From contig CADBDA010000003.1 in NCBI GenBank assembly GCA_902793295.1, positions 124,001-188,000 of the forward strand: a stretch of 64,000 nt of DNA, in the 5' to 3' direction. A model generated the notes under the pieces. That model was not told the DNA's origin, did not search any database, and was given only the letters and a program-made list of their open reading frames with translations. Positions 1 through 64,000 of the stretch are shown here, piece by piece. The translations under genes were made by a program, and so were the position numbers. Position 1 is the stretch's first letter; the number at the start of each line of letters is the position of its first letter. This DNA is from an uncultured Bacteroidota bacterium (GTDB lineage: Bacteria > Bacteroidota > Bacteroidia > Bacteroidales > P3).

Positions 1-1623
1 GTTGATCTTGGCGTAGACGCTGAGGGAGGAGATCAGACCGATGTTGGGGCCTTCGGGAGTCTCGATGGTACAGAGGCGTCCGTAATGGGTGTAGTGCACG
101 TCGCGCACCTCGAAACCGGCGCGGTCGCGCGAAAGACCACCAGGACCCAGAGCCGAGATACGGCGTTTGTGGGTCAGCTCGGCCAAGGGGTTGGTCTGAT
201 CCATGAACTGTGACAGCTGGTTGGTGCCGAAGAAGGAGTTGATGACCGACGAGAGCGTCTTGGCGTTGATGAGTTCGGTGGGGGTGAAGACCTCGTTGTC
301 GCGCACATTCATGCGTTCGCGGATGGTGCGGGCCATACGGGCCAGACCCACGCCGAACTGGGCGGAGAGCTGTTCGCCCACGGTGCGGACACGACGGTTG
401 GAAAGGTGGTCGATATCGTCGACATCGGCCTTCTGATTAATAAGAAGAATTAAATACTTTATAATAGAGGTGATGTCCTCTTTGGTCAGCACGCGGACCT
501 CGTCGGGCACGTCGAGGTTCAGCTTGGTGTTGATTCTGTAGCGACCCACATCGCCCAGATCGTAGCGTTTGTCGGAGAAGAAGAGTTTTTCGATGATGCC
601 GCGAGCCGTCTCCTCGTCTGGGGGTTCGGCGTTGCGCAGCTGGCGATAGATGTATTCGACGGCCTCCTTGGCATTATTGGCCGTATCCTTCTTCAAGGTG
701 TTGTAGATGACAGAATAGTCGATGCCGTCCTTGTCCTCGGTGGTGACAAGGATGGTCTTTATGTTGAGTTCAAGTATTTTCTCGATATTTTCCTCGGTCA
801 GTTCCACGTCGCGTTCGATAACCACTTCGGTACGTTCCATGGAGACCACCTCACCGGTGTCCTCATCGACGAAGTCCTCAATCCAGGAGTCGACGACGCG
901 AGCGGCGAGTTTGCGACCGATATTTTTCTTGAGGTTGGCGCGGGTGGCCTTGACCTCTTCGGCCAGTTCGAAGATATCCAGAATATCCTTGTCGGTCTCG
1001 AAGCCGATGGCGCGGAGCAAGGTGGTGATGGGGAGTTTCTTCTTACGGTCGATGTAGGCGTACATCACGTTGTTGATGTCGGTGGTGAATTCCATCCAGG
1101 AGCCCTTGAAGGGGATGATACGGGCGCTGTAGAGCTGCGTGCCGTTGGAGTGGAATTGGGTACCGAAGAATACGCCCGGCGAGCGGTGGAGCTGCGACAC
1201 GACGACGCGCTCGGCACCGTTGATGACGAAAGTGCCCTTAGGGGTCATGTAGGGTATCATGCCCAGATAGACCGGCTGTTCGATGGCCTGGAACTCTTCG
1301 TTTTCGGGATCGTTGCAGGAGAGCTTCAGTTTGGCCTTGAGGGGGACACTATACGTCAGGCCACGCTCGATACACTCTTCGATGGTGTAGCGGGGCGGGT
1401 CGATGTAATAGTCCAGAAATTCAAGAGTGAAATTGTTGCGGGCATCCGAGATGGGGAAATTCTCCTTGAAGACCTTGAAGAGGCCCTCGTCGAGGCGGTT
1501 GTCGGGGTTGGTCTCGATTTGGAAGAAATCCTGGAACGACTTGAGTTGGATGTCCAAGAAGTCCGGATAGGGGAACTTGCGGACGGATGCGAAATTGACT
1601 ACTGTGGGTTGATTCTGTGCCAA
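1..1623 (-). CDS. rpoB: DNA-directed RNA polymerase subunit beta, N-terminal 541 residues (cut by window edge)
   Basis: This is the beta subunit of RNA polymerase, last gene of the tuf-to-rpoB block. The frame is open from 1623 to the window edge. The protein begins [17 protein letters not shown] and continues with the family pattern [16 protein letters not shown]. The beta lobe segment [13 protein letters not shown] and the rifampicin-pocket stretch [20 protein letters not shown] followed by [19 protein letters not shown] are intact. The usual resistance positions (D of FMDQ, H of THKR, S of RIS) look wild type. The start is TTG: the next in-frame stop upstream lies about 20 bases away and no ATG or GTG intervenes, and the N-terminus matches relatives at this point. 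A hairpin sits between rplL and this gene. The C-terminal half and rpoC lie outside the window. Confidence 0.98.
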
Positions 1624-1794
1624 GGGATAAAAATTTAAAATTTACGAATTACGATCCGGTAGAGCGGGATGGCTGAGGTGCCAGGGTAGTGGAGCGTGCG
1701 GAGGTCTGGATGCTGTTGACGGGAGTGAGGGTAGCGGAATGAGGGAGGCTAGACCATATATAAACACGCGCGAAGAGTAGATAGCATAGCAATA

Positions 1795-1835
1795 AGGAAT
1801 AGGTACTCCGACCCATGGCCGGAGACCCTATTCCT
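1795..1835 (-). promoter_or_regulatory. Hairpin between rplL and rpoB, attenuator-like
   Basis: An outer 9-bp stem (AGGAATAGG with CCTATTCCT) encloses an inner stem CTCCG/CGGAG. It lies 24 bases past the rplL stop, in the 236-base rplL-rpoB spacer, and no T run follows on the minus strand. It is therefore better placed as a partial attenuator or processing site than as a full terminator. Enterobacteria have an attenuator and an RNase III site at the same point of the operon; that the roles match here is inference. Confidence 0.55.
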
Positions 1836-1859
1836 ATTGAGTTTCAAGCAGTGGTAAGC

Positions 1860-2243
1860 TTACTTAACCTCAACTTCAGCACCAGCTTCTTCGAGGGCTT
1901 TCTTGAGAGCGTCAGCTTCGTCCTTGGAAACACCTTCCTTAACGGGCTTAGGAGCGTTGTCGACGAGCTCTTTGGACTCTTTGAGGCCGAGGCTAGCGAG
2001 ATCCTTGACAGCCTTCACGACGCCAAGTTTCTTGGTCTGATCGGGCACACCCTTGAGGATAACGTCGAAGGAGGTCTTCTCTTCGGCAGCAGCGGCGCCA
2101 CCAGCGGCGGGAGCAGCGGCAACAGCAACAGCGGCTGCAGCGGGTTCGATGCCGTATTCCTCTTTCAGGACGTCAGCTAATTCTTTTACTTCTTTAACGG
2201 TTAAGTTAACCAGTTCTTCTGCTAAGGCTTTAATGTCTGCCAT
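1860..2243 (-). CDS. rplL: 50S ribosomal protein L7/L12
   Basis: This is the acidic stalk protein of the large subunit that contacts GTP-binding translation factors. At 127 residues it has the normal length. The N-terminal dimerisation part ([19 protein letters not shown]) is followed by an Ala/Gly-rich hinge at about residues 35-55 and by the C-terminal domain with [13 protein letters not shown] and [20 protein letters not shown]. It follows rplJ by 79 bases, the usual L10-L12 order. Confidence 0.99.
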
Positions 2244-2322
2244 GATATTCTAAATTTTAAATGTTTTACAAATTGTTTGTTTGAATTGTGACCTGCGGGA
2301 GCAGGGCACGAAAATTGATTTA

Positions 2323-2853
2323 TTATTCGGCTTTTTCCGATAATGTTTCGAGCACACCGCAGATGGTGTTGCCGGCCGACTGAAGTCCGGAAACCACGTT
2401 TTTGATGGGGGACTGGAGCAGGGCGATAACGTCGGCGATGAGTTCGCTTTTGGACTTGATGTTGACAAGAGCATCCAGATGCTCGGCGCCCACATAGAAG
2501 CTTTCTTCAACATAAGCACCCTTGAGGATCGGTTTCTTGGCGTCCTTGTTGTTAGCGAGGAACTCCTTGATCAGCTTGGCGGGAGCGTTGTTGATATTAG
2601 AGAGCATGATGCAGGTCTCACCCTTGATCACAGGCTTGAGTTCGGAGTAGTCGACGCCGGACTTTTCCATAGCCTTGATGAGCAAAGTGTTCTTGACAAC
2701 CTCCAACTTGACCTCCTTGCGGAAGGCGGCGCGACGGAGCTTGCTGGTCTGAACCGAGTTCAAGCCGCCGATATCAGCAATATAGAGATGCGGATAGGCC
2801 TTGATATCCTCGCACAAGGAATTGATCAGTTGGTCTTTCTGTTCTTTTCTCAT
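2323..2853 (-). CDS. rplJ: 50S ribosomal protein L10
   Basis: This is the stalk base protein that binds 23S rRNA and holds L7/L12 dimers through its C-terminal helix. The 176 residues match the family length. The N-terminus MRKEQKDQLINSLCEDI and the segment KLRRAAFRKEVKLEVVKNTL are typical of L10. It starts 27 bases after the rplA stop, so co-transcription is likely. In other bacteria the L10-L12 complex represses this part of the operon by binding its leader; the short spacer here leaves little room for a long leader structure. Confidence 0.98.
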   Translation of the reverse strand: MRKEQKDQLINSLCEDIKAYPHLYIADIGGLNSVQTSKLRRAAFRKEVKLEVVKNTLLIKAMEKSGVDYSELKPVIKGETCIMLSNINNAPAKLIKEFLANNKDAKKPILKGAYVEESFYVGAEHLDALVNIKSKSELIADVIALLQSPIKNVVSGLQSAGNTICGVLETLSEKAE

Positions 2854-2880
2854 GATTGATAACTTCGTTTAATTGTTTGA

Positions 2881-3576
2881 TTACAATGTAGCGGCTTTGG
2901 TGTCGACCTTGACGCCGGGGCTCATGGTGCTGGAGACAGTAATGCTCTTGACATAAGTACCCTTGGCAGCGGAAGGTTTGAGCTTGATGATAGCCGAAAG
3001 CACTTCGCGGGTGTTCTCGATGATTTTCTGTTCATCGAAGCTGCACTTACCGACAGCGGTATGGATGATACCGAACTTGTCGACCTTGAAGTCGATCTTA
3101 CCGGCCTTGGCCTCTTGGACAGCCTTGCCGACTTCCATTGTAACGGTGCCGGTTTTGGGGTTCGGCATAAGTCCACGGGGACCGAGGATACGGCCGAGGG
3201 CGCCCACTTTCGGCATGACGCTAGGCATGGTAATAATAACATCTACATCCGTCCAACCGCCTTTTATTTTGGTGATGTACTCATCGAGACCATAATAATC
3301 GGCTCCGGCGGCTTTAGCTTCTTCTTCCTTGTCGGGAGTGCAAAGCACCAACACGCGGACAGTCTTACCGGTGCCGTGAGGCAGGGTGACGCTACCGCGA
3401 ACCATCTGGTTGGCTTTACGAGGGTCGACACCCAGACGGACGTCGATATCGAAGCTCGAATCAAATTTGGTGTAGGTGATTTGTTTGACTACCGAAACAG
3501 CTTCCTCGAGGGAATAGACCTTGGTCTTGTCGAATTTAGCGAAAGCCTCTTTTTGTTTCTTAGATAGATTTGCCAT
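2881..3576 (-). CDS. rplA: 50S ribosomal protein L1
   Basis: This protein forms the L1 stalk that moves with the E-site tRNA. Its 231 residues match the family. Characteristic segments are [34 protein letters not shown] and the [20 protein letters not shown] stretch with the KTGTVT that follows. In the 69-base gap to rplK a short stem (GCAG..CCC with GGG..CTGC, about 3601-3622) is visible. L1 represses its own operon by binding an RNA structure in several bacteria, but I cannot show that this stem is that site. Confidence 0.99.
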
Positions 3577-3645
3577 TTTTTTTGTTTTTTGTGGTCAGGC
3601 GCAGACCCTCTAGGGGGCTGCTTCCACGGTTACTTTTAGTTTGAT

Positions 3646-4089
3646 TTACTTTGCGAGGGGGTTCTCACCCGTAACAGTGATACCCATGCTGCGTGCGGTG
3701 CCGGCCACCATGCTCATAGCTGATTCGATAGTGAAGCAGTTGAGGTCGGGCATTTTGGCTTCGGCGATCTGACGCACCTGTTCCCAAGTGACGGAAGCCA
3801 CCTTGACGCGGTTAGGTTCGGCGGAACCTTTCTGAGCCTTGGAAGCCTCTTTCAGCTGAACGGCAACAGGGGGAGTCTTTACTACGAAATCAAAGGACTT
3901 GTCGGTGTAGACATTGATGATGACGGGCAGAATTTTGCCGGCCTGGTCCTGCGTACGAGCGTTGAACTGCTTGCAGAACTCCATGATGTTGACACCTTTG
4001 GCACCCAATGCGGGACCTACGGGAGGAGCCGGGTTGGCGGCGCCACCTTTGATCTGAAGCTTAATCAATCCTGCAATTTCTTTTGCCAT
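3646..4089 (-). CDS. rplK: 50S ribosomal protein L11
   Basis: This is the GTPase-centre protein, bound to the thiostrepton loop of 23S rRNA and needed for the stringent response sensor. The 147 residues are of normal length. The N-terminal domain carries the conserved [20 protein letters not shown] and the C-terminal rRNA-binding domain carries [20 protein letters not shown] and ARSMGITV. The gene lies between nusG and rplA in the standard bacterial order. Confidence 0.99.
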
Positions 4090-4206
4090 TGAATGAAGAT
4101 TTAAAATAATTTGTAATTTACAATGTCTATTTTTGGATCACACTTCTGGAGTGTTTAGCGGATGGAACGGAGAAGCCCTCCGGACTGGCCGGACGGCAGG
4201 GGGAGG

Positions 4207-4752
4207 CTATTCCTTCTCGACCTGGTTGTAGTTGAGCTCGAGGGGGGTCTTGCGTCCGAAGATTTTGACCGTCACTTTGAGCTTCATCTTTTCTTCGTTC
4301 ACCTCTTCCACGATACCGGAGAAGGAGTTGAACGGTCCGTCGATGACCTTGACAGGTTCGCCGACGAGGAATTTGTCGAGGAGTCCGCCGTCGCTGTCGA
4401 GCTGTTCATCCATGTTGCCAAGGATGCGTTTCACTTCAGCGGGGCGCATGGGGATAGGGTCGCCTTCTTTCTCACGAAGAAAATCTAAGACATTGGGTAC
4501 GTTCTGAATGACGGGGATAATCTCGTCTTTCAAGTCGGCCTCTATCAACACATAACCCGGGAAGAAGTTACGTTCTTTGATAACTTTCTTGCCGTTGCGG
4601 ATAGAATAGACTTTCTCAGTAGGGATAAGGACTTGGGGTACGAGTTCAGACCAACCACGTTTAGCCATTTCGCTTTCGATGTATTCCTTGGCCTTTTTCT
4701 CTTTACCACTGATAGCCCTTACGACATACCATTTCATAGACTGCTGATCCAT
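4207..4752 (-). CDS. nusG: Transcription termination/antitermination protein NusG
   Basis: NusG binds RNA polymerase and couples it to Rho or to the ribosome. The 181 residues comprise an NGN domain starting KWYVVRAISGKEKKAKEYI, with the typical FPGYVLIEADL at about residues 64-74, and a C-terminal KOW domain starting FLVGEPVKVIDGPFNSFSGI. The start is the ATG at 4752; a second methionine six codons on is a less likely alternative. It lies between secE and rplK, as in most bacteria. Confidence 0.98.
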   Translation of the reverse strand: MDQQSMKWYVVRAISGKEKKAKEYIESEMAKRGWSELVPQVLIPTEKVYSIRNGKKVIKERNFFPGYVLIEADLKDEIIPVIQNVPNVLDFLREKEGDPIPMRPAEVKRILGNMDEQLDSDGGLLDKFLVGEPVKVIDGPFNSFSGIVEEVNEEKMKLKVTVKIFGRKTPLELNYNQVEKE

Positions 4753-4884
4753 TTCTAAAAACTGATTGAAGAAGATATGATTCCTATTGTTGGTTGAGGT
4801 TTGCAGGCACAGCCTTCGCCGACGGTGTCTTCCACCCCTAGTCGACAGCCAGTCTCAATTGGAATTGGGAAGCAAGACCGGCCC

Positions 4885-4911
4885 GTGCGCGCGCTAGAGC
4901 GCGCGGAGCAC
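4885..4911. other. GC-rich hairpin in the secE-nusG spacer
   Basis: GCGCGC pairs with GCGCGC around the loop TAGA. The stem extends to GTGC/GCAC across a three-base bulge. It lies in the 169-base spacer between secE and nusG and contrasts with the moderate GC of the flanks. There is no T run, so it may be an RNA-processing or stability element; no function can be assigned. Confidence 0.5.
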
Positions 4912-4921
4912 AATGACAGTG

Positions 4922-5137
4922 TTATCCGACAATAGAATAATAGATTCCTAATATACCTTTCCAAACGCCACCCTGGATGCCGAAGATGTAGTCCATAAGG
5001 AAGACCACAAGGGCAAGGATGAGCGCAGCCACAGCAACAACGACAGCGCTGTTCTGCAGCTCTTTAAAAGAGGGCCACGACACTTTGTGCACCAGTTCGT
5101 CGTAGCTTGACTTTACATAATCTCCGAATTTAGACAT
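4922..5137 (-). CDS. secE: Preprotein translocase subunit SecE
   Basis: This small subunit clamps the SecY channel. The 71-residue protein starts MSKFGDYVKSSYDELVHKVSWPSF. It has an amphipathic helix with the conserved K-V-x-W-P pattern and then one membrane helix (AVVVAVAALILALVVFLMDYI). A longer frame runs upstream to 5206, but it would cross the tRNA-Trp gene, so the ATG at 5137 is chosen. That start is only 17 bases from the tRNA end, so the tRNA must be cut from a common transcript. Confidence 0.96.
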   Translation of the reverse strand: MSKFGDYVKSSYDELVHKVSWPSFKELQNSAVVVAVAALILALVVFLMDYIFGIQGGVWKGILGIYYSIVG

Positions 5138-5154
5138 CTTACTTTCGATTTTAT

Positions 5155-5228
5155 TGGCAGGGGCAGAGAGAATCGAACTCCCAACTACGGTTTTGGAGAC
5201 CGTCATTATGCCATTTAACTATGCCCCT
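5155..5228 (-). tRNA. tRNA-Trp (anticodon CCA)
   Basis: Acceptor arms AGGGGCA/TGCCCCT, discriminator G and a genome-encoded CCA end are visible. The anticodon loop is CTCCAAA between ACGGT and ACCGT, and the T loop is GTTCGATTC. The gene lies between tuf and secE on the same strand. It is the only tRNA in the window with an encoded CCA. Confidence 0.97.
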
Positions 5229-5276
5229 GTAAGAGGGACGTACACAGGGGTACGCCCCTACAGGTTTTATCGATTA

Positions 5277-6464
<1,188 letters not shown>

Positions 6465-6607
6465 TTTCTAATACGTATTAAAATGTTTATTAATAAAGTT
6501 TCACTCAATGTCTTTGTGTACCGTTTTTCACGCAAAGTAGAGGCGCAACACATTGCGTCTCACTTATTTCAATATGATGAACACCCTTGCACACTGCACA
6601 CAAAAAA

Positions 6608-6682
<75 letters not shown>

Positions 6683-6735
6683 TATGCCTCTTTCGAAGCG
6701 TGGGGCGGTCAACCTGTCGCCGCCCGTTGAATCAG

Positions 6736-6808
6736 AGCGGAAGACGGGGCTCGAACCCGCCACCTATAGCTTGGAAGGCTATCGCTCTACCAAATGAGCT
6801 ACTTCCGC
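6736..6808 (-). tRNA. tRNA-Gly (anticodon TCC)
   Basis: Acceptor arms GCGGAAG/CTTCCGC are perfect and the discriminator is T. The anticodon loop is CTTCCAA between ATAGC and GCTAT, and the T loop is GTTCGAGCC. CCA is not encoded. It is third in the cluster. Confidence 0.96.
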
Positions 6809-6823
6809 TTCTCTGTAGGTTTG

Positions 6824-6905
6824 TGGGGAAGAGTGGACTCGAACCACTGAACTCCGAAGAGGACAGATTTACAGTCTGTTGCAATTGCCACTATGCGACT
6901 TCCCC
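6824..6905 (-). tRNA. tRNA-Tyr (anticodon GTA)
   Basis: Acceptor arms GGGGAAG/CTTCCCC with discriminator A. The anticodon loop is CTGTAAA between ACAGA and TCTGT. A long variable arm (CCTCTTCGGAG region) marks it as a class II tRNA, which agrees with tyrosine. It is second in the cluster. Confidence 0.97.
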
Positions 6906-6945
6906 ATTGTTTTACCGATGGCTCGGATGGAGCTTCATCAGTTCG

Positions 6946-7018
6946 AGCCGATGAAGGGACTCGAACCCCCGACAGGCTGATTACAAATCAGCTACTCTAC
7001 CAACTGAGTTACATCGGC
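6946..7018 (-). tRNA. tRNA-Thr (anticodon TGT)
   Basis: Acceptor arms GCCGATG/CATCGGC are perfect. The anticodon loop is TTTGTAA between GCTGA and TCAGC, and the T loop is GTTCGAGTC. It is the first transcribed gene of the cluster, just downstream of the -7 box at 7065-7072. Confidence 0.97.
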
Positions 7019-7064
7019 TTTTCACCATTCTTTCAAACAACTCTTTTTTCGTGTTTTGAGGTTG

Positions 7065-7072
7065 CAAAGATA
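7065..7072 (-). promoter_or_regulatory. Promoter -7 box of the tRNA-tuf-secE-nusG-rpl-rpo block
   Basis: On the minus strand TATCTTTG, followed by CAAC, matches the Bacteroidetes -7 consensus TAnnTTTG. It lies about 47 bases before the first tRNA. Upstream is T-rich with no clean -33 TTTG at the usual 19-21 base spacing. This is the only convincing promoter I see for the tRNA-tuf part of the block. Confidence 0.65.
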
Positions 7073-7402
7073 CTACTTTTTCCAAAACAGAAAAACTTTT
7101 TTTCAACTTTTTGTTGCATTTAATTCTTATATCGTTGATTTTGTGGTGAATTATTTTTTGTTTTTTTGTTACTATTTTGGCGGGAGAGGTGGCGAAACTG
7201 GCGTTTCGGGCAGTCAAAAATGATAGATTTGGGGTGATTTTTTCTGTTTTTTTGCGGAATGGCGGGATTTACGGGTTAAGAGGGTGATTTTATGTGGGTT
7301 GATTTTAGTTTTTGACTGAAGAGGTGTGGGGGTTCTTTATATGGGTTCTTTTTTGGGGAGGGTATGTGAAATGGGGATTGAGGAGGTAGGAGGTGTGATA
7401 AG

Positions 7403-7491
7403 AAAAGTAGTCACTTTTTGAGTGGCTGAGGGGTGCAAAAAATTCTTCTTTTATTTGGTTAGCGTTTCTTTATAGTCTGTCAGCGTTTCTT
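7403..7491. repeat. Diverged direct repeat, copy 1
   Basis: Shares with the copy at 7631-7716 the order AAAAGT..CTCACTTTT or TCACTTTT, then TGGCTGAGGG, TGCAAAA, ATTCTT, TTTCTTTAT and CAGC(A/G)TTTCTT. The tail GTCTATCAGCATTTCTT recurs once more just downstream at about 7500-7517, so the 3' part is present in tandem. Confidence 0.6.
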
Positions 7492-7630
7492 CCTCTTATA
7501 GTCTATCAGCATTTCTTTTTTCTTTTCTTCCTTCTTCATCTTATCTTCTTCATCTGCCCTTTCCTCAACTTTTCTTTCGCCAGAGCCGGAAATATGAAAT
7601 AGCTCCAGTGGAGCTATGAGCCGAAGCACG

Positions 7631-7716
7631 AAAAGTCCCTCACTTTTCGGATTGGCTGAGGGTTGCAAAAGATTCTTTATTCGTTCAGAGTTTCTTTATT
7701 GTTCATCAGCATTTCT
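7631..7716. repeat. Diverged direct repeat, copy 2
   Basis: The second copy of the element at 7403-7491, about 228 bases away in the same orientation. Shared blocks are ACTTTT, TTGGCTGAGGG or TGGCTGAGGG, TGCAAAA and CAGCATTTCTTTTTTC. The divergence suggests an old duplication or two members of a dispersed family. Confidence 0.6.
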
Positions 7717-8132
7717 TTTTTCCAAAGCAAAAAAAGAAACGCTGGCAAAGAAAAAGTGCTTTTTTTCACGTAAGGAGATAGACCCGCTGCTTCCGGGCGA
7801 TGGAAATCATCGGCTCAGGAGTCTGTGGCGCAGGAACTCGCAGGCACGTCGGTGCTTTTTACTTTTATCAGTCGGTTTGGGGTTCTGGCTTTCTTTTTTA
7901 CTTTTGAAGGTTATCGCGCTCAGACACCCTGCGACCTTTACAGCCTTCTGCTTGTGATTTCCTATCACCCTCCAGCAAGCTGCTGAGGACGAAGCGTTTT
8001 TTATTGAGTGGGGGCATTCTATTGAGATATCGGTTTTAGAAGAAGGCATTTTGTTGGGCTTTTGATAATTTTGTTGGATTTGACTATACTTTTTCTCCGG
8101 ATACTGCGTTATTGACTCTTGTTAATTTGGTA

Positions 8133-8300
8133 CTTTTATTTGCTGCTCTACTTCTTTACTTTTTTGCTATACTACTTTTATATCTTTACTTTTCATCACT
8201 TCTTATATCTTACTTTTTTCTTAGTTTACATTACTTCTTAACTCTTACTTTTCATCACTTTATATCTTTACTTTTAGCTTAACGTCTTACTTTTTTTAAT
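8133..8300. repeat. T-rich degenerate array upstream of recR
   Basis: The motifs TTACTTTT, CATCACTT and TATATCTTTAC recur irregularly every 20-40 bases; for example ACTTTTCATCACTT occurs twice. The plus strand is almost free of G. It abuts the recR start region and could hold its promoter, but no clean TAnnTTTG box with a -33 partner stands out. Confidence 0.5.
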
Positions 8301-8332
8301 AGCGGTTTTTTTGTTTGATGTGATTTTTAGCC

Positions 8333-8944
8333 ATGGAAATTCCTTCTAAGATATTGGAAAATGCTGTCGACGAGATTGCCACCTTGCCTGGAGTTGGCAA
8401 GCGGTCGGCGATGCGCTATGCGCTACACCTGCTGAAATCGTCGGATAGCGACTTCGCCGCCTTCATCGGGGCTCTGACAAGCCTGAAGAGCGACTCGCAC
8501 TACTGTAGCCGCTGCCATTGCATCAGCGACACACCGGTCTGTCCAATTTGTTCCAGCGAGAAACGTAACCAGAAGATTGTGTGTGTTGTAGAGAACATAC
8601 AGGAGGTGATGGCCATAGAGAACACCCAGCAGTATCGCGGTGTCTACCATGTGCTGGGCGGCGTCATCTCGCCACTGGACGGCATCGGAATCAACGACCT
8701 GACCATCGGCCAGCTGATTGAAAGGGTGGAACGAGAGGCGATTGAAGAGGTCATTCTTGCCTTGCCGACGACCATGGAAGGCGACACCACCAACATCTAC
8801 ATCGACCGACAACTGAAGCAATTCCCGCAGGTGAAGGTGACCACCATTGCCCGCGGCATCGCCATCGGCGACAACCTGGAATATGCCGACGAGGTGACAC
8901 TGGGACGCTCGATAGTGAACCGCATCCCCTTCGAACGCAGCTGA
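8333..8944 (+). CDS. recR: Recombination mediator protein RecR
   Basis: RecR works with RecO (and RecF) to load RecA on gapped DNA. The 203 residues are of normal length. The N-terminal helix-hairpin-helix contains LPGVGKRSAMRYALHLL, a C4 zinc finger follows (CSRCHCISDTPVCPIC, residues about 58-73), then a Toprim domain with VCVVENIQEVMAIE and the Walker-B-like C-terminal part. The ATG at 8333 gives the expected N-terminus. It is the first gene of a plus-strand run reaching metG. Confidence 0.97.
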   Translation: MEIPSKILENAVDEIATLPGVGKRSAMRYALHLLKSSDSDFAAFIGALTSLKSDSHYCSRCHCISDTPVCPICSSEKRNQKIVCVVENIQEVMAIENTQQYRGVYHVLGGVISPLDGIGINDLTIGQLIERVEREAIEEVILALPTTMEGDTTNIYIDRQLKQFPQVKVTTIARGIAIGDNLEYADEVTLGRSIVNRIPFERS

Positions 8945-9002
8945 CACCCCCACTGAGGCTGTCACCCCCACCCTACCCTTCAAAGAGATCAACACACCAA
9001 CC

Positions 9003-10133
9003 ATGATAAATACACTACAGAAAAAATTCAGAAAAGCCCTTCTGCTCTGTCCGCTCATCTGCTGCCTTTCGTGCGTCAACGCACAGCCGACACCCGAATA
9101 TAGTCCTGAGGACCAAGCCCTACGGCGAGAGATCGGCCAGATGCTGGTGGTCGGCTTTCGCGGCACCGAGATTGCCGACACGAACCACATCGTGCGAGAC
9201 ATCAGAGACTACCATATCGGTGGCGTGATACTATTCGAATACGATGTGCCTTCGCAATCGCGTCCGCGCAACATCACTTCGCCAAAACAGCTGAAAGCCC
9301 TCTGCACCGCACTACAAGGTTTGAGCGAGGAGAAACTGCTGATAGGCATTGACCAGGAGGGTGGCCGCGTGAACCGACTGAAACAGACGATGGGCTTCCC
9401 CCCATTCAAATCGGCCCAGCAATCGTCGAAGGAAGGCGACGCCAGCGTTCGCTACCAAGCCAAACTCACCGCCAAAACCCTGGCGGATGCAGGAATCAAT
9501 CTGGATTTCGCCCCTTGTGTGGATGTCAATGTCAACCCCAATTGCCCCATCATCGGCAAGTTGGAACGCAGTTTCGGCGGAGACCCATCGCGGGTGACCA
9601 CCTGCGCGAAGATATGGATCTCGGAACTGCAGCAACGCGGTGTGATTGCCTGTCCGAAGCACTTCCCCGGCCACGGCAGCTCGAAGGATGACACCCATCT
9701 GGGCATGGCCGACGTCAGCGACACATGGACCGACGCCGAACTAGAGCCTTACCGTCAACTGATAGCCCAAGGACAGATGCGCATGCTGATGACCACGCAC
9801 GTCTTCAACAGCCAACTGGACAGCATCTATCCTGCCACCCTGTCGAAGGCCACCCTGACAGGGTTGCTGCGCGACAGCCTGGGATACACGGGAGTGATCA
9901 TCACCGACGATATGGCCATGGGCGCCATGCAGCGAGAATACAGCTATGAAGAAATGCTGCTGCGAAGCATACTGGCCGGCGCCGACATGCTATGCCTTTC
10001 CAACAACGGGCAGTACTACAATCCCGACATTGTCCCCCAGACCGTCGACATCATCTACCAGATGGTGAAGCGCGGCAAAATCACGCGAGCGCGCATCCAC
10101 GAAAGCGCCGAACGCATCAAAAAGCTGAAATGA
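9003..10133 (+). CDS. Glycoside hydrolase family 3 protein, NagZ-type beta-N-acetylhexosaminidase, secreted
   Basis: Enzymes of this group remove terminal N-acetylglucosamine, for example from peptidoglycan fragments. The 376-residue protein has an N-terminal signal with a cysteine-containing stretch (CPLICCLSCVNA), so it may be a lipoprotein or periplasmic. The catalytic region shows IGIDQEGGRVNRL, the NagZ signature KHFPGHGSSKDDTHLG (the D/H dyad lies here) and the nucleophile motif GVIITDDMAMGAM. There is no C-terminal beta-lactamase or beta-sandwich domain. It follows recR by 58 bases; a promoter box for the pyr genes begins 23 bases after its stop. Confidence 0.9.
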   Translation: MINTLQKKFRKALLLCPLICCLSCVNAQPTPEYSPEDQALRREIGQMLVVGFRGTEIADTNHIVRDIRDYHIGGVILFEYDVPSQSRPRNITSPKQLKALCTALQGLSEEKLLIGIDQEGGRVNRLKQTMGFPPFKSAQQSSKEGDASVRYQAKLTAKTLADAGINLDFAPCVDVNVNPNCPIIGKLERSFGGDPSRVTTCAKIWISELQQRGVIACPKHFPGHGSSKDDTHLGMADVSDTWTDAELEPYRQLIAQGQMRMLMTTHVFNSQLDSIYPATLSKATLTGLLRDSLGYTGVIITDDMAMGAMQREYSYEEMLLRSILAGADMLCLSNNGQYYNPDIVPQTVDIIYQMVKRGKITRARIHESAERIKKLK

Positions 10134-10155
10134 GGACGCTGTCCGAAAAAAAACT

Positions 10156-10163
10156 TATATTTG
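10156..10163 (+). promoter_or_regulatory. Promoter -7 box upstream of pyrK
   Basis: TATATTTG matches TAnnTTTG and lies 43 bases before the pyrK start. No good -33 box is seen. A small hairpin TGTCTG/CAGACA (10164-10183) falls at or just after the expected transcript start. Confidence 0.5.
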
Positions 10164-10206
10164 TGTCTGAAAAGCAACAGACAAAACAGGACGTAACTTA
10201 TTTGGT

Positions 10207-10977
10207 ATGAAGAAATACATTACAGATTTCACCATCGTCGGGAAGCACGTTTTTAACGAAATGTACTTCTCGCTCACCCTTCAACACCCCGAGACGCTGC
10301 CCGAGATTGCCGCCGGACAATTTGTCGAAGTGGAGATACCCGGCAACAAGCAAGTGATGCTGCGCCGGCCCATCTCGATACACGATGTAGACACTGACAA
10401 CAACACACTTACGCTACTGGTGCAAGTGGTTGGCAAAGGCACACGCACCCTGTCGGCCATGCAAGTAGGGGAACGGCTCAACCTGGTCTACCCCTTAGGA
10501 CACGGATTCAGTTTGGAAGGACGGAATGTGCTTCTGGTAGGCGGCGGAGCTGGCATAGCCCCGTTGCTGCATCTCAGCAAATGCTTTGCCGCCAATGGCA
10601 TACGCCCCACCATACTGCTTGGCGGCCGCACAGCAGCACTCATCCCCGTGCAGAAAGCATTCGAGCCCTACGGCACGATAGGCTTCGCCACCGAGGACGG
10701 TTCGCTGGGCGAGAAAGGCCTGGTGACGCAACACAGCTTGTTCACAAACACTTATGACCATATTTACACCTGCGGACCCACACCGATGATGAAAGCCGTG
10801 GCACGCTATGCTATGCAGCACAATATCGACTGCGAAGTCTCGCTCGAGAACATGATGGCCTGCGGCATCGGCGCCTGCCTCTGCTGCGTGGTCGACAGTG
10901 ACGAAGGTCACAAATGCGTCTGCAAAGAAGGACCCGTATTCAATGCCAAACGTCTTACTAACTGGATAAACAAATAA
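10207..10977 (+). CDS. pyrK: Dihydroorotate dehydrogenase B electron transfer subunit PyrK
   Basis: PyrK passes electrons from the PyrD flavin through its own FAD and a 2Fe-2S cluster to NAD. The 256 residues match the family. FAD binding is indicated by MLRRPISIHDV and the NAD/FAD Rossmann part by VLLVGGGAGIAPLLHLSK. The cluster ligands are the four cysteines near the C-terminus in CGIGACLCCVV and HKCVC. The start is the ATG at 10207. The pyrD gene follows 5 bases after its stop, as expected for a two-subunit class 1B enzyme. Confidence 0.96.
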   Translation: MKKYITDFTIVGKHVFNEMYFSLTLQHPETLPEIAAGQFVEVEIPGNKQVMLRRPISIHDVDTDNNTLTLLVQVVGKGTRTLSAMQVGERLNLVYPLGHGFSLEGRNVLLVGGGAGIAPLLHLSKCFAANGIRPTILLGGRTAALIPVQKAFEPYGTIGFATEDGSLGEKGLVTQHSLFTNTYDHIYTCGPTPMMKAVARYAMQHNIDCEVSLENMMACGIGACLCCVVDSDEGHKCVCKEGPVFNAKRLTNWINK

Positions 10978-10982
10978 CAGAT

Positions 10983-11882
10983 ATGCTTGAAACCAAGATA
11001 CATAACCTTACACTCAAGAACCCCGTGATGACAGCATCCGGCACGTTCGGATACGGCGAGGAGTTCGCCGACTTTATCGACCTCAACCGTCTTGGAGGCA
11101 TTATCGTCAAAGGCACCACCGGCGAGCGCCGCCAGGGCAACCCCTATCCCCGAATGGCCGAGACCCCGTCGGGAATGCTCAACGCCGTAGGACTCCAGAA
11201 TGTCGGCGTCGAGACATTCTGCAACGAAGTTTATCATAGAATCAAGGACTTAGACACCAATATTATCGTCAACGTCAGCGGATCGTCGATAGAGGAATAC
11301 TGTAAGACCGCAGCAATGATCGACGCCCTCGACAACATACCCGCCGTAGAGCTGAACATCAGCTGCCCCAACGTCAAGAAAGGCGGTATGGGATTCGGCA
11401 CCAACCCCGATATGGCTGCGCAGGTGGTCAGCGAAGTACGCAAAATCTATCATAAGACACTGATAGTAAAGCTAACGCCCAATGTAACAAGCGTTGTCGA
11501 CATTGCCAAAGCCGTCGAAGCTGCCGGCGCCGACAGCGTGAGCCTCATCAATACCCTGCTCGGTATGGCCATTGACGTAGAGAAGCAGCGACCCTACCTC
11601 AGCACCATCACCGGCGGCCTCAGCGGTCCAGCCGTCAAACCCGTAGCGGTCAGGATGGTATGGCAAGTGGCACACGCCGTCAGCATTCCCGTCATCGGCT
11701 TGGGCGGCATCGCCTCGGCAGCCGACGCACTCGAATTTCTGATGGCAGGAGCCAAAGCCGTACAGGTAGGTACCGCCAACTTCATCGACCCAACAGTGAC
11801 GATGAAAATCATCGACGGACTTGAAGACTACTGCAAGCGTCATAAAATCAACGATATCAACGATATTATCGGCATTATATGA
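10983..11882 (+). CDS. pyrD: Dihydroorotate dehydrogenase class 1B catalytic subunit
   Basis: This flavoprotein oxidises dihydroorotate to orotate in pyrimidine synthesis. The 299 residues have the expected length. Family segments are NPVMTASGTFGYG near the N-terminus, NAVGLQNVGV, the ELNISCPNVKKGG stretch carrying the class 1 catalytic cysteine region, and the FMN phosphate loop VIGLGGIASAADALEFLMAG. PyrK directly upstream identifies the NAD-dependent 1B type. The stop overlaps the next gene by four bases (ATGA). Confidence 0.97.
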   Translation: MLETKIHNLTLKNPVMTASGTFGYGEEFADFIDLNRLGGIIVKGTTGERRQGNPYPRMAETPSGMLNAVGLQNVGVETFCNEVYHRIKDLDTNIIVNVSGSSIEEYCKTAAMIDALDNIPAVELNISCPNVKKGGMGFGTNPDMAAQVVSEVRKIYHKTLIVKLTPNVTSVVDIAKAVEAAGADSVSLINTLLGMAIDVEKQRPYLSTITGGLSGPAVKPVAVRMVWQVAHAVSIPVIGLGGIASAADALEFLMAGAKAVQVGTANFIDPTVTMKIIDGLEDYCKRHKINDINDIIGII

Positions 11883-12736
11883 CACTTGTCGCCGACAGCG
11901 GAAGCACCAAGACCACCTGGGCCATCGTAGAAACTGGGAACAAAGCAGTTACAGAAGGTCTCAACCCGCATTTCACCAGCGAGGAACAATTTCTGACAGC
12001 CTGCCAACAAGCGCTTGAGCAGCTTACAATACCCAATGCCCTTCAGGCCGTATACTTCTATGGTGCCGGATGCGGACTTGCCGTCCAGAAGAAAAGAGTA
12101 GCCCAATGGCTCACCAAAGCCTTTGGAACCAACGATGTGGCGGTAGAAACCGACATGCTTGCAGCCTGTCGCGCCACCACTGGACAGAAGCCCGCTGTGG
12201 TGGGCATTCTAGGCACCGGCAGCAACGCCTGCCTCTACGACGGAACAGCCATCAAATACCAGCCCACCAGCACCGGCTACATACTCGGCGACTATGGTTC
12301 GGCCAACCACGTGGGGAGGATGCTGCTGGACGGCTACCTGACCCATCGCATGCCAGCAAACGTAAGACGTTTGTTCCACGACAGTTACAAGCTATCGGAC
12401 GCCCAATTGATAGATGCCGTATACCATCGGCCAAACCCCAATCGTTTTTTGGCATCGCTTGCACCCTTTGCCGTAGCGCATCAGGAAGAAGACTACTGCC
12501 ATGGCATCGTTACAGAAGCCCTGCGGCAGTGGTATTTCGAAGTGATCATCCCATTACTGCAAAGCCACGCCCGATTTCCCTTTAAGGAATGGGACGGAGC
12601 AATACATGTGGTAGGAGGTTTTGCGAAGGCAATAGAGACACATCTGACAGAAAAATTCCACGACGGGCCATTGTATTTGGCGTCAGTCGTTTCAGACCCC
12701 ATCGACGGCCTCGTCCAATTCCACAGAAGTTTCTAA
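11879..12736 (+). CDS. BadF/BadG/BcrA/BcrD-type ATPase, N-acetylglucosamine kinase-like
   Basis: The protein belongs to the sugar kinase/Hsp70/actin superfamily. The phosphate-1 loop reads VADSGSTKTTWAIVE near the N-terminus. A second glycine-rich motif GILGTGSNACLYDG lies at about residues 108-121, and an adenosine motif HVVGGFAKAIE is near the C-terminus. At 285 residues it resembles N-acetylglucosamine kinases common in Bacteroidetes, but the substrate is not certain. The ATGA overlap with pyrD implies translational coupling. A link to pyrimidine synthesis is not obvious; recycling of amino sugars would fit the NagZ-type enzyme upstream. Confidence 0.85.
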   Translation: MTLVADSGSTKTTWAIVETGNKAVTEGLNPHFTSEEQFLTACQQALEQLTIPNALQAVYFYGAGCGLAVQKKRVAQWLTKAFGTNDVAVETDMLAACRATTGQKPAVVGILGTGSNACLYDGTAIKYQPTSTGYILGDYGSANHVGRMLLDGYLTHRMPANVRRLFHDSYKLSDAQLIDAVYHRPNPNRFLASLAPFAVAHQEEDYCHGIVTEALRQWYFEVIIPLLQSHARFPFKEWDGAIHVVGGFAKAIETHLTEKFHDGPLYLASVVSDPIDGLVQFHRSF

Positions 12737-12815
12737 AAATTCTTAATTTTATAACGAAAAATACTTTTAACAAATAATCAGCGTTACATTCGCATTAAAT
12801 TTCAAAACAGCAAAA

Positions 12816-13250
12816 ATGGACTTAAGCAAAATCTTAGTAATTTCGGGCAAACCCGACATTTACGAACTCGTATCACAGACCAAGAATGGTGCCATTGTCG
12901 AGTCGCTGGCTGACAAGAAGCGCTGCCCCGTTTTCAAGACCGACAGAATCAGCTCGTTGAACGAGATCAGCATTTTCACCACCGAAGAAGAGAAGCCCCT
13001 GATCGAGGTGTTCCAATCCATTTACAAGAAAGAGGAAGGTAAAAATATCGCCTTTGAAATCAAGAAAGTAGCATCAAAAGAACTCTTCGACTATTTCAAA
13101 GAAATACTACCCAACTATGACAGCGAACGTGTGTATGCATCGGATGTGAAGAAAGTATACCTTTGGTACAACCTGCTGAACAGCGCAGGAAAGATTGACC
13201 TGGAGGAACCCAAGGAAGAGACAGCCGAGACCGAAGCAAAAGAAGCATAG
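12816..13250 (+). CDS. DUF5606 domain protein
   Basis: This is a conserved Bacteroidetes protein of unknown function. The 144 residues start MDLSKILVISGKPDIYELVS, typical of this family. A C-terminal helical part (KELFDYFKEILPNYDSERVY) and an acidic tail EEPKEETAETEAKEA follow. There is no signal peptide, so it is probably cytoplasmic. A clear terminator follows at 13284-13320. Confidence 0.85.
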   Translation: MDLSKILVISGKPDIYELVSQTKNGAIVESLADKKRCPVFKTDRISSLNEISIFTTEEEKPLIEVFQSIYKKEEGKNIAFEIKKVASKELFDYFKEILPNYDSERVYASDVKKVYLWYNLLNSAGKIDLEEPKEETAETEAKEA

Positions 13251-13283
13251 CTTCTGCGCCACACGGAACGCAAGTTCGATAAA

Positions 13284-13320
13284 GAGCGGAATAACAAATA
13301 ATTTTGCTATTCCGCTTTTG
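13284..13320 (+). terminator. Intrinsic terminator after the DUF5606 gene
   Basis: AGCGGAATA (13285-13293) pairs with TATTCCGCT (13308-13316). TTTTGTTTTG follows. The terminator overlaps the -33 part of the downstream promoter. Confidence 0.8.
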
Positions 13321-13333
13321 TTTTGTATTTTTG
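13303..13333 (+). promoter_or_regulatory. Promoter of the PNGase F gene
   Basis: A -33 box TTTG (13303-13306), a 19-base spacer and a -7 box TATTTTTG (13326-13333) match the Bacteroidetes consensus. The gene starts 22 bases further on. The -33 box lies in the loop of the preceding terminator and the spacer includes its 3' arm. Confidence 0.65.
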
Positions 13334-13354
13334 TATTCTTATTTAAAAAATACG

Positions 13355-15124
13355 ATGCGCTATAAGACACTTGTTATCAGCTTATTTTTGTTTTTAGGAT
13401 GGTATTCTACCCTTCATGCCCAAATGAAAATAGAGACCTATACCTACGATTTGCTCGACTACGACAGCGATGACCCGACTGAGCGGATCACCCGCGTAGA
13501 GAGCCACGACGGGCAATTGAAGATATGGACCCCTCTAGACATCAAACGACCCATACCCGGCTACTGCCAGGAGTACATGTATGTCGACAACGGCAAGGAC
13601 AGCATCTACTACCAATACCAATTTGACGGCAACACCATCTATTATCACACCGCCCCACTGCAACGGAGCGACCTAAAGTGGGACACCCAAACAGTTGATT
13701 CCAAGACAACGAGATATATCACCAGCATCAATTCCAACCGCATAGAACTCACCTTCAAGCGGGAGAAGCGACCGAAGAACGTGACCCCCCTACCCTACTA
13801 CGGCAAATTTGATGGAGTGCTGCAAGAGATGAAACGCAACGGACTGGTATTGATGCGACTGAAAGACGTTCAGCCCGGGACCACCAAGCGCAGCCCCTTC
13901 ATTCCCACCGATATGGGTATTCGCAAGAGTGGCCGTGAAATCAGCAACCTGAAGAAAGAAAAGCTGGTAGTGACCACCCACATCTTCGACAACGAGCAAA
14001 TCTGTTGGGGTAAGGAGAAGCCCACGCTGACCGAGATACCCTTTGACACCACGCTCCACTATGCCGGCGGCACCCTGATACTGAAGCGGATGATGCTGCC
14101 CCAGCTGCCAGCCCACTACCAGACCTTCATCGAGTTGCGCCAACGCAGCAACGGCGATGCCTACGACCGCACCGGCTCCGTATTTGTCATTCCCGGCGCA
14201 GGCAACGAACTGGAGCCCACCTTTCTGGACGCCATCATCGGGCATCCCGATTCGCTGCCCATCACCGTCGGACGTGACGGAGAGAAGTACCAAGGCATCG
14301 TTGAAGGTATCAGTCAGATGCAGAAATACCGCATATCCTCATTCGTCTACGAGCCCCCGGTGGAGCTGATGCGATTCTTCACCCCATTCGGCATCGGAAA
14401 ATACAACGACCGCGTGCAGCTGGACGGGCTTGACTGGGAAGAAGAGACCTACTACAAACAAGAAGTCACCGACCTGCAGACCCTGCTACAGAAAGAAGTG
14501 TGGATAGGTGTCTTTATAGGCAACTACGACGGTGGGGGCCACCGCGTGAGTCTGGACCTCAAATCCTATCCCAACGACTACGAATGGGAGGTGGACAACA
14601 GCCAAGCGCCCCGGACGCATGTAGAGTCGTTGGTCAACACCTGCAATGTGCTTGAGATGGCCGGACAGAACTACGGCAAAATTTTCGGCACCGACAGCAT
14701 CAAGGTAACTTTCTTCACCAGCGCGTCGGACAGCGTGCTGACACTACGCTACATCAGCACCGGACATGGCGGCTGGGGCACAGGAGACGAATTCACCCCC
14801 AAAGAGAACGAGCTGTTCATTGACGGCGAACGCCGATATGTGTACACCCCCTGGCGGAGCGACTGCGGCCGATACAGAGAATGGAACCCCGTGTCGGGCA
14901 ATTTCTGGAACGGGCTGTCGAGCAGCGACTACAGCCGAAGCGGCTGGTGTCCCGGCACCGCCACGCAACCCGTCTATTTCGACCTCAGCGGACTCGAACC
15001 CGGCACCCACACCCTCACCATCGCCATTCCGCAAGGCGCCCCCGCCGAAGGCGGATTCAGCCACTGGAACGTCAGCGCGCAACTGATAAGGCAGTCGCGC
15101 ACAACCGTTAACGCAAGACCCTAA
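13355..15124 (+). CDS. Secreted PNGase F-type peptide-N-glycosidase
   Basis: Enzymes of this family release whole N-glycans from glycoproteins by hydrolysing the GlcNAc-asparagine bond. The 589-residue protein starts with a signal peptide (MRYKTLVISLFLFLGWYSTLHA). It has a large N-terminal region of about 320 residues, then the two PNGase F sandwich domains. The second domain is recognisable by GHGGWGTGDEFTPKENE, DCGRYREWNPVSGNFWNGL and SRSGWCPGTATQPVYFDL. D352 in NDR and E479 in GDEF align by eye with D60 and E206 of the Elizabethkingia enzyme, while the place of E118 seems to hold glycine. The extra N-terminal domain resembles the PNGF-II subtype. A frame reaching back to 13304 is ignored because the signal peptide begins at 13355. 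It is followed 19 bases later by an esterase-like lipoprotein. Confidence 0.87.
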   Translation: MRYKTLVISLFLFLGWYSTLHAQMKIETYTYDLLDYDSDDPTERITRVESHDGQLKIWTPLDIKRPIPGYCQEYMYVDNGKDSIYYQYQFDGNTIYYHTAPLQRSDLKWDTQTVDSKTTRYITSINSNRIELTFKREKRPKNVTPLPYYGKFDGVLQEMKRNGLVLMRLKDVQPGTTKRSPFIPTDMGIRKSGREISNLKKEKLVVTTHIFDNEQICWGKEKPTLTEIPFDTTLHYAGGTLILKRMMLPQLPAHYQTFIELRQRSNGDAYDRTGSVFVIPGAGNELEPTFLDAIIGHPDSLPITVGRDGEKYQGIVEGISQMQKYRISSFVYEPPVELMRFFTPFGIGKYNDRVQLDGLDWEEETYYKQEVTDLQTLLQKEVWIGVFIGNYDGGGHRVSLDLKSYPNDYEWEVDNSQAPRTHVESLVNTCNVLEMAGQNYGKIFGTDSIKVTFFTSASDSVLTLRYISTGHGGWGTGDEFTPKENELFIDGERRYVYTPWRSDCGRYREWNPVSGNFWNGLSSSDYSRSGWCPGTATQPVYFDLSGLEPGTHTLTIAIPQGAPAEGGFSHWNVSAQLIRQSRTTVNARP

Positions 15125-15143
15125 ACAACCAATCACCCTATTG

Positions 15144-16727
15144 ATGCGAAACATAAAAAACATAACCCTGCTGCTACTGACGCTGCTGCTACTGTACGGC
15201 TGCAAGCACCCCAAGACCGACACCGAGGGTCCCGCACAGAAGAAAGCCACGCAGGTGCCCGAGCTGCCATTCCTGTTGGAAGGCGACTACACCCCCGACA
15301 TCGGTGTGACCTATAAAGTCATTATAGGCGACGACACCTGTTTTGTGGTCATCGACAGCATGACGTCGGAGCAGATGTACGGACACTACTACCAGCTGCA
15401 AAGCGGCAGCGATTGTGTGGAGCGGAAGGAATTCCGCAAGGACCTGCATTGGAAACAGCAACGACAGGACGCCCTCGTATACATCTATCAAGCCCCCGAA
15501 TACCACCAAGCCGACGATTCGGCCTACCGCTATCCGCGCCATGCCATCAACGTCACACACGATGTCGAATACGGTCAAGCGCTAGGCTACTGGAGCAGCA
15601 TGCCCAACACCGAAGACGAAAGCTACCTGGAGATACTATCCGAAGGACTGAAAAACAGCATACTGAAGACCACCCAGACGTTAACGATGGACATTTACCG
15701 TCCGAGTGACAGCAACGACAGCCAACCCAGGCCCCTGATGATGCTGATGCACGGTGGCGGCTTTTATGTCGGTGACAAACAAGACAGTCTGATCACCGGA
15801 TTGTGCACCCATTTTGCCCGACTAGGCTACGTGACCGTCAGCATCAACTACCGGCTCGGATTTCTGCCCACCAAAGGCGAGATAGCCCGCACCGGCTACA
15901 TGGCCCTGCAGGACGCCCATGCCGCCATGCGCTATCTGGTGGAGCATGCCACCACCTATGGCATTGACACCAGCCTGATCTTTGTAGGCGGCGCCAGTGC
16001 CGGAAGCATCACCGCGCTGAATCTAGCCTTCATGCGCGACAAAGACCGCCCGAAAGCCGTCTACAGCAGTCGTTTGCGCGACATGGGCACCATAGCAAGC
16101 AGCGGCAACAGCAGCGCTGCCACCTTCCACATCAAGGCCGTAGCCAACATGTGGGGCGCCATCACCAACCTGAACATGCTGAAAAACAGCCATACCGACA
16201 TCATCTCGTTTCACGGCGACGCCGACCAGGTGGTGCCCTACGACAACGGCTACCCCTTCAACGACATCAGCGCCAAACTGGGACAGCGCATGTTTGACCG
16301 CATGTACGGTTCCGTGCAAATAGACAAACGCGCCCGCGAGCTTGGCCTCAGGAGTGTCTTCTACCCCTTCTCTTCGCAGGGGCATTCGCTGCACCACTAT
16401 TCGGACGGCAGTTGGAACCAGCAAAACTTCGAATTTATCCGCAACAAGATGACCGAATTCTTCCACGAAGAAATTGTCGGCAAGCAACCCGCCATTGAAG
16501 ACGACCGCAACGACACCCGCCACTATCTGGTGGCCGGAGACCATCTGAGCAACATCAGCTGGAAAGTGGAAGGCGGCTTCATCACAAAGCTGTCGGCCGA
16601 CGGCAGCGAGATATGGGTGGTATGGGACAACCAGTCGAAGAAACATCAGCTCCGCGTCTCGGGGCTCAATGCACGCCACTACGGATTTGAAGCCACCAAA
16701 ACCATCAACACCAACAACAATGACTAG
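15144..16727 (+). CDS. Alpha/beta-hydrolase fold lipoprotein (carboxylesterase/lipase-like)
   Basis: The 527-residue protein starts MRNIKNITLLLLTLLLLYGC, a lipoprotein signal with the lipobox YGC. An N-terminal region of about 190 residues has no clear family. The hydrolase domain then shows the oxyanion motif MLMHGGGFYVGD, the nucleophile elbow GGASAGSI, an acid in FHGDADQVVP and a histidine in SSQGHSLHH. The ATG at 15144 is preferred to the TTG one codon earlier. The substrate is unknown; an acetyl-xylan or sialate O-acetyl esterase role beside a deglycosidase is possible but only inferred from position. Confidence 0.82.
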   Translation: MRNIKNITLLLLTLLLLYGCKHPKTDTEGPAQKKATQVPELPFLLEGDYTPDIGVTYKVIIGDDTCFVVIDSMTSEQMYGHYYQLQSGSDCVERKEFRKDLHWKQQRQDALVYIYQAPEYHQADDSAYRYPRHAINVTHDVEYGQALGYWSSMPNTEDESYLEILSEGLKNSILKTTQTLTMDIYRPSDSNDSQPRPLMMLMHGGGFYVGDKQDSLITGLCTHFARLGYVTVSINYRLGFLPTKGEIARTGYMALQDAHAAMRYLVEHATTYGIDTSLIFVGGASAGSITALNLAFMRDKDRPKAVYSSRLRDMGTIASSGNSSAATFHIKAVANMWGAITNLNMLKNSHTDIISFHGDADQVVPYDNGYPFNDISAKLGQRMFDRMYGSVQIDKRARELGLRSVFYPFSSQGHSLHHYSDGSWNQQNFEFIRNKMTEFFHEEIVGKQPAIEDDRNDTRHYLVAGDHLSNISWKVEGGFITKLSADGSEIWVVWDNQSKKHQLRVSGLNARHYGFEATKTINTNNND

Positions 16728-16947
16728 CCAAAACACACTGGAAGAAGAACTGGCACGCATTGAACGCGCCATAGCCAACTACGAAGAGCTGGACAGCGAC
16801 ATGGAGAATCCAGAATATGTGGCCAGAGGCAACGGATTCTGCGACAGCAAATACAGCGAAGACTTCATAGAAGGGCAGCTGGAGAAGCTCAGAGAGGAAC
16901 GCACCGCCCTGCTGGAGCAGCTGGCCAAGCGGAACCACGAAGGCTGA
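16720..16947 (+). CDS. Small coiled-coil protein of unknown function
   Basis: A 75-residue protein starts MTSQNTLEEELARIERAIAN. The ATG overlaps the end of the preceding gene by eight bases, and the reading frame could extend further up only inside that gene. The N- and C-terminal thirds are predicted helical and heptad-like (LEEELARIERAIANYEEL and IEGQLEKLREERTALLEQLA) around a glycine-containing middle (ARGNGFCDSKYSEDF). I do not recognise a family. Overlap and charge pattern suggest a real, co-translated gene. Confidence 0.6.
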   Translation: MTSQNTLEEELARIERAIANYEELDSDMENPEYVARGNGFCDSKYSEDFIEGQLEKLREERTALLEQLAKRNHEG

Positions 16948-17004
16948 CCCCCACACAGCCCCCCAACAAACAGAAAGAAAAAATTTTAAAATAACAATCA
17001 CCCT

Positions 17005-19065
17005 ATGACCTATACCGAAAAAGACCAACGATTCAAACGTTACACCGTCACCTCGGCCCTGCCCTACGCCAACGGGCCCGTCCATATCGGACATCTGGCA
17101 GGCGTCTATGTACCCGCCGACATCTATGTGCGCTATCTGCGTGCGCAAGGCGAAGAGGTGATGTTCATTGGCGGTAGCGACGAGCACGGAGTGCCCATCA
17201 CCATCAAGGCCCGCAAAGAAGGCTGCACCCCTCAGGACATTGTGGACCGCTATCATAAGATTATCAAAGACTCTTTTGCCGAGCTCGGCATCTCGTTCGA
17301 CATCTACAGCCGCACCAGCAGCAAAGAACATCATGAGACCGCAGCCGCCTACTTCAAGAAACTCTACGAGGAAGGCAAATTTGTAGAGAAAGTATCGCAA
17401 CAATATTACGACGAAGAAGCCGGCCAGTTTCTGGCCGACCGGTACATTACCGGCACCTGCCCCCACTGCGGCAACGAACACGCCTATGGCGACCAATGCG
17501 AAGCCTGCGGCACCTCGCTCAACGCCACCGACCTCATCAATCCGAAAAGCGCGTTGAGCGGCAGCAAGCCCGTTTTGAAGGACACCAAGCACTGGTTCCT
17601 CCCCTTGGATAAAGACGAACCCTGGCTGCGCGAATGGATTCTGGAAGGGCACAAGAACGACTGGAAGACCAATGTCTACGGCCAGTGCAAATCGTGGATT
17701 GATGCCGGGCTGCAGCCCCGCGCTGTCACCCGCGACCTGGATTGGGGCGTGAAAGTGCCCCTGAACGACGCCGACGGGAAGGTACTGTACGTGTGGTTTG
17801 ACGCCCCCATCGGATACATCAGCTTCACCAAGCAGCTGAAAGGAGACGACTGGGAGAAATGGTGGAAAGACCATGACACCAAACTGGTACACTTCATCGG
17901 CAAAGACAACATTGTGTTCCACTGCATCATCTTTCCCTCGATGCTGCATGCCGACGGCAGCTACATACTGCCCGACAATGTGCCCGCCAACGAATTCCTG
18001 AATCTGGAAGGCGACAAGATATCCACCTCGCGCAACTGGGCCGTGTGGCTGCACGAATATCTGAAAGACTTCCCCGGCAAACAAGACGTGCTGCGCTACA
18101 CCCTCTGCAGCAACGCCCCCGAAACCAAAGACAACGACTTCACCTGGAAGGACTTCCAGCTGAAGAACAACAGTGAACTCGTCGCCATCCTCGGCAATTT
18201 TGTCAACCGCACCCTGGTGCTGACCCACAAATTCTTCGGAGGCAAGGTCCCCCCGCGTGCCGCCCTCAGCGACCTGGACCAGCAGACGCTGGCAGAGATT
18301 GCAAGCTATCCGGAGAAGATAGGCCGTTCAATAGAGACCTACCGTTTCCGCGAAGCGCTGAGCGAGATGATGAATCTGGCCCGCTTGGGCAACAAATACC
18401 TCACCGAGACCGAGCCCTGGAAACTGGCCAAGAGCGACATGGAACGCACCGGTACGGTGCTGAATATCGCCCTGCAGATTTGCGCCAATCTGGCAGTGCT
18501 CTGCGCCCCCTTCCTGCCCTTCACCGCCGACAAGATGCACCGCATCATGAATCTGCGCGCCATGGGTTGGCAGGATGCCGGCAACGGCGATCTGCTGATG
18601 GAAGGACACACCATAGACCAACCCGAGCTCCTCTTCGAACAGATTGACGATGCCACCATCCAAGCACAAATCGACAAACTGCTGGAGACCAAAAAGCAGA
18701 ACGAACTCAACGCCTGGCAGCCCAACAGCGTCAAGCCCCAGGTGGCCTTTGACGACTTTGGGAAGGTAGACATCCGCGTCGGAACCGTACTGGAATGCAG
18801 CAAGGTGCCCAAGGCCGACAAGCTGCTACAATTCAAGATAGACGACGGCATGGGCGGACGCACCATCGTCAGCGGTATAGCCAAGTATTATCCCGAGCCC
18901 GAGAAGCTGGTCGGCATGCAGGTATGCTTTATTGCCAACTTCGAGCCCCGCAAACTGAAAGGCGTGGTGAGTGAAGGCATGATACTGAGTGCTGAAGACA
19001 AAGACGGACGCCTGGTCCTTATCAGCCCCAGCCAGCTGGTGACCAGCGGTGTCAACGTCGGATAA
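17005..19065 (+). CDS. metG: Methionyl-tRNA synthetase
   Basis: This class I synthetase charges tRNA-Met. The 686 residues include the long form with a C-terminal tRNA-binding (EMAPII-like) domain. The HIGH motif is HIGH in [13 protein letters not shown], the KMSKS equivalent is KISTS in [11 protein letters not shown], and two zinc-binding knuckles are visible in [18 protein letters not shown]. The C-terminal domain begins near residue 577 ([20 protein letters not shown]). A strong terminator follows. Confidence 0.98.
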
Positions 19066-19083
19066 GCCCGACGGACACAAACG

Positions 19084-19118
19084 AAAAAAGGCATCGCAAC
19101 AGTGCGATGCCTTTTTTT
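19084..19118. terminator. Bidirectional intrinsic terminator between metG and the skp-like gene
   Basis: GGCATCGCA (19090-19098) pairs with TGCGATGCC (19103-19111), with six A before and seven T after. It can serve both convergent genes. The same stem recurs at 48523-48542. Confidence 0.92.
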
Positions 19119-19141
19119 CGTTATTGTTACAACAAGCAGAC

Positions 19142-19654
19142 TTATTTCAAGCCCAGTTTTTTCTTGACCAGAGGCAAGATGTCGTCGCTTTCGGGCTGAT
19201 AGAGCAGTGCGCCGGCGCTGACATCGAAGATGTAGGAATAGCCGTTCTCCTTAGCCACATCGGCGATGGCCTGTTTGGCGCGGTCGATGATTGGTTGGAG
19301 CAGTTCCTTCTCCTTTTCCTGGAGGCGCTGTTCGGCCGACTGGCGGTAGGTGTTGATGCGCGTGTTGAGGTCGGTGATTTCCTGCTCTTTGGTTTTACGG
19401 ATCAGTTCGGTCATCTGCGACTGGCGTTCCTGATAGTCGGTATATTTCTTCTGCAGTTCCTCCTGCATGGCCTTAAGGTCGGCGTCGAGCATTTCCACTT
19501 CAGCCTGAAAGGCAGCCTGAGCGGAGTCCTTGCCCGGCATGATCTGCATGAGGTCGGAGGAGTTGATGTGACCAAATTTCACCTGTTTCTGAGCGAACGA
19601 TGCCGTTCCAAAAGCAAACACGGCAGCGAATAACAATAGAAAACCTTTTTTCAT
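19142..19654 (-). CDS. OmpH/Skp-family periplasmic chaperone, copy 1
   Basis: Skp-type chaperones hold unfolded outer-membrane proteins between the Sec channel and BamA. The 170-residue protein has a signal peptide (MKKGFLLLFAAVFAFGTASFA). The core GHINSSDLMQIMPGKDSAQA is followed by a long helical hairpin (about residues 45-120, rich in Q, E, K, L) and the closing segment YSYIFDVSAGALLYQ. It is downstream of a second OmpH/Skp gene and bamA, 136 bases after the former, so it may have its own promoter. Confidence 0.9.
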   Translation of the reverse strand: MKKGFLLLFAAVFAFGTASFAQKQVKFGHINSSDLMQIMPGKDSAQAAFQAEVEMLDADLKAMQEELQKKYTDYQERQSQMTELIRKTKEQEITDLNTRINTYRQSAEQRLQEKEKELLQPIIDRAKQAIADVAKENGYSYIFDVSAGALLYQPESDDILPLVKKKLGLK

Positions 19655-19790
19655 TTTTAATGCTATTTTAATTTATTAATTTTCTGTTTGGGTATTGAAA
19701 AATGGTAGGGACGGTTACAAAATAATGATTTCGGTATATCAGTTTTATGTTAGTTAGTCCATTGCGAATGGTGAGCTTTTCATAGTATCA

Positions 19791-20387
19791 TCAGGGGCGT
19801 TTCATTTCGGGGTTGCCCACCTCCTTTTTCTTGCCCGAACCGGAGGCTTCGGCGCCATCGGCCTTAGCGGCACCCGGTTTGAAGCCCAAGAGGTCGAGCA
19901 CCTGGTCGCTCACGTCATATTTGGCATTGACATAGAGCAACGTGGCCGACCCCGCCTTGTCGAGGATGAAGGCATAGCTTTTCTCGTTGGCGATACGTTC
20001 GATAGCATTGTAAACGCGATCCTGGATAGGTTTCATCAGTTCCTGACGTTTTTTGTCGAGGTCGCCGCCCGGGCCGAAGTATTTGGTTTGGAGTTCGCGC
20101 GCCTCGCGTTCCTTGGCCGCAATCTCCTCCTGCCGTTTGTGCTTCAAGTTTTCGGGCAGCAGATACGCCTCCTGCTGATAGGTCTTGTAGAGGCGGTCGA
20201 TTTCCTGAAATTTCGCCTCCAGTTCCTTCTGCCAAGTCTCCGACTGCTTGTTGAGCTGCGACTGCGCGCGAGCATAGTCGGGGATGTTGGAAAGGATATA
20301 CTCCGTATTGACACAAGCATACTTCTGAGCCGATGCCGCCACAGGCAGCAGAAGCGCAACAGTCAATATGATAAGCAGTTTTTTCAT
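19791..20387 (-). CDS. OmpH/Skp-family periplasmic chaperone, copy 2
   Basis: The 198-residue protein starts MKKLLIILTVALLLPVAASA, a signal peptide. The Skp core follows: YACVNTEYILSNIPDYARAQ, a helical hairpin with KELEAKFQEIDRLYKTYQQE, and the closing KSYAFILDKAGSATLLYVN. A Lys/Gly-rich C-terminal tail (SGSGKKKEVGNPEMKRP) is longer than in copy 1. The frame continues upstream into bamA, but the signal peptide fixes the start at 20387, 20 bases after the bamA stop. Co-transcription with bamA is likely. Confidence 0.92.
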   Translation of the reverse strand: MKKLLIILTVALLLPVAASAQKYACVNTEYILSNIPDYARAQSQLNKQSETWQKELEAKFQEIDRLYKTYQQEAYLLPENLKHKRQEEIAAKEREARELQTKYFGPGGDLDKKRQELMKPIQDRVYNAIERIANEKSYAFILDKAGSATLLYVNAKYDVSDQVLDLLGFKPGAAKADGAEASGSGKKKEVGNPEMKRP

Positions 20388-20407
20388 GTCAGTTAGAATC
20401 ACAAATA

Positions 20408-22960
20408 TTAGTCGATGCTCTGTCCGATGCTGAAATGGAACTGGCTGCCGCCGAAGTAGCCATCGAAGCCGTAGCCCCAGTCGAGGCCGATGAGGCCGAA
20501 CATCGGCATCCACAGACGGATGCCAAGACCGGCGGAGTTGTAGAGTTTGAAGGGTTGGAAATCCTTGACAGAGCCCCAAGAATTGCCGCCTTCGAGGAAG
20601 CCAAGCACATAAATGGTGGCGCTGGCGCTTTCGATGATAGGCTGACGCAGTTCGAGGGTGTAGCGGTTGAAGATGGCGGCGCCATCGTCGGGGCTCAGTT
20701 TGGCGTTCTGGTAGCCACGGAGCGGAATCACCTCGCGGCCGTCGAGCATCCACGACGAGAGTCCGTCGCCGCCCACATAGTAGCGGCCGAAGGGCGAGAG
20801 ACCCACATCGTTGTTGTACTGGCCCATGTAGCCGAAACGGAAGCGCGCATTGAGCACCACATCGCCGATGATGTTGAGCATCCAGGAGCCGCGGATATTG
20901 ATCTTATAGTATTCCAGCCAGCGGTACTTGTCGCTATTGTCCATGGACGCATAATCCTTGCCGTTGATGAGCGAATAGGGCAACGTGGCAAAGCCCTGGA
21001 CCGACAGTTCGGAGCCGCTGCGCGGATAGATAGGCGAATCGAGCGAATTGCGGCTGATGCCGATGCTATAGGAGAGGTCGTTGGAATGGCCGTCGGTGAA
21101 ATAGCTGGTCAGATAGTTATAGTTGTTGAGATTGTAATGGCGGTAGGAGAGCGACTGGGAGAGGATGAAATAGTCGTCGGGCCATTTGAGACGGCGGGTC
21201 AGCGACACGTTGGCGCCGGTGATGCGGAGGCTGTAGTAGCCATCGCTGGACTTGTCCTGCCAAAAGCCGTTGCTGATCAAGTTGTGGGACACCGAGATGC
21301 CCAGCGACTGGGGGCGTTTGCCGCCCAACCACGGTTCGGTGAATCCCGCATTGAGAGCATAGTAGTAGCTACCGTTGGAGACCGCATTGAGCATCAGTTT
21401 CTGACCGTCGCCTGCAGGCAGCGGGTTCCAAGCCTTCCGGTTGAAGATGTTGCGAGCCGAGAAGTTGTTCAACTGGACGCCCACCTGACCGATGATCATG
21501 CCGTTGCCGTAGCCGCCCTGCAGCTGGAGCTGGCTGGTGTGGTTCTCCTCCACCTTGTAGATGATGTCCACGGTGCCATCTGCCTTGTTGGGGCGCGGTT
21601 CCGGAATCAGCGATTCCTCTTTGAAGTAACCCAGCGTGGCCAGTTCGCGACGGCTGCGGATGACCGCATCGCGGCTGAAGAGGTCGCCCGGTTTGGTATG
21701 CAGCTCGCGCATGATGATTTTGTCGTTGGTGATGGTGTTGCCCTCCACGATGACATTGCGGATGCGCGCCTGCTTGTCCTCCACGATGCGGATTTCGATA
21801 TCGATAGAGTCGTTTTCGACGGCCACTTCGACAGGTGTAGCCATGAAGAAGAAGTAGCCGTTATCCATATACATGGAGTAGATATCGGTGCCGCTTGGGT
21901 TGTAGCGCAGGTTGGTTTCGAGGATGGTCTTGTTGTAGGAATCGCCCTTCTTGATGCGCAGGTGTTCGAGAAGCGTTTCGGAAGAGTAGACCGTATTGCC
22001 CGAGAAGGTGATGTTGCGGAAGTAGAAGGGGCGGCCCTCATAGATTTTCACTTTGACCTTGACGCGGTCCTGTTTTTTCTTCTTGTTGGCGCTGATTTTC
22101 AAGTCGTCCGGATTGACCGGCCAGACGGTATCCATGACGATGCGAGCATCGCGGAAGCCCTCTTCGTTGTAGTAATCGATGATTTTGTTGAGGTCGTCCT
22201 TGAGTTCGAATTCACGGTATTTGGAGCGTGTCCAGAATCCCTTGGTCCAGAAGAAAAGCTTGCGGAAATAGCGCACATCGTGCGTATTGGTCATTTTGCG
22301 CAGCAACTTGTTGGTGGGAATCTGTTCGTTGCCCTCGATGATGAGCGAATCGATTTTGACCCGTTTGCCCTTTTTGATGTTATAGTCGATGAAGACGTAG
22401 TTGCCGTGAGCGCTTGTGTCCTTGGTCAGTTTGGTGGTCACCTCGACGTTGGTGAAACCCTTGTTGGAATAGAAAGCCTTCGCCTTGTTTGTGGTGGTTT
22501 TGAGCAGGTTCTCGGTCACCACGTCACCGCTGCGGATATTGAAGTCCTTCTTTATCTTGTCGGCATCGTTACCGCTGACGCCATGGATGCTGAACGCCGT
22601 CATTTTGGGGCGGCCCACGAGGACGATTTTGAGGAAGACCTTGCCGTCCTGGATGCGTGTGAGGAGGATTTTGACATCTTCGAAGAGTCCCTGTTCCCAA
22701 AGGTTGTCGACAGCGGTCGAAATTTTGTCGCCCGGCACCTTGACCATATCACCCACCTGCAAGCCAGCCACCAGCAGCACCATGCGCTGGTCCAAGTTGT
22801 CGGAGTTTTCGACTGTGATACCGCCGATTTCGTAAGTCTTAGGAGTCAGGTAATCAATATCATATTCCTGTTCGTTACCCACCACCACCTGAGCATGGGC
22901 AGCAGCCGGTAGGAGACAGAGCATCAGCAGAGCAACCGCAAAGCGTTTTATATAATTCAT
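20408..22960 (-). CDS. bamA: Outer membrane protein assembly factor BamA
   Basis: BamA is the Omp85-family barrel that inserts proteins into the outer membrane. The 850-residue protein has a signal peptide (MNYIKRFAVALLMLCLLPAAAHA). Five POTRA-like segments follow over about residues 40-470 (for example EIGGITVENSDNLDQRMV and RNITFSGNTVYSSETLLEHL). A 16-stranded barrel with GGYGNGMIIGQVGVQLNNFS fills the C-terminal part, including the lid-loop region with PLRGYQNAKL and ending FHFSIGQSID. The position between uppS and the Skp genes is the Bacteroidales norm. Confidence 0.97.
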   Translation of the reverse strand: MNYIKRFAVALLMLCLLPAAAHAQVVVGNEQEYDIDYLTPKTYEIGGITVENSDNLDQRMVLLVAGLQVGDMVKVPGDKISTAVDNLWEQGLFEDVKILLTRIQDGKVFLKIVLVGRPKMTAFSIHGVSGNDADKIKKDFNIRSGDVVTENLLKTTTNKAKAFYSNKGFTNVEVTTKLTKDTSAHGNYVFIDYNIKKGKRVKIDSLIIEGNEQIPTNKLLRKMTNTHDVRYFRKLFFWTKGFWTRSKYREFELKDDLNKIIDYYNEEGFRDARIVMDTVWPVNPDDLKISANKKKKQDRVKVKVKIYEGRPFYFRNITFSGNTVYSSETLLEHLRIKKGDSYNKTILETNLRYNPSGTDIYSMYMDNGYFFFMATPVEVAVENDSIDIEIRIVEDKQARIRNVIVEGNTITNDKIIMRELHTKPGDLFSRDAVIRSRRELATLGYFKEESLIPEPRPNKADGTVDIIYKVEENHTSQLQLQGGYGNGMIIGQVGVQLNNFSARNIFNRKAWNPLPAGDGQKLMLNAVSNGSYYYALNAGFTEPWLGGKRPQSLGISVSHNLISNGFWQDKSSDGYYSLRITGANVSLTRRLKWPDDYFILSQSLSYRHYNLNNYNYLTSYFTDGHSNDLSYSIGISRNSLDSPIYPRSGSELSVQGFATLPYSLINGKDYASMDNSDKYRWLEYYKINIRGSWMLNIIGDVVLNARFRFGYMGQYNNDVGLSPFGRYYVGGDGLSSWMLDGREVIPLRGYQNAKLSPDDGAAIFNRYTLELRQPIIESASATIYVLGFLEGGNSWGSVKDFQPFKLYNSAGLGIRLWMPMFGLIGLDWGYGFDGYFGGSQFHFSIGQSID

Positions 22961-23067
22961 CAGTTTTGACAGTCAGTAGTTAGTCTTTAGCAAATAATAA
23001 CTCTAAAGTTTGTATAATATTGTTGAGGTCAAGATTTTTTTTGATTCGGGAGTTTGTCGAGGCTATG

Positions 23068-23817
23068 TCATTGTTCCGCTTCGACCTGTTGTCCTGTTTT
23101 GCCGAAGCGACGTTGCCGATGCTGGTAGTCGAAGACCGCCTGGTAGAAATCGCCCTGACGGAAGTCGGGCCAAAGGAGATCCATGAAGCAGAACTCCGTG
23201 TAGGCCAGCTGCCAGAGCAGGAAGTTGCTGATCCGCTGTTCGCCACCAGTACGGATGAGCAGGTCGGGATCAGGTATATCCCTTGTTACAAGATAGTTGC
23301 GCATGGTTTCCTCATTCACATCCTCTGCTTTGAGGCGACCCGCAGCAGCGTCGGCCACCACTTTTTTCAGGGCCTCGGCCATTTCCCAACGGGCGCTGTA
23401 GCTGAGTGCCAGCACCAAGGTGGTGCCCGTGTTCGACGCCGTAGCGTTGATGCACTGCTGCATGGATTGACGGGAAGCCTGCGGAAGCCTGTCGAGGTCG
23501 CCGATGGTAATCAGACGCACGTTATTTTTCATCAGTGTCGACGTTTCCTCCTCGACCGCCTTAATCATCAGATGCATCAGACCGTCGACTTCATCTTTGG
23601 GGCGGTTCCAGTTCTCGGTGGAGAAGGTGTAGAGCGTGATGTAGCCGACTTGGAGACGAGCAGCCGCCTCGACGGCGTCGCGGACAGCCTGGATAGCGCT
23701 CTGATGGCCGAAGAGGCGAATCTTGTCCTGACGCTGCGCCCAACGTCCGTTGCCATCCATGATGATAGCCACATGGCGGGGAACATTTTCAAGGTCAATA
23801 TCGTTGATTGTTTTCAT
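23068..23817 (-). CDS. uppS: Isoprenyl transferase (undecaprenyl diphosphate synthase)
   Basis: This cis-prenyltransferase makes the C55 lipid carrier for peptidoglycan, LPS and capsule. The 249 residues match the family. Motifs are IIMDGNGRWAQRQ with the catalytic aspartate, YTLYTFSTENWNRPKDEV-type region (LYTFSTENWNRP) and the C-terminal DLLIRTGGEQRISNFLLWQL. The frame is open well upstream across porG; the start MKTINDIDLENVPRH at 23817 leaves a 46-base gap to porG and fits relatives. Confidence 0.97.
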   Translation of the reverse strand: MKTINDIDLENVPRHVAIIMDGNGRWAQRQDKIRLFGHQSAIQAVRDAVEAAARLQVGYITLYTFSTENWNRPKDEVDGLMHLMIKAVEEETSTLMKNNVRLITIGDLDRLPQASRQSMQQCINATASNTGTTLVLALSYSARWEMAEALKKVVADAAAGRLKAEDVNEETMRNYLVTRDIPDPDLLIRTGGEQRISNFLLWQLAYTEFCFMDLLWPDFRQGDFYQAVFDYQHRQRRFGKTGQQVEAEQ

Positions 23818-23863
23818 GCGGAAAAGAGAATCTGAATGATTGATAGCAAATATTTTAGGATAA

Positions 23864-24727
23864 CTATTTATTGTCGCACTTTTTCTTGAGCATCCATCCG
23901 AAGATGAGGTCGAAATTGACTGACACCGACACGTTGAAATAGGCGAACCAGTCGTCGAGCGAGTCGTCGCCACGTTTGATGCCCGCGGCATTGACGTAGC
24001 CCGGTTCCACCTCGGACGAGCGGTCGGCCATGGCAGCCGAGACCGCACCGCTGTAGTATTCCAGTTCATGGTTGTCGACATAGGTGGTGCTGACATCGTC
24101 GATATAGTCTGTCCACGTCTTGCGGAATCCATATTCAGCGCTGAGTGTAAGCGATTTGGATGGATGGTACTTGACACCGACGCCGAACGGCATGGAGAGT
24201 TGTTTGAGCGTGTAGACCTTGCGGTCGGGAGCCAGAGGAGTCCCCTGCCCTTCGGTATTGAGCGGCTGGAGGTCGACCCATTGTGAATCGTCGGAGAGCG
24301 GGTCGGTGTAGCGCCCCTTCGGGTTGAAAGCAAAGAAGCCGACGCCCCCAAAGATGTAAGGAGTCCAGAAGAAATGGTCGTCGCGCATACTGAAGGGGAA
24401 GAAATTGAATTCCACCCTCATGGACCCTTCGAAGATGAAAGATTTGAAGCTCAAATTGCGTCGTTCGATGTAATCGGGGTCGCCACCAGAGACATGACCA
24501 TAGTCGATATCGAAACGAAGGCTCCAGCGCTCGTCGAAATTGAGCCTGTAGAAGCCGCCCATTGCCAGATGCGGACGTCCCAACATGCTCTGATTGTTCA
24601 AATCGCCGATATAGTTCATGCCCCCCAAGGTGTAACCCACCTCGTGGCTACCCAACCGCAGCTGAGCCCAAGCCGGCATAGCCAAACAAAGGGACAAAAG
24701 AAGAACAATGGTTCGGAATCTGAGCAT
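23864..24727 (-). CDS. porG: Type IX secretion system protein PorG (DUF6089 family)
   Basis: PorG is an outer-membrane beta-barrel of the type IX secretion system; in Porphyromonas gingivalis loss of PorG blocks secretion. The 287-residue protein starts MLRFRTIVLLLSLCLAMPAW, a signal peptide, and continues LGSHEVGYTLGGMNYIGDLN, the family N-terminus, with further barrel strands (WTPYIFGGVGFFAFNPKG, LTLSAEYGFRKTWTDYIDDV). A start ten codons upstream (24757) is possible but breaks the signal peptide pattern. The order DUF4837 lipoprotein-porG-uppS-bamA-skp-skp equals the P. gingivalis PG0188-PG0193 order as I remember it. Confidence 0.9.
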   Translation of the reverse strand: MLRFRTIVLLLSLCLAMPAWAQLRLGSHEVGYTLGGMNYIGDLNNQSMLGRPHLAMGGFYRLNFDERWSLRFDIDYGHVSGGDPDYIERRNLSFKSFIFEGSMRVEFNFFPFSMRDDHFFWTPYIFGGVGFFAFNPKGRYTDPLSDDSQWVDLQPLNTEGQGTPLAPDRKVYTLKQLSMPFGVGVKYHPSKSLTLSAEYGFRKTWTDYIDDVSTTYVDNHELEYYSGAVSAAMADRSSEVEPGYVNAAGIKRGDDSLDDWFAYFNVSVSVNFDLIFGWMLKKKCDNK

Positions 24728-24772
24728 GAGAAGAACTGACGACAAGTTTAAATACAACAGATTATCAAAACA

Positions 24773-25774
24773 TTAGAAGGTGATAGAGCGACAGATGCCG
24801 TCAACTTGCATCAGCAGGTCGCGACGACTGGCCATCTTGTTGCGTTCGGAGGGCGAATAGACAAGGCCCACCAAGGTGATGACGTTGCTGCCGTCGGGCG
24901 AAGGAAGCGTGTAGCATACGAACGGGCCACCCATATGGTCGCCATAGAGACGCCACAAGCCACGCGTTTCGACCGCCTCGATATCGCCCAGCTGCACCTT
25001 GCGCGTGTAGAAGAAGTCGCGTCGTTCGGTGCCCTGATAGCTACCCTCGGCGGGGCCTGGCACATGATGCTTCATGAGGGTATCCAGATTGTCGAGGATA
25101 TAGGCTTCTTCGAAAGCTTTAGCATCGGTGGCCGGGGCCGTGCTGACATAGACATGCAGGCCGAAATCCTTGGCCTCCTTGCGCACCCACATGAAGTTGC
25201 CCTCTGTTTTGGCATGGGAAAACTCTTCGGGGAAGACGAGTGAGAATCCGTATTTTTCACGGATCATGTTGTTCACTTTGACATTGGGCGTTTGGGAGAA
25301 GATCTTCTTCATACGCACATATTCCATATCATAAAACTCTTTCAACAGCCGTTCGCTGTTGGCCAACAGCATGGAATCGAGCGCATGGCGGTCGGTGGCC
25401 ACCACGCGGACCACCACCTGAGGCTGCGACCATTTGTTCCGTTCCAAATAGACCTTGTTGAGTCCATTGGGATCCGTTTGAAGGATCAAAATGTTGCGAT
25501 GGGCCTGGAACATGGTGTTGTTCTCGAACGAAGAGGGAGCAATCTGAACCACCTCGAAACGCGGTTCGGGACGGTTCAAGCCATCCTGCGGAACCGAAAA
25601 GATGGTGTCGATGACCGCTTTGGTGGAGCTGCTGAAGACATTGTTAGAAGCCACGACCATCAGCTCGAGCGTTTTGCCCGAGGATCCCGGCTTGCCCGTA
25701 TTTGGCACCTTGCATTCGACAAATGCAAACATACAGACGAGCGACAGTAACGTCAATAAAATGTTTTTTTTCAT
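24773..25774 (-). CDS. DUF4837 family lipoprotein
   Basis: The 333-residue protein starts MKKNILLTLLSLVCMFAFVE with a cysteine directly after, a lipobox-like end of signal. It continues with the DUF4837 pattern (TLELMVVASNNVFSSSTKAV, REKYGFSLVFPEEFSHAKTE, GLWRLYGDHMGGPFVCYTL). Function is unknown; its constant place before porG suggests an envelope role connected with type IX secretion or barrel assembly, which is inference. A promoter box lies 78 bases upstream. Confidence 0.88.
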   Translation of the reverse strand: MKKNILLTLLSLVCMFAFVECKVPNTGKPGSSGKTLELMVVASNNVFSSSTKAVIDTIFSVPQDGLNRPEPRFEVVQIAPSSFENNTMFQAHRNILILQTDPNGLNKVYLERNKWSQPQVVVRVVATDRHALDSMLLANSERLLKEFYDMEYVRMKKIFSQTPNVKVNNMIREKYGFSLVFPEEFSHAKTEGNFMWVRKEAKDFGLHVYVSTAPATDAKAFEEAYILDNLDTLMKHHVPGPAEGSYQGTERRDFFYTRKVQLGDIEAVETRGLWRLYGDHMGGPFVCYTLPSPDGSNVITLVGLVYSPSERNKMASRRDLLMQVDGICRSITF

Positions 25775-25852
25775 AACCGATAGGTTTTAATTGTTATATA
25801 ATACAATAATATTTAGATGTTTACAATATTCGTATTGCGAACATTCACCTTA

Positions 25853-25860
25853 CAAAGATA
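25853..25860 (-). promoter_or_regulatory. Promoter -7 box of the DUF4837-porG-uppS-bamA-skp block
   Basis: TATCTTTG on the minus strand matches TAnnTTTG, giving an untranslated leader of roughly 70 bases. No clear -33 partner. It lies only 5 bases beyond the stop of the upstream epimerase gene. Confidence 0.6.
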
Positions 25861-25865
25861 GTATT

Positions 25866-26867
25866 TTATTTTGAATGATGGAGATATGAGCCATACCAAT
25901 CGTAGAAGTCGGACACCGCCTTGGGGAGAGGCGACTGGGGGAATGCCAGTTCGTTGCGAGCCTTGGAGCAGTCGTAATACTCGGAGACCATCAGCTGGCG
26001 CACATTGCGAGTGGAGAGCTGCGTGGCGATATGGCAGCAGCGCAGCACATCGCCCAGCCGACCCGCAAGAGACACCAGCCAGTTGGGCAATGAAATGACC
26101 CGCTGGCGATAGCCTTGCTGTTGTGCCTGCAACAAGAAGAACCCCTTGAGGGAACAGTTGACGCCCGTGAGAAGGTAGCGATGGCCCGAACGGCCCATCG
26201 TGAGCGCATTGACCGCAGCCTGTGCCACATCGCCCACATGGACGAAGCTCTTGCCCCCTTTAGGCGCCGCCATGAAACGGCGGCGGTAGGCAGACAGCAG
26301 CAATTTGCCCGAAGAGGGATGCGTGTCGTAAGCCCCCACCATAAAACCCGGATTGAGCACCACCAGATGTCGGTCGGGATGGGCAGCCGCCCACTCGGCG
26401 ACCAAGCCTTCGCCCTCCAATTTGCTCTGAGCATAGAACGAGTCGGCAAAAGGTTTCTGAATGGTATCGTCCTCTGTGGCGTTATGGTCGGGGTTGCCGA
26501 AACCGATGGTGTTGGCGGTGCTGACATGGACCAGCGCACCGACAGGCAATTCCTCCATAAGATGCAGCAGACGGCCCACCAAGTCGCGATTGACCGGCAG
26601 ATAGTCGTCGTAGTGCAGCAGCGACATGTCTGTGGTTCCCGCACAATTGATGATAGCGTCGCAATCGGCTGCGGAATTGCGGAGGTCACGGTCGTTGAGC
26701 AAGGAGCCCTCACGGACAGAGAGGAGCGGATGGGAGCAGCACTGGTCAGACAATGCCAAGCGGCTGCGATTGCGCACCAGCGCCACGACCGGGATGCCGC
26801 GGCCGAGCAGTTCGAGCAGCACATTGTGGCCCAGAAGGCCCGTGGCACCAAGAAGAAGTACTTTCAT
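25866..26867 (-). CDS. NAD(P)-dependent epimerase/dehydratase family protein (extended SDR)
   Basis: The 333-residue protein starts MKVLLLGATGLLGHNVLLEL. It has the extended-SDR cofactor loop GATGLLGH and the catalytic Y-x3-K in SFYAQSKLEGEG, with a serine/threonine segment VHVSTANTIGFGN before it. The C-terminal part (SLPNWLVSLAGRLGDVL) is typical of sugar-nucleotide or hydroxysteroid-type reductases; the substrate cannot be told. A longer frame to 26912 exists but the Rossmann start fits 26867. It lies between the terminator of the giant gene and the DUF4837 promoter, so its own promoter must lie within about 50 bases, or it is read by run-through. Confidence 0.88.
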   Translation of the reverse strand: MKVLLLGATGLLGHNVLLELLGRGIPVVALVRNRSRLALSDQCCSHPLLSVREGSLLNDRDLRNSAADCDAIINCAGTTDMSLLHYDDYLPVNRDLVGRLLHLMEELPVGALVHVSTANTIGFGNPDHNATEDDTIQKPFADSFYAQSKLEGEGLVAEWAAAHPDRHLVVLNPGFMVGAYDTHPSSGKLLLSAYRRRFMAAPKGGKSFVHVGDVAQAAVNALTMGRSGHRYLLTGVNCSLKGFFLLQAQQQGYRQRVISLPNWLVSLAGRLGDVLRCCHIATQLSTRNVRQLMVSEYYDCSKARNELAFPQSPLPKAVSDFYDWYGSYLHHSK

Positions 26868-26919
26868 TTGGAGTGGATAAGAAGTCGGTTTGTGCGACCG
26901 GGTTTTGACCATATAACGT

Positions 26920-26955
26920 AAAAAAGGCGTCCTGCGTATGCAGGGCGCCTTTTTT
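26920..26955 (-). terminator. Intrinsic terminator after the giant gene
   Basis: GGCGTCCTGC pairs with GCAGGGCGCC around the loop GTAT, with one T-G pair, and with six A on one side and T on the other. On the minus strand it ends the giant gene 22 bases after its stop. Confidence 0.88.
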
Positions 26956-26977
26956 GAAGAGTGTTACTTAGTGAAGG

Positions 26978-29900
26978 TTACTTCTTGACAATCTTGCGTA
27001 CCGTCACGCCTTGCGGCAGCGTGATACGTAAGGTGTAAGCACCTTCGCCAAGGTTGGAGATATCGAATGTGTTGGTGCCCTCGAAGGTAGCCACGCGACG
27101 GCCGACGATATCGAGAACTTCGACCTTGACCACGTCATCGGCGGAGATGGTGACACGACCGCGAGTCGGGTTCGGGTAGACGTTGATTTCGTCGAACGAG
27201 ACGACATCGATACCAATCTGGTTCACGTTGACATGCAGGTTGACGGTGCTGTCGCAGCCGTTCACAGTCGAAGCGTAGAAGATGTAGTCGCCGGCAGCCA
27301 TGATTTCATTGCCGCGATAATTGTACGGCAGGTCGGTCGAGTTGACGGTGATGGTATCGAAGATTTCGATGCTCTGGTTGATGGTCAGGTTGAGGGTTAC
27401 GACGCTATCGCATCCGTTAGCATTGGTGAGCGTGAAGGTAGGCTCGTTGGTGCTTTCGGTGTAGTTAACACCGTCGATCCAGATGTAGCCGTCGCAAGCC
27501 TGCTGGACATCGACGCCAGAGGTAGCGTGGTTGATGGTGAGGTTGAGCGTCACGACGCTGTCGCAGCCGGCAGCATTGGTGAGCGTGAAGGTCGGGATGT
27601 TGGTGGAAGCCGTGTAGGTCACGCCATCGATCCAAGTGTAGCTTTCGCAAGCGTTCTTCACGTCGGTACCAGTGTTGCTATGGTTCACCGTGAGGTTGAG
27701 GGTAACGATGCTATCGCAGCCGTTGACCGAGGTGTACGTCTCGGAGAAGGCACCCGAAGCGGTGTAGGTGTTACCATTCCAAGTGTAGCTGTCGCATGCC
27801 GTTTCAGCAATATTGTTAACAATACTGTTGGCGATGGTCAGGACGAGGGTGACAATGCTGTCGCAGCCCAGATCCGTCGTGTAGGTATGCGTGTAGACAC
27901 CACCTGTCAGATAGGTATTGCCATTCCAGGTGTAGCTGTCGCAAGACGTAATCATCAAGGTGTTGTTGATGGAAGGAGCGATAGTCAGGTTGAGGGTCAC
28001 GATGCTGTCGCAGCCGCTGGCAGCGGTGTAGGTATGCGTGTAGTTGCCGCTGGTGGTGTAGGTGACACCTTCCCAGGTATAGCTACCGCAAGCAGTAGCG
28101 CTGATGGTGGAAGTGACAGCAGGCGAGATGGTCAGATTGAGGGTCACGACGCTGTCGCAGCCGTTAGCAGCGGTGTAGTTCTGCGTGTAGTTACCGCTAG
28201 TGGTGTAGGTGGCACCGTTCCAGGTATAGCTGCCGCAGGTAGTTTCGCTGATAGTAGTTGCGACCGGCTGGTTGATTGTCAGGGCGAGGGTGACAATGCT
28301 GTCGCAGCCGTTGGTGGCGGGAGTGGTATGCGTGTAGTTACCGCTGGTGGTATAAGCAGTACCGTTCCAGATGTAGCTGCCGCAAGCCGACACGGCCAGC
28401 ATGCTGGTCTTGGGCTGGTTGACAGTCAGCGCGAGGTTGACGATACTGTCGCAGCCGTTGGCGGCGGTGTAGGTGTACGAGTAGATACCGCTGGTGGTGT
28501 AGGTAACGCCGTTCCAGGTGTAGCTGTCGCAAACCGTGGTGTTGACAGTGTTCGTGATAGCGGGGCTGATGGTCAGGTTGAGGGTGACCACGCTGTCGCA
28601 ACCGGCGGCAGAGCTGAAGTTCTGCGTGTAGCTGCCCGTCTGATTGTAAACCGCACCATTCCAGGTGTAGCTGCCGCAAGCCGTAGCATTGACGGTGTTG
28701 GTCACCTGGGTGTTGATGGTCAGGTTGAGGGTCACGACGCTGTCGCAACCGTTAGCAGCCTCGAGCGTCTGCGTGTAGTTGCCGCTCTGGGTGTAAGCCT
28801 GACCGTTCCAGACGAAGAAGTTGCAAGCTTCAGCGGTTTCGGTGCCGGTGGTGCCATTGTTGATCGTCAGGAGGAGGGTATCGACGCTGGCGCATCCGTT
28901 GTTGTCGGTATAGTTGTTGGTATAGACGCCGCTGGTGGTATAGGCGGTGCCATTCCAAGTGTAGCTGTCGCAAGCGACAATGGTCTCAGCGCTGTGCTGG
29001 CCATTGTTGATGGTCAGAAGCAGGGTGATGAGACTGTCGCAACCATTAGCCGACTGGAGGAGTGCATGGTAGTAACCCGAAGTGGTGTAGGTTTGACCGT
29101 TAACAGGCCAAGTGAAGCTTTCGCAAGCGACAACCGTATCGAACGAGACGGACATTGAGTTGACCGTCAAGAAGAGCGTGTCGACGCTGGCGCAGCCCTC
29201 AGCCGTGTTGTAGTGGTGGTAGTAGGTACCCGACTGGTTGTAGTTGACACCATGCCAATTGTACGTACCGCAGTTGGTAACCGATTCACCGCTGTTGGTG
29301 TTGTGGTTCACCGTCAGGTGGAGCGAGTCGGTGCTGGCGCAGCCCTTAGCGTTGATGTAATCGTATGCGTAGTCGCCCGATTCGGTATAGACGGCGCCAT
29401 TCCAAAGGTAGCTATCGCAGGCGACCACGTCGCTATTGCTGTTGGTGCTGTAATTGACAGTCAGATGGAGCACATCGACGCTCGGGCATCCGTAATCATT
29501 CTCGTAGTCAAATGAGTAGTCGCCCGATTCGGTGTAGGTCTGGCCGTCGATATCCCAGAGATAGCTGTCGCAAGCGGTAACGGTGTACTCGTTGCTGGTC
29601 TTATGATTGACAGTGAGGACGAGGTATTCGGTACCGTTGCAGCCGTTGTCGGTGGTGTAGTTGTAGGTGTAGACACCGCTGGTGGTGTAGGTCTCGCCGT
29701 TGCCGGAAGTCCAAGTGTAGCTGTCGCAAGCGGTCTCTTCAATTGTATTGATGACGCTGCTGTTGACAGTCAGGTGGAGGACATCGGTGCTGGCGCAGCC
29801 GTTGCCGTCGGTGTAGTTGTAGGTATAGTCACCGGTCTCGGTGTACTGGGTACCGTTCCACATGTAGCCGTCACAGACGGTTTCGGTGTACTCGGTGCCA

Positions 29901-32900
29901 GCGTTCTGGTTGATGGTGAGCGTGAGAACATCGACCGTGGTGCAGCCAGCAGCGTTAGCATAAGCCTCGCTGTTGTAGACGCCGCTTTCGGTGAAGGTGT
30001 ACTCGTTGTTGTCGCCAGCAGTCCAGATGTAGCTATCGCAAGCGGTAGCCTCGATCGGGTTGTTGATGACATCGCCCACAGTGACGGTCAGGGTGACGAT
30101 GCTGTCGCAGCCGTTGACGGTGGTACGGTTGTCGGTGAAGGTGTATTCACCAGCCGTAGGCATGTCAGCAGCAGCGATATCGAAGCCGTTGGCTTTGTAG
30201 CCGTTGCCGAGGCAGATCTGAGCGGTGAGAGCCGTGGTCTTGGTCGGGTTGACGGTGAGGACCAGACGCTCATTGCTGATGCAGTTGCCATCGTTGTCGG
30301 TCTCTGTCACGTCGTAGGTGCCGGCCTCAGTGTAGGTCAGGCTATCAACGCTCCAGAGGTAGGACTCGTTGTCGCAGATGGCGATCTCGGTGACGTTCTG
30401 CGGGTTGATGGTCAGATAGAGGAAGATTGTCGAGTCGCAGCCCGTAGCGGGGTTGGTGACCGTTGTCGAAGTCTCAACGCTCTCGTCGAGCACAGCGACC
30501 TCTTCGCCTTCCACGATCCAAGTGTAAGGACCGCAGTTGGTAACGCGGGCGATACCGAAGGCGCGGCCGTTGCCGATGGTGAGGTAGAGGCTATCGGTGA
30601 CGGTGCAACCATTAGCATCGGTGTAGGTGTACTCGTAAGCACCCGAAGTGGTGAAGGTACCGGCAACGGTGTTGTCGGAAGCCGTCCAGGTGTAGCTGTT
30701 GCATTCGACAGCCGACATCACATTCAGCGTGCTGTTGTTGATGGTGAGGTTGAGCACATCTTCGCTGGGGCAGTTGTTAGCGTCAGCATAGTCGTAGGTG
30801 TAGACACCGCTGGTGGTGTACTCCGTACCATGCCAAGTGTAGCTGTCGCAAGCGCTTTCGGTGTACTCGGTGCTGCTGTTGACATTGACAGTGAGGTTGA
30901 GTGTATTGGTGCTCGGGCAGCCGTTAGCAGCCTCATAGTCGTAGGTGTAGACACCGCTGGTGGTGTAGGTCTCGCCATTGCCACCTTCGGCAGCCAACCA
31001 AGTGTAAGTGTCGCAAGCCGTCTTGGTGAAGGACTGGTTGCTGTTGTTACGGATGGTCAGGTGCAGGGTGTTGGTGCTCGGGCAGCCGTCAACCGTCAGG
31101 TAGTCGTAGGTGTAACCCTCGGCCGGGCTGGAAGTAGTGTAGACCGTACCATTGCCACCTTCCTCGGCAGTCCAAGTGTAGCTGTCGCAAGCGTCGACAG
31201 TGTACTCGGTGCTGGTGTTGTGGTTGATGGTCAGGTTCAACGTGTTGGTGCTCGGGCAGCCCTGAGCGGTCTCATAGTCGTAGGTGTAGGTGCCGCTTTC
31301 GGTCAAGGTGGCGCCATTGCCACCGTTGGCAGCGGTCCAGATGTAGTTCTCACAGGAGGCCACATCGTAGGTGGTGCTGGTGTTGTGGTTGATGACGAGG
31401 ATGAGGGTAGCGACGCGGTCGCAAATCAGCGTTTCGCCGTCGACCACGGTGCCAGCCGGCAGATACTGGGTGGCATTGGTGGTGCTTTCGGTGTAGACGT
31501 TACCATACCATTCGTAGCTGTCGCAAGCGGTGCGGCGCTCGGTGGTGTAGGTAATCGGGTGCTGGTTCACGGTGATGTATTCGATAATGCCCGTTGTCAA
31601 GGTATCGTAGATATAGTAGACATGAGCATTGTCGTAGTCGTTGGTAGCGGTGCTGATGGTGTGGTTACGCCAAGTGTAGCTATCCTGGCTTACGCAGATA
31701 TCGGCATTTTCAGCTGTAACCTCCTGGTAGTTGTTGACCAAGTGGACAGTCAGCGTGATGATGCTGTCGCAGTACTGCACTGCCGGGAAGTGGACATCGA
31801 ACTCGACATCTCTTGCAGTGAAGAGCTGCAGTGAATCGGCATTGGCGTCGAAGTGGAATATGGAGTCACCATAATTCAACTGACGGTCGCTGATGTTCAG
31901 CGTCACCTCATCGTTGCCGAGGTAGCTCTGGGTGAGGGTCAATGCCAGCATGTAGATGCTGTCGTAGTTGTTCTCCTGAGCCACAGTGTAGGTCGGGTTG
32001 TAGTAGACATACACACCATTGCTGGTCTTGTAGAGAGGAGCAACGTTGTCGGTATTCAGGTTGGCAGCGCGCTCAGCGGCATCGATGTAGACATAGGTCT
32101 CACCATTGCGCCAAGTGTAGCTGTTGCAGTTCACCACATTGTCGATGCCGAGCAGAGCGGTACCGATGTTGAGGGTGATGTTCAGCGTGCTGTCACAGCC
32201 AGCCACGTTGGTGTAGTTCTCAACGAGGTTGTAGACGCCTTCGCCGAACAGTTCCTGATGCTGATCCTGATAGGTGTAGCGGTACGAGCCGTCGCTGATG
32301 TAGAGGACGCTGTCGTAGCTGCTTGCATGGTTAACGGTCAGGGTCAGGGTGTTGGTGGTGGCGCAGCCATTGCCGTCGGTGGTGCGGGCTGTGTAGTTAC
32401 CCGTAGCGTTGTAGAGACGGTTGTTGACAGACCAAGTGTACTCGTCGCAAGCAACGATAGTGTCGTTGATAGTGCTGGTGTTGACATTGATGGTCAAGTG
32501 CAGCGTATCGACACTCGGGCAACCAGCAACATTGGTGTAGCTGTACTGGTAGTCACCGCTGGTGGTGTAGGTGGTGCCATGCCATTCGTAGCTGTCGCAC
32601 TGGGTCATTGTCTCGCTATTATGGGTAGCGTTGTTGATGGTCAGGTGCAGTACGTCGGTGCTGGCGCAACCGGCAGCGCTGGTGTAGTCGTAGTTGTAGT
32701 CGCCACTGGTGTAATACATAGTGCCATTCCATTCGATGCTGTCGCAAGCCTCGTCGGTGTATTCGGTGCTTGTGGGCAGGTTGATGGTCAGGTTGAGCGT
32801 ATTGACACTCGGGCAACCGTTGGTAGCATTATAATTATATGTATAAGTACCGCTGGTGGTGTAGGTCAGGCCGTCGCCGCCTTCGGCAGAAGCCCATACG

Positions 32901-35900
32901 TAGCTGTTGCAAGCAGCCTCGGTGAAGGTCTGGTTACTGTTGCTGTCGATGGTCAGGTGCAGCGTGTCGGTGCTGGCGCAACCGGCACCATTGGTATAGC
33001 TGTACATATAATCACCGCTGGTGGTATAGGTCTGGTTGTTGCGAGTCCAGGTGTAGGTGTCGCAAGCTGCATCGGTGTAAGCAGTGTTGCTGTTGTAGTT
33101 GACGGTGAGGGTCAGCGTCTTCGTGGCAGCGCACTGGTTGGCATCGGTGTAGTTGTAGACGTAGGTACCGCTGGTGGTGTAGGTCAAGCTGTCGCCGTCA
33201 TTCCAGGTGTAGCTGTCGCAAGCTGTTGCAGTAGCCGTGGTGGCGTTGATGGCGCGCTGGTTGACCTTGAGGACGTGGACGAGCTCGTTGAGCGTACCGT
33301 CGTTCTCGGTCTGGTAGAAGTAGTAGGTATGACCCGGGGTGCCGATGGTGTAGTCGGTGCCGTTCCAGTTGTAGGATGTTTCGTCGGCGCAGGCATAGAC
33401 CTCGGTGGTGTCATAGTTGTTGAAGATATTGATGGTATACGTACGGTAGTCGTTGCAGTATGCTACCGAACCAACGCCGAGTGTTCTGACGATAGGCGTT
33501 CCGATGCTGTCGAAGGTGAAGGTGACAGTAACATCGTCAGGATCGCCATCGATGGTGTAGCTGCCAAGGCTGACAGGCACGTTGATGGTCTCGGTGCTGT
33601 AGGTGGCCTCAAGCAGGTTGAGGTGCAGCACGCGGACAGCCGTCATGGCGCCGTTGGCGTCAAAGGTGGTGTCGGTCGGATAGGTGTAGACATACTGGTT
33701 AGCAGTAGCATCCTTGTACATTGCCATACCGTGGCTCTGGCGCTCGCTCATCGGGATCCAGATGTAGTTGTGGCCAGTGCCGCCGGCGGCGACTTCCCAA
33801 GTGTAGCTGCCGCAAGCCTCGACATTGACCTCGGTTATATGATCGTCGGCGACAATCGGGATAATGAGATGCAGATGGTCGATGCTGTCGCAACCATACT
33901 GGTTGGTGAAGGTGTAGGTGATGGTGCTATCGAAAGGAGCAGTGTACATCGTACCAAGATAAGTGTACGAACCAGCCTCGTTGATAACGAGAGAACTGTT
34001 GGTCTCATTCACCGGATTGAGGGTCAGGTGCAGGACGCTGTCTCCCAAGCAGCCGTTGGCATCGGCGAAGTTGACAGTGTAGTCGTTGACAACCGGAGCC
34101 TCTGTGGTGTTGGTGTAAGTAAGACCCGTGCGGTTCCAAGTATAGGTGGCACAAGCCGTCTCGGCCAGTTCAACGCCATTGTTGACATTGATGGTCAGAG
34201 CCAGGGTGACGACACTGTCGCAACCAGCCAGGTTGGTGGTGGTCCAGGTGTAGATGCCGCTAGCGGTGTAGGTTTCACCGTTGCCGTTGGTCCAAGTGTA
34301 GCTGTCGCAAGCCACCTCGGTGACTGTCTCAGCATTGCTGACATTGACCGTGAGGTTGAGCGTCACGACGCTGTCGCAACCAGCCGCATTGGTGGTGGTG
34401 TAGACATAATCGCCGCTCGTGGTGTAGGTCTGGCCGTTGCCGTTGGTCCAGGTGTAGCTGTCGCAAGCAGTCTGGGCAACAGTCTTGGCGGTGTTACGCA
34501 GGACAGTGAAGTAGATGATGGTATCAACGCCATTGCCAAGCGTGCCGTTGTCGGCAGCGTTGGTCGGGATGACGAAGGAGCTGGTACCATAGGTGACGGT
34601 GTAGGGCAGTGCGTTCTCACAGACGGAGATGGGATCAACCATCGTGAGGTGTAACAGATGAACATCGTCGCAATCGCCGCTGGCGACAGGAGCGTCATAA
34701 TAGACGTTGTCTGTGCTCTGGGTGTAGGTGGTACCGTTCATCCAGGTGTAGTCAGCATTGGTGAGGACGAAGTGTTCGGTCAGTGTGTTCTGCAGCACTT
34801 TATAGGTACGGTGGGTGATGGCATCGCAGTACTGGGTTGCATCGTAGGTTCCTTCGTAAGGAACGTCGAAGGTCTTAGTCTCGCGATAGGTCACTGCATC
34901 GGGGCCTTCATAGGTGGTGCAGACATTGACGGTATCAAAGACTTCGTAGGTGCCGAGGACGGTCAGGTTGAGAATTCTGTTGACTTCGCAACCTGTAGCA
35001 GTGTTGGCAACAACAACTGTGTCGACATATTCGCCGGCCTTGCCGTAGGTAATGCCGTTGGCATCCCATTCGAAGTTGTCTTTGTAGCAAACAGTATAGA
35101 CCTCGGTCTCGGTGGTTGACGGGTTGACCGTGTAGGTGATGGTGACAATGCTGTCACAACCAAGGGCGGTCTGCCAGTTGGCAACAACGGTATTGTTGTA
35201 AGCCACCTCGTTGAGAGCGCCGGGGATGGTCAGAACGACCTCAGCGCCATCGTGGTTGGCGTCGGCGACGACAACTTCATACTGGTTGTTTTCTGTGTTG
35301 AGGACGAACTCGCTCTCGCAGAAAGTCAGAGTGGCGGTCTCATTGTAGACCGGGTTGACAGTCAGGTTGACCTGCTTGGTCATCGGGCAACCGGCAGCGT
35401 TGAGGCTGCTGTTGTCCCAAGTCAGCAAGTTCTCGCCAACATTCAAGTCATTGCCATAGTAGGTAGTGCTGTTAGCAGCCGTCCAACTGCTGTTCTGGCA
35501 GATGGTGACGACATCGGTTACCTCTACGGTAGGATACTTCGGCGTGAGGCGGAGCACCTCGATGCGGCTGCAGCCATTGGTGTACTGCTGCGGCATCTCG
35601 TAGCTCATATTGTAGACAGCGGCACCATTGACCATATCGGCAGTGATGGTGGCCACACTGTACATAACAGGAGCCTCTTCGGTACCGACATTGACCATCC
35701 ATTCATACGGCAGACACTCGGTAGCCACCGTAGTGTGATAGTTGGAGTGGTTGATGGTCAAGTGGATGCGAGTCAGCTCATCCTGGCCGTAGACATCGGC
35801 ATTGGGACGGGTACGCACCTCGTAGTCACCGCTTTCGCTGATGAAGAGAGGTTCGATATGACCCTGGCAGTCGTTCTCGTCTGTGAAAACAACGGCGTTG

Positions 35901-38900
35901 GGAATCTCATACTCGTCGCAGGTGTCGATGGTGATCCAGTTGAGGGTATTGATGATGGGATTCAGCACGAGGTGGAGCTGTGCGATCTCGTTGCAGCCGT
36001 CACCATTCTCGCCGGTAACAAATTCGATACCGTCGGTGACGTTGACGTCGAGGCTGTAGGTCTCGCCATCAATCCAGGTGAAGTTGTTGGCATCGCGGAC
36101 ACAGTGGAAGTCCTCGTGGTAGCTGCGGTAGTTGACCGTCAGGTCGAGGGTGACGACGGAGTCGCAACCCCACTGGTTCTGCAGCGTGAAGGTAGGTTCA
36201 TTGGTAGTAGCGGTATAGCTGACACCGTTGAGGTCCCAAACATAGCTGTCGCAAGCCGTTACGGTCTGGACGCCGGTGTTCTGGTAGTTGACGGTGAGGT
36301 TCAGCGTGACGACGCTGTCGCAGCCCTTGGTGGTAGCCAGGGTGACAGGGTATGCGCCGCTCTCGGTGTAGGTCTGGCCGCTGACAGCCCATGTGTAGCT
36401 GTCGCAGACAGTCTGCTCAAGAGCAGTGGCAGCCGGATGGTTGACAACGAGGTTGAGGTTCTTCTGAACCGGGCAGTCGCCGCTGTTGTCGACATAGGTC
36501 AGCAAGGTGGTCTCGCTGGCCACGATGGTCTGGTCGCCCCAAGTGACGCTGGAGCCTTCGCAGACCTCGCGGTTGCTGTTCTCGACACCCATCTCTTCGA
36601 AGGTGAAGGTCAGGTGGACCAAGCTGTCGCAGCCGTGGCCGATGGTGAAGTTCTGGTCGTAAGCGCCGTTGGCGGTGATGGTCTGCTCGCCCCAGGTGTA
36701 GGGGTTGTTGGTGTAGCAGACAAGCAGCGTGTCGCTCAGCTCGTACGACGGATAGACGGTGACCGTGGAGGTGCTAAATTCATTCTGGCAACCGTTCTGG
36801 TCGGTGACGGTGACGGTGTATGCTCCCGTGTTAGCAGCAGCAGTGGTGGCAACAGCAGTGGTAGCACCGGTGTTCCAGCTGTAGCTGTAGCCCTCGACGG
36901 TGGAGGCGGTCAAGGTCACGATGCTGTCGCGGCAGGTTTCGCCGACCGAAGCGGTGGCGGTGACAACGGGCAGCGGATTGACCACAACCTCTAACGAAGC
37001 GGTGGCGGTGCAAGCGCTGGCGTTGCTAGTAGTAGCCGTGACGGTGTAGGTGGTTGTCACGGTGGGGTTGACGGTGATGCTGGTGCCCGTGGCGCCGGTG
37101 CTCCAACGATAGGTGGCATCGACGTTGTTGGCGTCAGCCAGGGTCAGCGTGGCGCTCTGGCCGTAGCAGATAACGCTGTCGCCGCTGATGCTCAACTCCG
37201 GTACGGGAACCGTGGTGACAGTCAGCGTGGCGGGCAGCGAGGTGCAGCCAGTCGTCGGGTTGGTGGCAATCACCGTATAGGTACTGCTCTCGTGCGGATT
37301 GACGACGCGGTTGTCATTAACGCTCTGGTCTTCCCATTCGAAAGTTGCGTTGGCGTTGTTGCTGCGGGCCAAGAGGGCGAGGTCAGCATTGTCACAGTGA
37401 GCATTGATGGCGGTAACCTGACGGTTGTTGACATAGATACCAGCCGAGGGTGCGGGATTGACCTGCAGGTTCAAGATGCCGGTCGAATCGGCGCCGTACT
37501 GGCTGGTCAATGCTACAGTGTAGGTACCGGTAGAGGCATACTGATTGCCGTAGAATGCGAACGTGTCACGCTCACAGATTGTGGCGTTGTAGGTCAGGTT
37601 GTAGGTCGGGTGGACAGTCAAGTTCATGCTGTAGTTGACGCTGTCGCATCCGGCCACATTGATGTAGGTGTAATCAGCTGTTCTCGTCAAGTCAGCGTCG
37701 GGAATAGCGGTAGCGTTAGCGTCGTAAGTCAGGCCAGTGCGGACGATGTTGTTCGTATAGGTCTGGCCATTGCGCCAGGTGTAAGTACCGTTTTCTTCGA
37801 CAACTTCATTGATGATGTCGGCTGCAGGCTGCGGGCATTCGCAGCTGACCAGCATCTTGAAGCCATACATATCGCTAAAGGCATTGTCGGCATCGGTGGT
37901 CAGCACCAGTGTGAAGTAGCCGCTATCGGCCCACAGGTTGCTGGAGGTCACATAGTCGATGTCGCCGTTGCCGGTGTAGCGGCCAATCAGGTTGTTGGCG
38001 TTAGCAGCACCGCGATAGACGTTGAGGAAGTCGTAGCCGTTCTCCAGGGTGTAGCTACCGGTGAGGTGAGCCACCTTGCCAGCTTCGGCAGGACGTACAA
38101 CGTAGGTGGTGTTCAAGTTGCCGTGATAGCTGCCGCCATTGGTGGTGTCGGGCAACACATACTCGTTGCAAGCAGCGATCACTTCACCGTTGTCTGCAAG
38201 CATATTGACTTTCTCGCGCAGTTTGACGGTGAGGTCGTCGAGGTAGACAATATTGTATCCGGTGGTCGGTCTTAGTGCACGGAGGGCAATGTAGCTACCC
38301 GTGCCAGCATATTCGCTGAAGTCGACCTCGAAGTACTCGTAGGTGGTAGTGGTAGGCAGAGCGTTTCCGACCACTTCGAAGGTGGAAGCATCCTCAGGAT
38401 CGCTCATCACACCAACCTCGATGTTGCCAACATAGGTGGCTGTTGTGCTGCTTTCGCGAGCAAAGAATCCAACAACCACAGTGTCCAGATCGAATCCAAA
38501 CTGAGGCAGGATAGCATACTGGTCGCCGTAGGATGTTGTATAGTAGGAATAGAAACGCATATGATTGTTGCCACTATGACTATAGCTTGCACTATTGTAG
38601 GCAATGGGGTAGCCGGGATAGCCGGTAGTGGATGTGCCACTTGTAGTGGAAGAAGTGTTGATGTAACTCCAGCAGTTGGGCAGCACGTGATTGTTTCTAG
38701 TGGAACTAGTAGTGCCAGTGAAGCCATCGAAATTCTCCACGAGAGGCATATCGGCATACTGCCAGATACCGCACTGGGTGGTAGCGGTGGCCACTTCACT
38801 CCAAGCACTTCTGTCGGTAGCGCTGCACTTGGCGCGGACATAGAACTCATACTTGGTCGAGTGCTTCAAACCGTTAACCACATAACTGCTGTTGTTGGTA

Positions 38901-41900
38901 GTCTCGACGGGAGTGGCGCGAGTGGTATCGAAGCCTTCCGGTCCGTAGATGACCTCCCAACGGGTGGCAGCGGTCGGAGTGTTTTCGGTCCAACTGAGTG
39001 TAGCCGAGCTGGAAGAAGTATTCGTAACTGTCAGAGCCGTAGGAGCCCAGCAGGTGGGATAGGTATGGAACGTGGTTTTGGTCCAATTGCTGTAGTCGCC
39101 TCCGCCGCAGACGGTACGGACATAGACGTCATAGTCAGTATTGGCATCAAGTGTTGCAGTAATATTATAATTGAATACATTATTTAAATTACTGACAAGC
39201 GTGCCGGCACCCTGGACATCCGGGTTGAAACCGGCAAGACCATACTTCAGCTCAAAGTTGTTGACAACGGGACGCAGGTCGGTGCGAGCAGCCCATTTAA
39301 CAGTCACAACATTGGCAGGAGTGATGGTGTCGATGCTCACACTAGCAGGAGCAAAGCAGGTAATGGTCGGGTCGCAAATTGATCCATTGAAAACAACAGT
39401 CGAACGATAATACGTACGGCTACCACCTGTCAATGATCCAATCTCATCGACTGTATACTGTGAATTGTCTTTATAAGCATAGCGTGTACGATAAGCTGAT
39501 GAATTATAAGTTGTCAATGAAGTAAATCCAGAACTAGATTGGTTTACTCCGGCAGGTTGGTTCATAATGGTGGTAACAACTATGTTGCTTGTACCATCCC
39601 ATGTAAAGGATTTGTCAAAGACATACTCTACAGTACCTGAAGTACCAGCCACTCTAGCTACCGGACCATAGACGTGGGTCTGACCACTCATCGGAACCCA
39701 ATAGGAGGCACCAGTACCAGCAAAATCATTCTGGGTAGTATTGCCCAAGAAGATAGAGAATTCCTTATCATAGGTACCACCAGTACTCCATGCGAATGTC
39801 ATACTGTTGATATCACCAGGCTGCATTCCTGCAGCAATCAGTTCCTCTGCGGTGTAGATTTGCTGACTGACAGTGTTGCCCCAGGCGCTGTAAACAGCTC
39901 CGGCCTGACCTGTAGTCGTACCATCACCAAGTGCAGCCGTATATTCACTGCCAGGAATAGTACCCGGACAAACGGTTCCGAAGGTGCAAGCAGTGCTCCA
40001 GTCGCTCTCGTCGGTGGAAGTGCAGTTGCTCTTCACATAAACATCATATCCGACTGTTGCATCCAAACCAGTCAGCTCAACGCTGTCGGCGGTGCAAGCC
40101 ACTTCTGTACCCTCGGTGGCGAGGTCAAAGCCTGCAAGGCCATACTTCACCGTCCAGGCGGTAGCGTTGCCGTTCTCCGTCCAGCTGATCTTAGCGGTGC
40201 TGTTGGTCACATCGCTTGCGACGACATTGGTCGGGGTGACACAGGCAGGAGTGGTGAAGGTATAAGCAGGGTTAGCGTTGCTCATCTGCAGCCAGGGGCT
40301 CTCGTCGAGAACTGGGCTAGTTGCACAGGTAGCCTTGATATATACATAGTAGGTAGTACCGGCTACAAGACCTGTCAACTGAGCAGTAGCACCAGCTGTA
40401 CCGGGAACGGTCAGTTCAGTATAGTCGGTAGCTGCGGCGGTAGCGGGGTTGAAATCTGCTGCAGCATAACGCACTGTCCAGAACTGAGGCACATCGCCAG
40501 GCTGACGCCAGGTGAGGGTGGCCGAGTTGTAGGCGATATCGTTGGCACCGTAAGTACCATCAATGATCGGAGTCTTGCAGTTGGGGATAAACGGTGTGAC
40601 AAAGTTGTACTTCACCATACGGCCGTTGACACCAGAGCAGATAGCATAGACAAAGACGTCGTAGCTGGTCTGGGCGTTGAGGTTGCTGATGGTATAAGTG
40701 CCAGCGTTGATGGGGCTGACGGTGGTTCCGGCAGACTCGGGGTTGAATCCCTGGGGACCATAGATGATGCCATAGGAAGGATTGGTCTCACCGTTGACAT
40801 CAGTGAAGGTCAGCGTGGCAGCATATTCGGTCTCAGAAAGAGCGATAGCCGTGGTTGGAGCATTGCAGCTACCAGTGTCGCAAGCAGAAATAAGTTTCAT
40901 CCAACTACGATATTTCTGATATTGCTTGGTACCCGAATACGGTAACAAATTATCCGGATCGGGGTTATAAGAATCACTATAGTAAATGATAGCCATATAC
41001 TCACTGGTAGAATAGGTGCGGAAACGAGCACTAGATCCCGAATAGCCGGACGAGTTCTCATCAACGGCAACCACAACGTTGCCCGTACCATTATACACAA
41101 ACGGAGTGGTGAAATTGAACTCGTTCCAACCTTGAGAGCAAAGGAGCGGACCGCTGTAAACAAGTGTCAGTGTGCTAGGATCAACGGTATCGGTGTTCGA
41201 GGAGAACGAACTCTTCGATGTCGTGCCCATATAAATCTGGACATCCTGCTCATTTGTAAGGGGTGAACTATAGTTGTAATTGAACGAAATACCACTAATG
41301 GTTTTTGCACCTCCCATCTCTGCTTCTGTAATCAGCTGTTGAGAATAAGTGTAGCCATAGTAGGTATTCATTGGCATATGATTAGTGGAAAGTGTTGTAC
41401 CGACCACCTCAACTTCGCCACCATTAGCACACAGCGTTCTAAACTCACAGACGTTGCTCCACTCAGTGGGGCCTTCGGGGTTACAGATGGCACGAACGTA
41501 GGCATCATAATCGGTGACCATATAGAGGTAGCTGAGAGCCAAAGTCGGAGTTCCGTTCACAATGAACGAAGTACCATCCTCGTCGGGATTGAAGCCACGA
41601 GCACCGAGCTTCACCTCCCACTGAGTAGAAAGGCCAGCTTCGACCCAAGTGAGGGTGGCCTCGGTGGAAGTCACGCCACTAACGACAAGGTTGTTGGGTT
41701 TGAAGCAGCTGGGAGCAGCAACCAAACGCAACGTGTAGTCGAGAGCCATAGAATAAGTGGTCGAGAAGCAAGGATTGGGATAGCTGCTCGTGTTGCTGAC
41801 ATAGCTGTCGAAATAGCTGTCAGCTCCGGCGATACGCATACGGTGGTCGCCAAGAGGAGCTGTGACGGGGATATTGAAGGAAGCAATCAATGTATTGGGG

Positions 41901-44143
41901 TTGTTGCTAAGGCTCTGTCCACGATAGACAACCTCATCTTCATCCTCAAAATCCATATCGTCGTTCCAGTCCACCCAGATGATAGTACCATAGGTATAGC
42001 CAGTAGCATAGGTAATGCTTACTTCAGCACCGGCACCTGCAAACAGGTCGCCTATCATAGTGCTATGATTCTGGTAAAGACCATTATTTTTGTTTGTATT
42101 ATCGTTAACGACAAGCGAGTTACCAAAAGTCACATTGGTAATACCACTGTTGTCGACCGAAGTCGGGCTGGGAGAACAGTAGCCAAAGGTCCGACTGACG
42201 GGACCAACCCAGTCGCTCTTGTCGTCGGCAGCGCAGTTGCTACGCACGTAGAACTGCCAATCGCCAAGGCCAAGACCAGAAATGGTGAAGGGGTTAGTGG
42301 TAGCATCAACGATGGTATAGTCTTCTTCGGTGGTGAAGAGACCATAGGCTATCTGCCAAGCGGTGGCTGTGCCGTTCTCGGTCCACGAGAGAGTCACACT
42401 GTTGCCCGTATGCTCAACCTCTGCCAAGTTACTAGGAATTAAGCAGGTGGGCTGGGTGCGCACCACAACGTTAGCGATAGAAAGTCCCAAATAATCATCG
42501 GCCGAACTGACAAAGGCCAACTGATAGGTTGCCGACGGATTGGGCAACAGCACGACAGCCTTTTCAAGAGTCGAACTATGATTACCATACTGTGCCAAAC
42601 GCACCCATTCGCCTGTAGCGGAGGCACGGTAGCAGAGCCACAGAGAGTCGACTCCACCGCTGTAATCAGGTTCAGCATGGTAGAACTCCACCTGATAGGC
42701 TCCAGTGGGGTTAAGGTTGAAGATGGGAGTAATCAGACGTGCACTAGCTCCAGGTGTGTAGGAGAAACTAGCTTGACCGTTGCCATTGAACGTCCAATGC
42801 GTAGTACCAGTAAGCACCTCTTCGTTCCAACACTGCGGCATGCCATAGTCCTCGAAATTCTGGATGTAGAAGTTGTTGGCACTGACAGCAACAGAAGCAC
42901 AAGGAGTGTTCAAACTGATTGGGCCGACCCAATCAGTAGACAGACCTGATGTAGAACAGTTGGTGCTGATATAGATATCATAAGTGGTAGATCCCTGCAT
43001 CTGGCTGAGAGGCAAGGTATAGGTCAGACCAGTAATATTGTTGACTGCCGTACCTTCATTTTCAGGGTCGAAACCCGAAAGGCCATATTTCAGGTTATAG
43101 CTGGTCACTAGTTCGTTGGGGGAGGTCCAAGTCACAACACCATCGGTATTGACGTTGGGTACGTTGGCATTGAAGCAGCCGGGCAGTGTCGTGGCGGAAA
43201 TTTTGTCGCTCCAACCCGAAGGGGTGCCGCTGCATATCTTGCGAACATAAAAGTAGTAAGTAGTGCTGCCACTAAGGCCAGTAATGTTGGTTGTGAGAGC
43301 CGTGCCATCATTGATGGTTTTGCCTTGGCCTTCGGTATTGGGGTCAAAGTCGGCATCCGTGCTGTATTTGATTTCAAAACCATTGCCATTGCTTGACACA
43401 GTCCAGTCAACCTTGACAGTGTTCCAAGCCGTGGCGGTGGCCAAGGCAGAAGTGGGTTTCACGCAGGCAGGCTGGGTGAAGGAGTAGACCACGCCCTGGT
43501 TGGAAGTGACATCGTAGGCCGGGGCATAGGTAGAAGAGAGCGTACGGGTGGTGAGACCCGAAGTGTAGCGGGTGATGGTGTCCCACGCAGAACCGCCGTT
43601 GGCGCCGCCAACACGGTAGATGTCTTCGTCGGACGACATCATACCAACCAGGACATTGATGCTGCTGCTGATGGTCATGGGACCGTAGCAGAACTCAATG
43701 TCGCCGTTGGGGTAGAGCTTCAGCTGGAAGCTGTAGCTGTTCTGGCCGCTGACGACCTTGCGCCATTCCACCACGAGCTGCTGGGCGCTGCTCTTGGTGT
43801 AGATCGAGGTGGCCGTCGTGGTATAGCCGGAGCTATTGTACAACGGTGCAATCCTCGAGCCGGCAAGACTCGTAAACGACGCACTACCGTCGGGATAGAC
43901 ACGCAACGTGCTGCCCGCGGTGATTTGGTTTTCGCCAAAATACATCGCGAAAGGCATCGACACGTCAACGTAGCTGCCCTGCGTCCACGCAGTGGCTCCC
44001 GAGGTACCCGCGATAGAACTGTAGGTGGCTGTAGCGGCAGCGCCGTCGTACTCACTCACCTTTGCGTTCTGTGCCTGCAGGGTCCATGGCAGCATCAGCG
44101 CCAGGAGGGCAAGCATTCGCAAAAAAGTACTTTTACGTTTCAT
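26978..44143 (-). CDS. Giant secreted multidomain repeat protein with type IX sorting domain (5721 residues)
   Basis: A single uninterrupted frame of 17.2 kb. A signal peptide (MKRKSTFLRMLALLALMLPW.., cleavage near LQA-QNA) leads into a unique N-domain to about residue 230. About nine fibronectin-III-like domains follow (pattern C-x-P-T ... LSWTENG ... W-x-V-x-YG-x-x-GF). They are interleaved with MAM-like modules (424-567 and 1789-1971), a GEVED domain (about 664-804, WVDWNDDMDFEDEDE), two copies of an IYxGxT module (906-1087, 1391-1591) and a CUB-like domain (1984-2103). Two Ig-like domains lie at 2231-2460. About 58 repeats (2462-5639) with CDSYTW...GCDSVVTLNLT make up more than half the protein. 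The C-terminus INVYPNPTRGRVTI ending TVRKIVKK is a type A sorting tail. It is likely a surface adhesin or stalk; the function is not known. Confidence 0.93.
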   Translation of the reverse strand: MKRKSTFLRMLALLALMLPWTLQAQNAKVSEYDGAAATATYSSIAGTSGATAWTQGSYVDVSMPFAMYFGENQITAGSTLRVYPDGSASFTSLAGSRIAPLYNSSGYTTTATSIYTKSSAQQLVVEWRKVVSGQNSYSFQLKLYPNGDIEFCYGPMTISSSINVLVGMMSSDEDIYRVGGANGGSAWDTITRYTSGLTTRTLSSTYAPAYDVTSNQGVVYSFTQPACVKPTSALATATAWNTVKVDWTVSSNGNGFEIKYSTDADFDPNTEGQGKTINDGTALTTNITGLSGSTTYYFYVRKICSGTPSGWSDKISATTLPGCFNANVPNVNTDGVVTWTSPNELVTSYNLKYGLSGFDPENEGTAVNNITGLTYTLPLSQMQGSTTYDIYISTNCSTSGLSTDWVGPISLNTPCASVAVSANNFYIQNFEDYGMPQCWNEEVLTGTTHWTFNGNGQASFSYTPGASARLITPIFNLNPTGAYQVEFYHAEPDYSGGVDSLWLCYRASATGEWVRLAQYGNHSSTLEKAVVLLPNPSATYQLAFVSSADDYLGLSIANVVVRTQPTCLIPSNLAEVEHTGNSVTLSWTENGTATAWQIAYGLFTTEEDYTIVDATTNPFTISGLGLGDWQFYVRSNCAADDKSDWVGPVSRTFGYCSPSPTSVDNSGITNVTFGNSLVVNDNTNKNNGLYQNHSTMIGDLFAGAGAEVSITYATGYTYGTIIWVDWNDDMDFEDEDEVVYRGQSLSNNPNTLIASFNIPVTAPLGDHRMRIAGADSYFDSYVSNTSSYPNPCFSTTYSMALDYTLRLVAAPSCFKPNNLVVSGVTSTEATLTWVEAGLSTQWEVKLGARGFNPDEDGTSFIVNGTPTLALSYLYMVTDYDAYVRAICNPEGPTEWSNVCEFRTLCANGGEVEVVGTTLSTNHMPMNTYYGYTYSQQLITEAEMGGAKTISGISFNYNYSSPLTNEQDVQIYMGTTSKSSFSSNTDTVDPSTLTLVYSGPLLCSQGWNEFNFTTPFVYNGTGNVVVAVDENSSGYSGSSARFRTYSTSEYMAIIYYSDSYNPDPDNLLPYSGTKQYQKYRSWMKLISACDTGSCNAPTTAIALSETEYAATLTFTDVNGETNPSYGIIYGPQGFNPESAGTTVSPINAGTYTISNLNAQTSYDVFVYAICSGVNGRMVKYNFVTPFIPNCKTPIIDGTYGANDIAYNSATLTWRQPGDVPQFWTVRYAAADFNPATAAATDYTELTVPGTAGATAQLTGLVAGTTYYVYIKATCATSPVLDESPWLQMSNANPAYTFTTPACVTPTNVVASDVTNSTAKISWTENGNATAWTVKYGLAGFDLATEGTEVACTADSVELTGLDATVGYDVYVKSNCTSTDESDWSTACTFGTVCPGTIPGSEYTAALGDGTTTGQAGAVYSAWGNTVSQQIYTAEELIAAGMQPGDINSMTFAWSTGGTYDKEFSIFLGNTTQNDFAGTGASYWVPMSGQTHVYGPVARVAGTSGTVEYVFDKSFTWDGTSNIVVTTIMNQPAGVNQSSSGFTSLTTYNSSAYRTRYAYKDNSQYTVDEIGSLTGGSRTYYRSTVVFNGSICDPTITCFAPASVSIDTITPANVVTVKWAARTDLRPVVNNFELKYGLAGFNPDVQGAGTLVSNLNNVFNYNITATLDANTDYDVYVRTVCGGGDYSNWTKTTFHTYPTCWAPTALTVTNTSSSSATLSWTENTPTAATRWEVIYGPEGFDTTRATPVETTNNSSYVVNGLKHSTKYEFYVRAKCSATDRSAWSEVATATTQCGIWQYADMPLVENFDGFTGTTSSTRNNHVLPNCWSYINTSSTTSGTSTTGYPGYPIAYNSASYSHSGNNHMRFYSYYTTSYGDQYAILPQFGFDLDTVVVGFFARESSTTATYVGNIEVGVMSDPEDASTFEVVGNALPTTTTYEYFEVDFSEYAGTGSYIALRALRPTTGYNIVYLDDLTVKLREKVNMLADNGEVIAACNEYVLPDTTNGGSYHGNLNTTYVVRPAEAGKVAHLTGSYTLENGYDFLNVYRGAANANNLIGRYTGNGDIDYVTSSNLWADSGYFTLVLTTDADNAFSDMYGFKMLVSCECPQPAADIINEVVEENGTYTWRNGQTYTNNIVRTGLTYDANATAIPDADLTRTADYTYINVAGCDSVNYSMNLTVHPTYNLTYNATICERDTFAFYGNQYASTGTYTVALTSQYGADSTGILNLQVNPAPSAGIYVNNRQVTAINAHCDNADLALLARSNNANATFEWEDQSVNDNRVVNPHESSTYTVIATNPTTGCTSLPATLTVTTVPVPELSISGDSVICYGQSATLTLADANNVDATYRWSTGATGTSITVNPTVTTTYTVTATTSNASACTATASLEVVVNPLPVVTATASVGETCRDSIVTLTASTVEGYSYSWNTGATTAVATTAAANTGAYTVTVTDQNGCQNEFSTSTVTVYPSYELSDTLLVCYTNNPYTWGEQTITANGAYDQNFTIGHGCDSLVHLTFTFEEMGVENSNREVCEGSSVTWGDQTIVASETTLLTYVDNSGDCPVQKNLNLVVNHPAATALEQTVCDSYTWAVSGQTYTESGAYPVTLATTKGCDSVVTLNLTVNYQNTGVQTVTACDSYVWDLNGVSYTATTNEPTFTLQNQWGCDSVVTLDLTVNYRSYHEDFHCVRDANNFTWIDGETYSLDVNVTDGIEFVTGENGDGCNEIAQLHLVLNPIINTLNWITIDTCDEYEIPNAVVFTDENDCQGHIEPLFISESGDYEVRTRPNADVYGQDELTRIHLTINHSNYHTTVATECLPYEWMVNVGTEEAPVMYSVATITADMVNGAAVYNMSYEMPQQYTNGCSRIEVLRLTPKYPTVEVTDVVTICQNSSWTAANSTTYYGNDLNVGENLLTWDNSSLNAAGCPMTKQVNLTVNPVYNETATLTFCESEFVLNTENNQYEVVVADANHDGAEVVLTIPGALNEVAYNNTVVANWQTALGCDSIVTITYTVNPSTTETEVYTVCYKDNFEWDANGITYGKAGEYVDTVVVANTATGCEVNRILNLTVLGTYEVFDTVNVCTTYEGPDAVTYRETKTFDVPYEGTYDATQYCDAITHRTYKVLQNTLTEHFVLTNADYTWMNGTTYTQSTDNVYYDAPVASGDCDDVHLLHLTMVDPISVCENALPYTVTYGTSSFVIPTNAADNGTLGNGVDTIIYFTVLRNTAKTVAQTACDSYTWTNGNGQTYTTSGDYVYTTTNAAGCDSVVTLNLTVNVSNAETVTEVACDSYTWTNGNGETYTASGIYTWTTTNLAGCDSVVTLALTINVNNGVELAETACATYTWNRTGLTYTNTTEAPVVNDYTVNFADANGCLGDSVLHLTLNPVNETNSSLVINEAGSYTYLGTMYTAPFDSTITYTFTNQYGCDSIDHLHLIIPIVADDHITEVNVEACGSYTWEVAAGGTGHNYIWIPMSERQSHGMAMYKDATANQYVYTYPTDTTFDANGAMTAVRVLHLNLLEATYSTETINVPVSLGSYTIDGDPDDVTVTFTFDSIGTPIVRTLGVGSVAYCNDYRTYTINIFNNYDTTEVYACADETSYNWNGTDYTIGTPGHTYYFYQTENDGTLNELVHVLKVNQRAINATTATATACDSYTWNDGDSLTYTTSGTYVYNYTDANQCAATKTLTLTVNYNSNTAYTDAACDTYTWTRNNQTYTTSGDYMYSYTNGAGCASTDTLHLTIDSNSNQTFTEAACNSYVWASAEGGDGLTYTTSGTYTYNYNATNGCPSVNTLNLTINLPTSTEYTDEACDSIEWNGTMYYTSGDYNYDYTSAAGCASTDVLHLTINNATHNSETMTQCDSYEWHGTTYTTSGDYQYSYTNVAGCPSVDTLHLTINVNTSTINDTIVACDEYTWSVNNRLYNATGNYTARTTDGNGCATTNTLTLTVNHASSYDSVLYISDGSYRYTYQDQHQELFGEGVYNLVENYTNVAGCDSTLNITLNIGTALLGIDNVVNCNSYTWRNGETYVYIDAAERAANLNTDNVAPLYKTSNGVYVYYNPTYTVAQENNYDSIYMLALTLTQSYLGNDEVTLNISDRQLNYGDSIFHFDANADSLQLFTARDVEFDVHFPAVQYCDSIITLTVHLVNNYQEVTAENADICVSQDSYTWRNHTISTATNDYDNAHVYYIYDTLTTGIIEYITVNQHPITYTTERRTACDSYEWYGNVYTESTTNATQYLPAGTVVDGETLICDRVATLILVINHNTSTTYDVASCENYIWTAANGGNGATLTESGTYTYDYETAQGCPSTNTLNLTINHNTSTEYTVDACDSYTWTAEEGGNGTVYTTSSPAEGYTYDYLTVDGCPSTNTLHLTIRNNSNQSFTKTACDTYTWLAAEGGNGETYTTSGVYTYDYEAANGCPSTNTLNLTVNVNSSTEYTESACDSYTWHGTEYTTSGVYTYDYADANNCPSEDVLNLTINNSTLNVMSAVECNSYTWTASDNTVAGTFTTSGAYEYTYTDANGCTVTDSLYLTIGNGRAFGIARVTNCGPYTWIVEGEEVAVLDESVETSTTVTNPATGCDSTIFLYLTINPQNVTEIAICDNESYLWSVDSLTYTEAGTYDVTETDNDGNCISNERLVLTVNPTKTTALTAQICLGNGYKANGFDIAAADMPTAGEYTFTDNRTTVNGCDSIVTLTVTVGDVINNPIEATACDSYIWTAGDNNEYTFTESGVYNSEAYANAAGCTTVDVLTLTINQNAGTEYTETVCDGYMWNGTQYTETGDYTYNYTDGNGCASTDVLHLTVNSSVINTIEETACDSYTWTSGNGETYTTSGVYTYNYTTDNGCNGTEYLVLTVNHKTSNEYTVTACDSYLWDIDGQTYTESGDYSFDYENDYGCPSVDVLHLTVNYSTNSNSDVVACDSYLWNGAVYTESGDYAYDYINAKGCASTDSLHLTVNHNTNSGESVTNCGTYNWHGVNYNQSGTYYHHYNTAEGCASVDTLFLTVNSMSVSFDTVVACESFTWPVNGQTYTTSGYYHALLQSANGCDSLITLLLTINNGQHSAETIVACDSYTWNGTAYTTSGVYTNNYTDNNGCASVDTLLLTINNGTTGTETAEACNFFVWNGQAYTQSGNYTQTLEAANGCDSVVTLNLTINTQVTNTVNATACGSYTWNGAVYNQTGSYTQNFSSAAGCDSVVTLNLTISPAITNTVNTTVCDSYTWNGVTYTTSGIYSYTYTAANGCDSIVNLALTVNQPKTSMLAVSACGSYIWNGTAYTTSGNYTHTTPATNGCDSIVTLALTINQPVATTISETTCGSYTWNGATYTTSGNYTQNYTAANGCDSVVTLNLTISPAVTSTISATACGSYTWEGVTYTTSGNYTHTYTAASGCDSIVTLNLTIAPSINNTLMITSCDSYTWNGNTYLTGGVYTHTYTTDLGCDSIVTLVLTIANSIVNNIAETACDSYTWNGNTYTASGAFSETYTSVNGCDSIVTLNLTVNHSNTGTDVKNACESYTWIDGVTYTASTNIPTFTLTNAAGCDSVVTLNLTINHATSGVDVQQACDGYIWIDGVNYTESTNEPTFTLTNANGCDSVVTLNLTINQSIEIFDTITVNSTDLPYNYRGNEIMAAGDYIFYASTVNGCDSTVNLHVNVNQIGIDVVSFDEINVYPNPTRGRVTISADDVVKVEVLDIVGRRVATFEGTNTFDISNLGEGAYTLRITLPQGVTVRKIVKK
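27226..36757 (-). repeat. Tandem coding repeats of about 147 bp (about 58 units) in the giant gene
   Basis: Each full unit encodes about 49 residues: a first cysteine in A-C-D-S-Y-T-W, a G-T/Q-x-Y-T-x-S-G turn, aromatic-rich strands, a second cysteine in G-C-D-S-V/I-V and a closing L-N-L-T-I/V-N. I counted 58 units by eye. Units near the 5' end of the gene (above 34000) are irregular, with insertions or lost cysteines. The units at about 27480-28830 are close to identical in length and sequence, which points to recent duplication or conversion there. Some units carry an insert G-G-N/D-G after the tryptophan. Confidence 0.93.
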
Positions 44144-44423
44144 GTTGTTTTAATTTGGTTAATACTATGTGAACTAAAAATTTGTTTCGATTCTAAAATC
44201 TAATTTTTATTAAATTAGGATAGGTTCAGATGTATTTCAAATCCCAAACAAGTTCAAACGACCACAAAATGTGGAAATTTGACATGAAAATGCAACCATT
44301 TCAACCGCAATTCTCAAATGGGAAAATCGCGAAAGAATGATTGTAAACATTTAGTACTAGGAAGATTACGCAACATATCACCACCAATGTCGCTGAAGTT
44401 CGATGAGTACGATTATTGAATTG
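44144..44423 (-). other. Possible long leader of the giant gene
   Basis: If the -7 box at 44424-44431 is used, the giant gene has an AT-rich untranslated leader of about 270 bases. It contains a small inverted repeat CTAATTT/AAATTAG (44200-44218) and no convincing start or Shine-Dalgarno sequence. I see no known riboswitch or RNA gene in it. Confidence 0.4.
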
Positions 44424-44431
44424 CAAATATA
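44424..44431 (-). promoter_or_regulatory. Candidate promoter -7 box for the giant gene
   Basis: TATATTTG on the minus strand, followed by CAATTC, fits TAnnTTTG. The -33 region reads TTCA at the right spacing, a weak match. It lies about 90 bases past the hpf terminator. Confidence 0.5.
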
Positions 44432-44523
44432 CGTTAATATTTTTAAATAATGAAATATTTTCACACCATTATTTTTACATTGAGAACAAAGTGGAGCCGA
44501 AGAAGCTGACACACAAACAAAAA

Positions 44524-44549
44524 GCGAGCCGAAGTTACCTTCGACTCGC
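44524..44549 (-). terminator. Intrinsic terminator after hpf
   Basis: On the minus strand GCGAGTCGAAG pairs with CTTCGGCTCGC (one G-T pair) around the loop GTAA, followed by TTTTTG. It lies 25 bases past the hpf stop. Confidence 0.85.
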
Positions 44550-44573
44550 CTGGCATTAGACGGGGGCCAATAA

Positions 44574-44867
44574 TTATTTGTAGCGTTCTTTGTACTTGTC
44601 AATCTGGACTTTCATGGCGTCGACACAGTCGGAAACAGCCTCTTCGAAAGAGTCGGCTTGTTTGCTGTTGAAGAGCGTTTGTCCGGGGAGTGCAAGTGAT
44701 ATTTCGGCTATCTTGTTGTTGTCACTTTCGGGTTTGTCCACTTTGAGGAAGACTTCGCATTTGGTGGCATTGTCGACAATGCGGTCAAGCTTGGCCAGTT
44801 TATCGGCCACGTATTTTTCGAGTTTGGGATCTGCCTTGAATTTCACGGCATTGATAGATACGTTCAT
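44574..44867 (-). CDS. hpf: Ribosome hibernation promoting factor, short form
   Basis: HPF/RaiA-type proteins bind the small subunit in stationary phase and protect idle ribosomes. The 97-residue protein starts MNVSINAVKFKADPKLEKYV and has the family pattern KLAKLDRIVDNATKCEVFL and FEEAVSDCVDAMKVQIDKYK. There is no long C-terminal dimerisation domain. A strong Shine-Dalgarno sequence precedes the start, unusual in this window. The neighbour xerC lies 84 bases upstream on the same strand; hpf next to a xerC-type gene is common in Bacteroidales. Confidence 0.95.
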   Translation of the reverse strand: MNVSINAVKFKADPKLEKYVADKLAKLDRIVDNATKCEVFLKVDKPESDNNKIAEISLALPGQTLFNSKQADSFEEAVSDCVDAMKVQIDKYKERYK

Positions 44868-44870
44868 AAT

Positions 44871-44880
44871 TACCTCCTTT
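44871..44880 (-). promoter_or_regulatory. Strong Shine-Dalgarno site of hpf
   Basis: On the minus strand AAAGGAGGTA ends three bases before the ATG, with GGAGG five bases from it. It is the only full anti-16S match I found before a start codon in this window. Confidence 0.75.
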
Positions 44881-44951
44881 ATTTGTGTTGTATTGAATTT
44901 TATTAGTTTATGCGTTTTGAGTTGAATTGTTTTCGTTTGGCTTTTCCGTCG

Positions 44952-45857
44952 TCACTTCTTTGTTCCCCTTTCGCGCGGGTGGGTGTGTTTGTAGGTGTCC
45001 TTCAGATGCTGACGTGAGACATGCGTGTAGACTTCGGTGGCGCTGAGGTCGGTATGGCCCAACAGCTCCTTGATGGCGTTGATATCGGCACCGTCATTGA
45101 GCATGTGGGTGGCAAAACTGTGACGAAACACATGGGGACTGATTTTGTCTGCCTTGGAGAAGATGCCCATATAATGTTTCACCACTTTGGCGACATCGTA
45201 CTGAGTGAAAGGACTGCCATCCTTGCGTACAAAAAAGACCTCTGAACTGATTTCATTCTGCCTTTTTAACGAAAAATAACATTTTATATTGTGTAAAATT
45301 TCATTTTCCAAAGGAATAATTCTTTCCTTGTCGCGCTTTCCCAACACTTTCAGCGACTTAGCACAAAAATCGACCGAACCTTCAGTCAAGCCCAACACTT
45401 CGGCGCGACGGATGCCCGTTTCGTAGAGCAGCCGTAGCAGCAGTTGGTCGCGCCGCCCCTCAAAATCGTCCGGAAATTGGGCATCGTCATATATTTTGGC
45501 TGTTTCTTTCTCGGTGAAGAATACTGGCAGATGGCGTGGAATCTTTGGTGTGGCCACTTTGGCCATGATATCGACACCAACAATTCCCTCACGACGAAGG
45601 AACTTGAAGAACGATCGCAAAACGACCAGTTTGGTTTTAATGGTATTGGCCACAATGCCATCGGCCGCCAATTGCATCTGCCACTCGCGAATCTCAAGAT
45701 GGCTGACCGATTCGATATCGGAGATTTGGAGCGTCGATTCGAGAAAGGATGCAAAGAGGTTCAGATCGGACGCATACTCATCGACTGTGCGCGACGCAAG
45801 ACGACGTTCGACACTGATATACTGCAAGAAAGCATCTATAGCCTCAGAAATCTTCAT
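44952..45857 (-). CDS. xerC: Tyrosine recombinase XerC/XerD family
   Basis: XerC/D recombinases resolve chromosome dimers at dif. The 301-residue protein has a SAM-like N-terminal domain (MKISEAIDAFLQYISVERRL) and a catalytic domain. The tyrosine recombinase residues are visible: R in YETGIRRAEVLGL, K in VLGKRDKERIIPL, H-x-x-R in HVFRHSFATHML, H in LLGHTDLSATEVY and the nucleophile Y in EVYTHVS. The end KDTYKHTHPRERG is typical of the housekeeping type, not of integrases of mobile elements. Neighbours hpf and ribosomal genes support a core role. Confidence 0.93.
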   Translation of the reverse strand: MKISEAIDAFLQYISVERRLASRTVDEYASDLNLFASFLESTLQISDIESVSHLEIREWQMQLAADGIVANTIKTKLVVLRSFFKFLRREGIVGVDIMAKVATPKIPRHLPVFFTEKETAKIYDDAQFPDDFEGRRDQLLLRLLYETGIRRAEVLGLTEGSVDFCAKSLKVLGKRDKERIIPLENEILHNIKCYFSLKRQNEISSEVFFVRKDGSPFTQYDVAKVVKHYMGIFSKADKISPHVFRHSFATHMLNDGADINAIKELLGHTDLSATEVYTHVSRQHLKDTYKHTHPRERGTKK

Positions 45858-46153
45858 GCCCTATTAACGCAGGAAGGGCCAAAATCGCATTTTCAAACTG
45901 CAAAAACTGGAAAAAACGGCCCGAAAAGCCACGTAAGTGCCTGAAAATTTTTTGTTAAATCGATTTTTTGAAAAAGTATAGATAATTGGTTTATACTATC
46001 TTACAAATAACGATTTGTTAAAAAAAATTAAAAAGTGAATTTGAAGATAAAAAAGATTTTGTCAGTTTGGAAAAAGGTGCGACTTTTGCACTCCGTTTTC
46101 GAAAAGAGACGGGACAAAAACAACGGAATAATAACATAAAAATTATAACAACA

Positions 46154-46393
46154 ATGTCAAAGATTTGTGAAATTACCGGAAAGCATGTGATCACTGGCAA
46201 CAATGTATCGCATTCGCGCATCCATACCAAGAGAACCTTCGCTCCGAACCTGCAGACTAAGAAATTCTACATTCCCGAAGAGGATATGTGGATTACGATG
46301 AAGGTGTCGGCCAAAGGTATGCGCATCATCAACAAGAAAGGTGTCCTGAACGCCATCAAGGACGCTGCAGCACAAGGACATTTCCAGTTCTAA
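46154..46393 (+). CDS. rpmB: 50S ribosomal protein L28
   Basis: The 79-residue protein starts MSKICEITGKHVITGNNVSH and has SRIHTKRTFAPNLQTKKFYI and MRIINKKGVLNAI. An open frame back to 46067 exists, but the ATG at 46154 gives the family N-terminus. L33 and DUF4295, often next to L28 in Bacteroidetes, are not here; rpsU follows instead, 60 bases on. Confidence 0.97.
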   Translation: MSKICEITGKHVITGNNVSHSRIHTKRTFAPNLQTKKFYIPEEDMWITMKVSAKGMRIINKKGVLNAIKDAAAQGHFQF

Positions 46394-46453
46394 GACTGGC
46401 TGTCAATAAAAAACAACAAATTATTAACCCTTAACAAGAAAGAGGTATTAAAA

Positions 46454-46651
46454 ATGATCGTAGTTCCTATCAAAGAAGGTGACAACATCGAACGCGCGCT
46501 GAAAAAGCTGAAAAGAAAATTCGAGAAAACCGGAGTCGTGAAAGAGCTCCGCGAGCGTCAGAAATTCACGAAACCCAGTGTCATCAACCGCGAACGTAAG
46601 CTGAAAGCCATTTACGTGCAGCAACTGCGTCAGCAGCAGCTGGACAAGTAA
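46454..46651 (+). CDS. rpsU: 30S ribosomal protein S21
   Basis: The 65-residue basic protein starts MIVVPIKEGDNIERALKKLK and has the S21 pattern RKFEKTGVVKELRERQKFTK. S21 sits near the anti-Shine-Dalgarno end of 16S rRNA; in Bacteroidetes ribosomes S21 is reported to help occlude it, in keeping with the rarity of Shine-Dalgarno sites here. It is the last gene of a two-gene unit with rpmB. Confidence 0.97.
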   Translation: MIVVPIKEGDNIERALKKLKRKFEKTGVVKELRERQKFTKPSVINRERKLKAIYVQQLRQQQLDK

Positions 46652-46676
46652 TTCAGCCACTACGCATCAACACAAG

Positions 46677-46709
46677 AAAGGGATTTCTCGAACAGAGAGT
46701 CCTTTTTTT
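46677..46709 (+). terminator. Intrinsic terminator after rpsU
   Basis: An imperfect stem (AAGG..CTC with GAG..CCTT around GAACA) is followed by seven T. It lies 25 bases past the rpsU stop. Confidence 0.65.
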
Positions 46710-46821
46710 GTTTTGAGGAATCACACAACCGAACTCACAAACCCCATAAATAATAGATACACGAAGAGCAGCCTGGGCAGAACCATGGAAGGCACATCGC
46801 AATCCGAAATAGAGAAAAAAC

Positions 46822-47892
46822 ATGTCGTTTAGTTCGAAACTGATATATTGGTACGAAGCCAACGGGCGGTCGCTTCCATGGAGAGGGATTGACGACCCCT
46901 ACCGCATCTGGCTGTCTGAAATCATACTGCAGCAGACACGCATAGAGCAAGGGATGGCGTACTATCGTCATTTTGTGGAACGGTATCCGACCGTCGCGTC
47001 TCTGGCGTCGGCCAGCGAGGAGGAGGTGCTGAAAAGCTGGCAGGGGCTTGGTTACTATTCGCGGGCACGCAACCTGCATGCTGCAGCACGACAGATTATG
47101 GAACAGCACAGCGGACGGTTCCCCGACAAATACGATGACATCCTTGGTCTGAAAGGCGTGGGCCGCTACACGGCGGCGGCCATCGCCTCTTTCGCCTTCA
47201 GGCTCCCCCACCCCGTCATCGACGGCAACGTGTACCGCGTGGTGTCACGTTTTTTTGACATCAGCACTCCCATAGGCGACGACAAGGCCTACCGCATTTT
47301 CGAAGAGCAGCTGCTCAAAGTGATGGACCGCGAACACCCCGACACTTTCAACCAAGCCATCATGGACTTCGGGTCGACCTACTGCACTCCAACCCATAGC
47401 GACTGTCCAAACTGCATCTTCGCCAACGACTGTCAGGCTTATCGCCGAGGAAAGGTGGCCATGCTACCCGTCAAGAAATCAGCCGTTAAGGTACGCGAAC
47501 GCCACTTCTACTACTTCGATCTGGAGTGGCAAGAGAACGGACAACAGATGCGGCTGATGCAGCAACGCACCCATCGCGACATCTGGCACGGATTGTACGA
47601 ATTTCCATTGCACGAGAGCGACCACATGCTCGACGCGCAGGAACTGGAGAAGGCGACCCGCACAGCCATCCGACGTTTCACGGACGACACCCCCCTCCGA
47701 ACCGACGCTCCTGTCACCGCCACACACAAGTTGACACACCAAACCATCCACGCCACATTCATCCATGCAATTTTAGCAGATGCATGCCATCCTGACAGCG
47801 ACGAGATGCACGCCTACAACAGCGAAGAGATAAAAAAAGTGCCCGTGTCCCGTCTGATAGACAAATATTTGTCCGACATGTGCAAAAAATAA
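46822..47892 (+). CDS. mutY: A/G-specific adenine glycosylase MutY
   Basis: MutY removes adenine mispaired with 8-oxoguanine. The 356-residue protein has the six-helix part with SEIILQQTRIEQGMAYY, the helix-hairpin-helix LKGVGRYTAAAIASFAF and the catalytic aspartate in PVIDGNVYRVVSR. The 4Fe-4S ligands have the C-x6-C-x2-C-x5-C spacing in CTPTHSDCPNCIFANDC. A C-terminal NUDIX-like domain with the 8-oxoG recognition role follows from about residue 225. mutY before ssb is usual in Bacteroidetes. Confidence 0.96.
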   Translation: MSFSSKLIYWYEANGRSLPWRGIDDPYRIWLSEIILQQTRIEQGMAYYRHFVERYPTVASLASASEEEVLKSWQGLGYYSRARNLHAAARQIMEQHSGRFPDKYDDILGLKGVGRYTAAAIASFAFRLPHPVIDGNVYRVVSRFFDISTPIGDDKAYRIFEEQLLKVMDREHPDTFNQAIMDFGSTYCTPTHSDCPNCIFANDCQAYRRGKVAMLPVKKSAVKVRERHFYYFDLEWQENGQQMRLMQQRTHRDIWHGLYEFPLHESDHMLDAQELEKATRTAIRRFTDDTPLRTDAPVTATHKLTHQTIHATFIHAILADACHPDSDEMHAYNSEEIKKVPVSRLIDKYLSDMCKK

Positions 47893-47916
47893 TGTCCAAG
47901 GGATTAGAAAAATTGC

Positions 47917-47924
47917 TATCTTTG
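47917..47924 (+). promoter_or_regulatory. Promoter -7 box of ssb
   Basis: TATCTTTG followed by CAACC matches the consensus and is the same octamer as at 7065 and 25853. It lies 24 bases after the mutY stop and 53 bases before the ssb start. No good -33 box. Confidence 0.6.
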
Positions 47925-47977
47925 CAACCGAAAACAATATCTTCAGTAAACAATTCAGGTACTAAAATTTTATTTTT

Positions 47978-48424
47978 ATGGTAGGAGTAAACAAAGTTAT
48001 TTTGATTGGAAACCTTGGCAAGAACCCCGAAATAATCACCTTCCCGAAAGACGGACGCAGAGACGACCCCATGGCCAATGTGGTGCGGAAAGCCACTTTC
48101 CCTCTGGCGACAACCGAGATACACAAGAACCGCGACGGCGAACGCGTGGAACAGACCGACTGGCACACCGTGGTGTGCTGGCGCGGATTGGCCGACATCG
48201 CCGAGAAGCTGTTGAAGAAAGGCACCCAGGTGTATGTGGAAGGCAAACTGCAAAGCCGCTCGTGGGAAGACCGCGAAGGCAACAAGCACTACGCCACCGA
48301 GGTGGTGGCCGAGAACTTCACCGTGCTGGGCAACCGCAACCGACCCGAGGAGCAAACCGTCACCGACCCTTATGCCAACATCCTCAACGACGAGACAGAA
48401 CCTATGGACGACCTGCCCTTCTAA
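47978..48424 (+). CDS. ssb: Single-stranded DNA-binding protein
   Basis: The 148-residue protein starts MVGVNKVILIGNLGKNPEII with an OB fold (WHTVVCWRGLADIAEKLLKK, GTQVYVEGKLQSRSWEDREG). The acidic C-terminal tip MDDLPF, the interaction site for repair and replication partners, is intact. It follows mutY with its own promoter box and is ended by a bidirectional terminator shared with pgi. Confidence 0.97.
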   Translation: MVGVNKVILIGNLGKNPEIITFPKDGRRDDPMANVVRKATFPLATTEIHKNRDGERVEQTDWHTVVCWRGLADIAEKLLKKGTQVYVEGKLQSRSWEDREGNKHYATEVVAENFTVLGNRNRPEEQTVTDPYANILNDETEPMDDLPF

Positions 48425-48522
48425 GAGCGGCAAAGCAGGCTTCGGCCATGCACAACCACTCCATGACATGCGACCCGTCAGACAACATCTCGCAAAACAA
48501 GGATTACTTACAGAATAGAAAA

Positions 48523-48549
48523 GGCATCGCAATTGCGATGCCTTTCTTT
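48523..48549. terminator. Intrinsic terminator between convergent ssb and pgi
   Basis: The perfect palindrome GGCATCGCAATTGCGATGCC is followed by TTTCTTT on the plus strand and preceded by AAAA. The two 9-base arms equal those of the metG terminator at 19090-19111. Confidence 0.85.
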
Positions 48550-48577
48550 ATGATGTCCATTATAGATTTGCAAGGCG

Positions 48578-49903
48578 TTACACCAGCTGCTGCCCCTCGT
48601 AGCCGGGTTTGCCCAGCAGGATGAACATATTCTTCTTGTAGGCCTCGACGCCCGGCTGGTCGAAGGGGTTCACCTTCAAGGTGTAGCCACTTATGCCACA
48701 GGCAAATTCGAAGAAATAGATAAGCTGGCCCAGCACCCGCTCGTCGACGGTGGGCAAGTTGATGAGCAACACCGGCACGCCGCCGTTGCGATGGGCGATC
48801 ACCGTACCCAGCTGCGCATTACGGTTGATCTCAGTCAGAGATTTTGGAACCAGATAATTGATTCCGTCAAGATTGCTCTCGTCGGAAGGGATCGGCACCC
48901 TGTTGTGAGGGTTGTCCACGCTGACCACCGTCTCGAACATCAGACGTTCGCCCTGCTGCACGTACTGGCCCATAGAATGAAGGTCGGTGGTAAAACTCAA
49001 ACTATGGGGAAGAATACCCTTGCCGTCCTTACCTTCGCTCTCGCCATAGAGCTGCTTCCACCATTCGCTGATGTATTTCAGGTTGGGCAGGAAATTGACC
49101 AACATTTCGACCTTCTTACCTTTGCGGTAAAGGATATTGCGCAGCGCAGCATAGAGGAGAGCCGGATTGTTGTCATAGTTGTCGCCCGACCGGCAGATGT
49201 CGCGCATTTCACGAGCGCCCAGCAGCAGTTGGTCGATGTCGTAGCCCGCCATAGCGATGGGCAGCAAACCCACAGGGGTGAGAACCGAGAATCGACCGCC
49301 CACATTGTCGGGGATGACGTAGGTGGCATAATGCTCGCGAACAGCGATATCGTGGAGCGCGCCCCGACGGGCATCAGTTATAGCGATGATGCGTTCGGCG
49401 GCACCACTGTGGCCATACTTGCGTTCCATGTGGGCCTTGATGATGCGGAATGCCACCGCCGGTTCCGTGGTGGTACCCGATTTGGAGATGACCGCAACAG
49501 CATAGTGGTTGTTGTCCAGCAGCTGAAGCAGCTGATGGTAGTAATCCTCACTCAGCGTGTGACCGGCATAGACAACCAAGGGGCGGGCAGACGGCATGCA
49601 CTGGGCGAATTCGGACTGCAACGCTTCGATGACGGCACGAGCGCCGAGATAGGAGCCGCCGATACCAATCACCACAAAGACCTGTGCCTTGGGGGTCAGC
49701 CGTTCCACGTCGCGCTTGATACTTTCGACAATAGCGCCATCGAGCTGTTCCGGCAGATCGACCCATCCCAAAAAATCGTTCCCCTTGCCCGAACCCGAGA
49801 GGAGTTCGTCTTTTGCAGCGAGTACTTCGGGCAGCATCTGTTCCATGTCGGCAGATGAAACAAATTGCTGCAAATGTTCTGTATTAATTTTTACAAGACT
49901 CAT
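48578..49903 (-). CDS. pgi: Glucose-6-phosphate isomerase
   Basis: This glycolytic enzyme interconverts glucose- and fructose-6-phosphate. The 441 residues fit the short bacterial type. Family segments are VIGIGGSYLGARAVIEAL, VAVISKSGTTTEPAVAFRII and the C-terminal GYTLKVNPFDQPGVEAYKK with the catalytic lysine. The frame is open 309 bases further up, but the start MSLVKINTEHLQQF at 49903 matches the family and a promoter box lies beyond it. Confidence 0.97.
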   Translation of the reverse strand: MSLVKINTEHLQQFVSSADMEQMLPEVLAAKDELLSGSGKGNDFLGWVDLPEQLDGAIVESIKRDVERLTPKAQVFVVIGIGGSYLGARAVIEALQSEFAQCMPSARPLVVYAGHTLSEDYYHQLLQLLDNNHYAVAVISKSGTTTEPAVAFRIIKAHMERKYGHSGAAERIIAITDARRGALHDIAVREHYATYVIPDNVGGRFSVLTPVGLLPIAMAGYDIDQLLLGAREMRDICRSGDNYDNNPALLYAALRNILYRKGKKVEMLVNFLPNLKYISEWWKQLYGESEGKDGKGILPHSLSFTTDLHSMGQYVQQGERLMFETVVSVDNPHNRVPIPSDESNLDGINYLVPKSLTEINRNAQLGTVIAHRNGGVPVLLINLPTVDERVLGQLIYFFEFACGISGYTLKVNPFDQPGVEAYKKNMFILLGKPGYEGQQLV

Positions 49904-49979
49904 AACAAAGTGTTTATAATGATACGTGTGAATGAATGACAACTCTTTCCGATGACGCAATACGACATCAAAGAAAATG

Positions 49980-49987
49980 CAAATATA
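49980..49987 (-). promoter_or_regulatory. Promoter -7 box of pgi
   Basis: TATATTTG followed by CATTTTC on the minus strand fits TAnnTTTG, 77 bases before the pgi start. No clear -33 box. Confidence 0.55.
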
Positions 49988-50376
49988 CATATTTTTTTCA
50001 GATTGACAGCCTCCTATATGAAAAAAACGATCTTTTGATGCGACAGGATTGGTCCCCATTCGGAAAAACCGCACCAAAGAGCATCCATCCGATCCGCTAT
50101 CGTCGAAACAAAGGAGAAGACTTTTTTCAACCGAAAACAAAAACAGAAGTATGGAAAAATTGAAAAAAAATTGTAATAATTGAAACAAAATGCTGTCCCA
50201 TAACGTATACAATGGTGAAAAAAACCAAAAAAAATTTGAGAAACCACCTGTTGATAAAAAAAATACTCAAAAACACATATATCTAGTTTCTAATTACTTA
50301 CAAAACTACCCAATCTTACAATTCGACACGAAAAGAATCAACCTCCAAAAAAAATCAATCCTCAGAGAAAAAAAAC
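49988..50376. other. AT-rich intergenic region between divergent pgi and ompA-like gene
   Basis: About 390 bases with long A and T runs. The plus strand from about 50090 to 50400 is strongly A-rich. Apart from the two flanking promoters I see no gene, RNA or ordered repeat. Confidence 0.6.
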
Positions 50377-50407
50377 TTTCGCACAATAAAAAAAAATACT
50401 ATTTTTG
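50377..50407 (+). promoter_or_regulatory. Promoter of the OmpA-family gene at 50450
   Basis: TTTC (50377-50380) stands where the -33 TTTG is expected. A 19-base A-rich spacer and TATTTTTG (50400-50407) follow. The A-rich upstream region and the codon choice of the gene suggest strong expression. Confidence 0.65.
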
Positions 50408-50449
50408 CAAAGTTATTCATGTGTAATAATTGTCTAAAAAAATAAAATT

Positions 50450-51658
50450 ATGTTGAAAAAACTATTTAAAATTGGAATGCTCGCCAGCGCCCTTTTGCTG
50501 GCCTGCAATGCTAATGCCCAGAGCGACAACGAGTATCCGCGCTACGGATTCTGGAGCAACTGGTCGCTGGGTGGTTCTGTTCTCTACAGCTGGGAATACG
50601 AACATGGCGGAATTTTTGATTGGCGTGAAGGTTCCAACATTGGTGCCAACATCTTCTTCGAGAAAGAGTTGAACCATGTTTGGGCACTCCGCTTGGTTGC
50701 CGAGACTCCTGGTCTGTGGAAGGCTTTTGGCAACATCGACAATCCCGCTTACGACCGCGACGGTATGTTTTATGACCGTTACGGCAAAGCCGGTGTTGAC
50801 TTCAAATTTGACTATGTCAACGCCTGCAGAGGGTACAATCCTGACAGAAGATGGAGCACCTACCTCTTGTTAGGTACCGGTCTCGGTTTCCACAGAGATG
50901 ACATCAACCTTGGTGACGTCTCCATGTTCATGGAAGCTGGTCTTGGTTTCGGCTACAAGATGTGCGAGCACTCGACCATCTTCGCCGAAGTCAGAACTGA
51001 CATCTGCGCTGACATCCCCAACCCCATCCACCAGTGGCATGACATGACCGGTATGGTTGCCCTCGGTTACATGTACAACTTCGGACCCACCGCTGTTGAT
51101 CAGGAAAGACTTGCTCAGAAGAACGCCGCTGCCTCCGAACCCGATCCCGAAACCAAAGCCGAGATCGCCCAGTTGGAGAACGAGTTGAAAGACTCCAAAC
51201 AGAAACAGGCTGATCTGATGAACAAAGTTCGTCAGCTTGAGAAACAGCAGCCCCAGGTTAACCAGAACAACGACGTTGTTGACAGCCTGCAGCGCATCAT
51301 CGACAGCTATGAGAAGGACAAAGACAACTTCTACGCTATGCCTTTCTCGATCCTCTATGGTGTTGACCAGGATGAGGTTCCCGCTAACCAGATGAACAAG
51401 ATCAAGGCTATCGCCCAGATCATGAAAGACAGCGACTACGATTTCGAAATCATTGGTTACTGCGACAACAGCGGTTCCAAAGAATACAACCAGGCTCTGT
51501 CCGAAAGACGTGCTGAGAAGGTCAAGAAGATCCTTGTCAACAAATATGGCATCGACGAGAACCGTCTGAGCACCAGCGGCAAGGGTAAAGACCTCGCTTT
51601 CGGTGACATCAAGAATGCTGTTAACCGTCGCGTCTCCTTCTACCGCAAGAACAAATAA
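50450..51658 (+). CDS. OmpA-family outer membrane protein, probably abundant
   Basis: The 402-residue protein has a signal peptide (MLKKLFKIGMLASALLLACN..NAQ). A beta-barrel of about 200 residues (WSNWSLGGSVLYSWEYEHGG to MVALGYMYNFGP) is followed by a coiled-coil spacer (about 230-290, EIAQLENELKDSKQKQADLM) and a C-terminal OmpA peptidoglycan-binding domain (EIIGYCDNSGSKEYNQALSE, RRAEKVKKIL). In that domain the usual GHTD reads GYCD, but the later N-x2-L-S-x2-R-A ligands are kept. Codons differ from neighbours (many GGT, GTT, CGT), a sign of high expression. Confidence 0.92.
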   Translation: MLKKLFKIGMLASALLLACNANAQSDNEYPRYGFWSNWSLGGSVLYSWEYEHGGIFDWREGSNIGANIFFEKELNHVWALRLVAETPGLWKAFGNIDNPAYDRDGMFYDRYGKAGVDFKFDYVNACRGYNPDRRWSTYLLLGTGLGFHRDDINLGDVSMFMEAGLGFGYKMCEHSTIFAEVRTDICADIPNPIHQWHDMTGMVALGYMYNFGPTAVDQERLAQKNAAASEPDPETKAEIAQLENELKDSKQKQADLMNKVRQLEKQQPQVNQNNDVVDSLQRIIDSYEKDKDNFYAMPFSILYGVDQDEVPANQMNKIKAIAQIMKDSDYDFEIIGYCDNSGSKEYNQALSERRAEKVKKILVNKYGIDENRLSTSGKGKDLAFGDIKNAVNRRVSFYRKNK

Positions 51659-51685
51659 GAGATACTCAACACTCTTACATAGAAT

Positions 51686-51712
51686 AAAAAGCCCGCAATT
51701 GCGGGCTTTTTT
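51686..51712 (+). terminator. Intrinsic terminator after the OmpA-family gene
   Basis: GCCCGCAATTGCGGGC (51691-51706) is a perfect hairpin flanked by AAAAA and TTTTTT. Confidence 0.93.
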
Positions 51713-51984
51713 ATTTTGCATATTTTGGAATGCAGGGGGGATGGAAATTCTATAGGATGGATTATGGTTGGAATCGGAGGCAAATATATTTGTATTCCAG
51801 GTGGACAAGCGAACGAAGAGATTCACCTAAAGGACTGTAGTTTTTATTGCTGCTCCATAAAGAGTTGATGGAGAAGCTGTACCACCAGTCTTTCTTGGCA
51901 GACTTTGAGGACGTTAAGGTCTATAAAAAGCTTGAGAATACGAAGGGCACAAAAAAGACGGATGACATTATTGTAGTTTAGAGT

Positions 51985-52140
51985 ATGCAGGGTACGTATA
52001 CAGGTTAGGTTGTGTATACAAGTAGCATATACTGGTAGCAAATATTGTTTGCATATACGGGTTGCATATACTGGTTGCATATACTGGTTGCATATACTGG
52101 TTGTGTATAGAGGTTGCGTTTACAGGCTATGTATAAATAA
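51985..52140. repeat. Minisatellite of 13 bp, 12 units
   Basis: The unit TGCATATACTGGT occurs three times exactly (52063-52101). Further copies in phase upstream and downstream differ by one to six bases, for a total of 12 units without a slip in the 13-base register. It lies between convergent genes (terminator 51686-51712 and stop of the OmpA-like gene at 52304). Confidence 0.9.
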
Positions 52141-52235
52141 TGCTCGATAACCCGTGTATTCAGGATTTTGAGGAGTGGTTACGTTGATTGCCTTTGGTGT
52201 TTTTGGAGGCTTATAGTGCTACTGATGCTGTGGGT

Positions 52236-52289
52236 ACTTATGGTGCTTTGAAGACTTATGGTGCTTTGAAGACTTATGGTGCTTTGAGG
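52236..52289. repeat. Tandem repeat of 18 bp, 3 units
   Basis: ACTTATGGTGCTTTGAAG occurs twice exactly; a third copy ends GAGG. It is 15 bases before the stop (on the minus strand, downstream) of the OmpA-like gene and is not inside a convincing gene. Confidence 0.88.
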
Positions 52290-52303
52290 GCTTTCGATAG
52301 GGG

Positions 52304-53500
52304 TTATCGGGAGAGGATTTTAAATTCCACTCGGCGGTTGCGGGCGCGACCCTCTTCGGTAGCGTTGGTGGCAATGGGCAGCGTTTTACCGTAGCCTTTG
52401 TATTGGAGGCGTTTGGCATCGATGCCTTTGGAGACTAAGTAGTCGACGACAGCTTTGGCACGATTTTCGGAGAGGCGCTGGTTGTAATCGGCAGAACCAT
52501 GTCCATCGGTATGACCACGCACTTCGATACGCATCTTCGGATAGTTCTGCAATATTTCGAGCAACCGTTGAAGCTCATTGTAAGATTGTTGGAGGAGCAC
52601 GGCCTTATCGAAATCGAAGAAGATATTGTGGAGGATGATGGTGGCGCCCACCTGCAACGTATCAGCATCTGGCTGCTGGGCCACGGGTTGAGCTACTGAG
52701 GAAGCGGTTGGGGCAAGCGTATCTGCCGCCACAGGCTTCGGAGTGTCGCACGTCAGGCAGGTCAACTCCACATCGTCGATATAATAATAAGCACCCGGAA
52801 GCAGATAGGTGAGCGAATCGAGGTCGACCACATTGGATTGCGACGCAGGGAAGAAATTGCCAATGGTGAGGAAGCGCTCACCACCGTTGGCGACGAAGGT
52901 GCCGGTGATGCGAGTCCACCCTTTAGTGTCGGTGATGGCCTGACCGCTGTTGACCACCTGCGGTTCGAAGTAGGAAGCCACAACCTGAGAGATATTGGGA
53001 GCCAGCTGTTTCAGTTCCTTGCACATGAGCACGCTACGAACGGTATCCCCCACCCTGTCGGGTGTGAACAGCGCGCCGATGGTGGCAACGGCGCCCGAAG
53101 AGTATTCGGAAAGGCTTACATAGAAGGAGATTCTGTAGAGCTCACCCTCACGGAGAGGTTCTTTGAGCTGCGTCTGCAAATACTCACGATAGTCGGTCTT
53201 AGAACAGTAGATGCCACAATAGCCCTGACCCGAATGCGGTTCCTGAACACCCAACTTGTTGCGCGGCACCCTGCAGTCGCGCGACCCGCAGACGTTGAAA
53301 TAATCTGCCGATCCTGCCGTAGGTTGAAACCACGCATCGACGATGGTGAGGGTTCCGAGCGCGTCGATTTTTCGCGGGCACTCGCGGTACTCCTCAAAGG
53401 AAGGGTTGTAAACCAGATTCTGCGACCGCGAAGTCTGGGCGCACAGAAAGAGCGATGGCAGCAGCGCAATGATGACGAAGGATAATAAGTATTTATTCAT
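52304..53500 (-). CDS. OmpA-family protein with N-terminal carbohydrate-binding-like domain
   Basis: The 398-residue protein has a signal peptide (MNKYLLSFVIIALLPSLFLC). A jelly-roll-like N-domain (NLVYNPSFEEYRECPRKIDA, YYYIDDVELTCL) is followed by a Pro/Ala/Gln-rich linker (about 258-285) and a C-terminal OmpA domain (IFFDFDKAVLLQQSYNELQR, EVRGHTDGHGSADYNQRLSE, NRAKAVVDYL). All peptidoglycan-binding positions are kept. It probably links the outer membrane to peptidoglycan and exposes or displays the N-domain in the periplasm. It is divergent in layout from the other OmpA protein and not closely similar. Confidence 0.9.
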   Translation of the reverse strand: MNKYLLSFVIIALLPSLFLCAQTSRSQNLVYNPSFEEYRECPRKIDALGTLTIVDAWFQPTAGSADYFNVCGSRDCRVPRNKLGVQEPHSGQGYCGIYCSKTDYREYLQTQLKEPLREGELYRISFYVSLSEYSSGAVATIGALFTPDRVGDTVRSVLMCKELKQLAPNISQVVASYFEPQVVNSGQAITDTKGWTRITGTFVANGGERFLTIGNFFPASQSNVVDLDSLTYLLPGAYYYIDDVELTCLTCDTPKPVAADTLAPTASSVAQPVAQQPDADTLQVGATIILHNIFFDFDKAVLLQQSYNELQRLLEILQNYPKMRIEVRGHTDGHGSADYNQRLSENRAKAVVDYLVSKGIDAKRLQYKGYGKTLPIATNATEEGRARNRRVEFKILSR

Positions 53501-53663
53501 TAATATATATAGCAGATATTATTCTATTCGAGTTAAAGTCGCCGTTTTTCGGGTCGCCAACCGACCCGCCCATCGCACGCACAAGGTCCTACCAGGGTCC
53601 TAACATCCTCCCACCAGCGTCCTACTGGAGTCCTACCGAATCCACCAGCCAGAGTCGGCGTGA

Positions 53664-54800
53664 CTAATTCGGCATGGAGGTGGTGCGCATCATGCTTTGC
53701 CACAGCAGCTGCGCCGTGCGGTCCCACGAGAAAAGCAAACGCCGTTCACGACCTTTGGCGATAAGGCTTTCGCGAAGCGCGTTATCGTCGACCAGACGGC
53801 CCATGGCCTCAGCAATAGCATCGACATTCAACGGGTCGACCACCAACGCCGCATCGCCAGCCACCTCAGGCATCGAAGTCACGTTGGCCGTCATAACAGC
53901 AGTTTCAGCATGGTAAGCCTCGATTATTGGAATACCGAATCCCTCGAAGAGCGACGGATAGACCAATGCCACCGCAGCCGAAAGAAGCTTGGACAACTTG
54001 TCGGAGTCGACATGACCAAGGAAGCGGACATCCTGCTGATGGCGCATGCCGTCGAAGGCAGCTGCCAGCTCATCCTGCCACCAATAGCGGCTACCCACCA
54101 CGACCAGACGTGTGGTGTCGGATGGATGCTGATCCCTATAGCGATCGAATGCCAGCAAAGTGTTGGTCAAGTTTTTACGTCGCGAGATGGTTCCAATGAA
54201 GATAAAGTAAGGGTTGCCGTCGGTATATTCCGAACGGATACGACATTTCTCCTCGTCGGGGTAAGGTCTGTAGAAGTCGTGCGCACCATCGTAGACCACA
54301 TCGATCTTTTCGGGGTCGATATGGTACGTGTCGACGATGTCCTGTTTGGAAAACTCAGAGACCGTGGCAATACGTGACGCATTGCGGGCGAACTGCGGGA
54401 AGAAGTGCGTCATATATCGCTGGTGGGACGGACGCAGGAAGTCGGCTGCATGTTCGAAATTCAAGTCGTGGATGACCGTCAGCGTCGGCACCTTGGGGTG
54501 GAGCGGCATCCAGCCATCGGGTGACAGGAAACGGTCAATCTTATAGCGTTTCAGCGCTCGCGGGACACTCCATTGGAAGAACAGGCGCCACAGAATCGGG
54601 TGGCGTGCCTGAGGGCAGAGCACCACCGGATGGACGTTGGGAGCGAAGATGAACTGCGGATCCGGCTTGCGGTCGAACAGAAAGAAGAATTCATGTTCCG
54701 GATGGGCGCTGACGATGCGACGGAGCGTTTCGGCCGTGAACCAGCCGATGCCGTCGAGGCGATGAGGGAGCAGCAGACGCGTGTTGACAGCTATGCGCAC
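53664..54800 (-). CDS. Glycosyltransferase family 4
   Basis: The 378-residue cytoplasmic protein starts MRIAVNTRLLLPHRLDGIGW. GT-B fold features are visible: the acceptor-side IHDLNFEHAADFLRP, the sugar-nucleotide-side FIFIGTISRRKNLTNTLLAF and the E-x7-E motif in PSLFEGFGIPIIEAYHAE. Sugar and acceptor cannot be told. It is a single gene next to purN, not in a polysaccharide cluster. The 163-base gap to the OmpA-like gene downstream contains several GTCCTA(C/A)C repeats. Confidence 0.9.
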   Translation of the reverse strand: MRIAVNTRLLLPHRLDGIGWFTAETLRRIVSAHPEHEFFFLFDRKPDPQFIFAPNVHPVVLCPQARHPILWRLFFQWSVPRALKRYKIDRFLSPDGWMPLHPKVPTLTVIHDLNFEHAADFLRPSHQRYMTHFFPQFARNASRIATVSEFSKQDIVDTYHIDPEKIDVVYDGAHDFYRPYPDEEKCRIRSEYTDGNPYFIFIGTISRRKNLTNTLLAFDRYRDQHPSDTTRLVVVGSRYWWQDELAAAFDGMRHQQDVRFLGHVDSDKLSKLLSAAVALVYPSLFEGFGIPIIEAYHAETAVMTANVTSMPEVAGDAALVVDPLNVDAIAEAMGRLVDDNALRESLIAKGRERRLLFSWDRTAQLLWQSMMRTTSMPN

Positions 54801-54854
54801 GATGGGGAAAATTGATGATTGACAACTAGATTAATAACATCCTGACCCGAACAC

Positions 54855-55454
54855 TCATAGTTCAGCCACAGGCATGGGGCGGTTGAGGACAAAAGCCTCA
54901 ATGACACGAGGGAAGTAAGCTTTTTCGAGCAGGTGGATTTTAGCCGCCAGATCGTCGGCCGAGTCGTTGGCGTCGATGCGGCAACGTGCCTGGAAAAGCG
55001 TCGTTCCACAGTCGTAGCGGTTGTCGACCACATGGATAGTGATGCCCGAAAACTGCTCATGGTTGGCGATAACAGCCTCATGCACATGGTGGCCGTACAT
55101 GCCCTTGCCACCATAGTTGGGCAGCAGGGCCGGATGGATATTGACCACGCGGTTGGGGAAAGCCCGAAGCAAGTTGTCGGGCACCAGCAGCAGGAAGCCT
55201 GCCAGGATGAGGTAGTCGACGCCCCGATCCTGAAGGAAATGCAGGACATTGTCGGTCTCGAAGAAATCGTGACGGTTGAAGTATTGGGCGTCGATACCCA
55301 GCTGTTGGGCACGGGTGGCCACATAGGCGTCACGCTTATTATAGACAATCACATTGACCCGTACATCGTTGCTTTGGGCGAAATATTCCGATATTTGTTG
55401 GGCATTGGTGCCGTTGCCCGATGCGAGGATAGCCAGTTGAATCGGTTTCTGCAT
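54855..55454 (-). CDS. purN: Phosphoribosylglycinamide formyltransferase
   Basis: PurN transfers a formyl group from 10-formyl-tetrahydrofolate in purine synthesis. The 199-residue protein has LAILASGNGTNAQQISEYF at its N-terminus, the catalytic motif NIHPALLPNYGGKGMYG with N and H, and a downstream D (CGTTLFQARCRIDANDSADD). The gene ends 54 bases before the glycosyltransferase start and may be co-transcribed with it. Confidence 0.96.
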   Translation of the reverse strand: MQKPIQLAILASGNGTNAQQISEYFAQSNDVRVNVIVYNKRDAYVATRAQQLGIDAQYFNRHDFFETDNVLHFLQDRGVDYLILAGFLLLVPDNLLRAFPNRVVNIHPALLPNYGGKGMYGHHVHEAVIANHEQFSGITIHVVDNRYDCGTTLFQARCRIDANDSADDLAAKIHLLEKAYFPRVIEAFVLNRPMPVAEL

Positions 55455-55513
55455 AGTTAAAATTCAGCTATTAAATGACAGTTCAGAAATAGAATTTTTT
55501 TTCAACAAAAATG

Positions 55514-55548
55514 CAAAAATAGCAAGAAAAATCCGATTTCTTGCAAAA
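55514..55548 (-). promoter_or_regulatory. Candidate purN promoter with inverted repeat in the spacer
   Basis: On the minus strand TTTG (55544-55547) and TATTTTTG (55514-55521) are separated by 22 bases. That spacer is almost exactly the inverted repeat GCAAGAAA-7 bases-TTTCTTGC (55522-55544). The spacing is slightly longer than usual. The repeat could be a repressor site. Confidence 0.45.
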
Positions 55549-55759
55549 ATTTCAAACTATTTTTTTAATTACTGGCATTCAATATATTGCAAAATACATG
55601 CTTTTATATTAATTTGATTTTCAGCGATATTTTACGAGGCAAAAATACAAAATGGAGAAGACCGTTTTTGGAACGCATAGCATACTGTATCCCAAATTGT
55701 TAATATATTTAACATTAAGAATTTTGCCAAAAAATTAGGTTGGAATGGTTTTTTTTTCG

Positions 55760-55767
55760 TTACTTTG
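55760..55767 (+). promoter_or_regulatory. Candidate acpP promoter -7 box
   Basis: TTACTTTG differs from TAnnTTTG at the second base and is followed by CAAAC. It lies 32 bases before the acpP start. A TTGG is found 16 bases upstream. Confidence 0.45.
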
Positions 55768-55798
55768 CAAACTGTTTAATTCAAAAAATTAGAGAAAA

Positions 55799-56035
55799 AT
55801 GTCTGAAATTGCAACTAAAGTAAAAGCTATCATCGTTGATAAGCTTGGTGTCGATGAAAAAGATGTTACTCCGGAAGCCAGTTTCACCAATGACCTCGGA
55901 GCAGACTCCCTCGATACCGTCGAGTTAATCATGGAACTTGAGAAAGAGTTCGACATTCAGATTCCCGAAAGCGAAGCCGAGAAGATTGCCACCGTTGGTG
56001 ACGCCATTGCTTTCATTGAGAATGCTGGAAAATAA
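55799..56035 (+). CDS. acpP: Acyl carrier protein
   Basis: ACP carries growing fatty acyl chains on a 4'-phosphopantetheine. The 78-residue acidic protein has the attachment motif [20 protein letters not shown] with the modified serine. The order acpP-fabF-rnc, with 12- and 16-base gaps, is widely conserved. Confidence 0.99.
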
Positions 56036-56047
56036 CCGATTCATTCC

Positions 56048-57289
56048 ATGAATCTAAAGAGAGTAGTTGTTACAGGTCTAGGATCACTTACTCCGATAGG
56101 CAATGATGTAGCCACCACATGGCAAGCGATGCTCGCCGGAGTAAGTGGTGCTAGCCTGATTACTCGCTTTAACGCTTCGCAGTTCAAATGCAAGATTGCC
56201 TGTGAAGTAAAGGGGTTTGAGCCCCTAAATTTTTTTGACCGTAAGGAGTGTCGGAAGCTAGATCCCTTCACCCAATACGGTCTGGTGGCCTCGGACGAAG
56301 CCATCAAAGACTCCGGATTGGACACCGAGCACGACAAGACACGAATCGGTGTGATATGGGGTAGCGGAAATGGCGGCGTATTGACATTTCAGAATGAGAT
56401 ACGCGACTATGTGAAAGGCGGGGAGCAACCCCGATTCAGTCCATTTTTCTGCACCCGCATGATTTCGAACATCTGTGCCGGACAGATATCCATCAAATAT
56501 GGTTTCCGTGGTCCCAACTACTGTACGGTGGCAGCGTGTGCCTCGTCGGCAGCCGCCATATCCGATGCCTTCAACCTGATACGGTTGGGTAAGGCCGACG
56601 CCATCATTGCCGGCGGATCGGAGGCAGCAGTCACAGAGTGCAGCATTGGCGGATTCGGTTCGATGCAGGCCCTTTCGTTCCGCAACGACGATCCGCAGAC
56701 CGCCTCACGGCCCTTCGACAAAGACCGTGACGGTTTTGTGCTGGCCGAAGGCGCCGGAGCGCTGGTGCTGGAGGAGTTGGAGCATGCCCAGGCTCGAGGA
56801 GCCAAGATTTACGCCGAATTGACCGGATGCGGTCTCAGCGCCGACGCCTACCATATCACCGCCTCCCATCCCGAAGGACAAGGGGCCTACGACGCCATGC
56901 TGGATGCCGTCAAGGAATCCGACATGCCACTCGACGCTGTCGACCACATCAACACCCACGGCACATCGACCCCCATCGGCGACATATCGGAGCCCAAAGC
57001 CATTGAGCGCCTGTTTGGGGAGCACGCCTACAAGATCAATCTCAACTCCACCAAATCGATGACCGGCCACCTGCTGGGCGCCGCCGGATGTGTGGAAGCC
57101 ATTGCCACCGTGATGGCCATCAAGGAGGGTGTCGTTCCGCCCACTATCAACCATTTCACCGACGACCCCAACATTGCCCCCCTCAACTTCACCTTCAACA
57201 AAGCCGTGAAACGGGACGTGCATTTCGCGCTGAGCAATGCCTTTGGATTCGGCGGTCACAACATCTGTTTGGCTTTCAGAAAACTGTGA
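56048..57289 (+). CDS. fabF: 3-oxoacyl-ACP synthase II (KAS II)
   Basis: This condensing enzyme elongates acyl-ACP. The 413 residues match the family. The catalytic cysteine lies in CTVAACASSAAAISDAF, the two histidines in HINTHGTSTPIGD and NSTKSMTGHLLGAAG, and the C-terminal glycine loop in NAFGFGGHNICLAF. Confidence 0.98.
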   Translation: MNLKRVVVTGLGSLTPIGNDVATTWQAMLAGVSGASLITRFNASQFKCKIACEVKGFEPLNFFDRKECRKLDPFTQYGLVASDEAIKDSGLDTEHDKTRIGVIWGSGNGGVLTFQNEIRDYVKGGEQPRFSPFFCTRMISNICAGQISIKYGFRGPNYCTVAACASSAAAISDAFNLIRLGKADAIIAGGSEAAVTECSIGGFGSMQALSFRNDDPQTASRPFDKDRDGFVLAEGAGALVLEELEHAQARGAKIYAELTGCGLSADAYHITASHPEGQGAYDAMLDAVKESDMPLDAVDHINTHGTSTPIGDISEPKAIERLFGEHAYKINLNSTKSMTGHLLGAAGCVEAIATVMAIKEGVVPPTINHFTDDPNIAPLNFTFNKAVKRDVHFALSNAFGFGGHNICLAFRKL

Positions 57290-57305
57290 GGGAGATTGAC
57301 GGCCT

Positions 57306-58055
57306 ATGATACTGTTTCGCAAAAGGAAAGAGAACGAGGCATTCTACAGTTTCTTTAAGAACATACTGGGGTTCACGCCCCGGCATACCGACATTTACCA
57401 GATAGCCTTCATCCACAAGTCCAAATCGATGGAGACCCTGCAAGGCCGCAAAGTGAACAACGAGCGCCTGGAATATCTGGGTGATGCCGTGCTGAGCACC
57501 ATTGTGGCCGAATATCTCTACAAACGATACCCCTATCAAGGCGAAGGCTTCCTGACCGAGATGCGGTCGAAGATAGTCAGCCGCGCCAACCTCAACAAGT
57601 TGGCACAGAAGATAGGCCTTTCGCAACTGATTCAATACAACAAAGAATCGCAAGGCATCTTCAAATCCATCGACGGCGACGCATTCGAAGCATTGGTCGG
57701 CGCCATCTATCTGGAGAAAGGATTCAAATTCACACGCCATGTCATCATCGACCGCGTCATCAAGATACACATGGATGTGGACACCCTGTCGCATCAGGAC
57801 TGGAACTTCAAGAGCAAGCTGATTGACTGGGGCCAGAAAGAGCACCGGAAGGTGACTTTTGAAGTGGAACGTGTTTTGTACCAAGGCAAGAAGAATGCCA
57901 GCCGCAAAGAATACGAAATACGCGCCATGATAGACGGCGAACCCCATGAGTTGGCTGTGGAGTACTCCATCAAAGCCGCCGAACAGCTGGCAGCCGAGAA
58001 AACGTACAAGAAACTGGTCGAAGAGGGCACCATCAAGGTCAAAGCGGAGAATTGA
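57306..58055 (+). CDS. rnc: Ribonuclease III
   Basis: RNase III cuts double-stranded RNA in rRNA and mRNA processing. The 249-residue protein has the signature NNERLEYLGDAVLSTIVAEY, the second acidic site DGDAFEALVGAIYLEKGF and a C-terminal dsRNA-binding domain (NFKSKLIDWGQKEHRKVTFE to AEKTYKKLVEE). It ends the acpP-fabF unit. Confidence 0.98.
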   Translation: MILFRKRKENEAFYSFFKNILGFTPRHTDIYQIAFIHKSKSMETLQGRKVNNERLEYLGDAVLSTIVAEYLYKRYPYQGEGFLTEMRSKIVSRANLNKLAQKIGLSQLIQYNKESQGIFKSIDGDAFEALVGAIYLEKGFKFTRHVIIDRVIKIHMDVDTLSHQDWNFKSKLIDWGQKEHRKVTFEVERVLYQGKKNASRKEYEIRAMIDGEPHELAVEYSIKAAEQLAAEKTYKKLVEEGTIKVKAEN

Positions 58056-58165
58056 GCATTCCGACCATTCGACCTAAAGAAATTCCAACTGCCTTATTAT
58101 AAAACAATTGCAGTTTGGCTGGAAAATATAAACGATATTTTCTCGGCCAAATAGAAAAAATAGTG

Positions 58166-58173
58166 TATTTTTG
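58166..58173 (+). promoter_or_regulatory. Promoter -7 box of the lipoprotein gene at 58292
   Basis: TATTTTTG followed by CAAC fits TAnnTTTG; the -33 place is poor. The leader would be about 110 bases. Confidence 0.55.
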
Positions 58174-58291
58174 CAACTTATTAAAAGTCAAAAAAGAGTT
58201 ACATCGGCCGGAAAGAAGGATCCCTTCCGTCCGCTGGTAACACAAATGCAAACAGGATCCATTTTTAAGAACAAGTATTAACAAAACAATC

Positions 58292-59005
58292 ATGAAAAAA
58301 CGTTTATTTAACGGCATTCTGGCCATTACCTGCCTATTTTCCATGGCGTCGTGCGACGGTGTAGAATTCATCAACAGCGTCATTGAGGACGGCCTCTTGG
58401 GCAATTCCACCGTCTATATCACCAACGAAGCCGGTGATGTTGACACCTTAGCGTTCACATCCAGCGTGGCCGACGATTTCAGCAAGACCGTCAACGACAT
58501 CACCAGCGTGGCAACGATCGACCTGAGTGCCAATGTAGACCTGACATCCAACGACCTGGCTTTCCCCTTCATGGCCTTCCAGTTTGCCGACACCACGACG
58601 GGATCCTATGCCTTGGATCATCTGCTGACAGTTGAACGACTTTATCATTTCAACTTCGACACGCTGTCCAGTATTCTGGCCGGCCCCAGCGGAACCAATC
58701 TGATTGTCATCGCCATGTCGGACACCGCATGGTATATCTCCGATGCGGGCAACATCAACATCAGCGCCTATCCCGCTGTAGGATTCATGCTTGAAGGCAC
58801 ACTGAACAATGTGTCAGCCTACTACATCACCCAAAGCGACATCGATCGTCTGAACCAGGCCATCGACAACGGGACCATGGTGTCGCCCAACGAATTTATC
58901 CACCCCGTGACCATGAGCGGCAACTTCAGCAGCCGTCGCGCCGCCATCATCCATAACCTTGTCAACAATGCCTTCGTCAATGGCGGTCTGAAGAACAAGA
59001 AATGA
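58292..59005 (+). CDS. Lipoprotein of unknown function
   Basis: The 237-residue protein has a lipoprotein signal (MKKRLFNGILAITCLFSMAS followed by C). The rest is mixed, rich in Asp, Ser and Thr, with a DTLAFTSSVADDFSK segment and a C-terminal basic end GGLKNKK. I recognise no family. It stands alone between a promoter box and a strong terminator. Confidence 0.8.
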   Translation: MKKRLFNGILAITCLFSMASCDGVEFINSVIEDGLLGNSTVYITNEAGDVDTLAFTSSVADDFSKTVNDITSVATIDLSANVDLTSNDLAFPFMAFQFADTTTGSYALDHLLTVERLYHFNFDTLSSILAGPSGTNLIVIAMSDTAWYISDAGNINISAYPAVGFMLEGTLNNVSAYYITQSDIDRLNQAIDNGTMVSPNEFIHPVTMSGNFSSRRAAIIHNLVNNAFVNGGLKNKK

Positions 59006-59068
59006 CAACCACTGCCCTGAGGGACCGTCGAAACCCCTTCCGACAGTTCCCTACAGCATAAACACCAA

Positions 59069-59113
59069 GACGCGCCATACCGAACAGTTGTCGGATGGCG
59101 CGTCTTCTTTTTT
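59069..59113 (+). terminator. Intrinsic terminator after the lipoprotein gene
   Basis: GACGCGCCAT pairs with ATGGCGCGTC, with an inner CCGA/TCGG pair, followed by TTCTTTTTT. Confidence 0.92.
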
Positions 59114-59150
59114 CACGCCACCCGCCGAAAAGAAGACCACCCACAAACCC

Positions 59151-59993
59151 ATGAAGCAACCATCGCACAGCCACCGCAACATCCTTCTGCTCATCACAGC
59201 CCTCCTTTGGCTGCTGCCGAACGCGACGCAGGCCCAGTTCGACTTCCCCGCCATGGGTGGTGCCGCCGCCGCTATGGGTGGCGCCACAGCGGCACAGACG
59301 GATTTCGAATCGGCGAGTGACAATATTGCTCTGCTGGGCGCGCTACAATCAGCCCATCTGACGCTCTCCATAAGACAACAGTTTGCCACAGAAGGGATGG
59401 GATATGCCCGATTTGGCGGAGCGATACCCGTCGGATTCGGAAGTGTCGGGCTGACCGCACTCCACTACGGCAACAGCGGCTACAACGAGTTGCAAATCAG
59501 CGGAGCCTACGGCATACCCCTTGGCAACAATGTGCGTATGGGCGCAGGCTTCCACTACCTGCGGTCGTCCACCAGCGACCCCTACTACGACCCCCAGCAG
59601 CTGATGACCTTCAGCGTCGCCCTACAATACAGCCCGTCCGAACGAATTGCAATAGGATTCAGCACCTACAACCCACTGGCAGCCAGGATGCGCACCGACA
59701 TCTACACCCGTGTGCCCGCCCGTTTCAATCTGGGGGCATCCTACCGGCCAGTCGAAAATCTGACGACCCTTGTGGAGGTCGAAAAAAACCTCTATTACGA
59801 CCCAACGCTTCGCTTTGGTATCGAATATTGTCTGCAGCAGCACTACGCCTTCAGGGTCGGACTGGTCACCCACCCCACCATCTACACCTTCGGATTCGGC
59901 TTCCGCCAACGGCATATCGGCGCCGACCTGTCGGCACAACTGCATGCCGTGCTGGGACTGACGCCCCAACTGAACCTCCATTACACCTTCTGA
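59151..59993 (+). CDS. Outer membrane beta-barrel protein, PorV/PorQ-like
   Basis: The 280-residue protein starts MKQPSHSHRNILLLITALLW with a signal ending near ATQA. The N-terminal motif GGAAAAMGGATAAQTD resembles PorV/PorQ-type barrels. Alternating strands follow (GSVGLTALHYGNSGYNELQI, YRPVENLTTLVEVEKNLYYD, YTFGFGFRQRHIGADLSAQL) to an aromatic C-terminus (LNLHYTF). The frame is open to 59088 across the preceding terminator, so the ATG at 59151 is chosen. Only 4 bases separate it from the next gene, so the two probably work together. The exact family is not certain. Confidence 0.75.
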   Translation: MKQPSHSHRNILLLITALLWLLPNATQAQFDFPAMGGAAAAMGGATAAQTDFESASDNIALLGALQSAHLTLSIRQQFATEGMGYARFGGAIPVGFGSVGLTALHYGNSGYNELQISGAYGIPLGNNVRMGAGFHYLRSSTSDPYYDPQQLMTFSVALQYSPSERIAIGFSTYNPLAARMRTDIYTRVPARFNLGASYRPVENLTTLVEVEKNLYYDPTLRFGIEYCLQQHYAFRVGLVTHPTIYTFGFGFRQRHIGADLSAQLHAVLGLTPQLNLHYTF

Positions 59994-59997
59994 GTCC

Positions 59998-62088
59998 ATG
60001 AACCCCGCCGGTCGCCCACGAACACTCCTATTGTTGCTGTTGCTGGCCGTCAGCATTCCGCTGACCGCCCAAGAGAACAATGACCGTCTGTGGCAGCAGC
60101 TCATGGAGCAATGGGCCGAACAGAACGACAGCGAAGAGGTGCCCGACGATCTGTTGGAGCAGTTGCAAGGCTATATCGAGAACCCCATCAACCTCAACGA
60201 CACCGCCTCCGATGCGTTGTGCGACCTACCCTTCCTGTCCGACTTCCAACGCGACGTCATCAAAGCCTATATAGCCCAAAACGGCGAGATGGTCACCCTC
60301 TCGGAACTGCACCTGCTCAACGGATTCGACACCCTCACGCTGCGGCTGTTGGAGCCCTTTGTCACCGTAGCCCCTACGGATAACGGCACCAAGCCCACCC
60401 TCGGGCAAATGCTGCGCAACGGGCGAAGCAATCTGCGCATGGGCGGCCGTCAGCAATGGCCTCTGTCGCGAGGCTACAACGAAGACCACTATGCAGGCAA
60501 CCCCCTGCGACTGTATTTCCGTTACCAATTCAAGTACGCCGACCGCATCGCCCTGCAGGTGAGCGGAGAGAAAGACCCCGGAGAAGCCCTTTTCGGCGCC
60601 GCATCGCCCAAAGGGTTCGACTATTATGGCTATTATCTGATGTTCCAACAGCTCGGCCGCCTGAAAAAAGCCATCGTCGGCAAGTACCAGCTGCAATTCG
60701 GCCAAGGCGCCACCCTGTGGAGCGGCTATGCCCCCTGGATGTCGGGCAGCATGCCCCTGTGGCGCTATGGGCAAGGGCTGCGGACCTCCAGCGCCTTTGG
60801 CGAATACGGCAGTCTGCGCGGCGCAGCAGCCACCCTGCAGTTGCACAGCCGATGGGAGCTGACCCTTTTCTATTCCCACACCTCGCGCGACGCCACGACA
60901 AACGATGCAGCCGACACCCTCGCTGCCGGCGAAGCCCAAGTGCAGAGCCTCTACCAATCAGGCTACCACCGCACCGACAACGAACTGTCGAAGAAAGGGC
61001 AGCTGACCGAACAACTCTACGGAGCCCATCTGCAATACCGCCATCGGCAACTGGTGGTCGGAGCCACCGCCTACGGCACGACCCTATCAGAAGCCATTGT
61101 GCCACCGGATTACGTCTACAACGCCTTTGCTTTCAGCGGCAGACGCAATTTCAATGCCGGCATCGACATTGCCTACCGTCACCGTAGGCTGCTCCTTTTC
61201 GGCGAAGTCGCTGCAGCCTGCAACGACAGTCTGACATCCAGCTGGCACAGCCCGCAAACGCTGCCCGTAGCGGCAGTAGGCGGCCTGCAGTTCCACATCG
61301 ACGCCAACAACAACCTCTCGATAGCCTACCACTACGGCGCCCCCACCTACAACAACCTCCATGCCAACACCCTCGGACAGAGTTCATCGCCACAGAATGA
61401 GGAAGGGTTGCTGCTCTATTTCCGCACCCGTCTCCCCTACTACATCTATCTGCAGACATCCGTCGACCTGTTCCGCTATCCTTGGATGCGCTACCGGGTC
61501 TACAGTCCTTCGAACGGAGCCGACTACCGACTGATGCTCAGCAAGGACGTCGCGCCCCACACCACCTTGGCCTGCCAATACCGCTACCGTACCGCCGAAC
61601 GCAACAGCGACGGACAGACCTACAGCGTGGAACGCATCCGGCGCCAACAGCTGCAACTGTCGCTCGACTATACCCCCGACCCGTCGCTACGGCTGCACAC
61701 TCGCGTGGTCTACTCCTGGTTTGACTGCGAAGACCACGCACCCCAGCAAGGATTCCTGGCGCTGCAAGATGTCAGCTACCGATGGCATCGCATACGGAGG
61801 CCACTGACGCTAAGCACACGCCTGGCCCTGTTTGACATTGGCGCCTACGACGCCCGCATCTATACCTATGAAAGCGATTTGATGTATGAATTTGCCGTCC
61901 CCATGCTGACCGACAAAGGCGTGCGCTGCTATTTGCTGTTGCGACAGGAGCTGTCGCCCAACCTCTCGATGGCCCTCAAATACGCCTACACCCTCTATCC
62001 CGAACGCGAAACCATCGGGTCCGGCTACGACCGCATCGATGCCAACTATCGGCACGAGTTCAAGGCTCAACTACGGCTCCGGTTCTGA
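59998..62088 (+). CDS. Helix-hairpin-helix domain fused to an outer membrane beta-barrel
   Basis: The 696-residue protein has a signal peptide (MNPAGRPRTLLLLLLLAVSI..LTAQ). A helical region contains paired ComEA-like HhH motifs (NPINLNDTASDALCDLPFLS and VTLSELHLLNGFDTLTLRLL, about 60-125). From about residue 150 to the end a large beta-barrel pattern runs, with many aromatic belts and the C-terminal HEFKAQLRLRF. Proteins of this architecture occur in Bacteroidetes, but I know no tested function. DNA uptake by analogy with ComEA is a guess. Confidence 0.82.
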   Translation: MNPAGRPRTLLLLLLLAVSIPLTAQENNDRLWQQLMEQWAEQNDSEEVPDDLLEQLQGYIENPINLNDTASDALCDLPFLSDFQRDVIKAYIAQNGEMVTLSELHLLNGFDTLTLRLLEPFVTVAPTDNGTKPTLGQMLRNGRSNLRMGGRQQWPLSRGYNEDHYAGNPLRLYFRYQFKYADRIALQVSGEKDPGEALFGAASPKGFDYYGYYLMFQQLGRLKKAIVGKYQLQFGQGATLWSGYAPWMSGSMPLWRYGQGLRTSSAFGEYGSLRGAAATLQLHSRWELTLFYSHTSRDATTNDAADTLAAGEAQVQSLYQSGYHRTDNELSKKGQLTEQLYGAHLQYRHRQLVVGATAYGTTLSEAIVPPDYVYNAFAFSGRRNFNAGIDIAYRHRRLLLFGEVAAACNDSLTSSWHSPQTLPVAAVGGLQFHIDANNNLSIAYHYGAPTYNNLHANTLGQSSSPQNEEGLLLYFRTRLPYYIYLQTSVDLFRYPWMRYRVYSPSNGADYRLMLSKDVAPHTTLACQYRYRTAERNSDGQTYSVERIRRQQLQLSLDYTPDPSLRLHTRVVYSWFDCEDHAPQQGFLALQDVSYRWHRIRRPLTLSTRLALFDIGAYDARIYTYESDLMYEFAVPMLTDKGVRCYLLLRQELSPNLSMALKYAYTLYPERETIGSGYDRIDANYRHEFKAQLRLRF

Positions 62089-62172
62089 CGACAACAGCAC
62101 GAATACCGATTCATGCATTCGCCTGATACCAAAGCCATTCCAATAAAATAACGCAAAAATGGTGGAGAAAAC

Positions 62173-62490
62173 TCAGATGCTCTCCTTTAGTTGCACAAGG
62201 AAAGACCTCAGTTGGTTCAACGTGTCGACCAACTGCATGTTGCGATCGGGCGATTTGTCGTTTTTCAGCTGTTGGCGGGCACCTTCGAGGGTCAATCCGC
62301 AATCCTTGGTCAGATAGTGGATGCGGCGCAGCAAGTCGATGTCCTGACGCGTATAGCTGCGTGTACCCTTTTTGTTTTTGGCCGGACGCAGCTGAGGGAA
62401 CTCCGTCTCCCAGAAGCGGAGCAAAGAGGCATTCACCCCAAGCATTTCGGCCACTTCGCCGATGTTGTAGTAAAGTTTTCCTTCTGTCAT
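62173..62490 (-). CDS. MerR-family transcriptional regulator
   Basis: The 105-residue protein has the winged-helix MerR DNA-binding domain (YYNIGEVAEMLGVNASLLRF, ETEFPQLRPAKNKKGTRSYT) followed by a short helix (NMQLVDTLNQLRSFLVQLKE). No ligand-binding domain or cysteines for metal are present. It is 46 bases after the LptD gene on the same strand and may be read with it. Target genes are unknown. Confidence 0.9.
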   Translation of the reverse strand: MTEGKLYYNIGEVAEMLGVNASLLRFWETEFPQLRPAKNKKGTRSYTRQDIDLLRRIHYLTKDCGLTLEGARQQLKNDKSPDRNMQLVDTLNQLRSFLVQLKESI

Positions 62491-62536
62491 ACTTTCAAGG
62501 TTTTAAGCTATATGGATAAGCAACGTTCGGTTGGTG

Positions 62537-64000
62537 TCAATAGACGTAGTAGCCCTGGTTGGACTGATAGCTTTCCCGCTTCTCGTACTTCACGTCGCGC
62601 AGCGACGACGCCTTGATGTTGATGGAGAAATTCCAGCTCTTGTAGTAGCCGAAGGGGACCCAGTTGAAGCGCATCTCCCAGCAATGGAGGTCGCGATAGA
62701 TGTCGATGCTGGTGTAGGACATACCCTTGTTGGTGAAATCGTAGCCCGTAGAGAAATGGAAGCGCCAGTTCTCGGTGAGGTTCAGGCTGCCCGACACGGA
62801 GACCGAGTGGGTGACACTGCGGTTGATGTTGAAGCGGGCCGCATCGTAGGCGCTGATGTAGCTGAGCGTGTAGTTGAGCGACACGTTCCAAGGCACGGAG
62901 AAATCGGCAAAGGTGCCCATCATCAAGGCCGGGCTCATGTCGTAGGGGGTCTGTCGGATAGGTTGCACCAGACGGCCTTCGCTTTTGGGGGCATCTTTTT
63001 TGAAGGTGTTGTTGTTGATGCTCCACGACAGCTGTCCGCTCCAAGTGGACTGGTTCAGACGGAACAGGCGACGCTGTTCGTTCCATAGGTAGCGGTTGTG
63101 CTTATTGCCCAGCGAGTCGATGACATACGGCGAGAAGGAGCCCGAATAATTCAGCACCAGCGATTTGAACAATGTCGTATGGCCCGACACGTTAAGGTCG
63201 GACCAGTTGAGCGAATCGCGTGCCAAGTCGTAGTTCATCGAGAGCGAAAAACTCTCGATCAGCACCACCTTTTTCAGTTCGCCTGTTGTGTCGCGGAATG
63301 GTTTCACTTTGGCTTCAAGGTTGTTGCCGATAGAGAGGCCAATCTGTCCCGACCGTCCGTCGGCCGGTCCGCCATAGAGGCTCTGTTCGAAGATGGAATA
63401 GCGGTGGACGTAGCCCGTGGTGTCGGTATAGGAGCGCCAGTAGCCCAAGCGTTCGCTGCCGAAGTCAGGCCTATAGGAGAAGGTAAGGCTCGGATTGACC
63501 ACATGGCGCAGTGCCTTCAGCGGCCCGAACTTGAAGTTGAACATACCATAGATGCGGGTGGAGAGCGACGAATTGAACGAGAAGTCGCGGTTGGCGCGGA
63601 AGCCGCGCACGGTGTCGATGACCAGCGCGCCGTTGTCGTCGATATGTTTGTCGATAGTGGACCAATGCCAACGTTCGTTGTACGACAGCGAGTTGGTCCA
63701 ATTGAAGAATTTCAGCACCTTCAGCGTGCTTTGTATCGGAATGCGGTGATGGATGCCATACTGCATCTCGTTGAAGATAGTCTTCTTGAAGATGTTGGAA
63801 TCCTGCGAGTTGATATTGTTTTCGCCTTCCAACACATACGAAAGCGAAATATTCTCATACCAGCGGTAAGCCCCCGACGGCATTTTGCGGCGCAACGGAT
63901 AGAACGTGTTGCTGCTCAGCGAGAACGACGGCAATTTGATGTTCATGACCCCTGTCTGGATATTGTACGATTCGCGGGCCGACAGCGCCAGGTTGAACCA
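62537..64000 (-). CDS. LPS-assembly protein LptD-like, C-terminal part (cut by window edge)
   Basis: The frame is open from the stop at 62537 to the window edge (488 residues), entering as WFNLALSARESYNIQTGVMN. LptD is the outer-membrane barrel that inserts lipopolysaccharide. Bacteroidetes LptD features are RHVVNPSLTFSYRPDFGSER and the end MRFNWVPFGYYKSWNFSINI followed by KASSLRDVKYEKR. An internal ATG at 63946 is not the start. The N-terminal jelly roll lies outside the window. The assignment rests on recalled similarity and may be confused with other large barrels. Confidence 0.82.
   Translation of the reverse strand, partial: WFNLALSARESYNIQTGVMNIKLPSFSLSSNTFYPLRRKMPSGAYRWYENISLSYVLEGENNINSQDSNIFKKTIFNEMQYGIHHRIPIQSTLKVLKFFNWTNSLSYNERWHWSTIDKHIDDNGALVIDTVRGFRANRDFSFNSSLSTRIYGMFNFKFGPLKALRHVVNPSLTFSYRPDFGSERLGYWRSYTDTTGYVHRYSIFEQSLYGGPADGRSGQIGLSIGNNLEAKVKPFRDTTGELKKVVLIESFSLSMNYDLARDSLNWSDLNVSGHTTLFKSLVLNYSGSFSPYVIDSLGNKHNRYLWNEQRRLFRLNQSTWSGQLSWSINNNTFKKDAPKSEGRLVQPIRQTPYDMSPALMMGTFADFSVPWNVSLNYTLSYISAYDAARFNINRSVTHSVSVSGSLNLTENWRFHFSTGYDFTNKGMSYTSIDIYRDLHCWEMRFNWVPFGYYKSWNFSINIKASSLRDVKYEKRESYQSNQGYYVY

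Follow-up and report, generated by a model that had tools for sequence, protein, structure and literature searches.

Long single-chain adhesins must bear force without unravelling, and the Gram-positive answer is an isopeptide or ester bond inside each domain. How a giant chain of cysteine-bearing repeats could be held together in the Bacteroidota is the question raised by one gene in the window, a 64,000-nucleotide stretch (positions 124,001 to 188,000) of contig CADBDA010000003.1 from an uncultured Bacteroidales bacterium. A preliminary description of this DNA had proposed a secreted protein that could form a disulfide-locked fibre. The analysis presented here confirms what was observed and corrects its interpretation on the central point, the register in which the cysteines pair. 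With a probability of roughly two in three, we favor a surface-anchored stalk that is exported by the type IX secretion system (T9SS), stapled by disulfides across the junctions of its units, and holds a modular, probably adhesive head off the cell. If true, this would be a different answer to the problem of force, one read from evolution in which each junction is crossed by a disulfide, and would come with a named cysteine register and predicted limits of extension.

The giant gene is a single open frame on the minus strand (44143-26978) that encodes 5721 amino acids from an ATG start. The frame previously reported is real, its strand having gone unmentioned; a plus-strand reading of 26978-44143 was rejected on account of many in-frame stops, and the plus-strand open reading frames beneath the gene are antisense frames. 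A search of the gene's DNA yielded no exact direct repeats reaching 40 nt, and close relatives carry the locus too, so that an assembly artefact or short-read collapse is unlikely; the repeat search led us to reject the assembly collapse against which the preliminary description had warned. Directly upstream (44952-45857, minus strand) lies a gene for a XerC/XerD-like tyrosine recombinase, scoring below both equivalog cut-offs. Phase variation driven by this recombinase was considered and rejected, given its XerC/XerD-like nature and the lack of notable flanking inverted repeats. The features of the locus are given below in the order of translation, with C1 and C2 denoting the first and second conserved cysteine of a repeat unit.

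44069-44143, minus strand: signal-peptide-like segment, residues 1-25 (MKRKSTFLRMLALLALMLPWTLQAQ), with n, h and c regions visible by eye
37790-44068, minus strand: head, residues 26-2118 (2.1 kaa), with eight fn3 stretches, GEVED, two choice-of-anchor J stretches and a weak CUB-like stretch (Pfam/NCBIfam)
41729-41980, minus strand: GEVED domain, residues 722-805 (E 3.7e-14)
38225-38737, minus strand: choice-of-anchor J / MAM-like domain, residues 1803-1973 (E 1.3e-12)
37940-38128, minus strand: CUB-like stretch, residues 2006-2068 (E 0.036, below cut-off)
37451-37789, minus strand: first two units, residues 2119-2231, a C2-only / C1-only doublet (repeat HMM, cysteine ledger)
36752-37426, minus strand: three full Ig-like domains, residues 2240-2464, with cysteines in the A-B and F-G loops (GhpA sequence match, E 5.5e-14)
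27218-36718, minus strand: main array of about 55 predicted half-Ig units, residues 2476-5642 (HMM, AF2, covariation)
33227-33973, minus strand: two doublets lacking the putative staples, residues 3391-3639, in the order C2-only, C1-only, C2-only, C1-only (HMM, cysteine ledger)
31532-32278, minus strand: second block of two such doublets, residues 3956-4204 (HMM, cysteine ledger)
27218-27346, minus strand: terminal unit, residues 5600-5642, lacking C1 as expected where no successor unit follows (HMM, co-loss table)
26987-27181, minus strand: type A T9SS C-terminal sorting domain, residues 5655-5719 (Por_Secre_tail E 1.6e-10; TIGR04183; structure match 8glk_D)
26920-26949, minus strand: intrinsic-terminator-like hairpin and T run 3' of the stop codon, read from the sequence as GGCGCCCTGCATACGCAGGACGCC TTTTTT

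The domain architecture predicted from these matches agrees largely with the modules named beforehand. Pfam and NCBIfam recover fn3 in eight stretches of the head (2e-45) as well as the GEVED domain, the Ig-like modules match Ig-like domains of GhpA by sequence, and the MAM-like module corresponds to choice-of-anchor J; the CUB-like assignment could not be sustained at its sub-threshold score. The type IX sorting tail was likewise borne out by Por_Secre_tail and TIGR04183 (about 1e-10, over cut-off), marking the giant as a T9SS cargo, and a structure search placed the tail domain among T9SS C-terminal domains (8glk_D, Z 11.1, rmsd 1.5 over 70 residues). In P. gingivalis, the usual fate of a type A tail is cleavage by PorU and linkage to A-LPS. 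The fn3, Ig and GEVED modules and the great length of the chain would also fit a matrix or scaffold protein of a biofilm, an S-layer-like coat or an enzyme scaffold, and the genome encodes several such giants; however, a Pfam scan of the giant found no dockerin, cohesin, catalytic or S-layer domains and the type A tail predicts attachment to the cell surface, which makes a matrix role quite improbable compared with a tether. Other proteins with the unit bear diverse heads (FG-GAP, BspA-type LRR, IgGFc_binding, Cleaved_Adhesin, collagen, PKD and fn3), so that the unit acts like an interchangeable stalk.

An iterated repeat HMM run on the giant detected 57 copies over residues 2119-5642 with iE<0.01 (consensus TACDSYTWANGTTYTTSGTYTYTYTNANGCDSTVTLNLTVNPSTNET, best iE 7e-24), an array far beyond chance. 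Two of these copies are full Ig-like domains and a few diverged copies were missed, yielding ~55-60 units of ~49 residues, in line with the original count of about 58, and the HMM also upheld the tandem arrangement with two cysteines at fixed motif places. That the repeat is undescribed holds as well: no Pfam or NCBIfam model matches the 49-residue unit, and the unit motif strings tested are printed nowhere in the literature searched. The unit thus defines a Bacteroidota module outside all Pfam/NCBIfam models.

To describe the fold of the unit, AF2 models were compared with covariation (DCA) computed from 1248 two-unit rows (effective 828). A model of seven units plus tail reached a pLDDT of 87.7 and a pTM of 0.41, and a three-unit model a pLDDT of 94.8 and a pTM of 0.66; in the latter, the strands of one unit (A 43-52, C 55-57, D 60-62, F 66-73, G 79-89) agree with the covariation, which displays an antiparallel F-G pair, C-F contacts, a C-D hairpin and, within one unit, strands A and G in parallel at an offset of 38-40. 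Shuffling the second units among rows abolished the A-G signal and left the F-G signal intact. Both approaches therefore recover an Ig-like G-F-C-C' sheet with A parallel to G. Strand B and the second Ig sheet are absent from the unit sequence, from DSSP and from the covariation, hence the name half-Ig: covariation shows each unit, in prediction, as the G-F-C-C' half of an Ig domain, with unit boundaries that follow from the same strand pairing. A hairpin of G(i) with A(i+1), or a solenoid stack, was rejected since covariation carries no antiparallel signal of this kind. A single unit (residues 42-90 of the three-unit model) superposes on entire Ig domains at 2-3 Å. The three-unit model was searched separately, as the tail domain had filled the structure-match list of the longer model; its matches are weak by Z (best 4.5) and its pTM is 0.66, so that the rigidity of the junctions is putative. 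Antibody light-chain matches of the seven-unit profile were rejected as low-scoring composition or Ig resemblances.

The pairing of the cysteines was read from their co-occurrence in 2,238 units of 135 proteins. An early clue came from units without C1 that are followed by a unit without C2, found in 43 cases versus 10.7 expected. In the complete table, C1 of unit i and C2 of unit i+1 are both present in 1634 cases, both missing in 48 (22 proteins) and present singly in 28, yielding a phi of 0.77, an odds ratio of 402 and a p of 1e-67 that counts units as independent, which they are not. This is the sole strongly associated pair in the table, with a phi of 0.06 for C2(i)/C1(i+1) and of -0.04 for C1/C2 within a unit. 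The 48 co-losses compare with a mean of 13.8 and a maximum of 23 in 1000 shuffles, and after redundancy removal 40 co-losses stand against 20 single losses at 21 loci. DCA ranks C1(i)-C2(i+1) among the top couplings at 8.8 sd, dropping to 1.1-1.3 once true neighbors are scrambled. Pairing of C2(i) with C1(i+1), as suggested by the C2-only/C1-only doublets, was rejected on the full co-loss table and the covariation. Applied to full Ig-like arrays, the same cysteine test found 68 of 69 pairs complete, too little variation to inform.

Exceptions to this register are mostly compensated. Where C2 is lost alone, a junction cysteine has been gained exactly 8 residues before C1 in 10 of 13 cases, versus 37 of 1634 ordinary pairs, and where C1 is lost alone an upstream Ig-type or junction cysteine is found in 15 of 15. 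Four loci (L129, L130, L073 and L023) carry a shortened unit without C2 (e.g., CSTTEITACDSYTWHGTSYSASGTYTDGSDTLVLTINH), with the substitute junction cysteine 8 residues before C1. C1 is missing from the unit that directly precedes the tail, and thus has no successor, in 33 of the 40 assignable cases. In the giant itself, a first-in-first-out ledger from residue 2103 onward places 114 cysteines into 57 pairs and leaves none unpaired; 16 of the 114 bear no HMM label and were set by hand, the entries for 2103 and 2759 being assumptions. The two blocks of four diverged units at residues 3391-3639 and 3956-4204 (31532-33973, minus strand) share an identical staple pattern and resemble an internal duplication of a higher-order block.

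Disulfides inside each unit, locking every bead alone, were the earlier expectation, and the fixed motif positions of the two cysteines in each unit agree with it. An even number of cysteines would also result from pairs within full units combined with C2(i)-C1(i+1) bonds inside doublets. Nevertheless, co-loss within a unit is practically missing (4 of 281 departures), the parallel arrangement of A and G places the two cysteines of a unit at either end of the sheet, only C1 is lost from the terminal unit, and the compensatory junction cysteines fit an inter-unit register only, so that we consider pairing within units very improbable indeed. Co-loss and covariation show instead a predicted register of C1 of unit i with C2 of unit i+1. 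Calling the repeats cysteine-paired was thus right in spirit and wrong as to where the pairs lie, and since they lie between units, the demand of the preliminary description that the cysteines of one unit come close together would wrongly have killed the fibre idea.

In the stalk that we propose, each unit would be a minimal half-Ig sheet in which strand A, ending in C1, is followed by strands C, D and F and lastly by C2 and strand G, A and G being parallel. Strand G of unit i would run directly into strand A of unit i+1, and a bond between C1 at the top of unit i and C2 at the lower end of unit i+1 would place a staple over nearly every junction. Tension would then pass from C1(i) through the disulfide to C2(i+1), along 23 residues to C1(i+2), through the next disulfide to C2(i+3), and onward. 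The spacing from C2(i) to C1(i+1) is nearly invariant, 23 residues in 816 of 913 cases, and C1 to C2 inside a unit mostly spans 26-36 residues; spacing is constant along the load path and free off it. Unfolding would extend a stapled unit to no more than ~4.4 nm, where an unstapled one could reach ~17.6 nm. At ~3.3 nm of rise per folded unit (10 residues of strand), the array would form a stiff, nearly inextensible tether of ~190 nm, both lengths being estimates from the strand register. The doublets without staples leave the ladder discontinuous in the giant. A long disulfide-locked fibre thus stands as the likely product of the gene, and the several hundred nanometers first proposed for it appear generous. 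We infer that the pairs are oxidized in vivo and that the stalk is anchored, and suggest a mechanical role for it and an adhesive one for the head.

The source genome (2.66 Mb, 34 contigs, 98.4% complete) encodes T9SS machinery: GldK and PorG score over cut-off, as do 44 of 46 tail hits. PorG is encoded in the window itself by a Pfam DUF6089 gene (23864-24757, minus strand; NF052316, E 3.4e-44, over cut-off), located between the DUF4837 gene and an Omp85/BamA gene and two genes downstream of the epimerase gene that follows the giant. The C-tail of this PorG carries one cysteine (KKKCDNK), compared with the twin-cysteine motif of F. johnsoniae PorG. Pfam models for DsbA, DsbB and VKOR found no match in this genome, and controls matched; the same genome exports proteins with more than 100 cysteines. 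This raises the question of how a bacterium that is probably a gut anaerobe, and lacks these three, could form up to 57 disulfides in one exported chain. A likely anaerobic life, suggested by nearest named relatives that are rumen and hindgut MAGs, and the missing oxidase matches would also fit cysteine pairs that bind metal or act as redox-sensitive thiols. Each site, however, offers only two cysteines, for which the consensus shows no partnering His, Asp or Cys that is conserved, equal pairs are present in marine Flavobacteriales, and periplasmic disulfides are documented in Bacteroidota, the GldK/PorK cysteine being conserved in P. gingivalis (PMC12635249). We therefore regard metal or free-thiol sites as decidedly unlikely, and disulfide staples remain our preferred reading.

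Similar repeats had been known to the preliminary description only from predicted Bacteroidetes proteins; the unit is not confined to such stray predictions. Seven proteins of the source genome bear it, and it is present in all 24 other sampled genomes of the genus, with arrays of up to 105 units. One of these genomes holds a frame longer than the giant (G011, contig C65, L113-L116), with 8794 residues and 105 units. Among 295 other genomes drawn across the phylum, each at least 90% complete, 13 contain the unit (E<=1e-8). Named relatives comprise rumen and hindgut Bacteroidales MAGs, followed by Flavobacteriales, Chitinophagales, Saprospiraceae and Aureispira. The block giant-epimerase-DUF4837-PorG-BamA is kept only in a close clade (L028, L030, L038 and L069); outside it the block lacks the giant and arrays lie at other loci. 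Unit-bearing proteins of two genomes (G023, L111-L112; G002, L123) adjoin a phosphoglucose isomerase gene and have, by eye, CHU_C / type B-like gliding-type ends, indicating that tails of both classes accompany the unit. The unit has weak relatives in a 455-aa protein with two units on an IMG/VR contig filed as viral (L106) and in a 635-kb uncultured phage record (LR745206.1, 27% match). A bolder version of our reading would be a single-chain half-Ig cable with a disulfide at nearly every junction, forming an inextensible tether in anaerobes that lack a known disulfide pathway and rely on another oxidase or on T9SS-coupled oxidation, and representing a widespread, unnamed mechanical module of the Bacteroidota; we put this forward tentatively, as a possible but doubtful extension.

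Among known systems, SprB of Flavobacterium johnsoniae, a giant T9SS-exported surface adhesin ~200 nm long, illustrates that T9SS adhesins of such length are real (PMC12635249). The giant differs from SprB in its type A tail (TIGR04183) and in lacking a Pfam match to SprB repeats; neither these repeats nor the type B tail of SprB-type proteins were found in it. Another is grappling hook protein A (GhpA) of Aureispira sp. CCB-QB1 (PDB 9flp, 9fly, 9flw and others), like the giant a T9SS cargo of tandem Ig-like domains, 5898 aa in length. GhpA is the best Foldseek hit of both AF2 models (E 2.7e-16 and 1.8e-5), and a stretch of three units can be aligned over 137 residues to three GhpA domains in succession (rmsd 4.5, Z 3.3), a low Z that supports resemblance of the models, not membership. 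The giant itself contains three full Ig-like domains of GhpA type with cysteines in the same two loops, and the repeat HMM reaches two Ig-like domains of the giant (iE 3e-6 and 4e-5). GhpA domains have ~80 residues and a strand B, in contrast to the 49-residue unit; against the Bacteroidota Ig-like domain of this type (C..SITLTAS..YSW..TYTVTVTDANGC), the unit corresponds to the C-terminal part (strands C, D, F and G) with the same two cysteines, having lost strand B and ~20 residues. GhpA, the best solved structural match, is secreted by the T9SS and described as a heptamer (PMC11205867), and several chains of the giant could likewise bundle into a hook-like multimer in which C1(i)-C2(i+1) bonds link adjacent chains, an arrangement that would give the identical co-loss signal. 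The strand register within one chain, however, already sets both cysteines side by side, making a bundle unnecessary, and the sequence match to GhpA is limited to Ig-like domains: neither the unit profile nor the C-terminal 1921 residues of the giant match any PDB sequence up to E 1, GhpA included. Such a bundle thus appears unlikely to us, and we retain the stapled single-chain stalk.

A mechanical parallel lies in Gram-positive stalks and pilins such as Spy0128 and Cpe0147, in which covalent cross-links situated along the load path render the Ig-like repeats inextensible (PMC8382745). Their bond lies inside the domain and joins Lys to Asn or Thr to Gln, whereas the disulfide proposed for the giant would join consecutive units; the likeness would be one of analogy, not homology. 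Giant T9SS-exported Ig-like stalks are already known, and what would be new here is the specific structural principle proposed, staples across the junctions.
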